From Massariosphaeria phaeospora (taxonomy: Eukaryota; Ascomycota; Dothideomycetes; Pleosporales), in NCBI GenBank assembly GCA_011032825.1, contig JAADJZ010000024.1, positions 310,001-374,000 of the forward strand: a DNA stretch of 64,000 bases. The letters run 5' to 3'. This document shows, piece by piece, positions 1 to 64,000 of the stretch. The translations under genes were made by a program, and so were the position numbers. Below the pieces are notes generated by a model. It was not told the DNA's origin and searched no databases. It worked only from the letters and a program-made list of their open reading frames with translations. Each line of letters opens with the position of its first letter. The stretch's first letter is position 1.

Positions 1-1
1 G

Positions 2-683
2 GATCGCGATGACTTGGCCGACGGCGGCGCGCGGCATTGGGCCGAATCAGTCATGAAGATCAAACAGAAAGCGCCGGCGATGCTTGTGGAAACATTGACG
101 GGCGACTTTGCGGGCGACATGGAGATGGTCAAGCTGGTAGCCGCGAGCGGCATGGACGTGTACGCGCATAATGTCGAGACTGTCAAGGGACTGACGCCGT
201 ATGTGAGAGACCGGAAGGCGTCGTTTGAACAAAGCTTGGAAGTCTTGCGTACAGCGAAGGAAGTCAAGCCAGAGATGATCACGAAAACCAGTATGATGCT
301 TGGACTAGGGGAAACGGAGGAGGAAATGTGGGCGGCATTAAGAGGTTGGTTGGCGATGCAGTAGATCCTGGAAGCACATTGTCCGTTGACTAACTATGTG
401 GATAGAACTGCGCAAGAACAACGTCGACGTAATAACATTTGGCCAGTACATGCGCCCCACGAAGCGACACATGGCCGTTCATGAGTACGTTACACCAGAC
501 GTCTTTGAGCTCTGGCGACAGCGAGCTTTAGACATGGGCTTCTTATACTGCGCCTCTGGCCCACTCGTTCGCTCGAGTTACAAGGCTGGCGAGGCTTTTA
601 TTGAAAATGTCCTCAAGAAAAGGGCAGCGAAACGAAACGAAATGGTCGCCGCTCAAAATCTTGAAGAGATGAGGGCTGGGTAG
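2..683 (+). CDS. LIP5: Lipoyl synthase, mitochondrial (3' part; 5' end outside window)
   Basis: Radical-SAM enzyme that inserts two sulphurs into protein-bound octanoate to make lipoate, in the mitochondrial matrix. The frame is already open at base 2. It begins with the family motif [10 protein letters not shown] and continues through [20 protein letters not shown] and the C-terminal [16 protein letters not shown]. Exons are 2-344 and 406-683. The 61-nt intron (GTTGGT...GATAG, branch TGACTAAC) splits the Glu codon in the conserved [11 protein letters not shown] stretch. The CxxxCxxxC iron-sulphur motifs lie upstream and are not visible. About 207 C-terminal residues are present. Identity is secure; a separate short frame starting at base 396 is only the second exon. 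Confidence 0.95.
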
Positions 684-1110
684 TGTCCCAGAATAGCAAG
701 TGTTACAATGTTCATTAGATAGGGTGTATTACTGATAGATTTGCTGAATATCTATAGTCATGTTCTTCAGGCATTAGTGTACGAAGTCCAAGCCACGCCT
801 ACGTTCCAGCTTATCCTCCTAGACCATCGACGTGGTACTCATGTGTACTATCCATTCCTAATTCCCCAAACTACGCTTAGTCCCAACCGAGTAGTGTACC
901 TTTTGCATAAGGAGGCTTCCTAAGTCCCCAGGTGAGCGATGTGGACGATTGAATGATCTAGGAACCGCAGAACGATACCAAGGATATCGAAAACGGCCGT
1001 CTGGTCCACATCGTATATAGGCGTCGAACTGGCTTGCGTATCAATCCATCAGCTAAAATCGTTCCGACAAGCAATCCCAGATGGTATAGGGAAGTGAGGA
1101 ATGCATCTCC

Positions 1111-2069
1111 TCACAACTCCGACTTCTTAGCTAGCTCGGCTTGGTTGCGTAAGTTGGGTGCGGTAGTACGGTTCTGCTCCATGTCTGCGGCCCACAAAGC
1201 AGCACCAACAGTATTCGTAAAGGAGAAGAAAATGCCCAGAATGGGGACAAGCTCGAGGAGTACGGCAGGGACACCAAAGCTAGAAGTGCTTGCATTAGTC
1301 ACGCCATTCGATTGACTTGTCGTTATTTTGAGATCGCTTACCTGGTGTATGCAGCCCTTCTCTGCTCGACGAAAGCATCTTGCTCGCCTTTCTTCATCTG
1401 CTTCAGTTGGAAGTAGCGGGCATGCGCGGTCGGACCGAACTTGCGTCCTTGAAGGATGACGAACAAGACCGTGCCGATCACTGGAATGAAGTTCAAGGGG
1501 AGGTACATGAAGTAGCGGATGATGGCTTTCGGCGTGAACTTTTGGAATGGCTTCGTGACAAGCTTGCCGAGTTTGCCAATCGAGTCACCGCCCGACTTGA
1601 CCTGGCGCTCTTTTGCCACGAGATTGTTCTGGTTGCGGGACAGCATAGTGCCGTCGAACGTGTCAATGAGGGCGTCATCAATCAAGAAGTTCTTGCTCAG
1701 CACCGAGAAGATTGTCGAAGCCTCGCTGAGAACGAGCAGTACGGTTGTGAATATCGATAGAGGCCCGTTGACGAGGGCGAGTGCTGCGGCCTGTGGCACG
1801 TAGGTTACCGCGAACATGAAGACTGTCACTCCGAGACCAAGCGATATGGTTGGGATGAGCTTGTCGGCCAAGGGGCGCCATAGGCTACGGTTGGAGACGA
1901 AGTACGCAATGCCCTTTGAACATAATTAGCTCGCTATATACGTGGTATGAGGGGATATAGTCCATACTTTTAGGGGATAGAGGTATGCGCCAGAGCGGAC
2001 CGCATCCTGGGCCATCACTTTTGCTTGCTCGAACTCCTCCGCAGCGACTTCCTTGACTTTTTCGGCCAT
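1111..2069 (-). CDS. EI24/RRT8-like multi-spanning membrane protein
   Basis: Encodes 280 residues in three exons (2069-1968, 1913-1342, 1279-1111), with introns 1914-1967 and 1280-1341. The start lies in a short charged N-terminus (MAEKVKEVAAEEFEQ). Several hydrophobic segments follow, for example around LIPTISLGLGVTVFMFAVTY, FIPVIGTVLFVILQGRKFGP and the last-exon stretch VPAVLLELVPILGIFFSF. The pattern and the RKFGPTAHARYF-type loop resemble the fungal EI24-fold family that includes yeast Rrt8/Lds proteins of lipid droplets and the spore wall. That family link comes from memory of the motif pattern, so the role in lipid droplets or wall formation is inferred. It is transcribed towards the lipoyl synthase gene. 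Confidence 0.8.
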
Positions 2070-3490
2070 GGTTGCAGAGAGATTCAGGCAGGTGTCAGGT
2101 AGTTGGTGATAGTAGGGTAGAGAGAAAATGCCTCATGAGGTTGGTTGTTCGTGTTGGAATGTTTTCTGTTTCGTAGGGCAGGTTCGCCTATGACGTCACT
2201 GCACCATCATAACCTACCCCTCCATGCCACCAATCATCACAATAGCTCCAGCAACAAGGGCGAACACTTAATGCATATGGTATTGCAGCGTCTCAGATCC
2301 AGCACATGCGAGTGCATCTGTACGAAATTCCGCAGCGAAAATCGTAATCCATGGCTAAAATTTGACAGATATGAGATCATTCCACGGACGATGCTGCGCC
2401 GCATCTGGGAGTAGGGGTAGGGGTTCGGGGAGCTTGCGTCAGCTCTCTGCTCGAAACTGTTCGATCGCCTGTTTTGCTGCTTGTTTGCGAACCTTGGAAG
2501 CTCTGCCGTCTGCGTCCTCTCAGGTGATGTGCTAAAACCAACATTTCCCTGCTCGTAACGCGCCACAGACTTGGAATCTCGCGTGGCCGACTCGTATCTG
2601 TTGCACTAAGTCAACTAATCCAACGCTGCTCAACAAGTCCAGACCTCATGGTTCAGATTAGTTAGCTCTCACTGATGCCCTCGTCGCGCTGGCTCGCTTG
2701 AGACGGAATAAATGACCCGACGCGTAAATACAGGGCAGCATGTGATGTCTAAACCAGTCTTGCAGCGGGCTCTTGCGGAAACCTGATCTCCGGAACTAAG
2801 GCTGAACACGCTTCGTTGTAACCAAAGCCCTATCTACTTAGGTTTCATGTTGTGGTCTGTAAGATTAAGTAACCGCTGTGTATAGAATTGTAGCTTTCTA
2901 TAGTTATATTGCTGCGTTAGATGATCCTTTTGGAGGCGCGCAGATTCATCTCCTCAGTTCTGTAGATTCCGCTTCCGTAAGAGAGCAGGATAGCGGCAAC
3001 GAATGAATGCACCACCATGCGGCCATGCCATGGCGCTTTGCGAGGCTGATTCGGTTCCCGTCGCTAAGCTTTCACCGTCTCCACTTTACTTTCCGTCCCT
3101 TCCCCGCTATGACGCAAGAGCCACACCCCGCACTGCCACAAACAACATCCAAATGCCCTGCTCCTGGGAAGGATTCCCTGATCGCTAGCTATATCAGTCG
3201 ATGAATGTTTCTCGTTTGTAGCACGACATGTGTGGCGTGCGAGCCCAATATCCAGCCATCCCAGCTACTGGTGCTGGGAGTGGCCGAGATCAAGAGAGCG
3301 TCTCAACGAGTGCCGCAAGGAGGGTGATGACGACGACAGGACCCCACTTTAGGACGAGGTCCTGCTTTGCGTCTCGGAAGACTAACCCGGGCGTCACCCG
3401 GTGCAACGTGAGCTGTTTCTCCGCAACGGCTTCCCAGTGCTAGCTGGTCTTTGGCCCCTGGGGGGCAGGCGCAGTTAGCGTTGGCAACAA
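2070..3490. other. Intergenic, no gene recognised
   Basis: About 1.4 kb between two divergently read genes. Short open frames occur on both strands (the longest, 2237-2566 on minus, is 109 codons). None shows a motif, a plausible splice pair or codon regularity. A TA-rich patch lies near 2840-2925. It probably holds the promoters of both neighbours. Confidence 0.5.
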
Positions 3491-3520
3491 TGACGTAGCA
3501 GGCCTACCTACGCATATAAG
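3491..3520 (+). promoter_or_regulatory. TATA box and CRE-like site
   Basis: A TATAAG element (3515-3520) lies 18 bases after a TGACGTA CRE-like heptamer (3491-3497), about 110 bases before the ATG at 3632. The region after it is pyrimidine-rich, like a fungal transcription start zone. A clear TATA box is unusual among genes in this window and suggests strong or inducible expression of the repeat protein. The transcription factor is an inference (bZIP of the CREB/ATF type). Confidence 0.4.
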
Positions 3521-3631
3521 TTCCCGCTCGTTCGCTGTCAAACAAACTCTATCAACCTCCAATCCAAACTACCACTCTTACTTCAATTGAACAATTTCCA
3601 TCCTCTCAACCTACTTCTCTACTCAGCAATC

Positions 3632-5004
3632 ATGGAGAAAATCAAGAGCCTCCTCCCTGGTCACAAGGACAAAACCGACACCCACGACATCCACGACTCG
3701 ACTCACACTGGATCTCACACCGGCGCTCACACTGGTTCCACAGGCACGAGCGGCTTGACTGGCACGTCGGGCACCCACACTGGCACGAGTGGCTTAACTG
3801 GAACGTCAGGCTCGCACTCTGGTAAGCTTTGATCCTACTCGACTGTTTACGGCATCACTAACAACCCCTAGATCCTTCTGGCCCTCACGATTCAAGGCTC
3901 GGAAACAAGGCGGATCCCAGAGTTGATAGTGACACTGTGGGAGGATATGGCAACACATCGTCCACTGGCGGTTACGGAAGCTCCACCACGGGCACGCACA
4001 CCGGTAGCAGTGGCCTAACGGGTAGCTCCCACACTGGCACCCACACCGGCACCCACACAGGTACCCACGGTGGCAGTGGCCTGACTGGTGCAGTCCCCGC
4101 GACTGGCGGTGGCTTTGGCTCTGATCCAAATGGCCCCCACAATACGAGGATTGCAAACCTGCTCGATCCGAAAGTTGACAGCAGTTCTGGCGGCTACGAC
4201 AACACTTCAAGCACTGGTGGACCTCACAGCTCTTCCCTTCTAAACAAGCTCGACCCCCGCACGGGCAACACGTCCTCATCTGGTACTACTCATACTGGCT
4301 CCCACACTGGCTCCCACACTGGCAGCAGTGGCCTCACGGGAGGCAGCCGTAGTCACGGATCTGACCCGACTGGCCCTCATGATAGCCGTCTGGGAAACCA
4401 GGCGGATCCCCGCGTCGACAGCGATCGCGTCGGAGGATACGGCAACACCTCATCTACTGGCGGTTACGGCAGCTCCACCACAGGCACGCACACCGGCAGC
4501 AGTGGCCTAACGGGAGGCAGCCGTAGTCACGGATCTGACCCGACTGGCCCTCATGATAGCCGTCTGGGAAACCAGGCGGATCCCCGCGTCGACAGCGATC
4601 GCGTCGGAGGATACGGCAACACCTCATCCACCGGTGGCTACGGCAGCTCCAACACTGGCACCCACACGGGCACCAGCGGTCTGACTAGCGGTAGCCGTGG
4701 GCACGGATCTGACCCTACGGGACCTCACGACAGTCATCTTGCGAATCAAGCTGACCCGCGAGTTGATAGCGATCGTGTTGGAGGACATGGCAACACATCA
4801 TCAACTGGTGGATATGGATCAAACACTGGCGGTTTGACAGGAGGAAGCAGTGGAAGTCCAGCGTACACTCAGAACACTGGTAGCACTGGCAATTACTCTG
4901 GTGGAGCAAGTGGTCAGGGCACGGCTGGACCCCACGGTTCAAATATTTTGAACAAACTTGACCCTAGAGTTGATTCCGACATGGACGGCAGCAGGCGCAC
5001 CTAG
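3632..5004 (+). CDS. Repetitive Thr/Gly/Ser/His-rich protein with GPH-DPRVDSD repeats
   Basis: Encodes 440 residues in exons 3632-3821 and 3872-5004; the 50-nt intron splits an Asp codon. I chose the ATG at 3632 (Kozak-like CAATCATGG) over an in-frame ATG 45 bases upstream. The N-terminus is short and charged (MEKIKSLLPGHKDKTDTHD). It has no signal peptide and no membrane segment. After it come THTG/SGLTG tracts alternating with at least seven copies of a conserved block of the form DPxGPHDSRLGNxADPRVDSD, the last ending at the C-terminus. I recall such GPH...DPRVDSD blocks from other ascomycete proteins of unassigned function. The nearly identical DNA repeats suggest recent length change. 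It could be a hydrophilic stress or surface protein; no function is claimed. Confidence 0.85.
4321..4668 (+). repeat. Two tandem copies of a 174-bp coding repeat
   Basis: Bases 4321-4494 and 4495-4668 are near-identical, each starting GGCAGCAGTGGCCT. The period of 174 bp equals 58 codons, so copy-number change keeps the reading frame. Older diverged copies of the same block lie on both sides (about 3880 and 4700). Confidence 0.85.
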
Positions 5005-5405
5005 GTGTGCAATTGCTCGCGCGATTAGGTGATGTTCAAGCAGGTGGACCATTGCGGTCCAAGGCCTGGAACAGGTATTTGGGCTTGTCCCATGAGTGAC
5101 GGAAATATCCTTGGAATGACTCTGTTAGAGTAGATATGAATAATGATTGTCAATCATGACGCTTCCATCTCATGTCCTCCTTCGTGAAGTGAAGGCTGGA
5201 GTGACATGATATTGTACTTCCCGAGCTGCCAACATCCTATCACCCCCCTGGCATAATCCGGTTACGACGCGCACCTACTCCGTACCTACTGTACACACCC
5301 TCTTACCTTTGCAATCTCTACCAAGACAATACCTAGTATACTAGATACAGTAGGGCTTTGTAAAGATAGACGTAGGCTATCTACCTATTGCTGAAATCTC
5401 GTAGG

Positions 5406-5657
5406 CTGTCAAGAGGATCGCCTACTAAAGTCTACCTTATCGGCAATGCATCATGTTAGCGGGGTGCTATGTTATTACATAGAAGCAGTGTTTATTATAG
5501 TTAGTAGTGAAGTTCCAAGTACTGGCACACTAGCCGGGCGCAAAAAATGGCACTGCAACCCGCTTAGTCACCCCATTTCTGTGCCATTTTTTTCGCCCGG
5601 CCGGTGGGCATAATTCAATCGCTGAGTTAGATATACTTTTGACAATCCTCTTGACAG
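5406..5657. repeat. Nested inverted repeats, possible MITE remnant
   Basis: The outer arms CTGTCAAGAGGAT (5406-5418) and its exact complement (5645-5657) are 252 bp apart end to end. Inside sits a 21-bp inverted repeat with one mismatch (5533-5553 and 5581-5601, GCCGGGCG...ATGGCAC) around a 27-base loop. No coding frame is present. The surroundings are TA-rich. No clear target-site duplication is visible, so assignment to a miniature inverted-repeat transposable element is tentative. Confidence 0.45.
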
Positions 5658-6023
5658 TACAGTGGATATCAGCAAACAGTAAACTTAGTATATTTTCCCT
5701 CACGAAGCTCTATCGTATCTAGCACACTAGGTAATGTCTGGCATAGAGCTTGTATGATAGAGAGGATATAATTTGGATGCTAGCGCGGTGGCCACACCCA
5801 CACCCAAACTCGAGGTTGGTGTGAAAGTGAAGTGGACGTTGGAAAGTCGATTGTGGAAGCTTGGCGCTGATAGATGACATAATGATCCTGGCCCTGATTC
5901 GCGCCTGCCGAGATAGCGGGACAGCTGGAGATGAGCCCCCGCCATGCACCATCGAAGCTGTGATCAATTGCGCCGCCGAACATCCACGGGCCTGCCCACT
6001 TCATCGGCCTTGCAACCGCCATC

Positions 6024-6564
6024 ATGATGCAAACTTTGCCAGACGCACGTCAACAGTCCTTCGAGGAACTGTATGGCCCCCCCGAGAACTTTCTCGAGAT
6101 CGAGGTACCCCTCCCCTACCCTTCAAACCCTCTCAGCTCGAGCTCACTCTCGCGCGCCCAGGTCCGCAACCCGATGACCCATGGTGTTGGCCGGGGCATG
6201 TATACCACCTATGAGATCGTAATGCGCACGAATATACCAGCCTTCAAGCTCAAGTCGTCTTCCGTCCGCCGCCGCTACAGCGAATTCGAAGCCTTTCGAG
6301 ATATCCTCGAGCGCGAGTCAGCACGGGTCACGATACCACCGCTCCCTGGCAAAGTCCTCACAAACCGGTTCTCTGATGATGTGATTGAGCACCGCCGGGA
6401 AGGTCTACAACGGTTTCTTCAGATTGTGGTTGGCCATCCACTGCTGCAGACGGGCAGCAAGGTGCTGGCGGCATTCGTACAGGGTCAGTGGCCGATTCTT
6501 TTGCGCGATGGTGGTTTGGAGACTGACTTGCTTAGATCCAAACTGGGACCGCCATGCCTGGTAG
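6024..6564 (+). CDS. SNX3: Sorting nexin-3 (PX-domain retromer adaptor)
   Basis: Encodes 143 residues, the usual size for Snx3/Grd19. Exons are 6024-6104, 6162-6483 and 6536-6564. The protein is almost entirely PX domain. Visible signatures are the N-terminal [19 protein letters not shown], the PI3P-binding [14 protein letters not shown], the proline loop IPPLPGKV and the tail [12 protein letters not shown]. It binds PI3P on endosomes and directs cargo recycling to the Golgi with retromer. The first intron (57 nt, GTACCC...CCCAG) has a length divisible by three and no stop, so the frame stays open across it; family alignment from memory shows it must be removed between Glu27 and Val28. Two ATGs stand in tandem; the first is used here. 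Confidence 0.95.
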
Positions 6565-7327
6565 CCAGTTCCGTTGACCGTTTCTTCCTCGACGTCTACT
6601 TCTTCTTAACCACGTCCGACTCCTCCAGGGCTCGCCCTTGCGCATGATCACACGACATCACGATAACGACCTATCGGGAGCTGGGCTTGCACTTCTTCCC
6701 GTTTGGAGGCTTTGTTTTGCGTTCAGGAGCAATATGGTGCATTGCGAGGTGCTTCGAAGGAGTTATTCTCTACGCTCTACGTAATTCCTACTTGTTCATA
6801 CTTTTACTGACTCTTTTGTTGATTTACTGGCCCCGGGGTTCGCGGTTGCACATGATAGGTCTTCGTAGCTCAGTCTACCTGAGGTATCGACTGCTGCATA
6901 TCATCTACCGCTCAACTCGACCGCTCCTAGCGACTGCAACGGACAATTATGGAGATTGAGCTGCGTTTGAGAAGGCCTGATGATGCGGTTTGCTTGAAGC
7001 GTCTGATAGGACTATCACCTTGCCTTACCATGTACTGTACGACCTCTATGGTGGTACAGAGTAGTAATGCCAACATCTGACAGCTGTCGGAGAGGCTTTA
7101 GAGTGATCGATTTGTAAAAGTTTGCATCATGCCCGCAAGAGCATCCCGTCGGCGCGCTAATGATGTGGCTTCCTAGAATGGAATGGTGCGGGGTTGAATG
7201 ATGAAAAGCAAACCTTGCAAGCGTCCTGCGCGGGCCAACTCCCCGGTTCTCGAATGTGGCGAAATCTGATTTTCTGCATTCCCATCAACCTCGATATTCC
7301 TGACCTTTAGACGCGTAACATCAAGAG

Positions 7328-9909
7328 ATGGGTGTACCTTCGACACAAGCGTCAAACGCTATCATATACCTCACCTACGGGGCTTTCCTGTGCGTGGGCA
7401 TACAGAGTCCTCCTGTGCGAGCTAACGTTCGTGACAGCATCGTCGGATGTTACGTCGCATGGAGATTGAGACACCAATCGAAGACGGAATGGCTCTCCAG
7501 TAACAGAACACAAAAGGGTTAGGAACCAAACAAATACTCAAGATCACCACACCCTTGGGAAAACAACTGCAGTCAAGGAACATCCGCTAACATTGGATAG
7601 GCATCCCGCTTGCCTTCAATTTCATTGCGTCGGGTGAGTGCATCCGTACGACGCATTGCGCGTGAGAAGGGCAGCGGCAGCATCGGTACTACTCCTCCCA
7701 CCGTGGGATCTACGTTCGCGTGAAAGCAAGGATGACGACATCGGGATCGAGAGCATGAGGTTCATCAGGTTCGTATTTGAGGTCTCTCGTAGAAACATGT
7801 CTCGTGAGTTTTACTTTGTCTTTCGACCCCTTAGGGTTGCTCGACTCGGTATCACCATGATGGCTATGCTTCTGCGCGGCTACACTACGGGCGCCGAGTT
7901 TTGACTGTTCTTGACATGTTTCGGAGCGGTTCTGAAGCATGACGAGGGCAGTTGAAACAAAGCTGAGAAGTACCGTTGAACTCGATCAAGATAATACTTG
8001 CGTGAGGAACGTGCTGCCGCTAACCCCCCTTCCCCCTTCCTTGCCCCTTTACATTTGATGCGGGAGTTGACTAGTATTTCTAACTGAATAGCTCTCGGCT
8101 CTGGTATCTTGTTTACTTATCCCCAAATCGCTACGATTGCTGGAGTTCAAGGGCTGATCGTCTATGCGCTCTCCTCTTCGCTACCCCTCTTGAGTAAGTA
8201 ACGTCCCAGGCCCGCTTTCTTCTATGCAATCGTATGCACTGGTGGAACATCAGTCGAAGGTGTCCAACGCACGCGTGGGTTCATGAAAGACCAGTGGTCA
8301 TTGTCGCGAACCCTTTTGCAACTTACGCTTACTTTTCACTTCTCAAGTTTTCGGTGTGCTGGGACCTATCATTCGCCGCAAATGCCCGGATGGCTTCGTG
8401 CTCACGGAATGGACGAGGCAGCGTTACGGAACCATCGCTGGTCTTTTCCTCAGTATTTGCACGATGATTACCATCTTTCTATATATGGTAGCAGAGCTTT
8501 CTGCCCTCCAACAGATTGTAACAGCATTGACTGGGCTTGATGGACTGCCAGCTGTGATTGTGCAGTGTGTGGTCACGACCATCTACACTTGTAAGCCTAC
8601 ATTTACACATAATAATCCGCATCACTAACAGGTTGCAGCGGTCGGTGGCTTCAAGGTCTCCTTCGTCACAGACAACATCCAAGGTGCAATGGTTGTAGGC
8701 CTCATAATCATCGGTGTGATAGCTGTCGGAGTCGAGACCAAGATCGACCGCAGTTTGATCGAGCAGTCCGGATACCTTAAACCGAGTCTTCTCGGGTGGC
8801 AATTAAGTATGTGGTAGAGATGGCATCATGGAAGTTACTGATTTTCTCTAGTTTACATACTACCTGTAGCCATCCTGACCAACGACTTCTTCCTTTCTGG
8901 CTTCTGGATGCGAACATTTGCGTCAAAGACCGACAAGGACCTGTGGATTGGCGTTTCCATCGCCAGTGTTGTAAGTAGGGACTTGTGACAATGAGATTTA
9001 CATCACTAATATACTCCAGGTTGTCTGCATCATACTCACGCTCGTTGGCGTGGGCGGTTTGCTTGCCGCTTGGTCAGGAGCTTGGCCCCTCGCCGATGTG
9101 GACACTGGCTATCTCTCATTTTTCCTTCTACTTGGACAATTGCCTGGTTGGGTCGTGGGTATCGTACTAGTCATGGTGGTGTCACTATCCACTGCAGCCT
9201 TTGACAGCTTCCAAAGCGGTAAGTCATCGGATCCAGCTTTGCGGTTTTCCACAACTAAGTCGACCTAGCAATGATCAGTACTGGCAGCAACGACCTGTTC
9301 CGCAACAAACTCAGTCTCTGGGTTATTAGAGCTTTCGTCATCCTCATAATCGTCCCGGTTGTAGTTGTCGCGCTCAAGAGTCCCGACATCCTGCAAATCT
9401 TCCTGATCAGCGATCTCGTCAGCGCTGCAGTAGTGCCATGTCTCGTTCTGGGACTCTCTGAGGAATTCTACTGGTATCGCGGCTTCGACTTCGTCATTGG
9501 GGGGTTAGGAGGCATATTTACCGTGTTCTTGTTCGGTCTAGTCTACTACGACGGCAATGTCACTATGGCTGGCAAGTTGATCCTCCTGGAGGGTGGCTTG
9601 TATGCCAATGACTGGAGCGCCTTCGGTAAGTCGAGTCGGCCGATGATTGATTCTGCGCGTTCCTCTTTGTTAACGGAAATACAAGGTGCTTTCGTTGCTG
9701 CACCTATCGGTGGCTTGCTTTGGGCTTTCGCCGCCTGCAGTCTTCGTCTCGCTGCCCTCTTCATTCTGGCACGTATCACAGGACGCCGATTCGATGCTTT
9801 GGATCGCCCTATCCCGCAGGCTCATCTTGCGGGGGCGGATGACGGAATTGAGCACGAGAGAGTGTGGGAGCAGAGCGCCGATGCGAAGACGAGCGGGAAG
9901 TTCTTCTGA
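7328..9909 (+). CDS. Sodium:solute symporter family transporter (urea/DUR3-related type)
   Basis: Encodes 528 residues in ten exons: 7328-7389, 7438-7517, 7601-7633, 8092-8193, 8348-8590, 8639-8806, 8852-8970, 9020-9218, 9269-9625, 9686-9909. Every junction keeps frame. Multiple hydrophobic segments and SSS-family stretches are visible, such as IASALGSGILFTYPQI, FVLTEWTRQRYG, NDFFLSGFWMRTFASKTDKD and LSTAAFDSFQSAM. It should sit in the plasma membrane and import a small solute with a cation. Fungal members of this branch are often labelled urea transporters, but the substrate cannot be read from sequence. The third intron (458 nt) is about nine times longer than its neighbours. The C-terminal tail is short and charged. 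Confidence 0.88.
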
Positions 9910-10720
9910 AAGAGAGGGGGCATGTGAGAAAGTGCGAGTCGTCGCACTGAGATGCAGCTATAGTAGGAGTTAAAAATGGAAGACGAGAAAGCAGAGATGT
10001 CGGAAATGGTGTCCGTGTATGTAGTTCGTGCGAACGGAGTGGTTATCACCACGGGGTTCGATGGAAGTGCCTATGCTTCAGGACCAAATTGTCATTTCTT
10101 GGGTTGAGTATGTAGTCGATGTTCTTGCCACAGCCCGGACAAAGTCAATTTACATGTCGATATTCTTTTGATCTGCGAATGGACGTTATAGATGACTCAA
10201 TATATCGAGAGCAGAATTGCTAAGCAGCAAATACGCATCGCTTGACGTCTATTACTGCCTACATTCTGTTGTTTTTCTAGTCTATAACTAATAATTATAG
10301 CCTAGATAAGTAGCTTTTTAAAGCTAATTAAGCTAAGTTTTAGGCTAAGAAGTAGAATCTAGCATACTAGCTACTACGTAAGCACTTCCTCTGCAGGGGC
10401 TCTTAATAGCTAATATTATAGCCTCGTCTCTTTCTAGATAGAAGCACTTTCCGTTCGTGGCGGGGCAGTCGGGACGTGGGGTAATCGGCAGGGGTAGAGC
10501 TCGGCTGAACAACGTCTCGATTGTTCGGCGAGAGGGCGTCGTCGTCACCAAAATCGTCAGCAGTTTAGGCTACCATCGCATATACACAGACGACATTGTG
10601 AATCTCTAGCCTTTCCACAAACTTTCCACAGGCGCTCCTTTCCGGGTTTCCCCAGCGTTACTACACGTCGAACTTTGAGCGACCCCTCGCCCCGCAGCGC
10701 ACGCACACGCAACCGCAACC
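9910..10720. other. Intergenic with TA-rich relic
   Basis: No gene is seen. Bases 10260-10450 are strongly TA-rich with many CTA/TAG/TTAATA steps, in contrast to the flanking GC-balanced DNA. This is the look of an old transposon fragment mutated by repeat-induced point mutation. The last 100 bases form the promoter and leader of the phosducin-like gene. Confidence 0.45.
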
Positions 10721-11804
10721 ATGGAGATGCCCGACATGCCAGTCAACGTCCCCATCGATGATCCGAACGCCGACACGGAATGGTGAGCTGGTTCTGCAAC
10801 AACTACTGTAGCTTTCCACTGACTCGGCGTCCTACAGGAACGACATCCTGCGCAAGCACGGGGTTATACCTGAGAAGCCTCCATCGCCTACGGCTTTCAT
10901 CGAAGAAGCGTTGGACGAAGCGCGCCGACTCGCCCACGAAAACCGGCTAGAGCACAAGGATTTGGATGAGCTAGCAGAGCTGGAGGATGAGGAGGAGGAC
11001 GCCTTCTTGGAGCAGTACAGGTACGCCCACTCCGGTCCACCTTACACATACCCAGGTGCCTGACAATGCTGCAGGCAAAAGCGTTTCCAAGAGCTGTCAG
11101 CGATCAACAGCGCCTCCGTATACAACCAGGTTTACCACCTGCAGAAACCGGACTATTCGAAGGATGTGACCGAAGCCTCTCACAAGGCGTACATCGTCGT
11201 GCTCCTGACATCCTCGCAAGGAACAAACGCCGAATCGGCCATCCTGATCGAGATATGGCGGCAGCTGGCCCAGCGGTTCGGCGATGTCAAGTTCTGCCAG
11301 ATGCGGGCGGATCTGTGCATCGAAGGCTACCCGGAGAAGAACACGCCTACTGTGCTCGTCTACAGGGATGGCGACATCAGGAAACAACTAGTCACCCTGC
11401 GGGAGCTCCGTGGGACGCACACAAATGCAGCAGGTGAGTTATTTTCGACGATATTCCTTCGAAGCGTCCCGAGACAAGCCTGTTCAGTCTTCTGTGCCGG
11501 TGGGGGCTAGCAGACATGGGCACTGAGGGATTCCATATCATATCCCGCAGTGGTGCCCTGGCTGCTGTGCCGATCGCACACGCTTCCGCGCTAGCTAGCT
11601 AGCAACTGTCATCTGTATTGATGGAATTCCATGCTGACTACATCGCCTCCTGCAGATATTGAAAGGCTGCTGGTGGACATCGGAGCAATCCGCCAAGACG
11701 ACCAACGTCTACCGCGCAAGGCCGCAGAGACGGACATCAGACAAGGCAATATCAGAGGCGGAAAAACTAACGCCGGCGACGACGACGATAGCGACTGGGA
11801 CTGA
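10721..11804 (+). CDS. PLP2: Phosducin-like protein (PhLP2/PDCL3 class)
   Basis: Encodes 250 residues in exons 10721-10782, 10838-11020, 11075-11433 and 11656-11804; the last intron is long (222 nt). The N-terminus has the class II phosducin-like signature DPNADTEWNDILRKHGVIP. It is followed by an acidic helical region, then a thioredoxin-fold domain from about residue 90 containing VYHLQKPDYSKDVTEAS, GDVKFCQMRADLCIEGYP and PTVLVYRDGD. The C-terminus is acidic (GDDDDSDWD). Proteins of this class help the CCT chaperonin fold actin, tubulin and cell-cycle proteins in the cytosol. The symbol follows the yeast class II member; class assignment rests on the N-terminal motif. Confidence 0.92.
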
Positions 11805-14184
11805 GGCAGGCTTTGGTGCTCCGACTAAGGACGCCACGTGCCACGCTTCGTCTGCTAGGTTGTGATGGCTTTCTAGTGTTACATACACATCCACGACGTG
11901 GACGTGCAAAGGAAGCCGAGGTGTCATCCGCCGCCCCCAACGGCAGATGCAGGTGGCTTGCCCCTCGATGCAAGACCACTCACCGCTATCCCGAGACATG
12001 TATCTGCCAGCTTCAGTCAGACGAGGGAATCTGCAAGCGAGGGCACCGCAAAGCAAAAGGCATGCGTAAACGAGCCCGTCCAGTTCAGTTCAGTTCAGTC
12101 CAGCTCAGTCAAATCCAAACCGACTTGAGGACGCACTGTGCGAGAAGATACACCGTCCGTCTATATAGCTCGAATCGAATGGAGTTGAGTTGCATCGAGC
12201 TCAGTTGAGCCCCTCTAGAATCCACCACTACACTACATCAAAAAGAAAGACTCACTCACTCACTCATTCGTCGCCGTCCCGTCCCGTCCGTCGTCCGTCG
12301 CCCATCTGCATCTGCATTGCATGCATAATCAACTAACTGACTGACTGACGGGCCACCCACTATGAACTAAGCTGCATCCAAACACTTTCTACTTGTGTCC
12401 ATGTCAGATCAGAGAACCTTCCATTCCCCTCTATTCCCCTCCACTCCACACATGCCACGATGTGATATGCTCTGATACGCCGCAACGTTACCCTACCCGC
12501 CCTTTACCCTTACCCCGCTTGCATATGTACCTATATGCAGTCTACATCCTTCCATGCTGCATGTCTAGCCAGCTTATCTAACCACGTCCGTTCAGCCCAG
12601 CCCAGCCCAGCCCGCTTACCTAACCCCCCGCGCACCCTTTCCGCCCTGCTGTGCTGACACCCGCCCACCCCTGCTCCGCTTCGGCTTAGCTAACACCGCG
12701 CATACGTTTTTCGCGGTGCTGACAGCGGCGAGCGGTGGGGGGCTAGCGGCTGACACATCATACGGACTGACTGCCTGCATGCGCGAGGACGCGCGAGGAT
12801 GGATACGGCATAGGAGTGCTGCAGGGCGGGTGAACTGTGGACTGTGGATGTAAAGCGAGGCGAGCGCGAGGCGAGGCGGGACGGGTGCAAGTGTATGTGT
12901 ATGTGCGTAGGTGGGAGTACTAGGAGTAGGAGGAGTGGGTACGTCCAGTAGGCAGGTAGGGGATAAGGTCGGTTGTCTTCCTAGGTTGGTGGTTCGGAGG
13001 AGAATTGGGATCTAGGATTCAGGGTTTGGAGGATTTAGGGCTGAAGGATTTAGGGCTCTGGGAGTATGGTGCGTGGATGCGGTGCATATGGGGTGGGTCT
13101 ACGGGCTAGGTTTCTACATGTGCAGCAGGGCGAGTGTTTGTGACAGTATAGTATGGTACAGTGCAGTAGAGTATAGTGTAGTGTAGTGCAATATGCGTAT
13201 GGAGGGAGGGAGGGAGGTGGGTTGTTGCTAGATGGAAGACATATTGGTATCAAGATTCAAGAGGACTTTTTAGTATCTGGCAGGGTATGGTCTATGCTAT
13301 GCTATAGTGTTGTGTTGTGCAATCAATCTTGTATCCACGGCATATTTAGTCGACCTGGTTCTGTATGTATGCATGTATGGTGGAATATAGCACGTACATA
13401 CATTGTTTGAATCTAGTTTAGTTGAGAGTTCGGTTGTATGTAAGAACTATTTCAAACCATCTATCCATATTCTGCATATGCATCTCGTGCTTTCACCCCT
13501 CCCTCCCCTGGCGTCTTTTGACCGCTAGTATCAGTTCAATTCAGTTACGTGGCCCTGCTACCTACGCCCGTGTTCCCTCCCCACAGCGAGAACAGTGCTA
13601 GTACATGCACTACATGGCTGGTGGCCTGAAGACCGGGCTTCGCTTGCATCTACTGCCAATCTCCTCTACGCGGGTCCGGCGATCCCTATCCTGGAGATAG
13701 CGGTGAGGTGTGGGCCTGCGAGATGAGAAGGCCGGCCCGTTTTATGGTGGGCGAACTCCACAGGCTCTCGGAGCGCTGGTCGGCATACTAGGCGGACGTT
13801 GGTGCAGCGAGAGCACAAGGGCATGAGGCGAGGTACCGGGCTACTTTGCAGGCGAACAGAACGGGAGTGGTAGAAACATATGGTAGATGGAGTTTGGAGA
13901 TGTGATTGTCGGAAGGGTATTTCCCTCAAGGCTGAAACCTGCAGCACTTCATAGTACTCTCGTAGCATCCTATGGCGCAGAGTACGCCTTTTCCAAACGC
14001 CGTGATGTTTTCCGGTACCATGTATTCCCCCAAAATGCAACAATCGGATCGAGATGGAAAGCAGTCCTGGAACGCCGTCGTCCGGACCGTCCTGCGCCGA
14101 GGCAAGGCCCGGGAAAAAGACAAAATGTCGTGAGTGGGTATAAGAAGCAGACCTCCAAAACTTCGCGTCGTCGAGTCGTGTTGC
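11805..14184. other. Gene-poor low-complexity intergenic region
   Basis: About 2.4 kb with short tandem motifs and no convincing gene: CAGTT/CAGTC runs at 12078-12112, ACTC repeats near 12250, CAGCC repeats near 12594-12613, TTTAGGG-like steps near 13023-13055, and AGTATAGTG-like runs near 13143-13190. The strands show alternating pyrimidine and purine bias. Convergent 3' untranslated regions of the two flanking genes probably occupy the ends. Confidence 0.5.
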
Positions 14185-15252
14185 TCAGATCAGCTCGTCA
14201 CCGCCGCTCCGCCGGGACTCTTCTATAGCCTGCCAGATGGCGCTCTCTTCGAAGACTGGCCCTTGGCCGTCGCACTTGGCCGCACCCTTCAGCCGCTCGC
14301 AGACATCGGCAATGTCGACGAGGCCCTGCTTAACCAGGGTGTGCGACTGGATGAGGTCCCACGTCTGGGCGGCTGGAACTTCCTTGCCCTTGTTTTTGCG
14401 GCGCGAGGCGGGGTGCTCTCGGTCGGCACTGTTGACGAGGCTGCCGTGGGACAGGGACTGCACGTTGTAGTCGACGTCTGGTCCGTCGTCTTCGTCCGGG
14501 AGGTGGGCGCCGGGCGAGGGGTAGCTGACGGACACAGGCCGCGACGAGGACGGCGACTGGCCGCTGGTGGCGCGCAGGATCTCGTTTTCGGTGCGTGCGC
14601 GCTGCAGGGCCATCTTCAGGCGCTCGTTGTCCGACTGCAGCGAGTGGGCGCTGGACTCGAGGGCGGACAGCTTGGTCTCGAGCTCGCGGACATGGCGCTC
14701 CTTGCGCTCGCGGAAGGCGCGTTGGCTGTGTCAGCGGTCAGCACTGCACTGGGGATACGAGCTCCGGGAGGGAGGAGGGGGGAGTGGTACGCACGCAGCG
14801 CGATTCTGGGCCTTGCGGCGGCTTTGCTGGGGCGTCAGGTTGTCCTTCTCCTCGCTGCTGCTGCGCGTCTGGGTGACGCGGCTGTCGTCGAGGTCGCCGA
14901 TGCCGCTGTCCGCGCTGCCGACGGCCATCGGGGTGTGTGCCGGCAGAGGGTCGGGCGAGCCGTGGGCCGTCTGGAGGCCGGTGTGGAACGAGAAGGCGTC
15001 GTACGAAGCGGGCAGAAAGCTGGCATCGAGCGGTTCCTAAGGCAGCACCGTGATTAGTCACGCTGGCTGTATACGACAGGTGCGGGGCACGCAGAACGAC
15101 ACTGCGACCGAACAGCTGCGGGACGGAGAGAAGAGACGTACAATGCTGCGGATCGTGTCCACGTCGACGCCCGAGTGCGCATATCCCCCCGACGACATGC
15201 CCATGAAGTGGGGGTACGGCTGCGGTGCGGCGTTGAAGTAGGCGTAGTCCAT
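14185..15252 (-). CDS. bZIP transcription factor, AP-1/Yap-like
   Basis: Encodes 297 residues in exons 15252-15142, 15036-14795 and 14725-14185. The bZIP basic region is split by the second intron inside RRKAQNRAAQRAFRERK, which has the Gln-containing QNRAAQRAFRERK signature of Yap/Pap1-type factors. It is followed by a leucine zipper (VRELETKLSALESS...LQSDNERLKMAL). The C-terminal part contains a conserved-looking block TWDLIQSHTLVKQGLVDIAD...CDGQGPVFEE and ends GGDELI. I recall this tail from Aspergillus factors labelled Fcr3-like. No cysteine-rich redox domain of the Yap1 kind is evident. It acts in the nucleus; targets are unknown. Long gene-poor DNA lies on both sides. Confidence 0.9.
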
Positions 15253-15878
15253 GGCGGGCGGCGGAGCGAGCAGGTGGTGTTGACTGTTGACTGTTGACTG
15301 GTGACTGGTGACTGGTGTTGACGGACTGACGGAACACAGCGAGGATGTCGACGAGCGAGGTATCACGAACAGCTAATCGGCTTGCACACGGGCGCAGCCA
15401 CCATTTAATACACACAAACGGCTGAGAGAGGGGAGATCTGGGCTTCCGTTCCCAGCCCATCTCCCCCCGGACGCTGGGTGCACTGTGCAGCGTGAAGGAA
15501 GCTCACCTGTGCAGTGTGCACCGTCGCTCCCGCTGTCCCACCCCATGTCCCATGTCCGCCATCCCTGTCCCAGCGCAGCGCTTTCGCGCAGTCGTCTGCA
15601 TCTGCATGCCGCCGTGGGGACGTGGCACGGCTTGGGCGGCGACTTTCCGACCCGCAACGCGTGCTGCTTAGTCGTGCCTGGTAACAGCAGCAGAGCCCGC
15701 AGACTCCAGAGAGAGTCATCCGCTGCAACCGAATCCATCGAGCTGCTGCACAGTGCTGCTGTTGAGTAAAGATGCAGTCCTGGAATCCGCACTTCTGCCC
15801 TGCTTCTGCCCCATGTAGCCACACGGCGGGTTGACGCCTTCAACTTGGGGGTCAAAACAGCACCACTGGACGGACCGT

Positions 15879-15914
<36 letters not shown>

Positions 15915-18900
15915 CCTTCACAAGCTTCCTCGCCGACTGCGGCTTGTCGGGGCTTGCTTCCTAGCCCCAGCCCAGACTCGACGGTGCCGCCGTTGCTGCG
16001 GGCACGTCTCAACCTCAGCCAGCGTCCTCACCGTGGATATGGCGACACGGCGCTACCGTTCCCAATCTCCACCGCCCTCCACGCGGGTCGCCGATGCTGC
16101 TGACGAAAAGTTAAACACCATCCCATCTCCAGGGGGCGACCATACCGGAGGCATCTTTGGCCAAGGGTTCGGGCGACTGCTGCCAAGGCGATACTCACCA
16201 ATAATACCCATCCTACAGAGCGCGGACAGCGCTCCGGCCATTATCAGATCATGCTACAAGACCATCCAGCTTCGCCGGGTGCTTTTGGCCCACATCTATT
16301 TCCATCTCGGTAGAACTCATCAACACTAAGGTGCAAATAGCAACGGCAGCTATGGCGGGGCAATTTACCACTCCCTTGACGTCCTCCAGAACCGAGGCTC
16401 CAACACGGCGCCTACTGTGTATAGTTCCAGCTCCGAAGATCCTTCTTCTAGGCTTCCTTCGGAGCCAGGCCGTTGTGGCCGTCCATCTCAACTCGCCCAA
16501 AACCTTGCCATGCTGTAAGCACTAGGCTAGTCGTGGACTCGCATACCGGCCCTCAGGTACCAAGGCTACACCCACAGCTTCTCTACAGCTGCCGTGGGCC
16601 CCTTCCACGTCTGTTCACCAGCACCCAGGAGATTGCTTGACGATGCTGATGCTGCTAACCTTCCCCACGTTCAGCCTCACCGACCGTGCTCGACCGTCGA
16701 GGCTGGTTATCTCGTTTTGCATCCAATCAACGCACGCCATGAGTGCTTGCATTAGGGCTGAACTACGATCCAGCTCATCAGCAACCCAACTCCAAACCAT
16801 CGAGGTTGAACCCCACTCAGTACCTTCATCTATTAATGTACAAGAGCCGTCGTGGACCCTGCACCAGTTAGACTTTACTGACTAGCAATAGCCTAATCAC
16901 TCGTCTACGACCACGAGGAGGCACGCCGACTCGAAAGCACATAGCTGCAGACCCGTCGAGAGTCGAAATTAACGCATTGCTGTCGAAATGCTGTCGAAAA
17001 ACTGCGGTGTAGCCATGACACTTAGTCTACATTTGGTCATTGATAATACCGTCTCAGCCACTCAGCCACTCAGAGCAAGATGCTTGGCCTCTTACACCAC
17101 GTCCCTACGTCCAGCCCAGGAGTACACGGCACCTCCTGAGATGGCCTTTGTCCTATGTACCCCAAACGCCATTCACACTTTATCATTGCGTCCCGAAACC
17201 CGCCCCCAGGCGAGTAATTTTGGATTACGCATCCGCTCCGCTACCATGTGCAGATCTCCCAGACTTTGCTCCTCTTTCCTGTTCCAGTGAGTAGGTCTGG
17301 AACTTTTGTCTTCCAAAGACGCTTCCGTCTGTGGATAGTGGGGAGAGTAAGTTTTATGGACATGTCTAAAGCTCTGACACAATTCTATCCAGACAGAACT
17401 GACACCCCAAAGTTGCAGTTGTCAACTCCGACCAGTCTCCTACATTAAGATTGCTACGCTTTTCGTAACGCAAGAAAAAACCCGCAATGCTCCAAACCCA
17501 AGTGTTCTGGTCGACACCACAGTACAGGGGAGTGGCCCATGTTCTTGGGTCCTGTGGGGATCTAAAAGATCTAGCATCTTACCGTGCACCCGCCTGAGTA
17601 AGATCTATTTCCATTCTTCACATGTCCTTCCTGCAGAGCAAGTGCCCCAGTCAATTGCCGTAAGAACGACCATGGCTGTATAGGTCCCGACGGCACCACA
17701 TTATGACTGCGACGGACTGCTTAGTACAGCGTGGGTACTCTGTTCGACTACGAAACCATCCTCCTCCATGTCGATCGTGCTGTTGAGCCAGACCAGTCTC
17801 CGGAACAGTTTTGAGATGTTCAGGGTCATTACCCAAAGCCTGTGCACCGCAAAGACAACAACGGCATGGACACGAACAACGAAAGCTTGCCACCAACAAA
17901 TCTCCACCACTCGTCACTGCGACTAGATGCTTCTGGAGCCGATGTCTCAGTTGGAATATGGCCATCAGCTGCGTTAAGTGTCGGCAACTATGAACGGCAA
18001 CTGACTCACTTGACTTGGCGGGTGGTACCTATATGCTTCCTAGTTCGCGAGGAAGATTCTACTCGTCATGGTAGTCTTCTGCACATCTTCGTCCAGGCCT
18101 TTTCGCCATCATCATCATCATCGCCGTACTGCGATGTCAATTCTTCCGCTGGAACGCATGGTTTTCACTAACGGAACTAGCCCCTTTCTCGCCTTTACCT
18201 GACCTTGCCACGGATCACACCCATGGTCGCTTTAACACACACACATACACACCTTTACAGATAAAAGCAGGATTGTGTTACTGCATCTCTTCGCATCATG
18301 CATATCCACCCGGCACTGATTACTCTGCAACACTTGTCTTACCTGTCTTGTCATCTTTAGCCTGTTTCGAGACCAACCCCAAGTTTACTGCATTCAACCT
18401 GCAGTATAGTAAAACAATACTGCACCTGCTGCCGGAGTAACAAACGGTAACGTATGCCCGACTTAGGACGAAAAAGGGGTTATTGAGAGACTCTGTTTAT
18501 CAAACACGTCTATGGTAAGCAAGCTTGCCCTCGCAGTCACGCACTAACAGACATGAAAGAGTTTGGAATATCACGTTCGGCTGGTAGAACATGGACCACT
18601 GGAACCCCCGAGAAAATATTTGCTCGCATCGTTCCACGACTCACGTTCTCACGAGCTCCAGGTCGGGTCGTTGCTTATGGACTCGTGGACCCAGCCTTCT
18701 CATGCGGTCGCACAGTCTTCAAAAGTTTCTGCTCGAACATTCTACATTTTTTATAATTCATCTATCCGCTACCACGATGTCATCGGTGCCGGCATATTAT
18801 CTATCTGCGAGTTTCACATGCTGTCTAGAAAAAGAAAAACATCCATACCGCATTCGGAAGGGACTACTACACTCGGCTAGTCGTCGAGTAACCTACGCTT

Positions 18901-19487
18901 CGAGAAGTAGTCCGCATTTCGACCACCACAACATGTCGACATTTGCTGATTTCTTTCATGCTCTTGAATATCGTTGATTTTGTTGTTGGAGTCGATGTCA
19001 AACCCCCTACGGAGCAATCCAGATTCCGAGCGGCTCGGTACCTCGTATTCTAGGCGCGCCTTCGCTACTTTTTACCTATCGCGACGTCTAGCGCGTCGTG
19101 CCAACGGTTCCATGGGGCTAGACTCCGATACCTTTCATTGCCTGGGACTCGGGAGGCTGAGAACGAAACCGCAGTCCACCTCGGTCTTTTCTATCCATCT
19201 CTTCTCTCCTCTTCTTCTCTTCTTCTCCTCTACCTCTGTTCGCGTTGCGGATTTGCTGCTCCAGTTTGAATTTTTTGGTCTACATGTTACTTCGCCCGTT
19301 CAGTGTTTTGTGACACCTTCCGCATTGCTCTTGTATATGCGAACGGCATCTCAGCCGCACCGGTCCAACTAATACCCCGTCTCAATCGTATACACCTTTC
19401 GAGGACCCAAAACCACTCCGACCCATTTCTTGCGCAACCTCCACTCCAAAACCCCGGCGCAACAAATCCGCGCCTCCCACCTCCAAA
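15253..19487. other. 4.2-kb stretch without a recognisable gene
   Basis: Many short frames occur on both strands; none carries a motif, a good splice chain or a homologous-looking stretch. It contains the GGACCGT heptamer repeat at 15872-15914 and pyrimidine-rich DNA at 19180-19250 just before the next gene. Two divergent promoters (bZIP to the left, membrane protein to the right) must lie here. A long non-coding RNA or a degraded gene cannot be excluded. Confidence 0.45.
15872..15914 (+). repeat. Short tandem repeat of GGACCGT units
   Basis: Six GGACCGT-type units, the first two separated by an extra base triplet, lie about 620 bases upstream of the bZIP start codon. It is a simple 7-bp satellite; a role as a protein-binding cluster in the bZIP promoter is possible but unsupported. 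Confidence 0.7.
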
Positions 19488-20270
19488 ATGGCCTCCCAAA
19501 TAACCACACCACCACACCCCCACCTCCCCCGCCAAACCTTCGACCCCGACCCCTTCCTCGCCAGCCTCTCGCAAGCCTACGAAGACCTCATGAGCGTCTA
19601 CCCCGCCCTCTCCACCGCCCCATACCCCTACTCGTACTCGTTCGACGACAGCTACTACTCGTCGCTCCTCGCGGATCTAGAGTCGCTGTACCCCTCCGCT
19701 TTCACCACGCTGCCCGACCTCAGCGCGCTCAACACGCGAAGTCCCCTGCCCACGGGCACCGCGCCCGCATCCAGCAATAGTGATAGTGATAGCAACAGTA
19801 GTAAGAGCGGCGGCCTCTCCACAGGCGCGAAAATCGGCATCGGCGTCGCGGTTCCGCTCGCTGTGCTCGTGCTTGCTGGTATAGGCATCTTTTTGTGGTG
19901 CGCGGGACGAAGGAAGGGCAAGAAGACGGGTACGACTATCGTTGCGCCGCAAGGGCCGCCGCAGCCGCAGCCGCAGATGGGCTACGCGGCGCCGAGTTCC
20001 CAGGGATACATTCAGGGATTTCAACAACAGCCACAGCAACAGCAACAGCAAATACCGCACATACAGTCGCCACCGCCACCACAATACATGCAGCCCCATC
20101 CTCCGCCGCCGCCGCAGAATGCAAATCAGCATGCCGCTGCGTATGGGTATGCCAAGGGTCCGAGTCCTGGGGTTGTGGAGCTGGAGCAGGAGTATCATTT
20201 TGCGAGACCCGGGGTGGTGGAGATGGGGGATGGGGCGGATGTGGGGGGGTCGACGCAGGGGAGGAGGTGA
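19488..20270 (+). CDS. Single-pass membrane protein with Pro/Gln-rich cytoplasmic tail
   Basis: Uninterrupted 260-codon frame. Residues 1-110 are polar, with Tyr/Ser/Pro-rich stretches and a Ser/Asp run. Residues about 115-138 form one strong membrane helix (IGIGVAVPLAVLVLAGIGIF) followed by the stop-transfer cluster RRKGKK. The tail is rich in Gln and Pro (poly-Q at about 188-192) and ends with an ordered-looking motif around VVELEQEYHFARPGVVEM. No N-terminal signal peptide is apparent, so it would be a type III protein. The organisation resembles fungal plasma-membrane sensor-like proteins with Ser/Thr-rich outside and disordered inside. Function unknown. Confidence 0.75.
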   Translation: MASQITTPPHPHLPRQTFDPDPFLASLSQAYEDLMSVYPALSTAPYPYSYSFDDSYYSSLLADLESLYPSAFTTLPDLSALNTRSPLPTGTAPASSNSDSDSNSSKSGGLSTGAKIGIGVAVPLAVLVLAGIGIFLWCAGRRKGKKTGTTIVAPQGPPQPQPQMGYAAPSSQGYIQGFQQQPQQQQQQIPHIQSPPPPQYMQPHPPPPPQNANQHAAAYGYAKGPSPGVVELEQEYHFARPGVVEMGDGADVGGSTQGRR

Positions 20271-22131
20271 GGTGAGGTTGAGGAAGGGGGAGGGGTAGAG
20301 GGATAGTTGTGTGGGGGTAGTCTGGGAGACGGGACTTGAGTTAGAAGGGGAGGAGCAAGGGAAGGATAGGATAGGAATGGTTGATGTGTGTTGGTTCGGT
20401 AGAGACACGCACGCACGCATGCATGCATGTATGCATTGAGTGGGATACCCAGCATGACTGACAGGTTCGATTTCTTCTTTCTCCTTTCTTCCGTCACGTC
20501 ACGTCACTTCTTACTCGACTATGTAATAGCATCTACATCTACATCTGCATATCACATTATATCACATTAGATCAACTACATTACATCATCAAACACTTAA
20601 TCCGTACACAAAAAGAAACTCATCAACAACTTAAGCTAAACTAAGCTAAATTCCACCTCGTCTTATCTCGTAGCAAATACTGCTGTATCTGCTGCGTCGA
20701 CGCATGGGGTAGGTTAATTAGTGTGTTTATAGTAGGGAGGGAATGTCTGAACGGAACGGAACGGGCGGGGATGTATAGGGATGTATAGAGGGAGGGAGGG
20801 TTTATGCGGGGTGGATAGGGTAAGGGATAAGAGGTAGATGTAGAACTAAGTAGGCGTATATCCACCTATCTATACTATTGACTTCTCTTAATTACACTAT
20901 ATATGTACTCTATTAGAAAGCTACACACACACATACACATACGCATACAGATTCTTCTCTAATAAGGTATTACTAGTGACCACTACTATCTCGCGCAAGA
21001 TAGCCTACTAATACAGACATGTAGTAAAAGCTCTTATGTTTTATTCTTTAGTTACTTTGCTTTACTTCACTTACCCTATGTTGTCTTCGTAGCTTTCTTT
21101 ACATACATTACATGGTTATAACTGCGACCTTCCTTCCAACCCCCTCTCTCTCGTCCCCTTCTTTCTTTCTTTCTCTCCCCCCTACACGCACACGCCCCGT
21201 ACCCAAACCTTCCATCTCTCTCCAAATCAATCAGCCCCTTGATTCCTTACTCAAACATGCTAATAACACGACACGCTACATATTATAGACTAGAAGCGCG
21301 GGATCCCTTAGGGATACGTAGAAACTCGCACGCAGTGTTACATACATACATATACACTCTTACAGTTTGTGTTCTAAGATAGCTAAATCCAAAAAACCAT
21401 AAAATAATGCACTCTCACACACTCGCATTCTCCTTTTTTCCTGTTCTACGGCCTAGATCTAAACCTCAACTCCAAACCCCAACCTAATACACCCCCTCCA
21501 CCCTTCTCTTTATCCTCACATCCTCCCTTCCCTATCCCTTAGTCCCACTCCACTTCTAGATATTGCTTTGCCTTTCCTTTTACACGACATATAAAAAATT
21601 AAAATAATACTAAACTACGCACCTATGACAGATAATTCTGCATGCCACTGTTCTATGCTTTCCCATGCTATCCTATCTTCTTTCATCTCATCTCTAACAT
21701 CTCCTCCACCAAGACAAACACGAAGAAGAAAAAAAAGAAGAAGAGGAAGAAACGCCACACCACATGCCATGTTATTCATACATATCCCCGCGCACCAAAA
21801 AAGTGCCAGAAAACAACAGAAAAGGAGCCGAGTCCACCCGATCAACCACTTGAATAGAGTGTGAATAGAGAGAAATTGAGAGCGCGAGATAAAATGGTGA
21901 GATATATAACCTATACCCGCAATATCCCATGCCACGCCATCCCACAAACGAACAAACACCCAGCGCACGTCTCTCTCATCCATTCCATCCCATACCATAA
22001 TCCCTCCCTAGTGTCAGTGTCCCCGCTCCATCATATCCCAAGCACAAACACAAACACGCAAAATACTCCAATCCTATTCATACCCACCCGTACCCATACG
22101 CACACACACACACTCTCCCACCCCCACTCAC
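20271..22131. other. Convergent intergenic region, AT-rich and low complexity
   Basis: 1.9 kb between two converging genes. It contains G-rich then CT-rich runs, TACAT/CATAC repeats (20930-20950, 21335-21355) and A-rich stretches near 21730. No gene is supported. Both neighbouring transcripts should end here. Confidence 0.5.
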
Positions 22132-22548
22132 TCACCGCCTAAACCTCGCAAACCCCTTCTTAACCCCCGCCCCCGTCTTCTGCAACCCCCTCGCCGCCGC
22201 CGCCGCCGCCGCCATAGCGCCCATCGCCGCACCGGCACCGCGCTTCTTCGCACTGGCCTTCACGGCCGCGAACTCGCGCGCGAGCTCCTGCTCCCGCTCC
22301 TGCTGCTCGTCGTTGTACTCGTCGTCCGAGTCCGGAAACGCCATCGAGTCGTCGTCGTCATCATTCTCAGCAGCACCAGCAGTAGCATCGCGCGACGACG
22401 ACGACGACGCCGACGCTGATGCCGCTGGCGCATTGCCGAGCTGCAGCGGCTTAAACGGCAGCGTCCTCTGCGTGAGCAGCTTCTTCTGCGTCTGCGTGAG
22501 GTCCTTGCGGACGGCGGAGCGCAGCGAGGCGGGCGTGATGTTGGGCGA

Positions 22549-22588
<40 letters not shown>

Positions 22589-24982
22589 GCGTCGGATGCG
22601 GAGACTTGTTCCGAGTCCGAAGGTAACATGTCGCGGTCGGGCGTGGTGTCGGCTTCGCGCTTCGGGTTGGGCGGGATGCCGCGTTTGGCGCTGGCGGATG
22701 CGGAGGCGCGCTTGAGGAGCGATTTCTTGATGGATTTCAGAGCGCCGGGCTTCGGAGGCGCGCTGCGCTTGAGGTTGACGGTGGTCTTGCGCGTGGACGT
22801 GAGGTTGGGCGTGTATGCGCGAGTGCCGCGACGGACTACGGCCGAGCGTCTGGACGTGATGGTTACGGTGCTCGCGCCGCGTTGCATGAGGCGGTTTTTG
22901 CGGTCGTTCTTCTGCGCTGCAGCGCGTGCGGCCTCCTGTTCGGCCTTTTGCCGGACTGCAGTTGTTTCTGCTTGGGCATTCTGCAACTTGGTTAAGGCGG
23001 AGTTGGCCATATAGGGAACTCCTTTCCGCTTTTTGGGAGAGTTCGGGGCGCTCTCGGATCGTTTGCCGGACCCAAAGACTTCCTGGAACTTGCGCTTCGC
23101 CCCGGCTAATAGTGATGTTGTGGGTTTCTCTTCTTGAAGCGGCGGCTTCTTGGGTTTGGGTCCGAGCACGCCACGGCAATTCTTCGCCCCACAACGGCAT
23201 TCTTGAATGTTCTTTGAAGAAAACGGACTATGCAAGTTAGCCTCAGCACCATTGCAGAATATAGGTTACTTACTCAAAGTTGTAGTCGTATGTCAATTCG
23301 TCGCCAGTCATGATACCCCGCGAACCCGCGAATAGTGCCATACGCGGCTCGCCACTCACAGTCCACTTAATCATCTCGCAATTTGGCTCGCAAGAATGGT
23401 TGACGAATCGCGCAATGGTCCCACGAGTGGCATCGATGATCATCTTGTTGTCGAAGCTCATCAAATAGTAGCACTGAAACGAGTAAGCTAATGTTAAGTT
23501 GTCTCGAGATTTGACTGACCTTGTCTTTCTTATAGACTTGCTTCATGCGCCTCTCGCACTCGTTCTGAGTGATGATCTCACCTGCATACTCGACGATGAT
23601 CTGGTGGGGCTCAAAGGTCCGCATGGCACGGACGCCAAAACCGCGATCCTCGGTTTCTAGGACCTCAACACCATAATCATATCCGTTGCCCTTGGAGCGT
23701 TGCTTAAGCTGCGCAAATGGACGGTTGCCGCATTCATCTGCCGGAAGTCTGCAGTTGGTGCTATCACACTCGTAGGCCATGATCCGGTTGTGGCAGGCTT
23801 CCCCACACCCATCCTCTGGGGTGCAGTAGCACTGCGACGAGTCTTGTTTGTCTCGTTTCCAGAGGGCGGAGGCTTCCCCTATAAAGCGGTCTAGTAGAGT
23901 TAGCACAAAGTCGTACAGAAAGTAGAGAAGATATTCAACTTACTCTTGTGGAGTTTTACCCAACCATCTACTTTGACCTTCCGAGGTAAGGGATGGTAGG
24001 TGTCGAATGGCAATCGGAAGTTGCGAAAAGCCGTCTTGACCTCGGCATCGAGCATGCGTTCACCAGCAAACATGGGCAGTGGCAGAACCGTCCCCTCCCC
24101 CTTCTTGCTGGCCCTCTTCTTTGCGCGGTTCTGGCTCTCCGAAAGACGAGCATCGAAGTCACGGTCTTGTCCCACGTATAAACCTTGGTTCATCCATTGC
24201 TTTTTCTTCGGCTTGATATCTTCCTCCTCTTCTGTATCTGCGGCGCCAGCAAGCTCCGCATCTTTTGAAGTGCGCGGACGTTTGGGCGACGGCAACCGAG
24301 ATTGAGATGATCTGCCCAGACGGGAATCGGAGGCGCTCCTTCTGAGCGTAGTTTGGCTCGTATCTCGTCCACTTGACTCTGGCTCTCCTACGACAGTCGA
24401 GTTCCGTAGCACTTCTTTGCGGAGATCGAACCGCGCGGACGTACGCCGTTGGGCAGCCTGTGCGGCCTCCGTAGCCAGCTGCGCCTCTGCTGCATCGTCA
24501 CTGTCTACCGATTCCCGCTTTAGTCTAGGTGTCCTCTTCTTCGGCGGAGTCGCGGTGTGTTTCTGCCTCACACTGTTGATCGGCCCGTGCAGGACATTTC
24601 CATGGTGCTTCTGCAAATACTTTGTGGGCGTATGGATCGCAGTTCCGGCGAGAATCTGAACGTTGTAGGTTGTGACGGATTTGCGCGAGCTTCGTGCGGG
24701 CCGCCTGCTCTCAGAACTCGGCACTGCCGGGGTGGACGGTGGCGCCGGTTGCGCTTGGGGAGGAACGTGCGGCGTCGACACCTCTTCCTGCACTTGTAGC
24801 ATCTGGTCCATCTTGGTGGTGTCTGATAGGATGCTGGTCTCGTCGCCGAGACTGGTTGGCGGCGTGGACATCGGGGGCGACGCGCTGTGGAAGCTTCGGG
24901 CCTCCGACGGCTGGTTTGTCGGGACGGTGATGTTGGATAGTGTGGAAGCAATAGACGTCGGCGACGTATTCCGACCGGCCAT
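22132..24982 (-). CDS. ASH1: SET-domain histone H3 lysine methyltransferase, ASH1-like
   Basis: Encodes 901 residues in exons 24982-23944, 23890-23520, 23473-23274 and 23227-22132. Residues 1-345 are disordered and Ser/Pro-rich. A conserved entry block (QWMNQGLYVGQDRDF, then KLHKNRFIGEASALW) leads to an AWS zinc cluster at about 362-412 (CYCTPEDGCGEACHNR). The SET domain spans about 415-537, with RGFGVRAM, the cofactor motif NHSCEPNC (495-502) and ELTYDYNFD. A post-SET CRCGAKNCRG follows. Order AWS-SET-postSET without Set2's WW/SRI region points to ASH1, a nuclear H3K36 methyltransferase. The C-terminal 350 residues are basic and disordered with a run of 13 Asp. I chose the ATG at 24982; a TTG 15 bases upstream is not credible. 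Confidence 0.9.
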
Positions 24983-25649
24983 GACAGCTAGGCGCAAAGC
25001 GGGGCGGCTGACTGTGGCGGTGGAGGAGGTGGAGGAGGTGGGTGAGGTGGGTGAGGTGACGGACGCGCAGGAGGAGGTCTAGGTTGGCCGGATCCACGGC
25101 GCTCACGGGGTAACACTTCCAAAGTTTGGGCGCACCTGGCGACCAGCAACGGCGAAAACGTGTGCGGTCGCTCAGTCAGGCCTGCACGAAGTGCCGCGCC
25201 GCGAATTGGGGGGGTGATAGGGCCCGGAACCGCGATGTCGTCTCGATATGGGGGTGGTGAGGAGGCTTGGGAAGGGAAGCATCTGAGGTAAACAACCCGC
25301 TAGTCAGCCCAGCCAATTAGGCTATTCCTGATCCGCGTGTGTCACCACCCTCGCATTCCGCCCTGTGCACGAAATTATATCACTCAGAGTAGTATCTCGT
25401 GAGGCAGGCAACAGGCGTAGTGATGCGAATCTGCGCGGCCGTGTTCCATTCAACCATGTGTAGAGCACTCTAGCGTGCCCACGACTGGCGCCGAGCACTG
25501 CAGCTCATCTATCCTACAGCTAAGGCAACCAAAGCCACATTACAAGTTATCGCTACCTATGTACATGATTGTGTTATCGATGATCGCGCACTGCACAGTG
25601 CAGGCCGATTTAGATCGAGTTGTACTGCATCCTTCAGTGGTTACCTAGG
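24983..25649. other. Intergenic between two minus-strand genes
   Basis: About 670 bases. A GGAGG-rich stretch (25018-25080) lies directly upstream of the methyltransferase start. The rest should hold its promoter and the 3' untranslated region of the palmitoyltransferase gene. No open frame of note. Confidence 0.4.
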
Positions 25650-27749
25650 CTATGAACTAGGCAGACTTTGCGCACCCACATGCTGCATTTCAACACCACC
25701 GCCTTGCTGCTCCGTCGTTAGAGGAGCCGTCCGCTTTCCCTTCCGAGGTGCAAACCTCTGGTCTCCCTCCTCGTACTTGTGTTTGAAGTGGAGATAGGTA
25801 GGTGGCCGGGGCCGCTGCAGGACCGCAATCCAATTTTTCAGTATCGAGCCCTGCGTGAAAGGCCTGTGTCGGTCTTTCTTCAGAAACTTGTGTGAGTTTA
25901 GATATTCCCGTGTCGTCTCCCCGCGGGCCATGAGGAACAAATGATACACGCCCAAACTCAGTGGATAGGGGGAAAAGATGACCGCATAGATGCACATGGC
26001 GAAAGGGATACGCCACCGACTGATGGCATCTCCGAAACTCGTGTTGTTTTGCGCCCGCCACTTTAGAATATGGACGAGACTAGCTGCGAGGAGAAGGCAG
26101 CCTAGCAGAGTACATGACGTTACGAAGACGAAGAAGTAGCGGTAGTTGCGCCGCCCCATGCAGTTGTTGAGCCACAGACAATGATGGTCCTGTGTTTCGA
26201 TGCAGTTGTCGCATACACGACAGTGGTGAGCCCGTGGAGGACGCCAGATATTACAGCTTTTGCAGTACTTGGTCGGCACCTCCATGGCTGCATTAGCAGC
26301 GGTCGCTGAGACGACCATGGTCCACTCTGTAGTGGGTGGACCGACGTTGAGAGGATCTTCATTAGGATTAGAGGGAGCAAAGGGATGCAAGTTGCGGGGA
26401 AGAATCTGAGAAGTCAGTCGATGCATGCCAGTACTAGTGGAGATACTTACGCCCGGGTCACTTGTAGAGGCGTGAATGAATGACGAAATACAGATTATGA
26501 ACAAGTAGCCAAAGCAAACAGGTATCGCTGGAGAAACGTGCAGCCATAGCCATGGCGCGCTGTGGTCGTTAGCTATGCTTTAAATGAGGTGTTTTGATGG
26601 CGAGACTCACGAAAAGCCAAAGAAAAGGGCCGCCGGGAGCACAACCATGACGCCAGTCGCAACGTTCACGGGCTTATCACGGGTATTCTGAAGTCGCCCT
26701 CCCAGCCAGAACACAGTGTTGCCTTCGAAGTATTGGTAGTTTTTCCCCAGTTCCTTCTTCACAATCTCTTTTGCGACTTCTTTTCGCGTCAGGCGTGGCG
26801 ACGATTCAGCCGATGTAAGCTTCTCATGTCCTGGCTGAGGCCGCATCTGCGAAGATCTGCCCTCGCGGCTGGGTATAATGAAACTCGATTTGAATGAGCG
26901 AGGAGATTTACCTGGCGTCGGAAGCTTCCCAGAGTCCCCCTTGTGCGCCGTGGAGAGATCCAGATGCTGGGGTTTCTTCGGCCGTTGCAGTGGCGCCGTG
27001 CTCTCGCCGCGGCTGCGCACCGTCTCGGCCCCCGTGGGCGTCGTATTGGCAGTGGTTCGGTCTGGCATGTCTCGGTCGGTGACATCGGTGCCGCGCGAGG
27101 GTGGAGACTGAGGATTGTTGTCCAGATCGTGGTGGAGACCAGGCACAGGCGGGCTTTTGATGGTTTTGGTCGAGCCGGTGCTTTGGCGATACGGATTGCC
27201 GCCAACGTCGGTGGTGCCTTCCGAGTAGAGCGAGGCATGGCCGAGGAGAGAGGTCGGGCGCTGGTTGCGTTGTTGCTGCAGCCGCTGCGAGCTCATCGGC
27301 CGGAAGAAGCCATGAGCGCCAGGCAACGGGACGTGGGTCCTGCTGGCAGACGTCGTCGGCCGGCTCTGCGTCCCCCCCATGCTGCCAGCCACACTCGACG
27401 TGACACCGCTGTGCACTGCTCCTCCGCGCCGTGAAGGCGGGGCCTGCGACCATCTCCGCTGGTTGCCTCCGCCGCCAGAATGGGCTGTCGCGATGGACGA
27501 GGGCCGCGAGGGGGGAAGGCCCGGCTCGCCCGCGGGTCCTGTCATGCCCGCAATGCGGCTGCCCGTGGAGAGTCTGTTCTGCGATTGCGATTGCGGTTGC
27601 GGGTGTGATTGCGAGGGCGATTGCGACTGTGCTTGTGCGTGTGCTGGTTGCGCTCCGGCCAGGGGCGATTCAGCGTCGCCGTCGTAGGGCTGGGCCTCGG
27701 GGGTCGCCATATTAGTAGGCGCAGGCGAATCGGGCGTGCCCGTCGTCAT
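25650..27749 (-). CDS. ERF2: Palmitoyltransferase Erf2 (DHHC type)
   Basis: Encodes 667 residues in exons 27749-26611, 26559-26451 and 26405-25650. A long disordered N-terminus (about 340 residues, with Gln/Ser/Pro repeats near 35-55) precedes two membrane helices. Next come the DHHC cysteine-rich domain (KYCKSCNIWRPPRAHHC...CIETQDHHCLWLNNCMGRRNYRYF, catalytic DHHC at 489-492) and two further helices. The Erf2-specific motif TTREYLNSHKFLKKDRHRPF follows. The enzyme S-palmitoylates Ras at the endoplasmic reticulum with its partner Erf4/Shr5. Introns are 51 and 45 nt. The N-terminal extension is much longer than in yeast but common in filamentous fungi. Confidence 0.95.
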
Positions 27750-28287
27750 TGCGGCCGCGCGAGTGAGGCAAAGGACGTCTCGAAAAAACAGATCACAGCC
27801 AACTGCATGTCATCGGGTTGGGAACGGATGCGCCAGAGCGTTTCGAGAGAGTGGCAAAGTGCTAACTCTAGATGGAGGTGGAAGTGAAGCGTGCGCGAAA
27901 AGCAACCCTGGGTTACGCAGCACGAGGTTGATCGAACCGAATAGTACACTTGGGATCAAAGGAATGGGAGAAGGCCGCACAAATGGCAGCGAGGTTGGTC
28001 AGCGCGAGACGACGCCTGAGCAGGCTCGACGAGACAGCGCCCGTGGCAGGTCTTGGGGGAGATTAGTTGTTGCTGGTAAAAGGGGCCGTCTGTGATGCGT
28101 CCGGGCTGGCTGCAAGGTCCCACTGCGCACGAACAGTGCCTAGCCGTTCGCAGCCTCGCCGTGTGACTAAGCGAGCGCTCAACTCATGCGACATCGAACC
28201 ACTGCTGAGACCGGCAGCAATCACGGAGCTCCCCCTCCACCACCATCTGCCCGCCGCCACCCCCGACACCCTTCAATTGCACCCACC
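27750..28287. promoter_or_regulatory. Divergent promoter region ERF2 / mitochondrial protein
   Basis: 538 bases separate two divergent start codons. No TATA box is evident on either side. A CT-rich stretch lies just before the plus-strand ATG at 28288. Shared regulation is possible but not shown. Confidence 0.4.
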
Positions 28288-28978
28288 ATGTCGTCCATAC
28301 TCCGACGCACCGCCTTCCGCGCTGCTGCCCCGCGCCTGCGGGCGACGGCAGTCCCTCGCCGGTTCGCCGTGACGACGCCCACGGACGAGCGGTCGATCAA
28401 GACGGACAGCGAAGAGAGGCAGGCCAGCAAGGACGCCATCAAGGCCGGTGCCAGGCGGGATCCCGAGCTCTACGTATGTCCAAGAAGCAGTCTCCGCGCA
28501 ACACGGGCGGCTGGACGCTGATGCGGCGTGTACAGGTCTTGCTCGTCATCATGAGCGGAATCTTCGGCGTTGCAGGCTGGCATTTCTGTAAGGACGCCCA
28601 CCGCCCCCATATGGAACGTCGTCTTGGATAAGAAAACGACGGGAAACCAGAAAGAGCATTTTTACTCACTATACGCAGCGCGGAACCCCACCAGCTCTGG
28701 CTCTGAGCAAAGCGTCGCGCAAGCGCACAACAGCGAACCATGGAAGGAGGGCGGCGGCGAGGGCAAATACCAATACCACCCCGGCGGCGACCCGAATGCG
28801 CCGAAGAAGGACGCTCCTTCAGCCCTGAACGTGGTCATCATCCCGAACGTGACCCTGCCGAAGGTATGTTCGATATCCACACGCCAAGACATTGGCAGCG
28901 TCATAAGATCGGACTGCGACTGACTTCGGCCAGCATCTCCACGACACCTACAACAAGTACGGCAAGGACGGCTTCTAA
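28288..28978 (+). CDS. Small mitochondrial inner-membrane protein, uncharacterised
   Basis: Encodes 155 residues in exons 28288-28473, 28536-28587, 28679-28863 and 28934-28978. The N-terminus is Arg/Ala-rich without acids (LRRTAFRAAAPRLRATAVPRR), a typical mitochondrial targeting sequence. One membrane helix follows at about residues 62-80 (YVLLVIMSGIFGVAGWHF). The rest is a soluble part with the patterns SEPWKEGGGEGKYQYHPGGDPNAPKKD and LPKHLHDTYNKYGKDGF. I recall close relatives across filamentous ascomycetes, so it looks like a conserved fungal protein, perhaps a small respiratory or carrier-complex subunit, but I do not recognise the function. Confidence 0.8.
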
Positions 28979-29364
28979 AAACTGCAAGCGAATAGCATCG
29001 GTTTCCTTGTGTCCCGACAGAAAGTGCACTCCTTTCCTTAACTGCGATGGCTACGCAAGCCCTGTAGATAAAGCTCAAACCCGGCTGTACCGACTAGATC
29101 AATTGGTAGATCTCTAGTCTATTTCATTACATTACTGATTAGACAGTGCTATTGTGGGAACGCGTCGGTCCTCCCACCGTAATCCTCCTCACTCTACCCT
29201 TTATCCGAATATGGATTCTTGCCGTTGCGGATTCCCTTATGATGTACCAGAATAAGGTGTCTACCTTCTGATCATGGCCATTCCGTTTTTATCTTTGTCC
29301 CCCCTTCTTGTTTGTCCGTCACAGCATACAGCCTCACTCAAAATCTTCCCACTACTTCCACTCT
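28979..29364. other. Short convergent intergenic region
   Basis: 386 bases between converging genes. No gene is seen; it should hold two 3' untranslated regions. Confidence 0.4.
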
Positions 29365-29991
29365 CTAACTCCACCCCACCACGCCCCCAACCAAAACCCC
29401 AACTCCCCAAACCCACACCGGTCCACTAACGCCCCCTCCCCTCGCCGCCACCGCCGTCCCAGTAAACAACGGCTCGCTCCGCCCCGTCGTCGTCGAAGGC
29501 GTCTGCGTCTGCTGCCCCGCCAAACTCGTCGTCGTCGTCATCGACGCACCATCCGTCGTCCTCGACACCACCGACAATCCATCCGTAACCACCGTCACCG
29601 CCACACTCCCCGTGCTCGTGCTCGCACCGGTCTCACACGACAGCGTCGGCGAGTGGTACAATGTGCCATTTTGATGTTCGCTCGGCGCGATGTGCACACT
29701 TGGGAGACGAATGGTGGAGGTGGAGGTGGTGGACGGTCGTGAGGGGGCGTGCGGGTGGGGATGGAGGTGGCAGGAGCAGTTGGAGAGGGGGTAGTTTGGT
29801 GGTGGTATTGGTATTGGTATTGGTGTTGGGTATGGGTGTGAAGAGTAGGCATTCGGTGTTATTGCGTGTGCGTAATTGAGGGTATGTGAGTAATGCGATG
29901 GCAGCGCGGAAAAATGTGGTGATGGTGTCGCGGATGCGATGCCCAGCAGGAAGAACAACGCAGAAGTATGTAGTAGTGTGCATGGAGCCAT
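29365..29991 (-). CDS. Ser/Thr-rich secreted protein with GPI-anchor signal
   Basis: Encodes 208 residues without introns. I chose the ATG at 29991 because the following residues form a signal peptide (APCTLLHTSALFFLLGIASA); an in-frame ATG 33 bases upstream would bury it. The mature part has His/Pro-rich segments, an IPIPIPPP run, then a Thr/Ser-rich region. A small-residue site is followed by a hydrophobic C-terminus (GPVWVWGVGVLVGGVVGWS), as in GPI-anchored wall proteins. The opposite strand is also open (29308-29742), but it is Arg/Pro-rich low complexity and is taken as a shadow. The specific role is unknown. Confidence 0.65.
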   Translation of the reverse strand: MAPCTLLHTSALFFLLGIASATPSPHFSALPSHYSHTLNYAHAITPNAYSSHPYPTPIPIPIPPPNYPLSNCSCHLHPHPHAPSRPSTTSTSTIRLPSVHIAPSEHQNGTLYHSPTLSCETGASTSTGSVAVTVVTDGLSVVSRTTDGASMTTTTSLAGQQTQTPSTTTGRSEPLFTGTAVAARGGGVSGPVWVWGVGVLVGGVVGWS

Positions 29992-31252
29992 GGCGAAGGC
30001 CAGTCCAAAGTCGAATTGAGTCAACAGCGTTGGAGGTAGGTAGGTAGATGGTGGCAGTTCGGTTCGGTTCGGGATGAGGGAGATGGATAGATAGGTAGGT
30101 ACTAGGTAGATCGGTTATAGTAATCAGTCAGGTCGTTCACTCAGTCAATTGATCTTTGGATCGAAGAACGAATGGAAGTCCAAGTATGTAGAGCTAGCTA
30201 GCTACTGGTTATATGCACACTACACTCGTACCCGCCTTCTTCTTCTTTCCCTCATCCCAAAAATAAGCACCGCGTAATCATCGCCGTACACCATCGGATG
30301 CGCATCTCTTATTTTCCGATCTGAGGGCGGAGGCGGAGGCTGAGCGAGGAGGCTGAGCATGCTGTTTTTGGCGGGTGGGGGGTACGAACCGAACCGAACC
30401 GCAGCCCGCACGAACGAACACGAGGTCAGTGCTGCGTTCCAGGGTTTTCACTCTCAGGCTCAGCCTACAAGACAGACAGACGGTGGGGTAAATAGGTAAA
30501 CGTCTATGGAAAACGCATGTATCAGAAACACGCTGGAGTCGCTAGCATGGCGACAGAGCGGCGAGAAAAAAACATGTCCTCGGTCTTATAGGGGAAAGGC
30601 GGAGGAAGGAATCCCATGACTTCATGAACTTATGAATGAATGATTGGAATAGTTGAATCGAGTCGCAGTGAATCAACAAGGAAATGAAAAGCCAGTCGTA
30701 CATGCGCGCATCACAAGAAAACTCGCCGCAGGAAACCTCGAAAAAGGGTAGTTTGTCGCATGTATTGCAATTGGGGTGCGCGCTATCAATCAATCAATAA
30801 CCTCATTCCCCCTCAACTCTGGACGAGTGCAGCACATCGCATCGCAGCGCATCGCATTGCATCCATCCCATCTCATCTCATCTCTCGCCCTGACTAACTT
30901 CGCCCTCCCACCTCCTCCTCCCATCAGGAACAGCACACACCGCAGCGCAACCCCCTCAAACCCGCCCAATACGTAGCCGCAGCCTACAGACCTCCCATGC
31001 CCCACCCACCCCCCAAAGTAAAAACAAAACCAGAACATGAATACAAGAAGAAGAAGAAGAAGAGCAACGACAGCAGAGAAACGTAAATAGGGGGGGGGAA
31101 GGGGGTATCCAGGATATATTCGCTGGTGCGCAAAAGCAGGCAGAAACAAGCGGGGATGAGAGAGAGATGATGACGAAAGGAAAAGAAAACTAATGAGAGT
31201 TAGAAAGACGTCAAGCAGTGAAAAAATGTTACTCGACGGCCAATTACCCGCC
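29992..31252. other. Intergenic, simple repeats, no gene recognised
   Basis: About 1.3 kb. It contains GGTAGGTAG runs (30034-30104), a CGCATCGCAGCGCATCGCAT run near 30838-30862 and an AAGAAGAAGAAG run near 31046-31062. The frame at 30790-31365 (-) is low-complexity and overlaps the RhoGAP 3' end; it is not accepted as a gene. Confidence 0.4.
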
Positions 31253-31430
31253 TCACTCAACGACGTTCCACGGTTTGCGCCGCAGAGAAGCGTCATACGC
31301 CTGCAGCGCCGGGGAATACACTGCCTCCCCCGAAGTGGCGTTGTACTCTGGCGACGCGCGCCCACTCTCCGATTCCGGTTTGGATTCAGCCTGTACCTCG
31401 GGCGGATCGGGCGCGCTCTCTACCACGAGG
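31253..31430 (-). pseudogene. Orphaned last exon of the RhoGAP gene
   Basis: An open 58-codon stretch ends with YDASLRRKPWNVVE and TGA at 31253. It has an intact acceptor (CTCGTGTAG at 31431-31439, with CTGAT-type branch) and the right phase to continue the RhoGAP frame (GA|C gives Asp). The matching donor at 31493-31498 reads TTAAGT instead of GTAAGT, and the retained bases create a TAA stop. It would be coding only if the donor were functional. Alternatives are a base-call error or use of a non-canonical site. Confidence 0.5.
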
Positions 31431-31494
31431 CTACACGAGTATCAGCACGCCACATCAAACAAGAGACTTAAAAACGATGGGTTCCGAGGAAAAC

Positions 31495-33785
31495 TTAATC
31501 TTCGTCAAAGATCTCGAAGGCGTTGTCGAGGATGGTGACGACGACTCGAGCCTGCAGGCCCGCGTCGGCCATGTTGTTGCCCTGGTGGGGACCCATGACG
31601 GATGGTCTGGGAATATGTTAGTTGCTGTTCGAGTGGGCACGGAAAGGGGTTACGTACGCCCAACAGATGCCCAGGTTAGCAGTGCTCATGCGGTTGACCT
31701 CGGCCGACTGGTTCACGCGATGCAGGTGGAGCACGAGTGCCCGCAGAGTCGCATAGTTCGGATCGGGTAGAGCGTTGATCAACGCGTGCATAGAGTCTCG
31801 GCGCACTGTCTCGTCGTCAATGCGTGCTGCCTCGATGAACTTGGTGTAGAACTCCAGCGTCAGAAGGGGATCTGGCAGCTCGCGGAAGAATTGCTTCAAC
31901 AGTCCGGCAACACTATTGACGTCATGTTGGAAAGCTTCGGGATTGCGGAAGTCGACCTGTGTCGCGTCTATAATGCGTCAGTAAGAACATGCGATATGGA
32001 CATTTGGGATGCATACTGCTATCAAAGATGGCCTTCATGGCCTGGATGTGAGACGAGGTACCCGGGATGCGATATATGCCTTCAGTCTCCAACCCGAACA
32101 GGTCGACCGCCTGGATACATTGGTATACAACTACCGGGACTGGTGACCCGTCCCTCTGAAACAGATCATCTAGGGTTACTCCAAAGACTGGTTTAACAGG
32201 AGGCGCCGAGGAGCCGTGGTGAACGACACCACTTGTTTGCGACACTGGGGCTTGCGGAGGAATCCTGGACTGATAATCTGTCTGAGGATAAGGGTTCTGA
32301 GCGGCCGGCGGGTATGCAGAGGCACCTTGATACTGGGATTTTTCAGGTGAGTATTGCTGTGCTTGTTGTGGCTGTTGTTGTGACTGCGGATGACCTTGGT
32401 TGTAAGTCATATAACTTGGCTGCTGAACAGGCTCGGACTGTGGCGGGGGTTGATACTGCGCAGGAGACTGGTTTGATTCGGCTTGAGGCTGGGTAGAGAA
32501 TGAGGATGCATGCTGAGCCGATGACATCTGCAGAGAGGTTCGTCGAGCAGCACTCGTCACACTAGTCGGCGTGGGCCGTGGCTGGTTCGGCGCAAGTGTT
32601 GGATGCTTCACGTACTGTATTTCGTTGTTGGCTGTTGAGACCTTGGATGCCTGCTTGAGAACGTAGTCGTCAAAGTCCTTGTCGTTGTTGATCTTGTAGA
32701 TTAGCTGGTTTATACTCGGCGGTACCTGAGCGCTGCTGCCACCAAGAGGCTGAGGGCTCACAACCTGGCCATTGTTGAAGACCAACTTCTCGTTGAACGA
32801 AGCTGTAAGAGTAAGCTACTGCTGATAGAAATTTGTGCGCTCAGCTTACCGTATTTCTGCATTTCCATAGTCAGGGCCGCATCAGTCTCCTTGATGAGAT
32901 CGACCATTGCAGCAACAGCCTGAGGGCGCGTAGTGGCCACCAGCTCCTTACGATACGCCTGTGCGGTTTGCACCTTGGCGGCATAGTCCTGATCGGCGGC
33001 CTGGACCTTGCGCTGCAGGTCTTCTTCATGCTGCGCAGCCGACTTGGGCCCCTTCAGCCCAAACTTCCTGCCTGCGCCTGTGTCGCCCGTCTTAGCGCGG
33101 TCGAGGTCCTCGGCCAGCTGGTCGTACTTGGCCTTTGCCTTCTCGACCAGTCTCTCAGCGTCCTGCACCTTGGCTTCAGCAGTGAGGCCCTGCTGCTTCC
33201 ACGTCTTGCGGCTGCCGTCCATCTTGGTCGCGAGCTGTAGCAGGTTCTCGTGCATGGCGTGCAGGGCAAGCCCGAACTGGGTGCCGTTGTCGGCGATGCG
33301 CTCGTTGGCGTGCATGACGTGCTCGAACTGGGTCTGGTAGCTCTCGTGGCGGCCCTCGGGCTTGCGGACCACGTCGAGTGAGTGGCGGCTGAGCTTCTTC
33401 ATGCTGTTGGCGTGCTCTTCCTCCATGGCCCCACGGCGCTTTAGGAAGCCCGCAAAGTCCTGCGCGTAACCTGTTAGTGACAGTGCAGCAGCAGAGGGGG
33501 AGGGTGACTGACTCTCGCGCTGGCAACGCTAGCTTTTAGGCGGTTGAGCAGCGTGTTGACGCCGATATCAGAGTGCAGCACATCGTGGACTTTCTGCTGG
33601 AGCTGTGGATCGGTGCCGTCGTGCCTGGGGGCGTCGGGCGACTGGGCTGCCGGCGCGTGCGCATGATCCACGGCTGTTATCGTGCTCTCCGTGTAGCCGT
33701 CCGCATTGACTGTCGGAGAGGAGTTGTTGAAGTCGGGGTTGAAGCTGTCGGTGCTTGTCACCGGCGGCAGACTGGGCGCAGCCAT
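31495..33785 (-). CDS. RGD1: F-BAR and RhoGAP domain protein, RGD1-like
   Basis: Encodes 696 residues as read in exons 33785-33513, 33459-32850, 32802-32017, 31967-31658 and 31606-31495. The F-BAR (FCH) region spans about 60-300 (DFAGFLKRRGAMEEEHANSM and long charged helices). A Gln/Pro-rich linker follows. The RhoGAP domain begins around FGVTLDDLFQRDGSPVPVVV and contains the arginine-finger motif GLETEGIYRIPGTSS, then VAGLLKQFFRELPDPLL and NLGICWAPSVMG. It should bind curved plasma membrane and stimulate GTP hydrolysis by Rho3/Rho4-type GTPases during polarised growth. The reading stops at EIFDED because the next donor is altered (see the orphaned exon), so the C-terminus is about 60 residues shorter than the ancestral form. 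Confidence 0.92.
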
Positions 33786-34188
33786 TGCGGCCGAGTGACG
33801 AGCCGGGGAGCTGTTTATGATAGTTGTGGTAGGGTGCGGAATAGAGGCTCCGAAGCTGTGGTGTGCAATAAAGCGGTAATGGCGACGGGTGCGCAGCTAC
33901 GGTCGACGTGGTTTGGGGGAGTGGTTGGAGTGATGCGCGTCACGGCGGGCGGAGTCGTCTGCCAAACGTCGTGGAGGCAAGCTCCGGGGCCGTTTTATTT
34001 CCCTAAGCTCGGACCCTTGTGCATCGCCGTTGCCCTAACATACCTTCCAGCGAGCAAGCTACGTAGATGCCATACATGCTATACACCTTGTAGTCTCCAA
34101 TTCACATCTCTCTCTCTCTCGCCACCCAAGCGTACGCTCCGTCTACCCTATCTGCACCTCCAGACATCACCACACTCGAATCGCAGCA
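33786..34188. promoter_or_regulatory. Divergent promoter RGD1 / oxidase-fold protein
   Basis: 403 bases between two divergent start codons. A CTCTCTCTCTCT tract (about 34108-34121) lies 70 bases before the plus-strand ATG, typical of a pyrimidine-rich fungal start zone. No TATA box stands out. Confidence 0.4.
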
Positions 34189-35187
34189 ATGGCATCTGGC
34201 AGCCCCGCCACTACGTCACCATCAGCTTCGCACGGTCTCCCCGATGAGGTTGTAACATGTCTGCAGAACGCGCGATTTGTGAGTACTTTTCTCTAACATC
34301 TTATCCATACCTGCCTCAAGTCCGTACCCAAGCCTGAATTTGATATCTTCCCTCCATCATTTCGTTATGATCACGCCCGAACATTCGAACATGCCCATAC
34401 AATCTCTATTCCAAAGTCCACTCATTACAAAAACACACCAACCAGCTAACCTCCCCCCTCCCCCCTACAGCTCCACCTCGCCACCTCCTCCTCCAACACC
34501 CCCCACGTCTCCCTCATGAACTACACCTACCTGCCCTCCACACCCTACACCCCCACCACCCCCACCATAATCATGACCACCCCCCCCTCATCCCGCAAAA
34601 CCGCCAACCTCGCCACCAACCCACTCGTCTCGCTGCTGGTCCACGACTGGGTCTCGCACCGCCCGCCCACGCTCTCCCAGACGCAGTCCACCACAAACGC
34701 GAACCGTTCCCCCTCGCCATCACCCGCGCGCCCCACCCCCCGCTCCGGCTCCCTCGCCGAACTCCTCCTAGGCATGAACACCGCATCCCTATCCCGCATC
34801 AGCGCAACCATCAACGGCGAAGCCTCGCTCGTGGCTGCGGGGTCGGAGCAGGAGCGGTGGTACAAGGCGCAGCATCTGGCGAATAATACGTTTGAGGCGA
34901 GCGGTAGCGGCGGTAGCGGCGGCGGTGGTGGCGGTGGTGGTGGTGGTTCTGGTAGGGACGAAGGGATACCAGGAGGTCTATGGGGCGGCGGCGGCCTGGA
35001 GCGCCACGACGACGAGGACACGCGGGAGGGCGACGGCGGCACCAAGTGCTATGTTGAGGGCGAGGAGGTGCGGGTTGTGGTGGTGAAGATTAGGGATGGG
35101 CGGATTGCGGATTGGAAGGGGCAGGTGAGGGATTGGGTGATACGGGAGCCCCAGGGGGGTGCGGTGGCTGTGAATGGGGTTCGGTGA
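34189..35187 (+). CDS. Pyridoxamine 5'-phosphate oxidase-fold (FMN-binding) protein
   Basis: Encodes 268 residues in exons 34189-34278 and 34471-35187 (192-nt intron). The start LPDEVVTCLQNARFLHLATSSSNTPHVSLMNYTYL and the strand KTANLATNPLVSLLVHDW match the split-barrel flavin-binding fold of fungal PPOX-family proteins. It continues with GMNTASLSRISATINGEASLV and, after an insert, GTKCYVEGEEVRVVVVKIRDGRIADWKG. Two inserts break the fold: a Ser/Thr/Pro stretch after the first strands, and a Gly/Ser linker of about 30 residues with a 10-Gly run encoded by GGT/GGC repeats. The substrate is unknown; family members range from oxidases to flavin storage proteins. Confidence 0.82.
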
Positions 35188-35277
35188 GATGAGATGGGGG
35201 TTCACAGTTTGACGCAGCGCAGATAGAGAGGGAGGGTTACCAGGTCTTCTTCTTCAGACGTGCTTTCGGTGTTTGAC

Positions 35278-35310
<33 letters not shown>
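35278..35310 (+). repeat. (TAG)11 microsatellite
   Basis: Eleven perfect TAG units about 90 bases after the stop codon of the oxidase-fold gene, in the convergent interval with MED12 (35188-35749), which otherwise shows nothing but CT- and A-rich DNA. It is likely polymorphic between strains. Confidence 0.95.
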
Positions 35311-35749
35311 CGAAACGACAGCATACCACAATGATTGGATTTCTACCCCCTTTCTCTCTAACCCAGCTCCCAGCTCCCCTCTTCCCTCATCGTCTCCGTG
35401 CCCACCCACACACAGAACACCCCCATGGGACGACACCCGAACCTTCTTCTTCTTCCATACTACTAGACGACAACAACAACAACACCACGTATGCCCTATG
35501 GTAAACAACAACCAAACGCCACGCTAAATGCATACAAAAAAAAACCAAGAAACGCTTCATAAGAAATGTAGTGAAACCAAACACCAAAAAAATACCAACA
35601 ACGAGAGCGACCATTACGGCCCATTGGAATAAGAGGAGTAAACGCGAAGCTGTCAATCATCATCTCCGACGCGCGGCCTCGCCTACACCGAATTGCCCCA
35701 TGTTGAAAAAGGGGCTACAGTACTCAACAGGCGATAACTTCTTCACACC

Positions 35750-38700
35750 TCACACCCTCCGCGCCCCAAACAAACTCAAACTAATCGCCGTTTCATTCCC
35801 CGCCGGATTCCCACTACTCTCCGGCAACACCTCCCACCTGGGCATAGCGAACGGGTACATCCGCATGTCAGCAGAGGAGGAGGGGGTGGTGTCCATCTGC
35901 TTCGCAACGCCAGGTTTCCCCGCCGCAGCACCGGGCGGCTGCGACGAATACGAAGCCTGGCGCTGTGGAGGAGGAGCCGGCGAGGTCTGGGACGAGCGTT
36001 GCTGCGCGAGATTCTGCTGCATCTGCTGCAGCTGGGAGAATTGCGCGTGCGGGTCGGTGGTGTTCGACGACAGGCGCTGAAGGCGCGAAACGGGGCGGAC
36101 GGGTTGTTGCGCGTGGTGGGGGTAGGGGGAGTGCGGAGGTGCCGGCTGCTGCTGCTGGGCGTGTATTTGCGGTGGTGGGTATTGCTGGCTCGGGGCGCGT
36201 TGGAGAGATGCGTATCCAGCGCCCTGAGGTTGCTGACTTGGTCTCCGGTTCATGGCGGCGGGGTTCTGGGTGGCGTGTTGTGGTTGGGTTTGGGACGCGA
36301 CGACAGGTTGTGCGGTCGTGGAGGGCACGGCTGGTTTGGTGAGGATGAGCCAGCCATCGGGAGAAGGCGTGGTTCCGAAGATGAAGGCGCACCGAGCATC
36401 GTCGTTGGACTTGACCGCATCAGCCCTTGCAAGGTGAAAGCGAGCTTCGTCCGACAAAGAGTCGGAGATGAGGGTGGCTATGTCGAACAGACGTTGCGTG
36501 ATGAGGGGGTAAAAGTGGAGGATGGGGTGAATGAGAATAGACCTGAGTGTCCATAACAGCGCTGCTTGATGCTGACTGCCAACTTTTTGATACACGACTG
36601 TACCATGGACTAGAGCTAGGTGAAGAAGCACGTTGAGCCTACTCATTGTTAGCGACGGTGAATGTTTGTCAAAGTCTACCGGACTGACCATGTACAGAAC
36701 AGCGACTCAGGATGAAGGCTCGCTGTTTGACCAACGTCTTTCGACGCATCATCGAGCAGTATTAATACATCTAAGACGCCTTTGAGTCGTTCGACAAGTG
36801 CTGGAAGTATGCCGGGTTGGCCTTCTTTCTCTGGGGAAGGTGTGCATTTGACTATCGCAAAATACTTTTGTGCGGAGGCACTGTCTTCCTTATTCGGCAA
36901 AGCAAGTTCCTCGGCTGGCTTGTTATTGACGGACGCCGAGGCATCAAGTGTTTCGCGTTCTGCGTGTGCTCGGAGCTGGTAGACTTAATATGTGCATTTT
37001 GGTGGCAGAGGAACAACTCTTACCTTGCTTGTCAGATCGGCACTCAGACCAGCGACAATATCAGGCCATGACGACTGGTCTTTCTCAACAGCTATTCTGA
37101 CGGCTTCAAGAAGAGCAGCAGAAACAGTGTCTTTCGTAGTCTCCGCAGAACCATTACCCGACGAGAACAGCTGCTGAACGTGAAGCTGACAGAAAGGTAG
37201 GGATAGGTCATCGGCGCAGTTGACAATTACAGAGATTTGCTGCTCCGGGCTCTTTTTGTTCAGACCTAACAAACATCAGTATCATCTCCAAGAAGTAGGC
37301 CAAAGCGACTTACCAAGTTGATTCAGTGGATCAATGAGGCCCACAAGCAGTGTCTTAACGAGTGAAGCTGTCTCTTCGGAGGAAGACGACTGAGCCATGT
37401 CTAGCGACCTAGAAAGGAACTTTGTGTCGTGGATCGCAAAATACCTGACTACTGTGACAAGTGGATGAGTCGACAAGAAGCGATTGAATCGACTTTGCCC
37501 CTGTGGGGAAAGCTGCCCTGACCCGAGCACAAGCATTTCTTGCAGAGCAGTAATGACTCGTCCGGCAGGGTCCTGGCAAAGCTTTTGCTGCTCGAGGCGA
37601 TAACGGTATGCGTCTTGTGGTTGGCAAAGGGTACTGAGCTGTTCAGAAGGGAGCACAGCTGCCAAACTAGTCATGTAGATCCCAAGAGCTTCCTCTGGGT
37701 GACTAGACTGGTGCTTGTTGGTGCAGAATTTGGTGACTTCGAGAAACCGACTTAGAGTCAAGCAACCAGATGTCACAAGAGGAGGAAGCGCAGCTGATAA
37801 CAGTTGTGTGTAGTGATTGTCCAAAAGCGAGGCTACCCATTCCGAAAGGATCCCCTCAAATGTGCTCTCATTAAACATTCGTAGGCGGTGAAACCAAACC
37901 GATTGGTTTTCGAAGTAGGGGTGGCTTTTGCCAATCAACTCTTCCAGATTGTGGACTATCTTGTTGAAAACTCGAGTCATGATCTGTTGGTCCATCGTCG
38001 TGCCACTGGAGAGAATGCGATCGATCTCGTGCTCCGCATCCGAGACTGTCGCCGGAACAGCGTCGGCCATGTTGTCGGAGGCAGGTGAGCAAGCAGCAGC
38101 AGAGTTCTTCTGCTCGTAGCGAGATAAGTCAAACGCTAGCAATTGCATCAATTGATCATCTGCTCGGGCTGTATGGGCAAGATCCTTAAGACTGACAAGG
38201 AGGTCTTTATCAGGAAAGCGGACTGTTCTGATCGCAGCATACCTCATCGCGACTTTGTCAAATAGCGGTTCAAAAGCACCTACTGTTCGGAAAGCCCTGT
38301 GGTTGTAGTGAAGCGTGTCCGCAGCGGATGCAAGAACTTGGCAATCGAGGCTCGTAGCGACAATGCCGATTACGTCTGCAAGAATAGAGAAGTCGCCAAA
38401 ACTTTCTAGGTAAGATCTGACGACATGGAAAGATCGCGGAGAGATCCTACAAACTATGCCAGACCCCTCAACAGAAGGGTCTTTGGTAGGTACTCTGGAA
38501 ATGTTAGTATCATATCGAGGAAACAAAAAGGAAAACTTGCCGTTCAACCATCTCCACTTGAGCGGCGACCTGCTGACGTAGCCACGCTCCAAGTTCAAGT
38601 CGAATAGTAGCACTGGGAGTCTGGATAGTGGGCGCGGAGGCGAAATCCACCATGGTATCTGTTTCAAATACATCAGGCATCTGTTGTCGTATCGTTTCCT

Positions 38701-40999
38701 CAGAATCATCAAGTGCCAGTCGTTCTGTTTCCGCTGTATACGCCGTTCCACGGAGCAGGGTGTACCTTAGATTGCGAATCTGTTCTGGCAATCCGCTGAG
38801 AGGTATCTCTGTGATGAGGCGTAGCGCCCAAGAAGAAGGCTAGACGAGAGGATTAGTAGGAACCTCATTATAAGTGAACATGACTTACAGATTTCACCTC
38901 CTGATCTCTGGTAAGTGCGCCAGAAGCAATCAACCACTGAAGATATTTGCCGATGGAGAATGTCTTGGAACGAACCAACTCTGCAACAACGCGGAAGACT
39001 ACACTATGTTCAATACTTCTATCCTCGCTGGACGAGTGAAGATAGGAAAGTATGCAGCCATCAACATCTGCGCCCTCATGGCCCCATCTTCGGATCAATC
39101 GGGTGACAAGATACACTCTGTGTGAACCCTCTCGATACAACGAAGAAGCCCAGCGAAGGACTGTTCCGATGAGGCTGCAAGCGTTGGCATTGAATTCCAT
39201 GCAATCGAATGCAAGTTTTTCTATGCGAATGCGAGCCGTGTAGTCTATAGCGTCCAGTAAGTTGTAAATGCACCGAGGAGGCTTCCGGGCGTCAGGAAGG
39301 ACATCGTTCATGGGCGACGACAACCACCTATTCCTTTGATCGAGGCTAGCAATAATCTGGGCTAGCTGCGGATGCGGTTTTCTCCTAGACAACTGGTCTA
39401 GTATGCTCCGATGTTTCCCCCAGGTCTGGGGTTTCAATAAGCATGATGGTTGAGTAACGAGGACTCTTGATATGGTATTCTCGAGGAATCCCAGAAGTGG
39501 AGATGTGGGACACTCTTCTTCAACCTGATAGAGCTACATAAAACACATTAGCAACAGCCTCCTCAGACAAGTATACATACGCATACCTTTTCAGCATGGC
39601 ATAGCAGATACTCAGCTAGGCGTTTACCTCGACGCCGAGAGATAGTGAGATCCGTCCAGTTAATAGATATGAGAAGGAGCCAAATGAACAAGCGTTCCGG
39701 CAAACACGTTTCGAGGTTGCTGAGGATCCATTCCAAAAAATGGTCTGCCTCAAGAAGATGTTCTTTATATAGATGTGTCACCAATTGGAGTCTGTAGGTG
39801 GTTAGCAAAGAAGATATTCTAGGCTGAAGGGTTCCTGACGCATAGGTTATACGGGGCTTCCACTCCATTTGGCCAATACTCGCAATAGTAACATCGAGAA
39901 ACTGCTCCACGGCAATTGTCCAGCCCCTGACCCATGAATTAGTACCGGGTTGTCCTTTGCGCTTGTGGGCTCGCATTTCATTGATCCCTACACATTTGGC
40001 CAGCCACAAAGCTCTGGGAATGGGTATGTTCTTGTTCAGGCACTGCTCCAGCAGCACCTTGCCGGTGATTCCATGGGGAATAGTACGACTCAGCCGACGC
40101 AGGCCAATTGTTGGATTTGCCAGATCATGGAGCCACGTCTCTCGAGTCGAGTCCCGCAGTGTTAGGCGTGGCGGAGGTTTGAAAGTATTTGTCGATGTGA
40201 CACGACCACAAGATTGCCGTTTGTCCAGCACAGCAACGAACAGCGTCGACAGCGTCGACAATCCAGATTTGCTCTTCAAAGTGGGCCACAGCCCAGGCCG
40301 AGCGGTGTTGGTTTCGTTCATGATCTGCACTTTGTTGCTGAAGCCGTTCTTCACAACCCCTTCAGACAGCGTGTCCTCCGGATGATTACCTATCCATGGA
40401 AAGAGATCGGCAGTTTCTGAGGAGCAGCAGTTAGCCGCATCCCACTTCCTTGATACTTCACACTTACTTCCTCCCGAAAACACCATGGCAACTGCCGGTG
40501 CCTCCAGACTTGGCAATTTCATGACATGCTCATGCTTTACTCCTGTTCCACCAGGGACAATACGCCGTGTCTGAGAACCACCGCCTGGAAGAGAAGAACC
40601 AGGCCGCGGTGGCACGGGCAAATTCACTGTTGTAGCGGCAGTCTGGCCTTGCGGAGACTGGAGGGGCACATCGGCGACGTCGCTCGGGAGCATACTGAAG
40701 AACAGCGGCGGTTTCCCTCGAGGAGCTGGCCGAACGCCATCGTAAGAGCTCGTGTGTAGGCCATCGAGCGGAGCCGGCTTGCTCTTGGTGGAGCCCGGTC
40801 CGCGGCCTTTGGCTACGACCTTAGCGGCGGGCCGGCGGTCGCTATCGAGGGCGGGATCGATGCAGTCGAGCTGCGGGACATGTTGGGCAGTGTTGTTCGC
40901 CTGCTTCGAGGACCGCCGCCGCACGTTGCTCCGTGGCGGCCCGCCACTCCCGCGGTGCTGTAGAGATTCGTGAATCCCCAAGCCAGGACGAGAAGTCAT
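35750..40999 (-). CDS. MED12: Mediator of RNA polymerase II subunit 12 (kinase module)
   Basis: Encodes 1618 residues in nine exons: 40999-40468, 40416-39840, 39791-39587, 39533-38889, 38839-38541, 38494-37314, 37265-37024, 36975-36689, 36638-35750. The Med12 N-terminal signature is clear: KNGFSNKVQIMNETNTARPG, FKPPPRLTLRDSTRETWLHDL, RRLSRTIPHGITGKVLLEQCL and IPRALWLAKCVGINEMR, then the EHLLEADHFLEWI helix block. The C-terminal 150 residues are Gln/Pro-rich and end in FGARRV. It activates the CDK8-cyclin C kinase module in the nucleus. The fifth intron (38495-38540) has a GC donor (GCAAGT); frame and phase exclude the nearby GT. Two introns (51 and 48 nt) are multiples of three without stops, so they look open. 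Confidence 0.93.
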
Positions 41000-41985
41000 C
41001 GCACGGAGCGCGGAACCATGGTCGGAAGGAGGGCTGGCAGACTGGACGGAAGCAGGTCGACGAGGAGCTGGGAGCTGGACGCAGCGGAGGGAGCGCAGGA
41101 CGTGGCGAAGGCGGACGCGAGAGACAGGACGGTAGACTCTAGAGAGCGTGGCGGGCGCGGTAGACGGAGTGGTGGAGGCCGGGCGAGGGTCAGGGTATGT
41201 CGACTAAGGACTTGCGACTGATCGGGACGACAGGGAGTCGATCAGCCGTCGAAGCCGGCGGCGGGTGGAGCTTGCCTTGTCCTTGCGGCGGCGTGCGCGC
41301 CTGGCCTGCCAAAGGGCCTCCGTGCACCAATATATTGCCGCTGCTAACATCAACACCGCATGCTTCGTCACCAGGGTGTCCGCCGGTCCAGCAGCACGTC
41401 TAGCGGCTCACGTTACGCATCTGTTGTCTCTGCCAGACTGGCCGCTGTGAGCTACCTGGCTAGCCGTCTCCACCCAAGTGCACGCAGGAGCCGTCTGCTT
41501 GGAGCACAACAGCCGCGCCCTCAGGACGAGCAGCAGGACCTCCACACCACCAGCGGTGGCACGAGCGGCTCCCAGATGGCACACTGGCTGCCCCATTCCA
41601 GGGCTCGTTGGGTACTTCCACACTGCCTTGTCCCCCAGTGCGACCTCATCCCCTCCTTTTCGCCAGACTCCAACCGTCGCCTTGCTCGTGTCCGGGAAGC
41701 AACAATAGCACCGGATCTGCCTCTGACGCTCTCGCCGCTGATTGGCGGCCGGCCGTCACGGCTCGATGCCGGCGGCGCTCTCGCTTCGGTGTGACATTCG
41801 TGCTCAGAGGCGGCCGTGCGCCAGCAACCGCGTCCTCGGCATCGACGACACCTCCGTCAAACGTCGCTGTCCCACACCTCCACCGGCATTTCACGGCTGC
41901 CGCCATCCATCTTCACGCGCTCATCAACGACCCGACTGCCCCGAAGTGCTCCGTCAGCAACGACCTCCTGTCCAGCAGCCCCGCA
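41000..41985. promoter_or_regulatory. Divergent promoter region MED12 / Asterix
   Basis: 986 GC-rich bases between divergent start codons. Open frames occur in several phases, as expected of GC-rich DNA without stops, but none has a motif. No TATA box. An ATTGG box (reverse CCAAT) occurs at about 41740-41744. Confidence 0.4.
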
Positions 41986-42700
41986 ATGGCGTCAAAGAAG
42001 GATATGCGGCGCGCCGACCTCAGTGCGTTGCCCTCAACCCGCGAGATCCAACCAAACACACCACAGTCACGTGTCCCCTAACAGCATGCCAGTCGTCCCA
42101 TTCTCGGAGCCGGCCAAGGCGACCTCAGAGAACGCCGTCGGAGACATGTCCAGTATGCACCCGCCTCGGCCCCAGTCAGTCAAGACGCCCTTCTAATTGC
42201 TTGCGCGTCCAGGTACGATGGCCAGCACGCTCCCCATGGCTGCAGTAAGTCGTCGGCCCCCATCCCCCCTCCCTGAGTCACACAGCTGATATCGTGTCTC
42301 AGATCTTCACCCGGAACAAGTAAGAGACCCAAGCAGGATTCGATGGAGTGGTCTGGTTCTAACGTGCTCAGAATGATCGGCTGGGTCTCCGTCGTCTTCT
42401 CGCTGCAGTCGTGGCTCGCTGAGACTCCCGAGCAGAAGAAGACGTCTACTACGCCCGCCTACTTCTCCGTCGGCATGGCATGTAAGTACTCCTACACTTG
42501 AGTCTAAGCTATCACACTGACCGCGTCCAGTCATGTCGCTCATCGTTGTAAGTCATTCCCCTGGGCTCCACTCACTACGAGGTCTCCAGGACTGACGTCT
42601 GTCTGCACAGGGGTACATGCCATTGTTCCTTCCCCCGCCGAACATGCGTGCTGGCACTGGCTCTTCGACCGAAGCGCCGCCCGCCATGCCCCCCTCATAG
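41986..42700 (+). CDS. Asterix/PAT10-type ER membrane chaperone subunit
   Basis: Encodes 120 residues from seven small exons: 41986-42022, 42093-42152, 42213-42244, 42303-42319, 42372-42481, 42531-42547, 42611-42700. The joined protein reads MASKKDMRRADLIVPF..., then STLPMAAIFTRNKMIGWVSVV, and ends with FMSLIVGYMPLFLPPPN and a Pro-rich tail. This is the conserved layout of Asterix (WDR83OS): a conserved N-terminal amphipathic part and three hydrophobic helices. The human protein pairs with CCDC47 in the ER to help insert multi-pass proteins. The first intron must use the acceptor at 42091-42092, not the earlier AG at 42083-42084, to keep frame. Two 17-nt exons make automatic prediction unlikely to succeed. 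Confidence 0.9.
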
Positions 42701-43189
42701 ATCCATACTACAGTAAGCCTGCAGAGGAAGTTTGCGCGAGCAGCTTATGGTGGAGCTTCATTTGATTGTAAGCCTGTAGTCACGTGTAAGATTAGAGAGC
42801 GTCGGCAGTTAGAGTATGTACTTGTAATACGTCCAAGAATTGGAGCCCCTATCATTCCCATTGTGACCTGTGTGTGTTTCCTTGCAAAACCCATGTGAGA
42901 CTGCGAGATATGCCATATGCAACCGTTCACGTCAAAGACGAATAGCATTGGCTTGATTGAACAGCAAGAAAGGCGGCATACGTCTATTGAAGAAACGCCG
43001 CGGTAGCCAGCAGACAACTAGTATCTCTTTCATAGCCCACGTTCACAGTATGGACAGGGAGTGCAAGAGACGTATCAAGGAAGCACACAAGCAATACTAC
43101 AGCAGCCTCAACCAAGCTTGAACATCCTAATCATACAGCGATTTTAGTCCCCCACGAGACCATGCAGCCCTTTCCCATGCACCCACCCC
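42701..43189. other. Convergent intergenic region
   Basis: 489 bases between converging genes. A 90-codon minus frame (42745-43017) has no motif and no splice partner and is not accepted. It should hold 3' untranslated regions. Confidence 0.4.
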
Positions 43190-44424
43190 TCAAGCCGTCG
43201 GCTTAAACTGCTGATCCAACAACCTCTTCTCATGCTCCTCATCAGCCGCAATACTCTCCGGCGTCGTCTCCTCCGCAAACCCCAGCACCTTCCAATCCTT
43301 ATCCTCGACCCCGCGCATCATGCGCTTCTGCAGCACAATATACTCTCTAACCCTCTTCGTCGTCACCGAGTCGATGGGCTGGTACAGCGCGTCGTCCTCG
43401 TCCTTGGGCGCCTCGGGCGCAAACCCCGCGGGCGTCCACATCCACGACGGCGCGGGCCCGGCGACGCGCTTCTTCGCCTTGAGCGTCGTGGTGCCGCGCA
43501 CCGTGAGCGTCTGCTCCGTGTCGAGCAGCACGGTGACTTGCCGCACGCCTGTCTCGTCCCAGCCTGGAAACGGCATTTCCGCGCAGCGGTTGTCGATGGT
43601 GCGGCTGTGTTTGAAGCGGACGGTCCAGTCCATGGTGGAGCCGTTGGGGCGCTGCGCGATGCGCTGCTTGAACTGCTTGGCTAGGCCGCCGTTGCACAGT
43701 TTTTGCAGTTTGGCTTCGTCGCCGCTGCAAGGGACGGTCAGTCGCATGGTCAAAACGCGAATGGGGATGTGGTAGAGGGAGGGACAACGTACTTCGCAAA
43801 GGCCTTGTATACGTGCTCGTACTTCGTCCTGGCTGAGTTTTTGAGGTGCCCGTAACTCCAAGGGTAGTAGTCGACGATGGGCCTCGGCCGGCTGTCCCTC
43901 AGTTTTCGGTATCGAAAGAGTCTGAGTTGGCTTGATGAGCAATGCTCCCGTGTACCGAGTGGGGAGTGCTACTCACGATAGGTACATTGTGAAATACGAC
44001 TTGAGGTATTTCCACTCGTACTGCCACCTGGCGCGCGAGAACACACTCGGTAGCTTTCGCCACGACGCACGTATAAAGGACCCTGCACCCAAGTCAGAGC
44101 CAGACACAGAACGTGGGCGCTCGACGCAGTACATGCGACCGCCCGCCCGAGCGCCCTTCAAAGACCTTGCGTACCCTGTAGGATCCCCAGGTCGTCCGGG
44201 ATGAACCGTTCATTGGCACCATTCTCTGCAATAGATACACTGGGAGCCTGCTCTTTCAAGTTGTCCGCAATGCCCTCAGCACCCGCAGGATCTGTTTGCC
44301 GCTTTCTTGCTTGCATTCTTGCTTGCGCCGGAACCGTGGAGGAAAATGGCTGGGCGGCCGGGCGGTGGAGCACATATTGGCGGTACAATGGCCGCAGCGT
44401 TCGAATGGGCATGTGTATCGACAT
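43190..44424 (-). CDS. Mitochondrial ribosome receptor/mL45-like protein (Mba1, Tim44-like domain)
   Basis: Encodes 339 residues in exons 44424-44175, 44082-43977, 43921-43793 and 43724-43190. The start is followed by an Arg-rich, acid-poor presequence (HMPIRTLRPLYRQYVLHRP). The core from about residue 120 has the Tim44/Mba1-like pattern YEHVYKAFANGDEAKLQKLCNGGLAKQFKQRI, then MDWTVRFKHSRTIDNRCAEMPF, VRQVTVLLDTEQTLTVRG and VREYIVLQKRMMRGVEDKDWKVLGFAEETTPE. Such proteins dock mitoribosomes to the inner membrane for insertion of mitochondrially made proteins. I preferred the ATG at 44424 over an in-frame ATG 141 bases upstream because it begins the presequence. Confidence 0.82.
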
Positions 44425-44947
44425 GGCGGGGCGCGGGCGCTGATGAGTTCGTGGTCGCGTCTTGCAGAGAGCAATAGTGCAGGTCCGGCTGAACTTCGGG
44501 AGACTCGACTCCCGCTCTCCGCCCGAGCGACATCGCGCAAGGCCAGTGAATTGCACGATCAGCACGAAATAAGTTGTAAAGCCGCGGACGAGCAGTTGGA
44601 GGTACCCTTAATGTATATCATTCTACTACTCCGATATATACATAGCCTATTGTACAGATTCGATAAAGTCGAACCGCGGAGGGGATTATCCCAAGCTCTA
44701 TTTAGTAACGATTCAGCGCTCATTCCCTTTTTGCTCTACCCTGCCAGATAGATCAGATATGTCTGACTAACGCAACGAATTTGCAGAACAGATCCGACCT
44801 CCCATACACGCCCTACATTTGATATACACAGCCAGGGAATAATGTACATTGGGTATTGAAGGGAGAAGCGGCCAGTGTCTAAGTCAACGCCGCCCAAATG
44901 CAATTGGAACATACAAGTACAGCCGAGATCCGCGGATCGAAGGCAGG
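44425..44947. other. Intergenic between two minus-strand genes
   Basis: 523 bases. They should include the promoter of the Mba1-like gene and the 3' untranslated region of RIM2. The plus-strand frame 44296-44751 is antisense to the Mba1 leader and has no motif. Confidence 0.4.
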
Positions 44948-46191
44948 TCAGGTATTACTGCTGGTCCCAAGCAGCTTTAGCACACCCTCATACGTCCCGA
45001 ACATGATGGCAGCGCTAGGAACCACCCGAAGCATATGGGGAACCAGGCCGCCGTATAACGCTGCCATGCCTTCTTCTTTCCAGATCAGACGAAAACATTG
45101 GGTTAGTCCCGTATACTTCAGGTGGCCATTTTCATGCGGGGCTTGTCGAAGTCGAGTGCGGATAACCTAGCGGCGTATGTCAGTAAGTAGACAATGAAGC
45201 TACTCCATTCAGAGACGATGGACGGCCCGGAGAACTCATACCTCGTGTGGATAGGTGATCAAGGCAGCCACAAATTTGGCGCATCCCGCTGCAGAGATTT
45301 TGCCAGTCCAAGAGACAGTCTGGTCCCAGAATGTGAGCGGACGCCCGCTGTTAGCCACCCTTTCCTCTCGCTTGGCCAGGGAGAGTTTCATTTGTTCGTA
45401 CAGCGTCCACTGCAGCGTGCTCTCGGTTACGCCCAAGTAACTTGCGCTCAATCCACGGTAAAGGCCCGAAACTCCCTCCTTGCGCAACGTCTGCATGGTA
45501 CAGTCATAAGCGTTCTTATATTGGCGCCCTCGCCCATCCGCATGCGTGTTCTTGTCCAGTTGCAACCGAGTCTTTACAAGCCATATTGGGTTCGTTGCTG
45601 TTCCCGTAAGGATACCGGCGAAAGCTGCGGCGCAAAGATGTACCCAAGCAGCTTCTTGCCCATTGTTGAAGTTGTTGCTGATGATCTTCTTTCCATTGCC
45701 ATACGTGTAGAAATTGATTGCGCGTGCGGGAACGACTCCAACGAGGTTCGGCCCAAGACCCTTAAACAACGCCCTCCAACCTTCAGCTTTTGGAACCTGC
45801 AGTAAGATATCTCCTGTTTCTCGAATATGTAGCAGAGAGCTTCGTGCGAGGGTCATGGTCTCGATCGGTGGCAGTCCCCGGGCGGTACGGGCGGTAGCGA
45901 GATGTTGCTGGTAGTACGTCGATTGGAGACGCGTCTTCAGTACGTCGAGTGGCGCCGTAAGTGTTGCTGAGGCCATCCCCCCAAGGCTACATCCGTTATC
46001 AGCCGTGTCGAGGACCTGGGCTTGGAATTGACTGCTCACCCGCCAGCGATGAAATGCGCCCATGACTTCGCAAAGGGCGCGCTCTTGACTGTTACCGGCG
46101 CGCCATCGGGACTCGGGAGCACTTCACCGGTCTCTCGAGACTGTGTAAGGAATCCTCGCGGTTGCGGTTGCGCCGCGTCTTCCAAGATCAT
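44948..46191 (-). CDS. RIM2: Mitochondrial pyrimidine nucleotide carrier RIM2
   Basis: Encodes 371 residues in exons 46191-46040, 45986-45242 and 45166-44948. The ATG at 46191 follows directly after an in-frame TAG. Three mitochondrial-carrier repeats are visible with their signature motifs PLDVLKTRLQ, NPIWLVKTRLQ and YPHEVIRTRLR. Rim2-type features are the stretch FKGLGPNLVGVVPARAINFY and the long insert after the first helix. It exchanges pyrimidine nucleoside triphosphates across the inner mitochondrial membrane and supports mtDNA maintenance. Introns are 53 and 75 nt. It lies at the outer edge of the MAT-flank block and diverges from CIA30. Confidence 0.95.
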
Positions 46192-46661
46192 CTATGGAAG
46201 CGCAATGGCGAGCTCGTAGGTATGAAATAGAAACGTGTATGCTAAGGATTGATGTGATGGATGATGGAGGAAGGAGGTGACGCTGTCGTCGAACAGAGTG
46301 TCAAGCCATCATCCAGAAATTTTACCAAAGCAGCCTAGCCCACATTTCGACCGCCGCACACTCCCGCTCACTGCCCTGGCAGAATCCATGCCGATGAAGA
46401 CGCACTTCAGGCAATCCTCTTACATATAACAGTGTAGGAGCTTTTAGCAATAATTTGTTCTTGTCTTTACAACGTCCTACGTAGCTAACCCATTTACTCA
46501 CTGCTAAAATGTTCTGTACTGTCGAGAGCCCACAATGAATTATGCCAAGGGAATGACGTGCATATCGACAGAACGATTTGGTGTAGATAGCTCCGCAACG
46601 GACCCGGCTCCTATGCTGCCATTGCTGCTGTCCAGCGCGCTGCCGACCACTACCCATCACG
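46192..46661. promoter_or_regulatory. Divergent promoter RIM2 / CIA30
   Basis: 470 bases between two divergent genes for mitochondrial proteins. No clear TATA box. Co-regulation is plausible but only inferred from position. Confidence 0.4.
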
Positions 46662-47593
46662 ATGCGTCCCTCTGCGCAATGTCTTGCCCCCGGTTTCCTC
46701 CGACGGAGCTTGGATGAGCTCAAGCGCCTGTCCAGCTATGGTGAGCAATGCTTGCCCGTCGAACTGTGTGCGCGCGCGTGAGCTCAGTGTTGACTTTTTG
46801 CCCGTTACCAGCCATCAAACTCGAAGGCTTGCACGCGCCGACCAAGCCCCTGCCTCTCATCCTATTCGACTCGCCCCACGATCTCTCCCGATGCAAGCGC
46901 ATGAGCGATAAAGACATCGGCGGCTTCTCCACCGCGAACCTCGACTTCCATCCCGCATCACCTCCGGCACCATCGAACGCCCGCTTTCACGGCACGATAT
47001 CTATTGAGCTACCGCGCGACCAGCCGCGTGTCCAGAGGACAGGTTACGCAGCGTGGAGGACGCTCGATCGAGGAGCCACCATTTTCGGGAAGCAGCTCTG
47101 GGATGTGAGCCTCTACACATACCTGGCGATCCAGTTCAAGTCAGATGGCCGTAAATACTTTGTAAACGTGCAGACCGAGTCAATTGTCCCGACAGACATT
47201 CACCAACACCGCCTGTATTCGAAAACACCGGGAGAATGGGAGACCATCTTGATCAAGTGGAACGAGTTCGTCCGCACAAATCACGGCCAGGTGGTGGAAC
47301 CCCAGCGGGAGATGTTGACACAGAAGGTGCGCACAGTGGGCATTGGTCTTATTGATAGGATACCTGGGCCGTATGATCTGAGCATCAGTCGCATATGGAC
47401 GACCAACGCGGGGCGTGACGATGACATTCTAAACACTGTTGAAGATCAGGGCACCATTGGAGGTCTTTCGGCTGCGGCGGCGAGCTATCGAGAGCTGAGC
47501 AGGCCGCGGCCTCCGAAGGATGTAGCTTCTGAGGTGGACTCAAATACGACGAGGGCATATTCTGGGAAGGACTCAAATAAAAAGGGCAGTTAG
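46662..47593 (+). CDS. CIA30: Complex I intermediate-associated protein 30
   Basis: Encodes 286 residues in exons 46662-46740 and 46812-47593. The first exon gives MRPSAQCLAPGFLRRSLDELKR, joined through a split Ala codon to LEGLHAPTKPLPLILFDSPHDLSRCK. The CIA30/NDUFAF1 domain follows (GYAAWRTLDRG, YLAIQFKSDGRKYFVNVQTES, DIHQHRLYSKTPGEWETILIKWNEFVRT, VGIGLIDRIPGPYDLSISRIW). It is an assembly factor for mitochondrial NADH:ubiquinone oxidoreductase. An ATG at 46748 lies inside the intron and is rejected. CIA30 next to APC5, COX13 and APN2 is a recognised arrangement beside the MAT locus in Pezizomycotina. Confidence 0.95.
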
Positions 47594-47962
47594 GGTGTTC
47601 ACGGCACTGCTGAATTGATGAATTGTATCAACTGAACTCTCCGTAGGATGCTGACATGCATTGATTAAGTAGGCATGTACTTGTTCTCGAATTTCAAGAG
47701 GGGTGAACATATCGGGAGGGTTGGACCTGGGCCCGCAGCTCCCCAGTCACACGTGACCACGCCTCGTTGCGCGTCGGAGCTGCCAATTCAGAGGTCGCGT
47801 TAGAGCTCCTGCCTCGCAATGAACTTCTAGTCTCGTCTCACTAAGTCGCCATCATGCTTGTAGCTCTGCCAACCTTGACTGCCTAGGTAGGCCTCATCTA
47901 AATACACCAAAACCGTGGGTGTTCCCGCCGTGCAAGCTCAGCTGTAGCGCCTCCATCCCGCC
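47594..47962. other. Intergenic, APC5 promoter side
   Basis: 369 bases between two plus-strand genes. A CACGTGAC element occurs around 47750-47757 (E-box-like CACGTG core). Otherwise nothing notable. Confidence 0.35.
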
Positions 47963-50595
47963 ATGGCAACCCCGCGATACCTGACTGCGCACAAAATCAG
48001 CCTCCTCATACTGGTCAAGATATATTGCGGCTCACCATTACCAGCCTCCGCTACGATCCCCGTCCTTTCGTTTATCATCTCGCACAGTATTCCCTCTGTA
48101 TCCTCCACAGCACGCGCGCGTCCTTGCCTTGAAAATGGCGAGACATCGTTCTCCGTGGGCGCTTTTGAGGATGCTCTCCAGGGAATCGCGTCCAGTATGC
48201 CGGGCCGCACACTCCTCGACCTGTTCCTAAAGCACATGTGGGAGCTGAGTTCATTTGACACGTTGCATGATCTGTTCGACGGCATGGGTCATCTGGTTCG
48301 GGAGCGAGATGATGCCGCCGCGGAACCATTAGCTGACCGCATGTATCTCTCTCGTACCTCGCCTGTTGGGGCATTCGTCAGACGCGCACGTTTGGAATTC
48401 ATCAGGTTGCAGTTCGACGACGCAATGAAGCTTTGGTCTGCCTTCATCAGGTACCGAGCTCCAACTGCACAGTGGACGAAGCGACTCGCGGGATACGCCC
48501 TAGATGGGGTTGACAAGATTGCTGGTGAGATGGGTTTGGGCCCTGGGGATGATTTGTACGAGGTCGCGTATGGTCATTTGGCCGTGGAAGAGAGGGAAGG
48601 TACAATCAGTATCGACGACTTCGACCGCTTGCTAGAGTTCCAGCTCGATCAGCTACAGCGTAAGTGCACTTCTTGCTCATATCTACCATACAGCTAACGA
48701 CTGCAGGCCTTGGTTCTCGCGTGCCTGATGAAATGAGAGAACAACTTCGAACTATGCTGGGACCGTCTGGCGTCGCACTTCGGCAGTCGCATTTAGTGAA
48801 GTTCTTTGACGCCTGGAAAGCCGGAGACTACACTTCAGCATTCGACAACCTGCACAGATACTACGACTATGCGATGCAGACGCGGGAGAAGATACACTAT
48901 CAGTACGCCCTGCTTCACATGGCCATATTACAGGCAGACTTTGGCTGTTTCGGTGAAGCCATTGCTGCCATTAACGAGACGATTGCAACAGCAAGAGAAA
49001 ACCAAGACATGACCTGTCTGAACTTTAGTCTCAGCTGGCTGAATCATATGAGCAAAGCGTATCCACGACAGATGAAAGGCGCCGGATATATGGGGATGCT
49101 CGGTTCGGAGCGGGACGGACTGACGTTTCTGAAGGCAAAGGCCAAAGAGACGAGAATGTACAACCTGTTGAGCGCAACGCTCTTGAACGAGGCTAAGCTA
49201 TGTCTTGCATCAGTATGCTATCCGTATCCTACAGAGCCAATACAACGTACTTACGCAACACAGGGCGAGTCCATCCCTCGTGCGCTCGAGTACATGTATC
49301 AGGCTTCCCATCTCCATATCAAGGAGAGCATCAACAACCACGGCAGCCAAATGCTCCTCCTAGGGTCTCTCTTCTCCCGGCTCGGCATCACGCACCTATC
49401 CGACGTACATTGTCAGCTACTTCTGCATTGCTACGAGCACAGCTGTCCAATCGATGAGAGGATCCGATCAGTCTGCAGATGTGCGTTGAGTGTAAGTATT
49501 TATCAACCCCTATACGAGGATCTGGTGCTGAATATGTCAAGGCAGCGCAATACGGCAGATACGACGAGGCACTCGATCTCTTACAAGCAATCCATGCGAC
49601 GACCCATCGATCGTTGAAATACCATCAGTATCTGTTTCTGTGCACAGGTTTAGTCAAGCTCAAGAGGGCCGTCCGTCGGTAAGGAAGATTTGTGTCGTTG
49701 TAGAGCTCGCTAACTCGTGTAGGACTGACTGGACAGCCTGCGAATCCCTCCTTTCCTTCCTCAAGCCAGATTCGTCCACGGACCCGGAGATGTGTTTCAT
49801 GCTCTCAGAAGCCCGTGTCGAATACCTAATGGCCCGGGGCCTGCACTCGGACGCATTCAGTGCCATCGAAGCCCTCTCGACCTCGCTAAGAGAGGAAGGA
49901 GTCGACATCCTCCATCGCATAACCATTCTCCTTGCGAAGGCAGAACTCTTCAGGAGAGTGGGGAAGCCCACGATGGGCTTCAGCGTTACTCTCCGCGCTG
50001 CAAGCGTAGCATTCAAGGCCCGCCTCATGCCGTGCTTGTGGTCAGCTACCGGACTGCTTGCGAGTATTCTGAGCGAGCTTGGTGAATATGATGCAGCAGC
50101 GAGGTTGCTCCATGCTGCCATACCCCAGGTTCGTAAACCCCTTTGTAGTGGCCTCTGCGGCGGGAGATGTCGCTCACGCATGAATAGGCACTCGAGCACA
50201 ACGACAATTCTTTGGTCGGCGTGCTATACTCGCATATCGGCGATTCCTACATGGGTCTCGCTGGCCTGGCCGACACGTCTGCCGCCAATGGCGCCCGGCT
50301 GCGAGCGGCGAACGTGAGTCGCGCCGAATTGTACATCAATAGGGCTCAAGAGAGTAAGAAAGCCCCATTCGCAGATCACTGGGTTCGCAGACACTTTTCG
50401 CTTCGTTCCACTGACATGCTCGCAGGCTTCAAGAAGGTGGAGGACATTACCGGCGAATGCGAGCAATTGATGAAGAAAGCAGTCATCGCGAGGCTCCGAG
50501 GCGACGAGAAGCTGGCTGAAGAGTGGGCGCAGAACCATAATCGGGTGTGGGAGGCGGGACTGGCAAGACTCGTCGATAGCGAGACTTCGGGGTAG
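47963..50595 (+). CDS. APC5: Anaphase-promoting complex subunit 5
   Basis: Encodes 769 residues in seven exons: 47963-48659, 48707-49212, 49264-49491, 49542-49678, 49723-50128, 50188-50353, 50426-50595. The N-terminus (RYLTAHKISLLILVKIYC) and the block SHLVKFFDAWKAGDYTSAFDNLHRYYDYAMQ are diagnostic for fungal Apc5. TPR-like helical repeats follow to the end (for example AAQYGRYDEALDLLQAIHA, and LLASILSELGEYDAAARLLHAAI). It is a scaffold subunit of the nuclear APC/C ubiquitin ligase that drives mitotic exit. All introns are 44-72 nt with good consensus. It is a standard MAT-flank gene. Confidence 0.93.
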
Positions 50596-50886
50596 GTGTG
50601 AAGGCCACGGCTGTGCGATGATTCGTTTCCAGACTCCTCTTCGTGGTCTTCGAATGCTCTAAACAGTATGAGAGCTGCTGGCACGATCTAATGCGAATTA
50701 ACAACACTTTACTGATTCCTGTTGAATGTGCGCCATTGGGCAATGCCTTGACTTGTTCGTGAGGCATATTCTCGCACAAAGGAAATGAAACCTTGAATTG
50801 GGAGTCTCTATCCTATGTACAGTACTTCAGGTCCGAACTTCTACATCGACGCGCTGACAGAGGAAAGCATTCATGTTGGACCGAGC

Positions 50887-51524
50887 TTATTCGTCCTTCT
50901 TATGGAAGTTGACCTTGTCGTTCCAGAAGAGTGTCTGCATCGGCTAGTCAGTTGGGGTCGGGTTCGCCTTTCGAGGTATGTAGGAGGGGGCAGCAATGCG
51001 GAGTAACGGATCAACGTGCCTTGTCGCCATCGCCCCAGAAGTAGTTCTTGGTGCGGATGTTCTGGTACGCATATTCGGGCCGGTCGTCGGGCGGCGGCTC
51101 GTGGGCCTTGTGCTCCCAGTGGGCGTCCCACCTGAGCTTTCCGTTTATGATGGCCAGGGCGAGGCAAGGGAGCGCGATGCTGCGGAGGCGGTTAGCACGA
51201 GCTGAGTTGAGCTGCTGCGTAGGCGGTGTTGTGTTGGAAAAGGCATGCGGCCTTACTAGACGGTAAGCTTGCGCCAGTATTCTGCGTCCATGTTAGCCCA
51301 TGTCCCGCCAGGCCGAGCAGCTGTCGGGCCCGCCACATGGATATTCACTCACCACCGCTCTCGCCGCCGTGCACCTCAATGCGAGCGCGCTCGCGGTTGA
51401 ACTCGTTGTCTTCGGTGCCGGCGAACTGGCGAGGGGTCTCGGAGCTGTAGGGGCGGGGGCGCAGGGGAACGCGGGCGAGCCCCAGGCGCGTCGAGGAGCG
51501 CGCGATGGCGCGCTGGGCAAACAT
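50887..51524 (-). CDS. COX13: Cytochrome c oxidase subunit VIa
   Basis: Encodes 134 residues in four exons: 51524-51353, 51281-51257 (25 nt), 51179-51020, 50934-50887. A mitochondrial presequence (FAQRAIARSSTRLGLARVPLR) precedes the COX6a domain. That domain holds EYWRKLTVYIALPCLALAII (membrane helix), HWEHKAHEPPPDDRPEYAYQNIR and NYFWGDGDKTLFWNDKVNF. It is a small nuclear subunit of complex IV. The third intron (50935-51019) starts with GC (GCACGT); the nearby GT donor would break the conserved GDGDKTLFWN. It diverges from APN2 (307 bases apart), an ancestral MAT-flank pair. Confidence 0.95.
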
Positions 51525-51831
51525 TGCTGCTTTGGAGCCCGGGTGGAGTGGAGAGGGTCGCAATTGGGAGTCGTGGATAGGAGGGTGGAGGACTCGTTTG
51601 AGCGTGACGAAAGCGAGCTTGCATGTGCACCTCACCTGCCGGCCCCAGCCCAGGTGAGGCGGCTGCTTGGCGGGTTTGCGCTGTTTGAGCCCGCCCGCGT
51701 CCGATGCCCAACGTGACGTCGCGCCTTCACCGCTCGCTAGCCTGCTGTCGCGCCGGCGCGTCCTCTATTTGACCTTGGGAGGTGTCTTCGTCCAGCGGAG
51801 AGGTAATGCGCCCGTCTGCACCCTCGTCGCC
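51525..51831. promoter_or_regulatory. Divergent COX13 / APN2 promoter
   Basis: 307 GC-rich bases between the two start codons. No TATA box. The two genes have kept this head-to-head arrangement across many ascomycetes (established knowledge of MAT flanks). Confidence 0.5.
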
Positions 51832-53929
51832 ATGGTCCGCATCACCACCTGGAATGTCAACGGCATCCGCAACCCGTTTGGCTACCAGCCATGGCGCGAG
51901 AGCCGCTCATATAGCACCATGTTCGACATTCTAGAGGCAGACATCGTGGTCATGCAAGAATTGAAGATACAGCGGAAGGACTTGGGCGACGACATGGTGC
52001 TCGTCGATGGCTGGGACTGCTATTTCAGCCTGCCCAAGCACAAGAAGGGTACTGCCTATCCGGTCTGCGTGCTCGTCTTGGGAATCACATATTAATATTA
52101 CCGCGCAGGCTATTCCGGTGTCGCTATCTACACTCGCCAGGCAGTATGTGCACCCATCCGCGCCGAGGAGGGTTTGCTGGGCGTGCTCTGCCCGCCGGGC
52201 TCCTCGACGCCCTACCGAGCTCTGCCAGAGGACGCCTGTATTGGAGGATATCCTTCGGCCGCTCAGGTAGCTGATCTAGGCGTCGACGCCGCCTCTCTAG
52301 ACGCCGAGGGCAGGTGCGTCGTTCTGGAGTTCCCAGCCTTTGTCGTTTTCGGCGTCTACAGCCCTGCGAACAGCAATGGCCAGCGCGACGACTTCCGCTC
52401 CGGCTTCATCACCGCCCTGGACACGCGCATCCGCAACCTCGAGAAGCTGGGGAAGAGGGTCATTCTGACTGGCGACCTGAACGTGTCGCGCGAGGAGATG
52501 GACACGGCGAGGGCGGAAGAGCAGATGCAAAACGAGGGCATCACGCGCGAGGATTACTTCGCCAGTCCCAATCGGCGCCTCTTCAACCAGTTGGTCTACA
52601 ATGGCAAGATCTACGGCGAGCGCGATGAGGGCAGGGAGAAGCCAGTGCTGTGGGATCTTTGCCGGGAGTTCCACCCGGACCGAGAGGGCATGTACACGCA
52701 CTGGGAGCAAAAGATCAATGCGCGCCCCGGGAACTTCGGGTCGAGGATCGATTATGTGCTCTGTAGCATCGAAATGAAAGACTGGTTTGCCGAGTCCAAT
52801 ATTCAAGAGGGGTTAATGGGTTCGGATCACTGTCCTGTGTATGCGTCGACCAAGGACGTTGTCGACTGTCGAGGGGAGCAGGTCCACATGCTCGATCTCT
52901 TGAGTCCGCCAGGCGTGTTCAAGGACGGGAAAAGACTGAGGCCGTACAGTCCTGCCAAAGACATGCGTCCGCTTTCTGGCCGCCTCTTGCCCGAGTTCGA
53001 CAAACGCAGAAGTATCAAGGATATGTTCACTAGGAAGCCCTCACTGTCGGCATCAAAGTCTACTTCGAATTCTCTTGCGGCGCCACAGGATGCAACCGCA
53101 CCGGAGCTTTCACCGGCGTCCAACAAACGCGCAACTGCTCCGGTGCAGGACAGTGTGTCAACCGAATCTTTGTCTCAGCCTGCAGCGCCCGCCAGTCCGC
53201 TTGGCGCGTCGCAAAAAAGGCCAGCCGCTGCGTCGCCCGCTGCACGGCCACCCAAGCGCAGCAAAGCCAGCACTGGCGGCCCATCCGGCTCGCAGTCGTC
53301 CGTAAAGGGCCAGCAATCACTCATGGGGTTTTTCACACCGAAGGCCTACGGAAACAACTCACCAAAACAGCCAGCCAAACAGCCAGCCAACCCTCTCTCG
53401 ACCGCCGCCGAACCCCCCATACCCGACGCGTCGCCCTCCTCCACACAAGATGCCGCCGAAGCCTCCGTAGCCAACGCGTCGCCCTCCTCCACACAAGATG
53501 CCGCCGAAGCCCTCATAGCCAACACGTCGCCCTCCTCCACACCGACCTCCTCCATGCCGACCTCCTCAGTCTTCATCGACCCGCAAGCCACCAAAGAATT
53601 ATGGACTATGCTCTTCTCCAAGAAGCCGCCTCCCCGCTGCGAAAGCCACAACGAACCCTGCATAAGCTTCAAGACGAAGAAAGCCGGCATGAACGCCGGT
53701 CGCCAGTTCTGGACGTGTTCAAGGTATGTTTCGTTCCCGTCGCCCGGACACGCTGCTGCTGCTGCTGCCGCTGCCGCTGCTGTAGTATTCGACTGACTGA
53801 CTGACTGGTTGACTGACCTTGCTGCGCAGACCGATCGGCCCAACGGGGCAGAAGGAGTCCGGCACACAGTGGCGCTGCGGCACGTTCATATGGGCGAGTG
53901 ACTGGAATGGGCCGGCGGCGGAGAGGTGA
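51832..53929 (+). CDS. APN2: AP endonuclease 2 (DNA-(apurinic or apyrimidinic site) lyase)
   Basis: Encodes 643 residues in exons 51832-52048, 52109-53723 and 53830-53929. An exonuclease III-type endonuclease domain (residues 1 to about 350) carries TTWNVNGIRNP, IVVMQELKIQRKD (catalytic Glu), VILTGDLNVSREEMD and FGSRIDYVL, and ends with GSDHCPVY. A disordered linker contains a PCNA-binding PIP box QQSLMGFF. A C-terminal GRF zinc finger (RCESHNEPC...GRQFWTCSR...QWRCGTFIW) is split by the second intron. It repairs abasic sites in the nucleus. APN2 is the classic immediate neighbour of MAT in Pezizomycotina. The second intron carries a GCT/CCGCTG repeat tract. Confidence 0.95.
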
Positions 53930-55525
53930 GGTGAGGAGAGCCGTTGAAGAAGAGCAGGCAGATGGTTTACAACTGGTGCAAGGGGGTAGATGGTTTACAA
54001 CTGCTGCGAGGAAGGGCGCGGAGGGAGGGAGGTGGTGGATATGATATGATACCCGGTCTGTAGGATAGGAGCTTGGCCCATTGCAATGCATTCACTTTAC
54101 CACGTCGTCGTCGTCGTCCTCCATGCTCCCATGCCGCCGTCCTACAACACACCGAACCAAATCTCGCCGTCTCGTCGCCCCGTTTACCTCACGCGTCACA
54201 CGTCGCCGCCACGCAATCCTCCCATTCACGTCGCCGGCTCTGTTTCCGTCTCGCGAGGTCGGCCCCGATCCACACACAGTGCCGGAGCGAGGGGGTTGTA
54301 AGAAGAGACGAGATGAGATAACATCCGGACTGGCTGGCTGGCTGGACGGCTGGCGGGTATACCGTCGGTGTTAGGAGTGTGCTGTAGACAGGCAGGCTTG
54401 ACGGAGACGGGGGTAGGAGGTCTGTGGTTCTCCGCGCTGGTCGAGCGCCTGTGGTTTTCTTCGGAGCTGAACTGAACTGAACTGAGGTACTTGGTGTGTG
54501 TGTGTGTGTGTGTGGTACACTAGTTTTGTAGCCGCGACTGAGGGCCCGCTTATTGTTGTGGAGATGGATGGATATTGGAGTGTGCGTGTAAGCTTGGAAG
54601 CTTGGAAGTTAAACTTGAGCTGTCGCCTGTCTTCTGCCGTCTGTCGTCGTCTCGTCTTGTCGTGTCGCGTCTTGTCTTGTCTTGTCGTATCTTCTGAGTG
54701 TTCCCGTCTAGCCGTGTCTGTCTCGTTGGGTTTTCCTTTCGTGTCGGGTTTGGTTTTGTTTTGTCTCGTGTCTTGTCTCTCCTGTCCTGTCCCGTCGTGT
54801 TTTCTTTTTCTCTGCTTTCCTTGTCCCGTCTGCTCCGAGCTCCTGGCCGGTTCTCTCTCTCGTCTGCTTTTCGCTCTTGTCTGCTTTCCTCTCGTCGGCT
54901 TTCCTCTCTCGTCCTTTTCGCATGTCCCGATTCCTCGCTCAACATGCCACCTCCGCGTCGCTTTCCCCTCCGGCTCGCCTCCAAAGTGTCGCGCTCTCCA
55001 CTGCAGCCCACCCTGCGCTCACTCCACCCGCGATGACTCCCGCCACAACACCCTGCTAAACACCCTCCATTCCACTTCTCTCCCGCGCTCGCTCCAGCTG
55101 TCCGACAATCGACCAAGCCCTGGACACTCCACGGACTGCTCGCCCGCCACCCTGAAGGCTGGTGTCTCGTTCCACGGCGCCCTTCGTACGGTGGGTCCGC
55201 CAACGTAGCCATGAAGCTGCGCTGGGTCGCCCAAGTCCCACTTCGTCGACCTCGTCGTCGGACCGACGTCCTGCGTCGCCACGTTGCCCGGGCTGGTGCG
55301 TTTGGACAGTGTCGCGACGATGCTCGGGATGTGGGGAGTGGGAATCGACGCTGGTGTTCTAGGTGCTGTGGGCCTTCGCATTATACTGTATCAGGTCTAC
55401 ATCCCGATTTGCATGCTGCGATCGGCTTGGGAGGTGTACAGATGTAGCCACGAGTATATAGAACGTGGTATCGAAGGTAGGTACGTACATGAACCCTTGT
55501 CTACGGTGTAGCTCCATCCTCTTCT
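53930..55525. other. Low-complexity intergenic DNA between APN2 and the MAT repeats
   Basis: 1.6 kb with a (GT)n run (54494-54514), TCTTG/TCGTG repeats (54653-54700) and a long pyrimidine-rich, purine-poor stretch to about 54920. The stop-free plus frame 54498-55208 results from this skew and has no domain, so it is not called. Nothing else is recognisable. Confidence 0.5.
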
Positions 55526-56420
55526 CTATCTCAACATAAATACAGGTACATATCAGCAAGCTGTAGCTGCACCACGCAAGAGCACAGTGAAGCAATTCAC
55601 CCTCACTCAAATATCGCATCGCACATTATGCCGTCTACATCCACTTTGCGATTATCACGACCACGCATCTCCATGTCCCCCAATTTCAGGTACGTCTTCT
55701 CCAGCATCCCTATCCTCACACGAATAGAGGTGCATATACCTAAGCTGTAGCCGTACCAAGCAAGAGCACAGTAGAGCTATTCACCCTCGTCCTTTCTGCA
55801 GTATACATTCTAGTGTATGCACAAGGCTTCGTCACGGCTGTCCAAGCACGCATTGTACGTTATCGTGGCTACATGAGGCTTCGTGACCTCTGTCCGAGCA
55901 CACGATATGCACTATCATGTCTACAGCAAGGTATACTGCCTCCGTTTCGGCCTACGCATTACGCACTATCGCGCCTACATCAAGCTTTGAAGTATAGCTT
56001 CAAGAGCTTTCGCATCTCGACATGAATACAGACTGACATAGAGAACTAGAGCCATGCCATTCCAAACCACAGCAGCGCATTCACACATGTGCTATGTCCG
56101 CATTATGCCTCACGCCGTCTACACCGCGCAGACATCTCAATGCACCAACCCTATTCTGAAGTCAACCCTCAAGAGCTTCCCCGTCTTAGCATGAATACAG
56201 GCTGCACATCGAGAAGCTGAAGCCGTACCATCCCAAACCGAAGCAGTGTATCCACCTACATGTATGTTCGCAAAGTACATCATGCTGACTATGTCCGCAT
56301 TGTGCATTATACTGTCTACAGCAGCGCATGCGCCTACTGACCATGTCCGCATTGCGCATCCTGCTGTCTACATCAACGCATCCACCCACATTCCATGTCC
56401 GCCTTGCGCATCATGGGGAG
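55526..56420. repeat. Degenerate tandem-repeat array beside MAT
   Basis: At least four diverged copies of a longer unit begin near 55527, 55713, 56001 and 56170, each reading like CATGAATACAG...AAGCTG(A/T)AGCCGTACCA...AGCA. An interleaved shorter unit of about 50 bp (TGTCCGCATTGCGCAT...TGTCTACA) recurs near 56095, 56290, 56343 and 56395. Copies differ by point changes and indels. The last short unit lies inside the MAT1-1-1 coding end. No open frame spans the array. Confidence 0.6.
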
Positions 56421-57283
56421 GAGGGTGGCGTCGTGGTCGGCACCTGGGACGAACGGACCAGCCAAGCCGAAGGGGAACATGCTGCTGTATGCAGCGCCAT
56501 TGCTGTCCTCTGGCTCCGGGACCGAAACAGCGTGGAGCGCCGCGATGTCCTTGTCAAGCTGCTGGATATGGCTTGGCTTGGCTTGACGCTTAGCGACGCG
56601 TCCATCTCGTACCCGACTAAGGAAGGTTGACGAGGCGGTGTTCTTGTCGGTGGAGTAACCCTGGGCATAACCGGTGCTGCGGACGTAGTTGATGATGTCC
56701 CCAACAGACAGGCCATTGGCTGCAGCTTCGGCATCCTCAGCATCCTCGGAGTTCGGGTCAGGTGTGAATTCGCGAGAGACTGTTGGCGCGCCCTCTCCGT
56801 TGATGACAAGCTTCCATCCAAGACACTCAAGGTACATCTCAGGTGCAGGTATCTTGAGATGCGGACAGATGAGGCGGAGGAACTCATCCAGAGGCGCACG
56901 CCTCTTGCCGACCTGATCCCGCATGGTGGACCAGGCCTTTGCCATCAAGGACCAGAGTGGCTTGTTCGGATCCGCTTCCCACAGGACGCCCATAGGATTC
57001 GAGAGCATCTTCATTGGGATCTGCGCCAGACCAGGCGCTTTGATGAGGTAGCCTACACTTGCGTTAGTAGTGCACATGCATAACAGGTAAAGTCAAACTT
57101 ACACCTAAATGCCACGAAGGCATTCAGGGCCTTGAGAGGCTTGGGCGCCGGACCCAACAACACTGCTGTGGTCAGAGCAGCCTGGGCTGCAGGATCCGCC
57201 GTGCCAGCCAAAAGCCGGACCATTTCTTCGCCCGTGCAGGCCGCTAGGTAGCTTGCAACGTGATCGGCGTTCGGAGATGTCAT
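56373..57283 (-). CDS. MAT1-1-1: Mating-type protein MAT1-1-1 (alpha-box), 3' half of a MAT fusion frame
   Basis: Read alone, this gene encodes 286 residues in exons 57283-57103 and 57052-56373, with a 50-nt intron inside the alpha box (FRC codon split). The alpha box begins near residue 49 (PKPLKALNAFVAFRCYLIKAPGL). It continues MGVLWEADPNKPLWSLMAKAWSTMRDQ, with the conserved Trp, Asp-Pro and Lys-Trp/Ala-Lys positions of MAT alpha-HMG proteins, then LKIPAPEMYLECLGWKL. It is the transcription factor that specifies MAT1-1 identity. Its start codon has its own copy of the MAT leader, yet no stop separates it from the upstream MAT1-2-1 frame, so it may also be translated as residues 276-561 of a fusion. 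The last 15 codons come from a repeat unit. Confidence 0.9.
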
Positions 57284-57411
57284 GTTGGCTGGTTGTTGTT
57301 GAGAGACGTTTGTTAGGTGCGATGTGCAAAGAGTAATTGAAGTGGTGAGATTTTGAGGTTGGTGACGAGGTTGAGGGAAGAAGGAAGCTGGAGCGATGGG
57401 CGAGATTTTAT
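57284..57411 (-). promoter_or_regulatory. MAT leader copy A (upstream of MAT1-1-1)
   Basis: About 130 bases ending at the MAT1-1-1 start codon and closely matching copy B upstream of MAT1-2-1. It starts with a TATA-like CATAAAATC (complement of 57404-57411) and contains the shared TTTGCACATCGCACCTAACA. It is open in the MAT1-2-1 frame: CAA (57353-57355) stands where copy B has TAA. Confidence 0.75.
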
Positions 57412-58162
57412 GATGCAGACGGTCATGACGAAGCGACTCGGCATCATGAACGGAATCGGTTGGCACAGCCACAGCTTCCGGAAAGGAGTTGAAGTCGAAC
57501 ACCTCTGCAGGCGCGGTGAAGGTGGCGGTGCCTGGTGTTGCCTTTCGTGACTGTCGCTTCTTCTTCTCACCCGGGCGCCTTGGATTATACTTGTAATCGG
57601 GGAACCGGCGCTGGTGCTCCTCCTTCGCATGCTTGGCCATTGCCCTATAGCGATCCTTCTCTGCGGCGGGCAGGACCTTCCACTCGCGCGAGCAGAGAGT
57701 CGCTACAAGGTATTAGTATACTAGTCTAGAAAAGGTAAAGGTGTGATGAGACTTACAGATCTGCTGGACACTGAGGTCCGGATTCATGTCCTTGAACTGT
57801 TTGTGCATGGCATCCCTGAACATCATCCAGCAGTTCATGGGCCGGGGTGGCCTACGTCCTGCCGGCGGGCCAACACCAGCAGCCCGGCCAATAGGCTCGG
57901 CGCCAGACTGCGGCTCTGGCTCATGCTCTAGCTGGACAAGCGTGACCGCCCTATCGGTGTCATAGGTGATGCTGACCTGCTTTCCCTGGATGTCGCCGGC
58001 ATGTCGCATAAAGTACTTGGCGGCCAAAGGTCCGAAGACCCCTTCGATATTGCATGGGAGGTCCAGAGCCTTGGCGCCACCCCTGAAAGATTGGGCACAT
58101 TGCTCGAGCAAGTGTCTGAACGTACCAATTAGGCCGTGTTGGGTTGCGGTGTAGGATGACAT
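57284..58162 (-). CDS. MAT1-2-1: Mating-type protein MAT1-2-1 (HMG box), stop-less, reads into MAT1-1-1
   Basis: Exons are 58162-57757 and 57702-57284, continuing in frame to 57103 and MAT1-1-1. The 54-nt intron sits at the conserved Ser codon of the HMG box. The MATA-HMG box spans about residues 105-182: RPPRPMNCWMMFRDAMHKQF, then SREWKVLPAAEKDRYRAMAK, and ends FPDYKYNPRRPGEKKKR. An N-terminal domain precedes it, and about 50 residues of native tail follow (to roughly residue 232). The frame then enters the second leader copy (about 43 residues) and reaches Met1 of MAT1-1-1 as residue 276. The full fusion would be 561 residues. Ancestral MAT1-2-1 probably had its own stop and a longer tail, now lost. 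Confidence 0.9.
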
Positions 58163-58297
58163 GTTGAGTGGTGTTTGCTTCGAGAGGTTTGTTAGGTGCG
58201 ATGTGCAAAGAGTAATTAAGCGAGTGGTAGTGAGAGTTTAAGGTTGGTAACGAGGTTGAGGGAAGAAGGAAGCTAGAGCGATGGGCGAGATTTTATG
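58163..58297 (-). promoter_or_regulatory. MAT leader copy B (upstream of MAT1-2-1)
   Basis: Second copy of the leader, directly upstream of the MAT1-2-1 ATG at 58162. It has the same TATA-like box (complement of 58290-58297) and the same spacing to the start codon within a few bases. In the phase that is open in copy A, it carries TAA at 58238-58240. It is the expected promoter for the whole MAT unit. Confidence 0.75.
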
Positions 58298-58391
58298 GGC
58301 GAGGGTGCCGCCAAGACTGAGCGTGAGTTCGCTGCCTTCACCTTCGTTCCCCCAGCCTCTCACTAAGCGGGCCACTCACGCGCTGTCTGCC

Positions 58392-58454
58392 CCACTTTTG
58401 CGACGTCTTGTTCCACTTTTGCGAGGCCTTGCTCCACTTTTGCGAGGCGTTGCC
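58392..58454 (+). repeat. Three tandem copies of a 21-bp unit
   Basis: Units start at 58392, 58413 and 58434, each CCACTTTTGCGA followed by a variable GGCCTTGCT-like part. They lie about 100 bases upstream of leader copy B, thus in the distal MAT promoter. Repeated factor-binding sites are possible. Confidence 0.8.
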
Positions 58455-58688
58455 GCAGTTTCCAGCGTGGCCGCAGGTATTCAGCGTTCCGAGTATCGGA
58501 ATCAAGTGAGAGGTGGGTTTACGCCATTGGCTGCCTTCTATGGTTCTGCACTGGTGACGACGGCGAACGGATTCCGTCTTTCTCCAAACAATGGGGAGAT
58601 TCTTGAGAGAAGGTGAAGGTCACCGCCTCGATAGAGTTTGTGTTGTGACCGATGCTAGGCTGCCAAACTGTGCTTTGTAAAGGTGATA

Positions 58689-59440
58689 TTAGCCCTCGTA
58701 GAACGTAGAACGTGTCCAATTTTGTTGACTGGTTAGAGCGCCGGGAGAGCTCACGATGGAAGAATCCGTTTGATCGGCAATGAAGTGATGCAACGAGTTG
58801 AGGTCAAGCTATGGATGTTAGATATGTAGGCATTGTGTTAATGTTCTAACTTACTGGAACACAATAGGTAGTAACAAGCTGAAAGAGGCCCTACGAAACA
58901 CTTTCCTGGATCTATGGTGTGAGATCGCGCGAGTGATTCTGGTTGGTATAGAAGCGCCCTTGAAAGCCTGTTTCGCGTCGCGCGACAGATCAAAAGCCTG
59001 TGAACCACAGCAAAATCACAATCGCTTCCGAGTGCAGCAGCTATGTCTGTTATCAAATAAGGCTTTGAGAGGGATAATGTACCAACGACATCGCCACACA
59101 TCAGTTCGATGATCGTCCACAGCCTCCTAAAAGTAGAAAAGGTTTTAGCATACTTTGGGAGGTCTTACCTGTATAAAGTTCTGCCGTGTCTCCCGCGCTA
59201 GATAATGTCTGAGCGAGGCGCAAGTGCCTACCGTGGCTATAGGTGTGAATAACCTTTACATCGGTGATGAATAACGTACGAAGGCGATTGCAGTTCCTTG
59301 ACCACTGTTGCTGTACTTGGGGCTCGTGGTAGAAGAATGAGGAAAGACGTGGTGGACAGCGGAGGTAGAAGAGGCTAGACACCCACGTCTTTGTCTCAAA
59401 TCCGGAACAAGACAAAGACACCAGGTAGTGTGCGCCACCT
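58689..59440 (-). other. Possible spliced gene or gene relic next to MAT, unrecognised
   Basis: Two strong intron signatures lie on the minus strand. One is GTAAGA...TTTTAG (59168-59127, 42 nt). The other is GTAAGT with branch TATCTAAC and CATAG (58847-58811). Open stretches flank them, such as the frame containing LARETRQNFIQ followed by EAVDDHRTD, and a downstream phase reading LDLNSLHHFIADQTDSS. I could not join all parts into one uninterrupted frame and do not recognise the product. MAT-specific accessory genes (MAT1-1-x, MAT1-2-x) are known at this position in other Dothideomycetes, so this may be one, or a decayed one. The rest of 58298-59985 shows nothing. Confidence 0.3.
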
Positions 59441-59985
59441 AGGTCAGAGAATATTCATGTTCAAGACTGATAAAGTAGAAATAGCTGCTGGGATAGCCGT
59501 AGAGCCATGGAAAAAAAAAAGCTCTTCTATACTTCCAATACAGGGACCGTCAATAGCAGCACTCTGTGGAATGTGAACTAGTGAATTGGGGAATCAACAC
59601 TATAAGATAGTACTAGATATACTGAAAGGAGTTCAAGACATTTTATCAGTTCTGGCTATCGACCTTGAATATTTTCGACATTCACAGTCAATAGTGAGGT
59701 CAAGAGATGCTTCTTACATAAGCTGTCGGTTCCAGCCTCTTCCAGGGATGTTCAGGCGGAAGCCGGAGTAGCCAAGACTCTATCTCGGCTCCACACCTTC
59801 TCGCTAATGGCCACAAAGGTTTTAGCATGGCTGCTTTCAAAGGATAGTTCCTTAGGAATCGTAAGTGGTTTTTTATCGGCTGATAATCACGAGAGCGATA
59901 TGATTAAACTCCAGGATTGACACAAAACCACCTGGAAGGTACAAACAGTCGTTATTTAGCATTGTATTTAGCGTTGAGAGGCAGT

Positions 59986-61647
59986 TTAAGCCGCTGGCGC
60001 CGCAAGAGTAGCTAGATCACCCTCCACAGCAACATTCTGTAAAGTGAAGCCTTCCTCAACGACCCACTTTTGATGGTATTGGTGGAGCACAGTGCAAGCG
60101 GTTCCAAGAATCAGCAACCCGGGTGGACGACTGCCCTCCTCCTCCACTGCAGCACATACATGTTCGAGTGTTGTTCTGATCACTCTTTGATCTGGGCAGC
60201 TTGCGCGCTCTACTACAGCGCATGGTAAGCCGACCGGATAACCCTTGACCTGTAAACTATGCACTAACGAAGATAGTCGATGCAGGGCCATTAGGAATAC
60301 TACGGTGCGCGAGGAGACGTACTCAGGAAGGTCGGGTGCCGCTCCTTGACGGCCGGTACCGGTACATATAAGAATTTGGTCCGCAACGCTGCGATGAGTA
60401 GCAGGAATAGCCGCAAACAAAGGCGCACTGAGTGCGCTAGTAATTCCAGGGAGCACGGTGGGTGTGTAACCATGTGAGTGGAAGAAGGCATACTCCTCTC
60501 CGCCGCGACCATATATGTACGGATCCCCCTGTTTGATGCGGACAACAACCTTTCCTGACTTGAGCCCATGCAAGCCTAGCTCAAGCAACTCATCTTGAGC
60601 CTTGTCAGCGTTGCCTGGAAACTTTCGAGCGATATGTACTGTTGCACGGCGCGGTACCAGATCTAGTATAGCGCTGGGTACCAACTTATCGGCGAGTATG
60701 AGATCGGCAGATTGGATGGCTTTGTACGCCGCCCGAGTCAGAAGGTCGGGATTGCCGGGCCCTGATCCGGCGAGTATGATCTGTCCTGATGGGGTTGTGT
60801 TACTGGTCGTAGGACGATCGAATTTGGTTGGGTGCGAGCAAGTATAGTTACGCAACAAGGCCTCCACATCAGCATCAGAGATGGCGGCAAGGCGGCGAAG
60901 TGGCCAGTACTCGCAAATCTGGGCCAGCCAACGTATGCGTCGCCCACGTGCTGCCTCCACGCTCTCCATAGTGATGAGCTTATTGAATGTGGCCGATTGG
61001 CCAACGTCTTCATCCTCGATCTCAAGATCTTGAAACAGCTCGACAGCATGGTCTTCCTCCCAGATACGTCTGCGAATTGTTCCAAGCCTGTCGACCGCAT
61101 CGCCGAGGTTGGGGGGTAGGGACGCGGCTATCTCTCGTCGAATTCTGGCTGATAGTTTGCAACCTTTCCCAGAGGTTGTCACGCCGATTTGCAAAGGTCC
61201 ATCTGAATGCGTGGAGAGGAGCGTGAATGAACAGAGATTGGGAGCATCTACAACATTGACTGGTATCCTAAGCCGGCGACACAGGCTCGATATATTCGTG
61301 CCTAGCCAAAGTTAGCAATGTGATAGAACTAGGACGAAAGAATAGCTACTTAGGTTCTGTTTGCCACCAACGGTCACGAAGACGGCATCAACGACCCTGT
61401 CAACCTCAGCGCGGCCAAGACTGGACAGGTCACTTTCTTTGAACTCGCGCTTGAGCCACAGCACTTCGCCCTCATCAATGCGCTTCACCAACCCGTAGTG
61501 TAGGGTGGCATCCTCGGGGGCGATGAGTATCGGCTTTGCCCCGACCTCCAGGGAACGCGAGCACCGCGCGCCGGCGAGGGGATTCGATCCGACGATCAGA
61601 TGCACATGCGACGTCGAATCGATTGCGGTGAGGAGTGCAGGAGCCAT
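59986..61647 (-). CDS. MET1: Siroheme synthase / uroporphyrinogen-III C-methyltransferase
   Basis: Encodes 537 residues in exons 61647-61350 and 61301-59986 (48-nt intron). The N-terminal part has a Rossmann-type start (HVHLIVGSNPLAGARCSRSLE) and PVNVVDAPNLCSFTLLSTHSD, as in the precorrin-2 dehydrogenase domain. The C-terminal half (from about 272) is the SUMT methylase: GSGPGNPDLLTRAAYKAIQSADLILADKLV, VVRIKQGDPYIYGRGGEE, VLPGITSALSAP and TVVFLMALHRL. It methylates uroporphyrinogen III on the way to siroheme, the cofactor of sulphite and nitrite reductases, so it is needed for methionine synthesis and nitrate use. The combination of both domains is typical of fungal Met1. It sits between MAT and the PIM-like flank. 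Confidence 0.94.
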
Positions 61648-61916
61648 AGGGACAGATGAGCACGGAGCGTGGTCCTACAGGGAAAGATGTATGTCGAGAG
61701 CGACACAGAGACTCGCAGTAGCAGACCACGAAGGGCGGCGCCGGCCTGATAACTACTCAGCAATATCATGGCGCGATCGTTTTGTTGCGCTATCGATAAG
61801 AACATGATCGGCACTAGCCGCTATCGGCTAGCGCGGGAGGGCCGCGGAGAAGACGCACGACCATCTCGACCGACCTCGGACACGTCGTCTCCGTGGAAAA
61901 AGGTGCTGGATTGCAC

Positions 61917-62996
61917 CTAATCCGTGTGCTCGTCGCGGCCCATGACAGTGTTGAGCGCCTTCCGGCTCAGCAGCACGCTGTGCTCGAGCGCGTTCAGCTT
62001 CGCCGTGGCCGAGATCAAGGCTGGATCTTGGCTCTCGACCCGGACCTTCTCCTTGACCCGCACGTCGTGGCCCTTGTACGTGAAGGTTCGCTCGGCCTCG
62101 TCGTGGGCAGGAGCGCGGGGGCTGCCCAGTGCCACGGCCAGCCTGTCCCGGATGCTGAAGCCGAGCGGCTCCTCGCTGGGGTGCGCTTCCAGCGTCCTGA
62201 CTTCGACAAGCAGGGCGGCGTCGAAGACGCAGAGGTGGAAGGACACGTTTGGCGGCAACGGGGGGTCGAATATCTGCAATCATGCTGGTTAGCGAGCACG
62301 GCGTGTACCGCAGCGGACGGACACCCACCTTGTCGTCCAGCGCGTGTTCCCACCACGGCAGCTGCACGTCCGAGGAGCCCTTGAGCGCCTCACGCGCCTC
62401 CTGGATGTGATCGTGCAGCAGCTGCAGCTGGCCGGCCACGAAGTCTGCGTTTGTCGCGTCGCCGGTCCATGTAGCCACATCAATGGCGTCCAGACACGAG
62501 TTGATGGCCGTGCGGACTGCCGTCAGTTGGGGGACAACCAGCGTGGGTGCGTGCGGCGCAGAGGATATCGTCAGGTCGTAGGTAGCCGACCCTCGCGGGG
62601 GTGGCAGGCTCGCGAGGCGCAGCTTGACATGCTGGAGACGCGCAGATTAGACTTGAGCGAGGCGAGGGTGGCAGGGCGATTCAAACGTACGCCTTTGACG
62701 ACGCGCGTGCCGACGCGCGTGATGAGGCCCTTGAGGCTCTCCGAGCGCACCGAGGACAGCACGAGCGTGGACCCGTTCTCGGTGGGTGCAAGCAGCGCGG
62801 CGCACTCTTCCAGGCCGGCCTTGAGCGACTGCAGTGTCTCGCGCAGCTGGACCAGGAGCCATTCGAGCTCGCGCGCCTGGAAGCTGTCAGTCCGGTTGCA
62901 GAGGGCCTGCGGCGGCCGCTGGGGACGTACTTGAGACGCCGCCTGCTCGTCGGCGAGCTGGCCAGCGTCGATCGACGGCCAGATAGCCGTGGACAT
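61917..62996 (-). CDS. RAV2: RAVE complex subunit Rav2 (Rogdi family)
   Basis: Encodes 303 residues in exons 62996-62931, 62876-62691, 62631-62329 and 62273-61917. Family stretches are ARELEWLLVQLRETLQSLKAGLEECAALLAP, SLPPPRGSATYDLTISSAPHAPTLVVPQL, ATWTGDATNADFVAGQLQLLHDHIQEARE, PWWEHALDDKIFDPPLPPNVSFHL and, near the end, LISATAKLNALEHSV. Rogdi/Rav2 belongs to the RAVE complex that assembles the V-ATPase on vacuolar and endosomal membranes. I used the ATG at 62996 rather than one 111 bases upstream, since the protein from there matches the usual start. It lies head-to-tail with MET1. Confidence 0.92.
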
Positions 62997-63612
62997 GGCA
63001 GCGCGGAGTGCAGACGCGAGGCGGCTATGGGACCTGTGAGGGTTGTTCTTGTGTTGATTGCGATTCCGACTTCGCAGTACGGAGTCGGCGATGTTTCCAG
63101 TTAACAATCACGGTGGCTTGTGGGCGATGGAAGCTGCGCGGGCGATCACATCCATGGATCTAACTACCTAGGTATCGCGGCAGCTCCGTCCACCGATGTC
63201 CATATGCCCATGCCTACGCCCGCCCTGCTTCCGAAGCCGCGGAGACCTGCGAGCCCCCGATAAATGCAGACAGACGCCCCCGATGCAGCCAGACACGCCC
63301 ACCTCCCACACGCCGTGGGCCTGGATCCTCGCCGTGGCCCGCCCTCGGCCCGGCGTGATGCAACATCTGCATCACGCAGCAAGTGACCTCATGGCCAGCT
63401 AGTGAGCTGGACGCTTGCGAGCCATCCCATGTCCAGGCAAGGTCTCCATCACCATCCGACCATACGTCACTCCCTTGGCCTTTCCAAGGTCATGGTTCAT
63501 AAATCAGCTGCAGACTCCTGCCGGTAGCCATCTCTGGCCCCTCGTTGTGTTTCGGAATCTGCTGCCCATTCTAGTCATTTGCGTTGTATCAACACCCCCA
63601 GCTTCCACAATC
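62997..63612. promoter_or_regulatory. Divergent promoter RAV2 / SUR7-like gene
   Basis: 616 bases between divergent start codons. Short frames on both strands have no motif. A GGATCTAACTACCTAGGTA stretch (63156-63174) is TA-rich; no clear TATA box. Confidence 0.35.
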
Positions 63613-64000
63613 ATGGCTGCTCGTGCGTAGCCCTCTCTGTTACGCGCTCTACTGACTGACACGTACAACAGGTCCGATTCTTGGTCTCCTCTCCCTCATC
63701 ATTCTTGCGGGCGGCGTGCTGCTCCAATTCTTCGTGGTGCTCTCTGGTGCAGTGAACAAAAGCCCTCTGAATGAGTTCTATTTCCTGGAAGTCGGTGATC
63801 TCGGCCAGATGTCTAATACTCGCAATCCTTCAAGATGGACCTTCTTCGCCATCTGCGGCGTCGATTCGAAGGGGCTGAACTCCGATTGTGGAGCCCCCGT
63901 GCCTGCACTACCCTTTGACCCCCCTCGGAACTTTGGAACAACGCTAAATGTTCCCGAGGGCTTCATTGGAACCCGTCAATGTACGTGCTGCCATGCCAGT
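63613..64000 (+). CDS. SUR7/PalI-type integral membrane protein (5' part)
   Basis: Exon 1 (63613-63622) encodes only MAA and one base. After a 49-nt intron, exon 2 (63672-63980) reads RPILGLLSLIILAGGVLLQFF, a membrane helix, then VVLSGAVNKSPLNEFYFLEVG. An extracellular loop with WTFFAICGVD and GLNSDCG follows. A donor GTACGT begins at 63981 and the gene leaves the window. The NxSPLNxFYFL pattern after the first helix is typical of fungal SUR7-family proteins, including the 'putative integral membrane protein' (PIM) reported next to MAT in Botryosphaeriales. Probably an eisosome/plasma-membrane protein. The C-terminal part is not visible. Confidence 0.8.

Follow-up and report, generated by a model that had tools for sequence, protein, structure and literature searches.

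Can one protein that carries both mating-type DNA-binding domains replace two? A locus of the saprobe Massariosphaeria phaeospora (Pleosporales, incertae sedis) provides a natural test of this question. It lies in a stretch of 64,000 nucleotides, hereafter the window (positions 310,001 to 374,000 of contig JAADJZ010000024.1, assembly GCA_011032825.1), and coordinates given without a prefix refer to this window. The contig that holds it, C17, measures 664,330 bases, and the MAT site is far from the contig ends. The passage from partner-requiring to self-fertile fungi is usually inferred from sister species; in M. phaeospora a single genome combines a fused gene, a leader in two copies and a relic that preserves the lost MAT1-2-1 3' end.

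One spliced frame carries both mating-type boxes

The initial annotation had described MAT1-2-1 and MAT1-1-1 as one uninterrupted HMG-alpha reading frame on the minus strand, and a base-by-base reading confirmed this description. Once two short introns are spliced out, a single frame of 561 residues runs from 58162 to 56373 in three exons (58162-57757, 57702-57103 and 57052-56373), with the HMG box first, the alpha box second and no stop between them. The frame containing FPDYKYNPRRPGEKKKR is indeed open from 57702 to 57103 with the MAT1-1-1 ATG, at 57283, in the same phase, and the proposed extension to 56373, yielding 561 residues with both DNA-binding domains, was recovered exactly. The predicted mass of the fused product is 61.7 kDa. 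Both introns start with a GTAAGT donor and end with TAG: intron 1 (57703-57756, minus strand, 54 nt, branch-like motif CTAAT) interrupts the HMG box, and intron 2 (57053-57102, minus strand, 50 nt, branch-like motif CTAAC) interrupts the alpha domain. Both domains scored well above the Pfam cut-offs: HMG_box at residues 105-173 (57590-57850, minus strand, split by intron 1) with 73.6 bits against a cut-off of 25.4, and MATalpha_HMGbox at residues 320-483 (56610-57151, minus strand, split by intron 2) with 151 bits against 28.1.

The fused gene model itself is not new, being already in public annotation: an identical 561-aa protein of M. phaeospora has been deposited as one gene, under a name that mentions the alpha domain alone. 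We found no description of the M. phaeospora fused MAT gene in the titles and abstract openings of open-licence papers.

The linker is read from a duplicated leader

The junction lies at 57412-57413 on the minus strand, where MAT1-2-1 sequence reaches 57413 (..CTGCAT) and a leader that begins with CATAAAATC starts at 57412. This leader, which is the MAT1-1-1 leader (57284-57412, minus strand, 129 nt from CATAAAATC to the inner ATG), is stop-free in the fused frame and encodes a linker of 43 residues (233-275). The MAT1-1-1 start codon follows in frame (57281-57283, minus strand, residue 276). Another copy of the leader precedes MAT1-2-1 (58163-58297, minus strand, 135 nt from CATAAAATC to the ATG) and has one TAA in the frame equivalent to that of the linker. 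The visible duplicated leader that had been claimed for this locus is thus borne out: the two copies share 93% identity over a block of 71 nt and 86% over another of 63 nt, and their global alignment contains 13 substitutions and two 3-nt gaps. Moreover, the outer and the inner ATG sit in nearly equal sequence context. The heptamer CATAAAA, which heads both leaders, is found at 6 sites when both strands of the window are counted.

Comparison with relatives showed what each gene has kept. The MAT1-2-1 half stops short of the C-terminus that is conserved in unfused relatives (AFAFRxGADxxxTLP and the like), and the N-terminus of MAT1-1-1 is present behind the junction. The join is therefore not inside the MAT1-1-1 coding region, this gene being present from its own ATG with its leader kept. 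CAT is the sole stretch common to the two sides of the junction, and the observed join keeps both copies of it; the crossover bases given here are a reconstruction, for which the leader copy of MAT1-2 and a relic described below were used.

MAT fragments are scattered in the genome

When the genome was searched at the DNA level for the 2,251-base MAT stretch, 22 matches (E up to 0.012) were returned, the locus itself and 21 others. These 21 fragments lie at six places (loci L020-L025, L049 and L050), namely C8:939108-940216, C23:108646-111644, C23:117153-117340, C17:244489-244743, C17:431001-431668 and C9:788303-788489, so that four of the six are on contigs other than C17. All derive from MAT1-2-1, MAT1-1-1 or the leader of these genes and are decayed and shuffled; at three places (C8, C23:108-111k and C17:431k) pieces of both genes lie mixed within ~0.7-3 kb, with their order or orientation changed. 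A first Pfam search had suggested that C8 carries a second intact MAT locus, but this was rejected: the pieces there have insertions and a shuffled order. Three stretches adjoining the MAT locus (2251, 2251 and 1530 bases) matched only themselves in the same genome, and hence MAT sequence is scattered in pieces while the three tested adjoining stretches are not. A further control stretch (36000-51600, 15.6 kb) yielded four matches, all of them short and weak (E 3e-7 to 4e-6); its self-match was absent from the listing, which makes it a weaker control. A paper on Mycosphaerellaceae and Teratosphaeriaceae reportedly names MAT gene fragments in its title, and M. phaeospora likewise has MAT pieces away from the locus.

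Some features of these places were observed in passing. At L050:4153-4367 (C23:117153-117367), in an apparently intergenic stretch, part of the MAT leader is present about three times in tandem with a unit of ~50 bp. Another dispersed sequence, at L022:4580-4783, recurs at 82-95% likeness at three places on C12 and three on C23; common to C8, C23 and C12, it stands among the MAT pieces on C8 and C23. A piece of MAT1-2-1 exon 1 (L024:4030-4243) has three insertions (16, 4 and 24 bases) that largely repeat adjacent sequence and look like repair scars.

A relic on C9 keeps the lost end of MAT1-2-1

The C9 relic (L025) is identical to the locus over 54 of 54 bases (57466-57413). It loses identity exactly at the junction and continues with HVELDGVLVPELDGDAFAFRTGADEES, the kind of MAT1-2-1 end that unfused relatives (P0036 and P0038, for example) possess and that is absent from the fused gene. 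A second relic piece on C9 matches 57517-57478 (40 bases at 87.5%) and is followed by ~90 unmatched bases before the first piece; in the two pieces combined, 5 of 94 bases differ from the locus. Because the relic matches up to the join and then runs into a normal C-terminus, an unfused MAT1-2-1 that differed only slightly from the present gene must have existed recently, and its carrier would have been either a direct ancestor or a strain of the other mating type. Moreover, since the fused gene, the leader copy and the relic share one genome, the MAT1-2-1 side of the break can be located to the exact base. Among the matches other than the locus itself, none was found that spans the junction or the inner ATG. 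The fusion in M. phaeospora is probably recent.

Relation to other fused MAT genes

Homologue searches, in which 7994 candidates were scored each time, gave 109 matches, and 108 with a profile of four fused proteins. Both domains were present in four of the homologues found: those of M. phaeospora, Decorospora gaudefroyi and Curvularia homomorpha, and one metagenome entry. The MAT protein of Cochliobolus luttrellii, listed in PMC2999568, is not named among these homologues, and the homologue list is therefore incomplete. The M. phaeospora gene looks like another case of a rare kind that is already known in a few other fungi. It is unusual in two respects: the leader of the second gene, whose own start is retained, serves in translated form as the linker, and a relic of the missing piece survives elsewhere in the genome.

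The four fused proteins do not have the same junction. Curvularia (Cochliobolus) homomorpha (Q9Y8D5, P0003), also of the Pleosporales, likewise has a single protein (705 aa) with the HMG box followed by the alpha domain, at residues 134-201 and 352-545 as compared with 105-173 and 320-483 in M. phaeospora. Its join, however, is inside the coding part of MAT1-1-1, whereas that of M. phaeospora is before the MAT1-1-1 ATG. More precisely, MAT1-2-1 is kept in C. homomorpha to ..FRDGADGDAT, the alpha half starts near residue 6 of the relative P0013, and the MAT1-1-1 start and leader, both kept in M. phaeospora, are missing. Decorospora gaudefroyi (P0002, 725 aa) has the same order, HMG then alpha, and keeps almost all of MAT1-2-1 (match to residue 324 of the 336 of P0058), whereas the M. 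phaeospora MAT1-2-1 lacks its C-terminus. About 50 residues of P0002 (312-361) fall outside both gene matches, and its alpha N-terminus may be complete; a translated MAT1-1-1 leader is possible in this linker too, which is known from the protein alone. The metagenome protein (P0004, 638 aa) also has HMG then alpha, with an alpha match that begins at residue 46 of the relative P0005; its MAT1-1-1 start seems to have been lost, unlike that of M. phaeospora. As a separate observation, HKIS occurs both in residues 312-361 of P0002 and in the M. phaeospora linker where CATAAAATC is read, and four residues can be chance.

Trees were computed from rows hand-picked among the 109 matches (30 for alpha, 39 for HMG, each with all four fused proteins). 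One clade of the four fused proteins was rejected (p_AU 3.3e-7 for alpha, 1.2e-15 for HMG), as was a fused clade without P0004 (p_AU 2.8e-4 for alpha and 4.5e-7 for HMG), and a pair of M. phaeospora and C. homomorpha was rejected in both trees (p_AU 0.01 and 2e-7). The pair with Decorospora was rejected by the HMG half (p 1e-5) but not by the alpha half (p 0.19), and the pair with P0004 was rejected in neither tree (p 0.37 for HMG, 0.23 for alpha). The initial annotation had proposed an independent, traceable case. Its independence holds with regard to C. homomorpha in both trees and to Decorospora in the HMG tree only, and neither tree sets M. phaeospora apart from P0004; its traceability has gained new support, as the C9 relic keeps the pre-fusion 3' end of MAT1-2-1. 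All together, the trees and the relic suggest that the M. phaeospora fusion formed independently; with regard to P0004, the junction differs and the relic argues for a younger fusion in M. phaeospora.

Fusions of idiomorphs are also known in Crivellia, Didymella, Stemphylium, Sclerotinia and Cochliobolus luttrellii. Most fusions of this set leave two genes; in C. luttrellii a single fused gene begins with the alpha box. PMC3574095 places the fusion junctions of C. luttrellii, Crivellia, Didymella and Stemphylium at 7, 4, 3 and 4 shared nt, respectively, and includes Sclerotinia among the idiomorph fusions. As presented there, such fusions join at very short shared stretches; M. phaeospora shares CAT at most. 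Exophiala sideris and E. viscosa, presumed homothallic, have one gene with both boxes, but the HMG domain is described inside the alpha box in PMC10411609, whereas the boxes of M. phaeospora stand in tandem.

Predicted products of the locus

Because no stop remains between the boxes, a fully spliced outer transcript must encode the fusion, and we predict that a fusion protein is made from the locus. The open linker alone is weak evidence for such a protein, since an open leader in the right phase is not rare by chance: among 5000 dinucleotide shuffles, 25% (upstream copy) and 60% (downstream copy) of the leaders were stop-free in one given frame, and the phase requirement multiplies this by 1/3, resulting in a chance of ~0.08-0.20. 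Of the 2119 ATGs on the two strands of the window, 634 are preceded in frame by 129 stop-free bases. Chance as an explanation of the whole frame was nevertheless rejected: the linker alone could have arisen in this way, but the domain pair with the leader copy could not, and the gene pair together with the leader copy is far beyond chance. We found no coding constraint on the linker: of the 13 leader substitutions, 6, 5 and 2 fall on the first, second and third codon position, respectively, of the fused frame; both leader gaps are 3 nt long and too few to argue from. In an AlphaFold2 model (48-row alignment, pTM 0.41), read only for confidence along the chain, pLDDT in blocks of ten residues was 95-98 for the HMG box (111-170), 86-95 for the alpha domain (331-430) and 35-57 for the linker, which is predicted to be disordered, as a tether would be.

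Shorter products may accompany the fusion. A separate alpha protein is possible because the MAT1-1-1 leader, its TATA-like box and its ATG are retained; an inner promoter in leader 2 is plausible, and an alpha-only product from the retained ATG would have 286 aa and 30.8 kDa. When intron 2 is retained, the frame stops at the end of the intron, giving a product of 351 aa that includes the HMG box but misses most of the alpha domain. We tentatively suggest, as a possibility that has the odds against it, that the promoters are nested: the MAT1-1-1 core promoter and leader would act as the promoter of the alpha-only form and at the same time encode the linker of the fusion, intron-2 retention would provide the HMG-only form, and the balance of the three products would replace two mating types. 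Judged from gene content, M. phaeospora is likely homothallic.

Selection on the two halves

We compared the relics with the locus over 11 ungapped blocks, some of them hand-trimmed at gaps and some overlapping on the locus, and counted 9/20/19 differences over codon positions 1/2/3. This count leaves out L022:5606-5682, L023:4688-4737 and 4782-4818, and all matches in L024, L049 and L050. Among the differing codons, 43 were completely readable, and in 31 of these the residue was changed. At these 31 residue differences, relatives favoured the locus in 22 cases and the relic in 5, with 4 ties, and the preference for locus over relic was seen in each half (9:2 for HMG, 13:3 for alpha). These counts indicate that, the linker aside, both boxes have been held by selection while the unlinked copies decayed, a signal that may predate or postdate the fusion.

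The MAT1-1-1 half lacks part of the basic region and of the C-terminal stretch that are found in relatives. The end branch of M. phaeospora measures 1.34 in the alpha tree (median 0.46) and 0.98 in the HMG tree. Given the reduced regions and the long branch, some loss of function is possible. A 52-bp tandem repeat (56285-56414) overlaps the last codons of the alpha half and apparently gave rise to its C-terminal tail, KADMECGWMR.

Proposed origin and alternative explanations

We propose that this is a derived mating locus of the self-fertile type, which arose when a chromosome with MAT1-2 and one with MAT1-1 underwent an illegitimate exchange. On the MAT1-2 side the break would have fallen ~40 codons before the end of MAT1-2-1 and on the MAT1-1 side at the TATA-like start of the MAT1-1-1 leader, a placement supported by the C9 relic and the two leader copies. 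The order expected to result is the one observed: flank, leader, MAT1-2-1 lacking the C-terminus, leader, MAT1-1-1 beginning at its own ATG, flank. With the join in phase and leader 2 stop-free, the outer spliced transcript would encode the 61.7 kDa HMG-linker-alpha protein. As leader 2 has been kept along with its TATA-like box and the ATG of MAT1-1-1, a second, inner transcript could provide the 286-aa alpha-only protein, and intron-2 retention the 351-aa HMG-only protein. Both boxes would be present in every nucleus, and a homothallic fungus would be expected. We give this proposal as a whole, an exchange leading to a fused self-fertile-type locus with one HMG-linker-alpha protein and possible alpha-only and HMG-only forms, a probability of roughly two in three.

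The retained signals can also be read as those of a locus that makes two proteins, with alpha expressed from its own promoter buried in the 3' part of MAT1-2-1, HMG obtained through intron-2 retention or early polyadenylation, and the continuous frame an accident. The MAT1-1-1 leader, TATA-like box and ATG are indeed kept in a context much like the outer one, intron-2 retention would yield the 351 aa, the chance of an open in-phase leader (~0.08-0.20) is not small and codon bias is absent from the leader. However, the outer transcript, when fully spliced, has no stop between the boxes and must encode the fusion, and the same domain order is found within one protein in Curvularia homomorpha, Decorospora and the metagenome entry; we consider that two separate proteins are an unlikely explanation. 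It could further be argued that sexual use has been lost and that the fused frame is the leftover of a decaying locus, in line with the long end branches of the alpha tree (1.34) and the HMG tree (0.98), the many MAT pieces elsewhere in the genome and an alpha half that has a reduced basic region and an altered C-terminus, its last residues lying in the 52-bp tandem repeat. Yet both boxes score well over the Pfam cut-offs and, at 22 of the 27 informative differences, it is the locus and not the relic that keeps the residue favoured by relatives, which makes such decay quite improbable.

An assembly chimera of two idiomorph haplotypes has also to be considered, given that a single assembly was examined and that the leader copies are similar. 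The leaders differ nevertheless at 13 bases and by two 3-nt gaps, the sides of the junction share CAT alone and so would have offered little overlap to an assembler, the site is far from the contig ends and three other database proteins have the same domain order. A chimera is thus very improbable, and a true fusion by illegitimate exchange is the reading that we retain.

Sequences around the locus

An Rfam search of the whole window returned no match at gathering scores. Upstream of the outer promoter, a 21-bp tandem repeat is present in three copies (58388-58453). The locus is bordered on one side by a gene for a protein with an Exo_endo_phos Pfam domain (52174-53796, plus strand), which we take to be APN2-like, and on the other by a gene with Pfam tetrapyrrole methylase and sirohaem synthase domains (59986-61194, minus strand).
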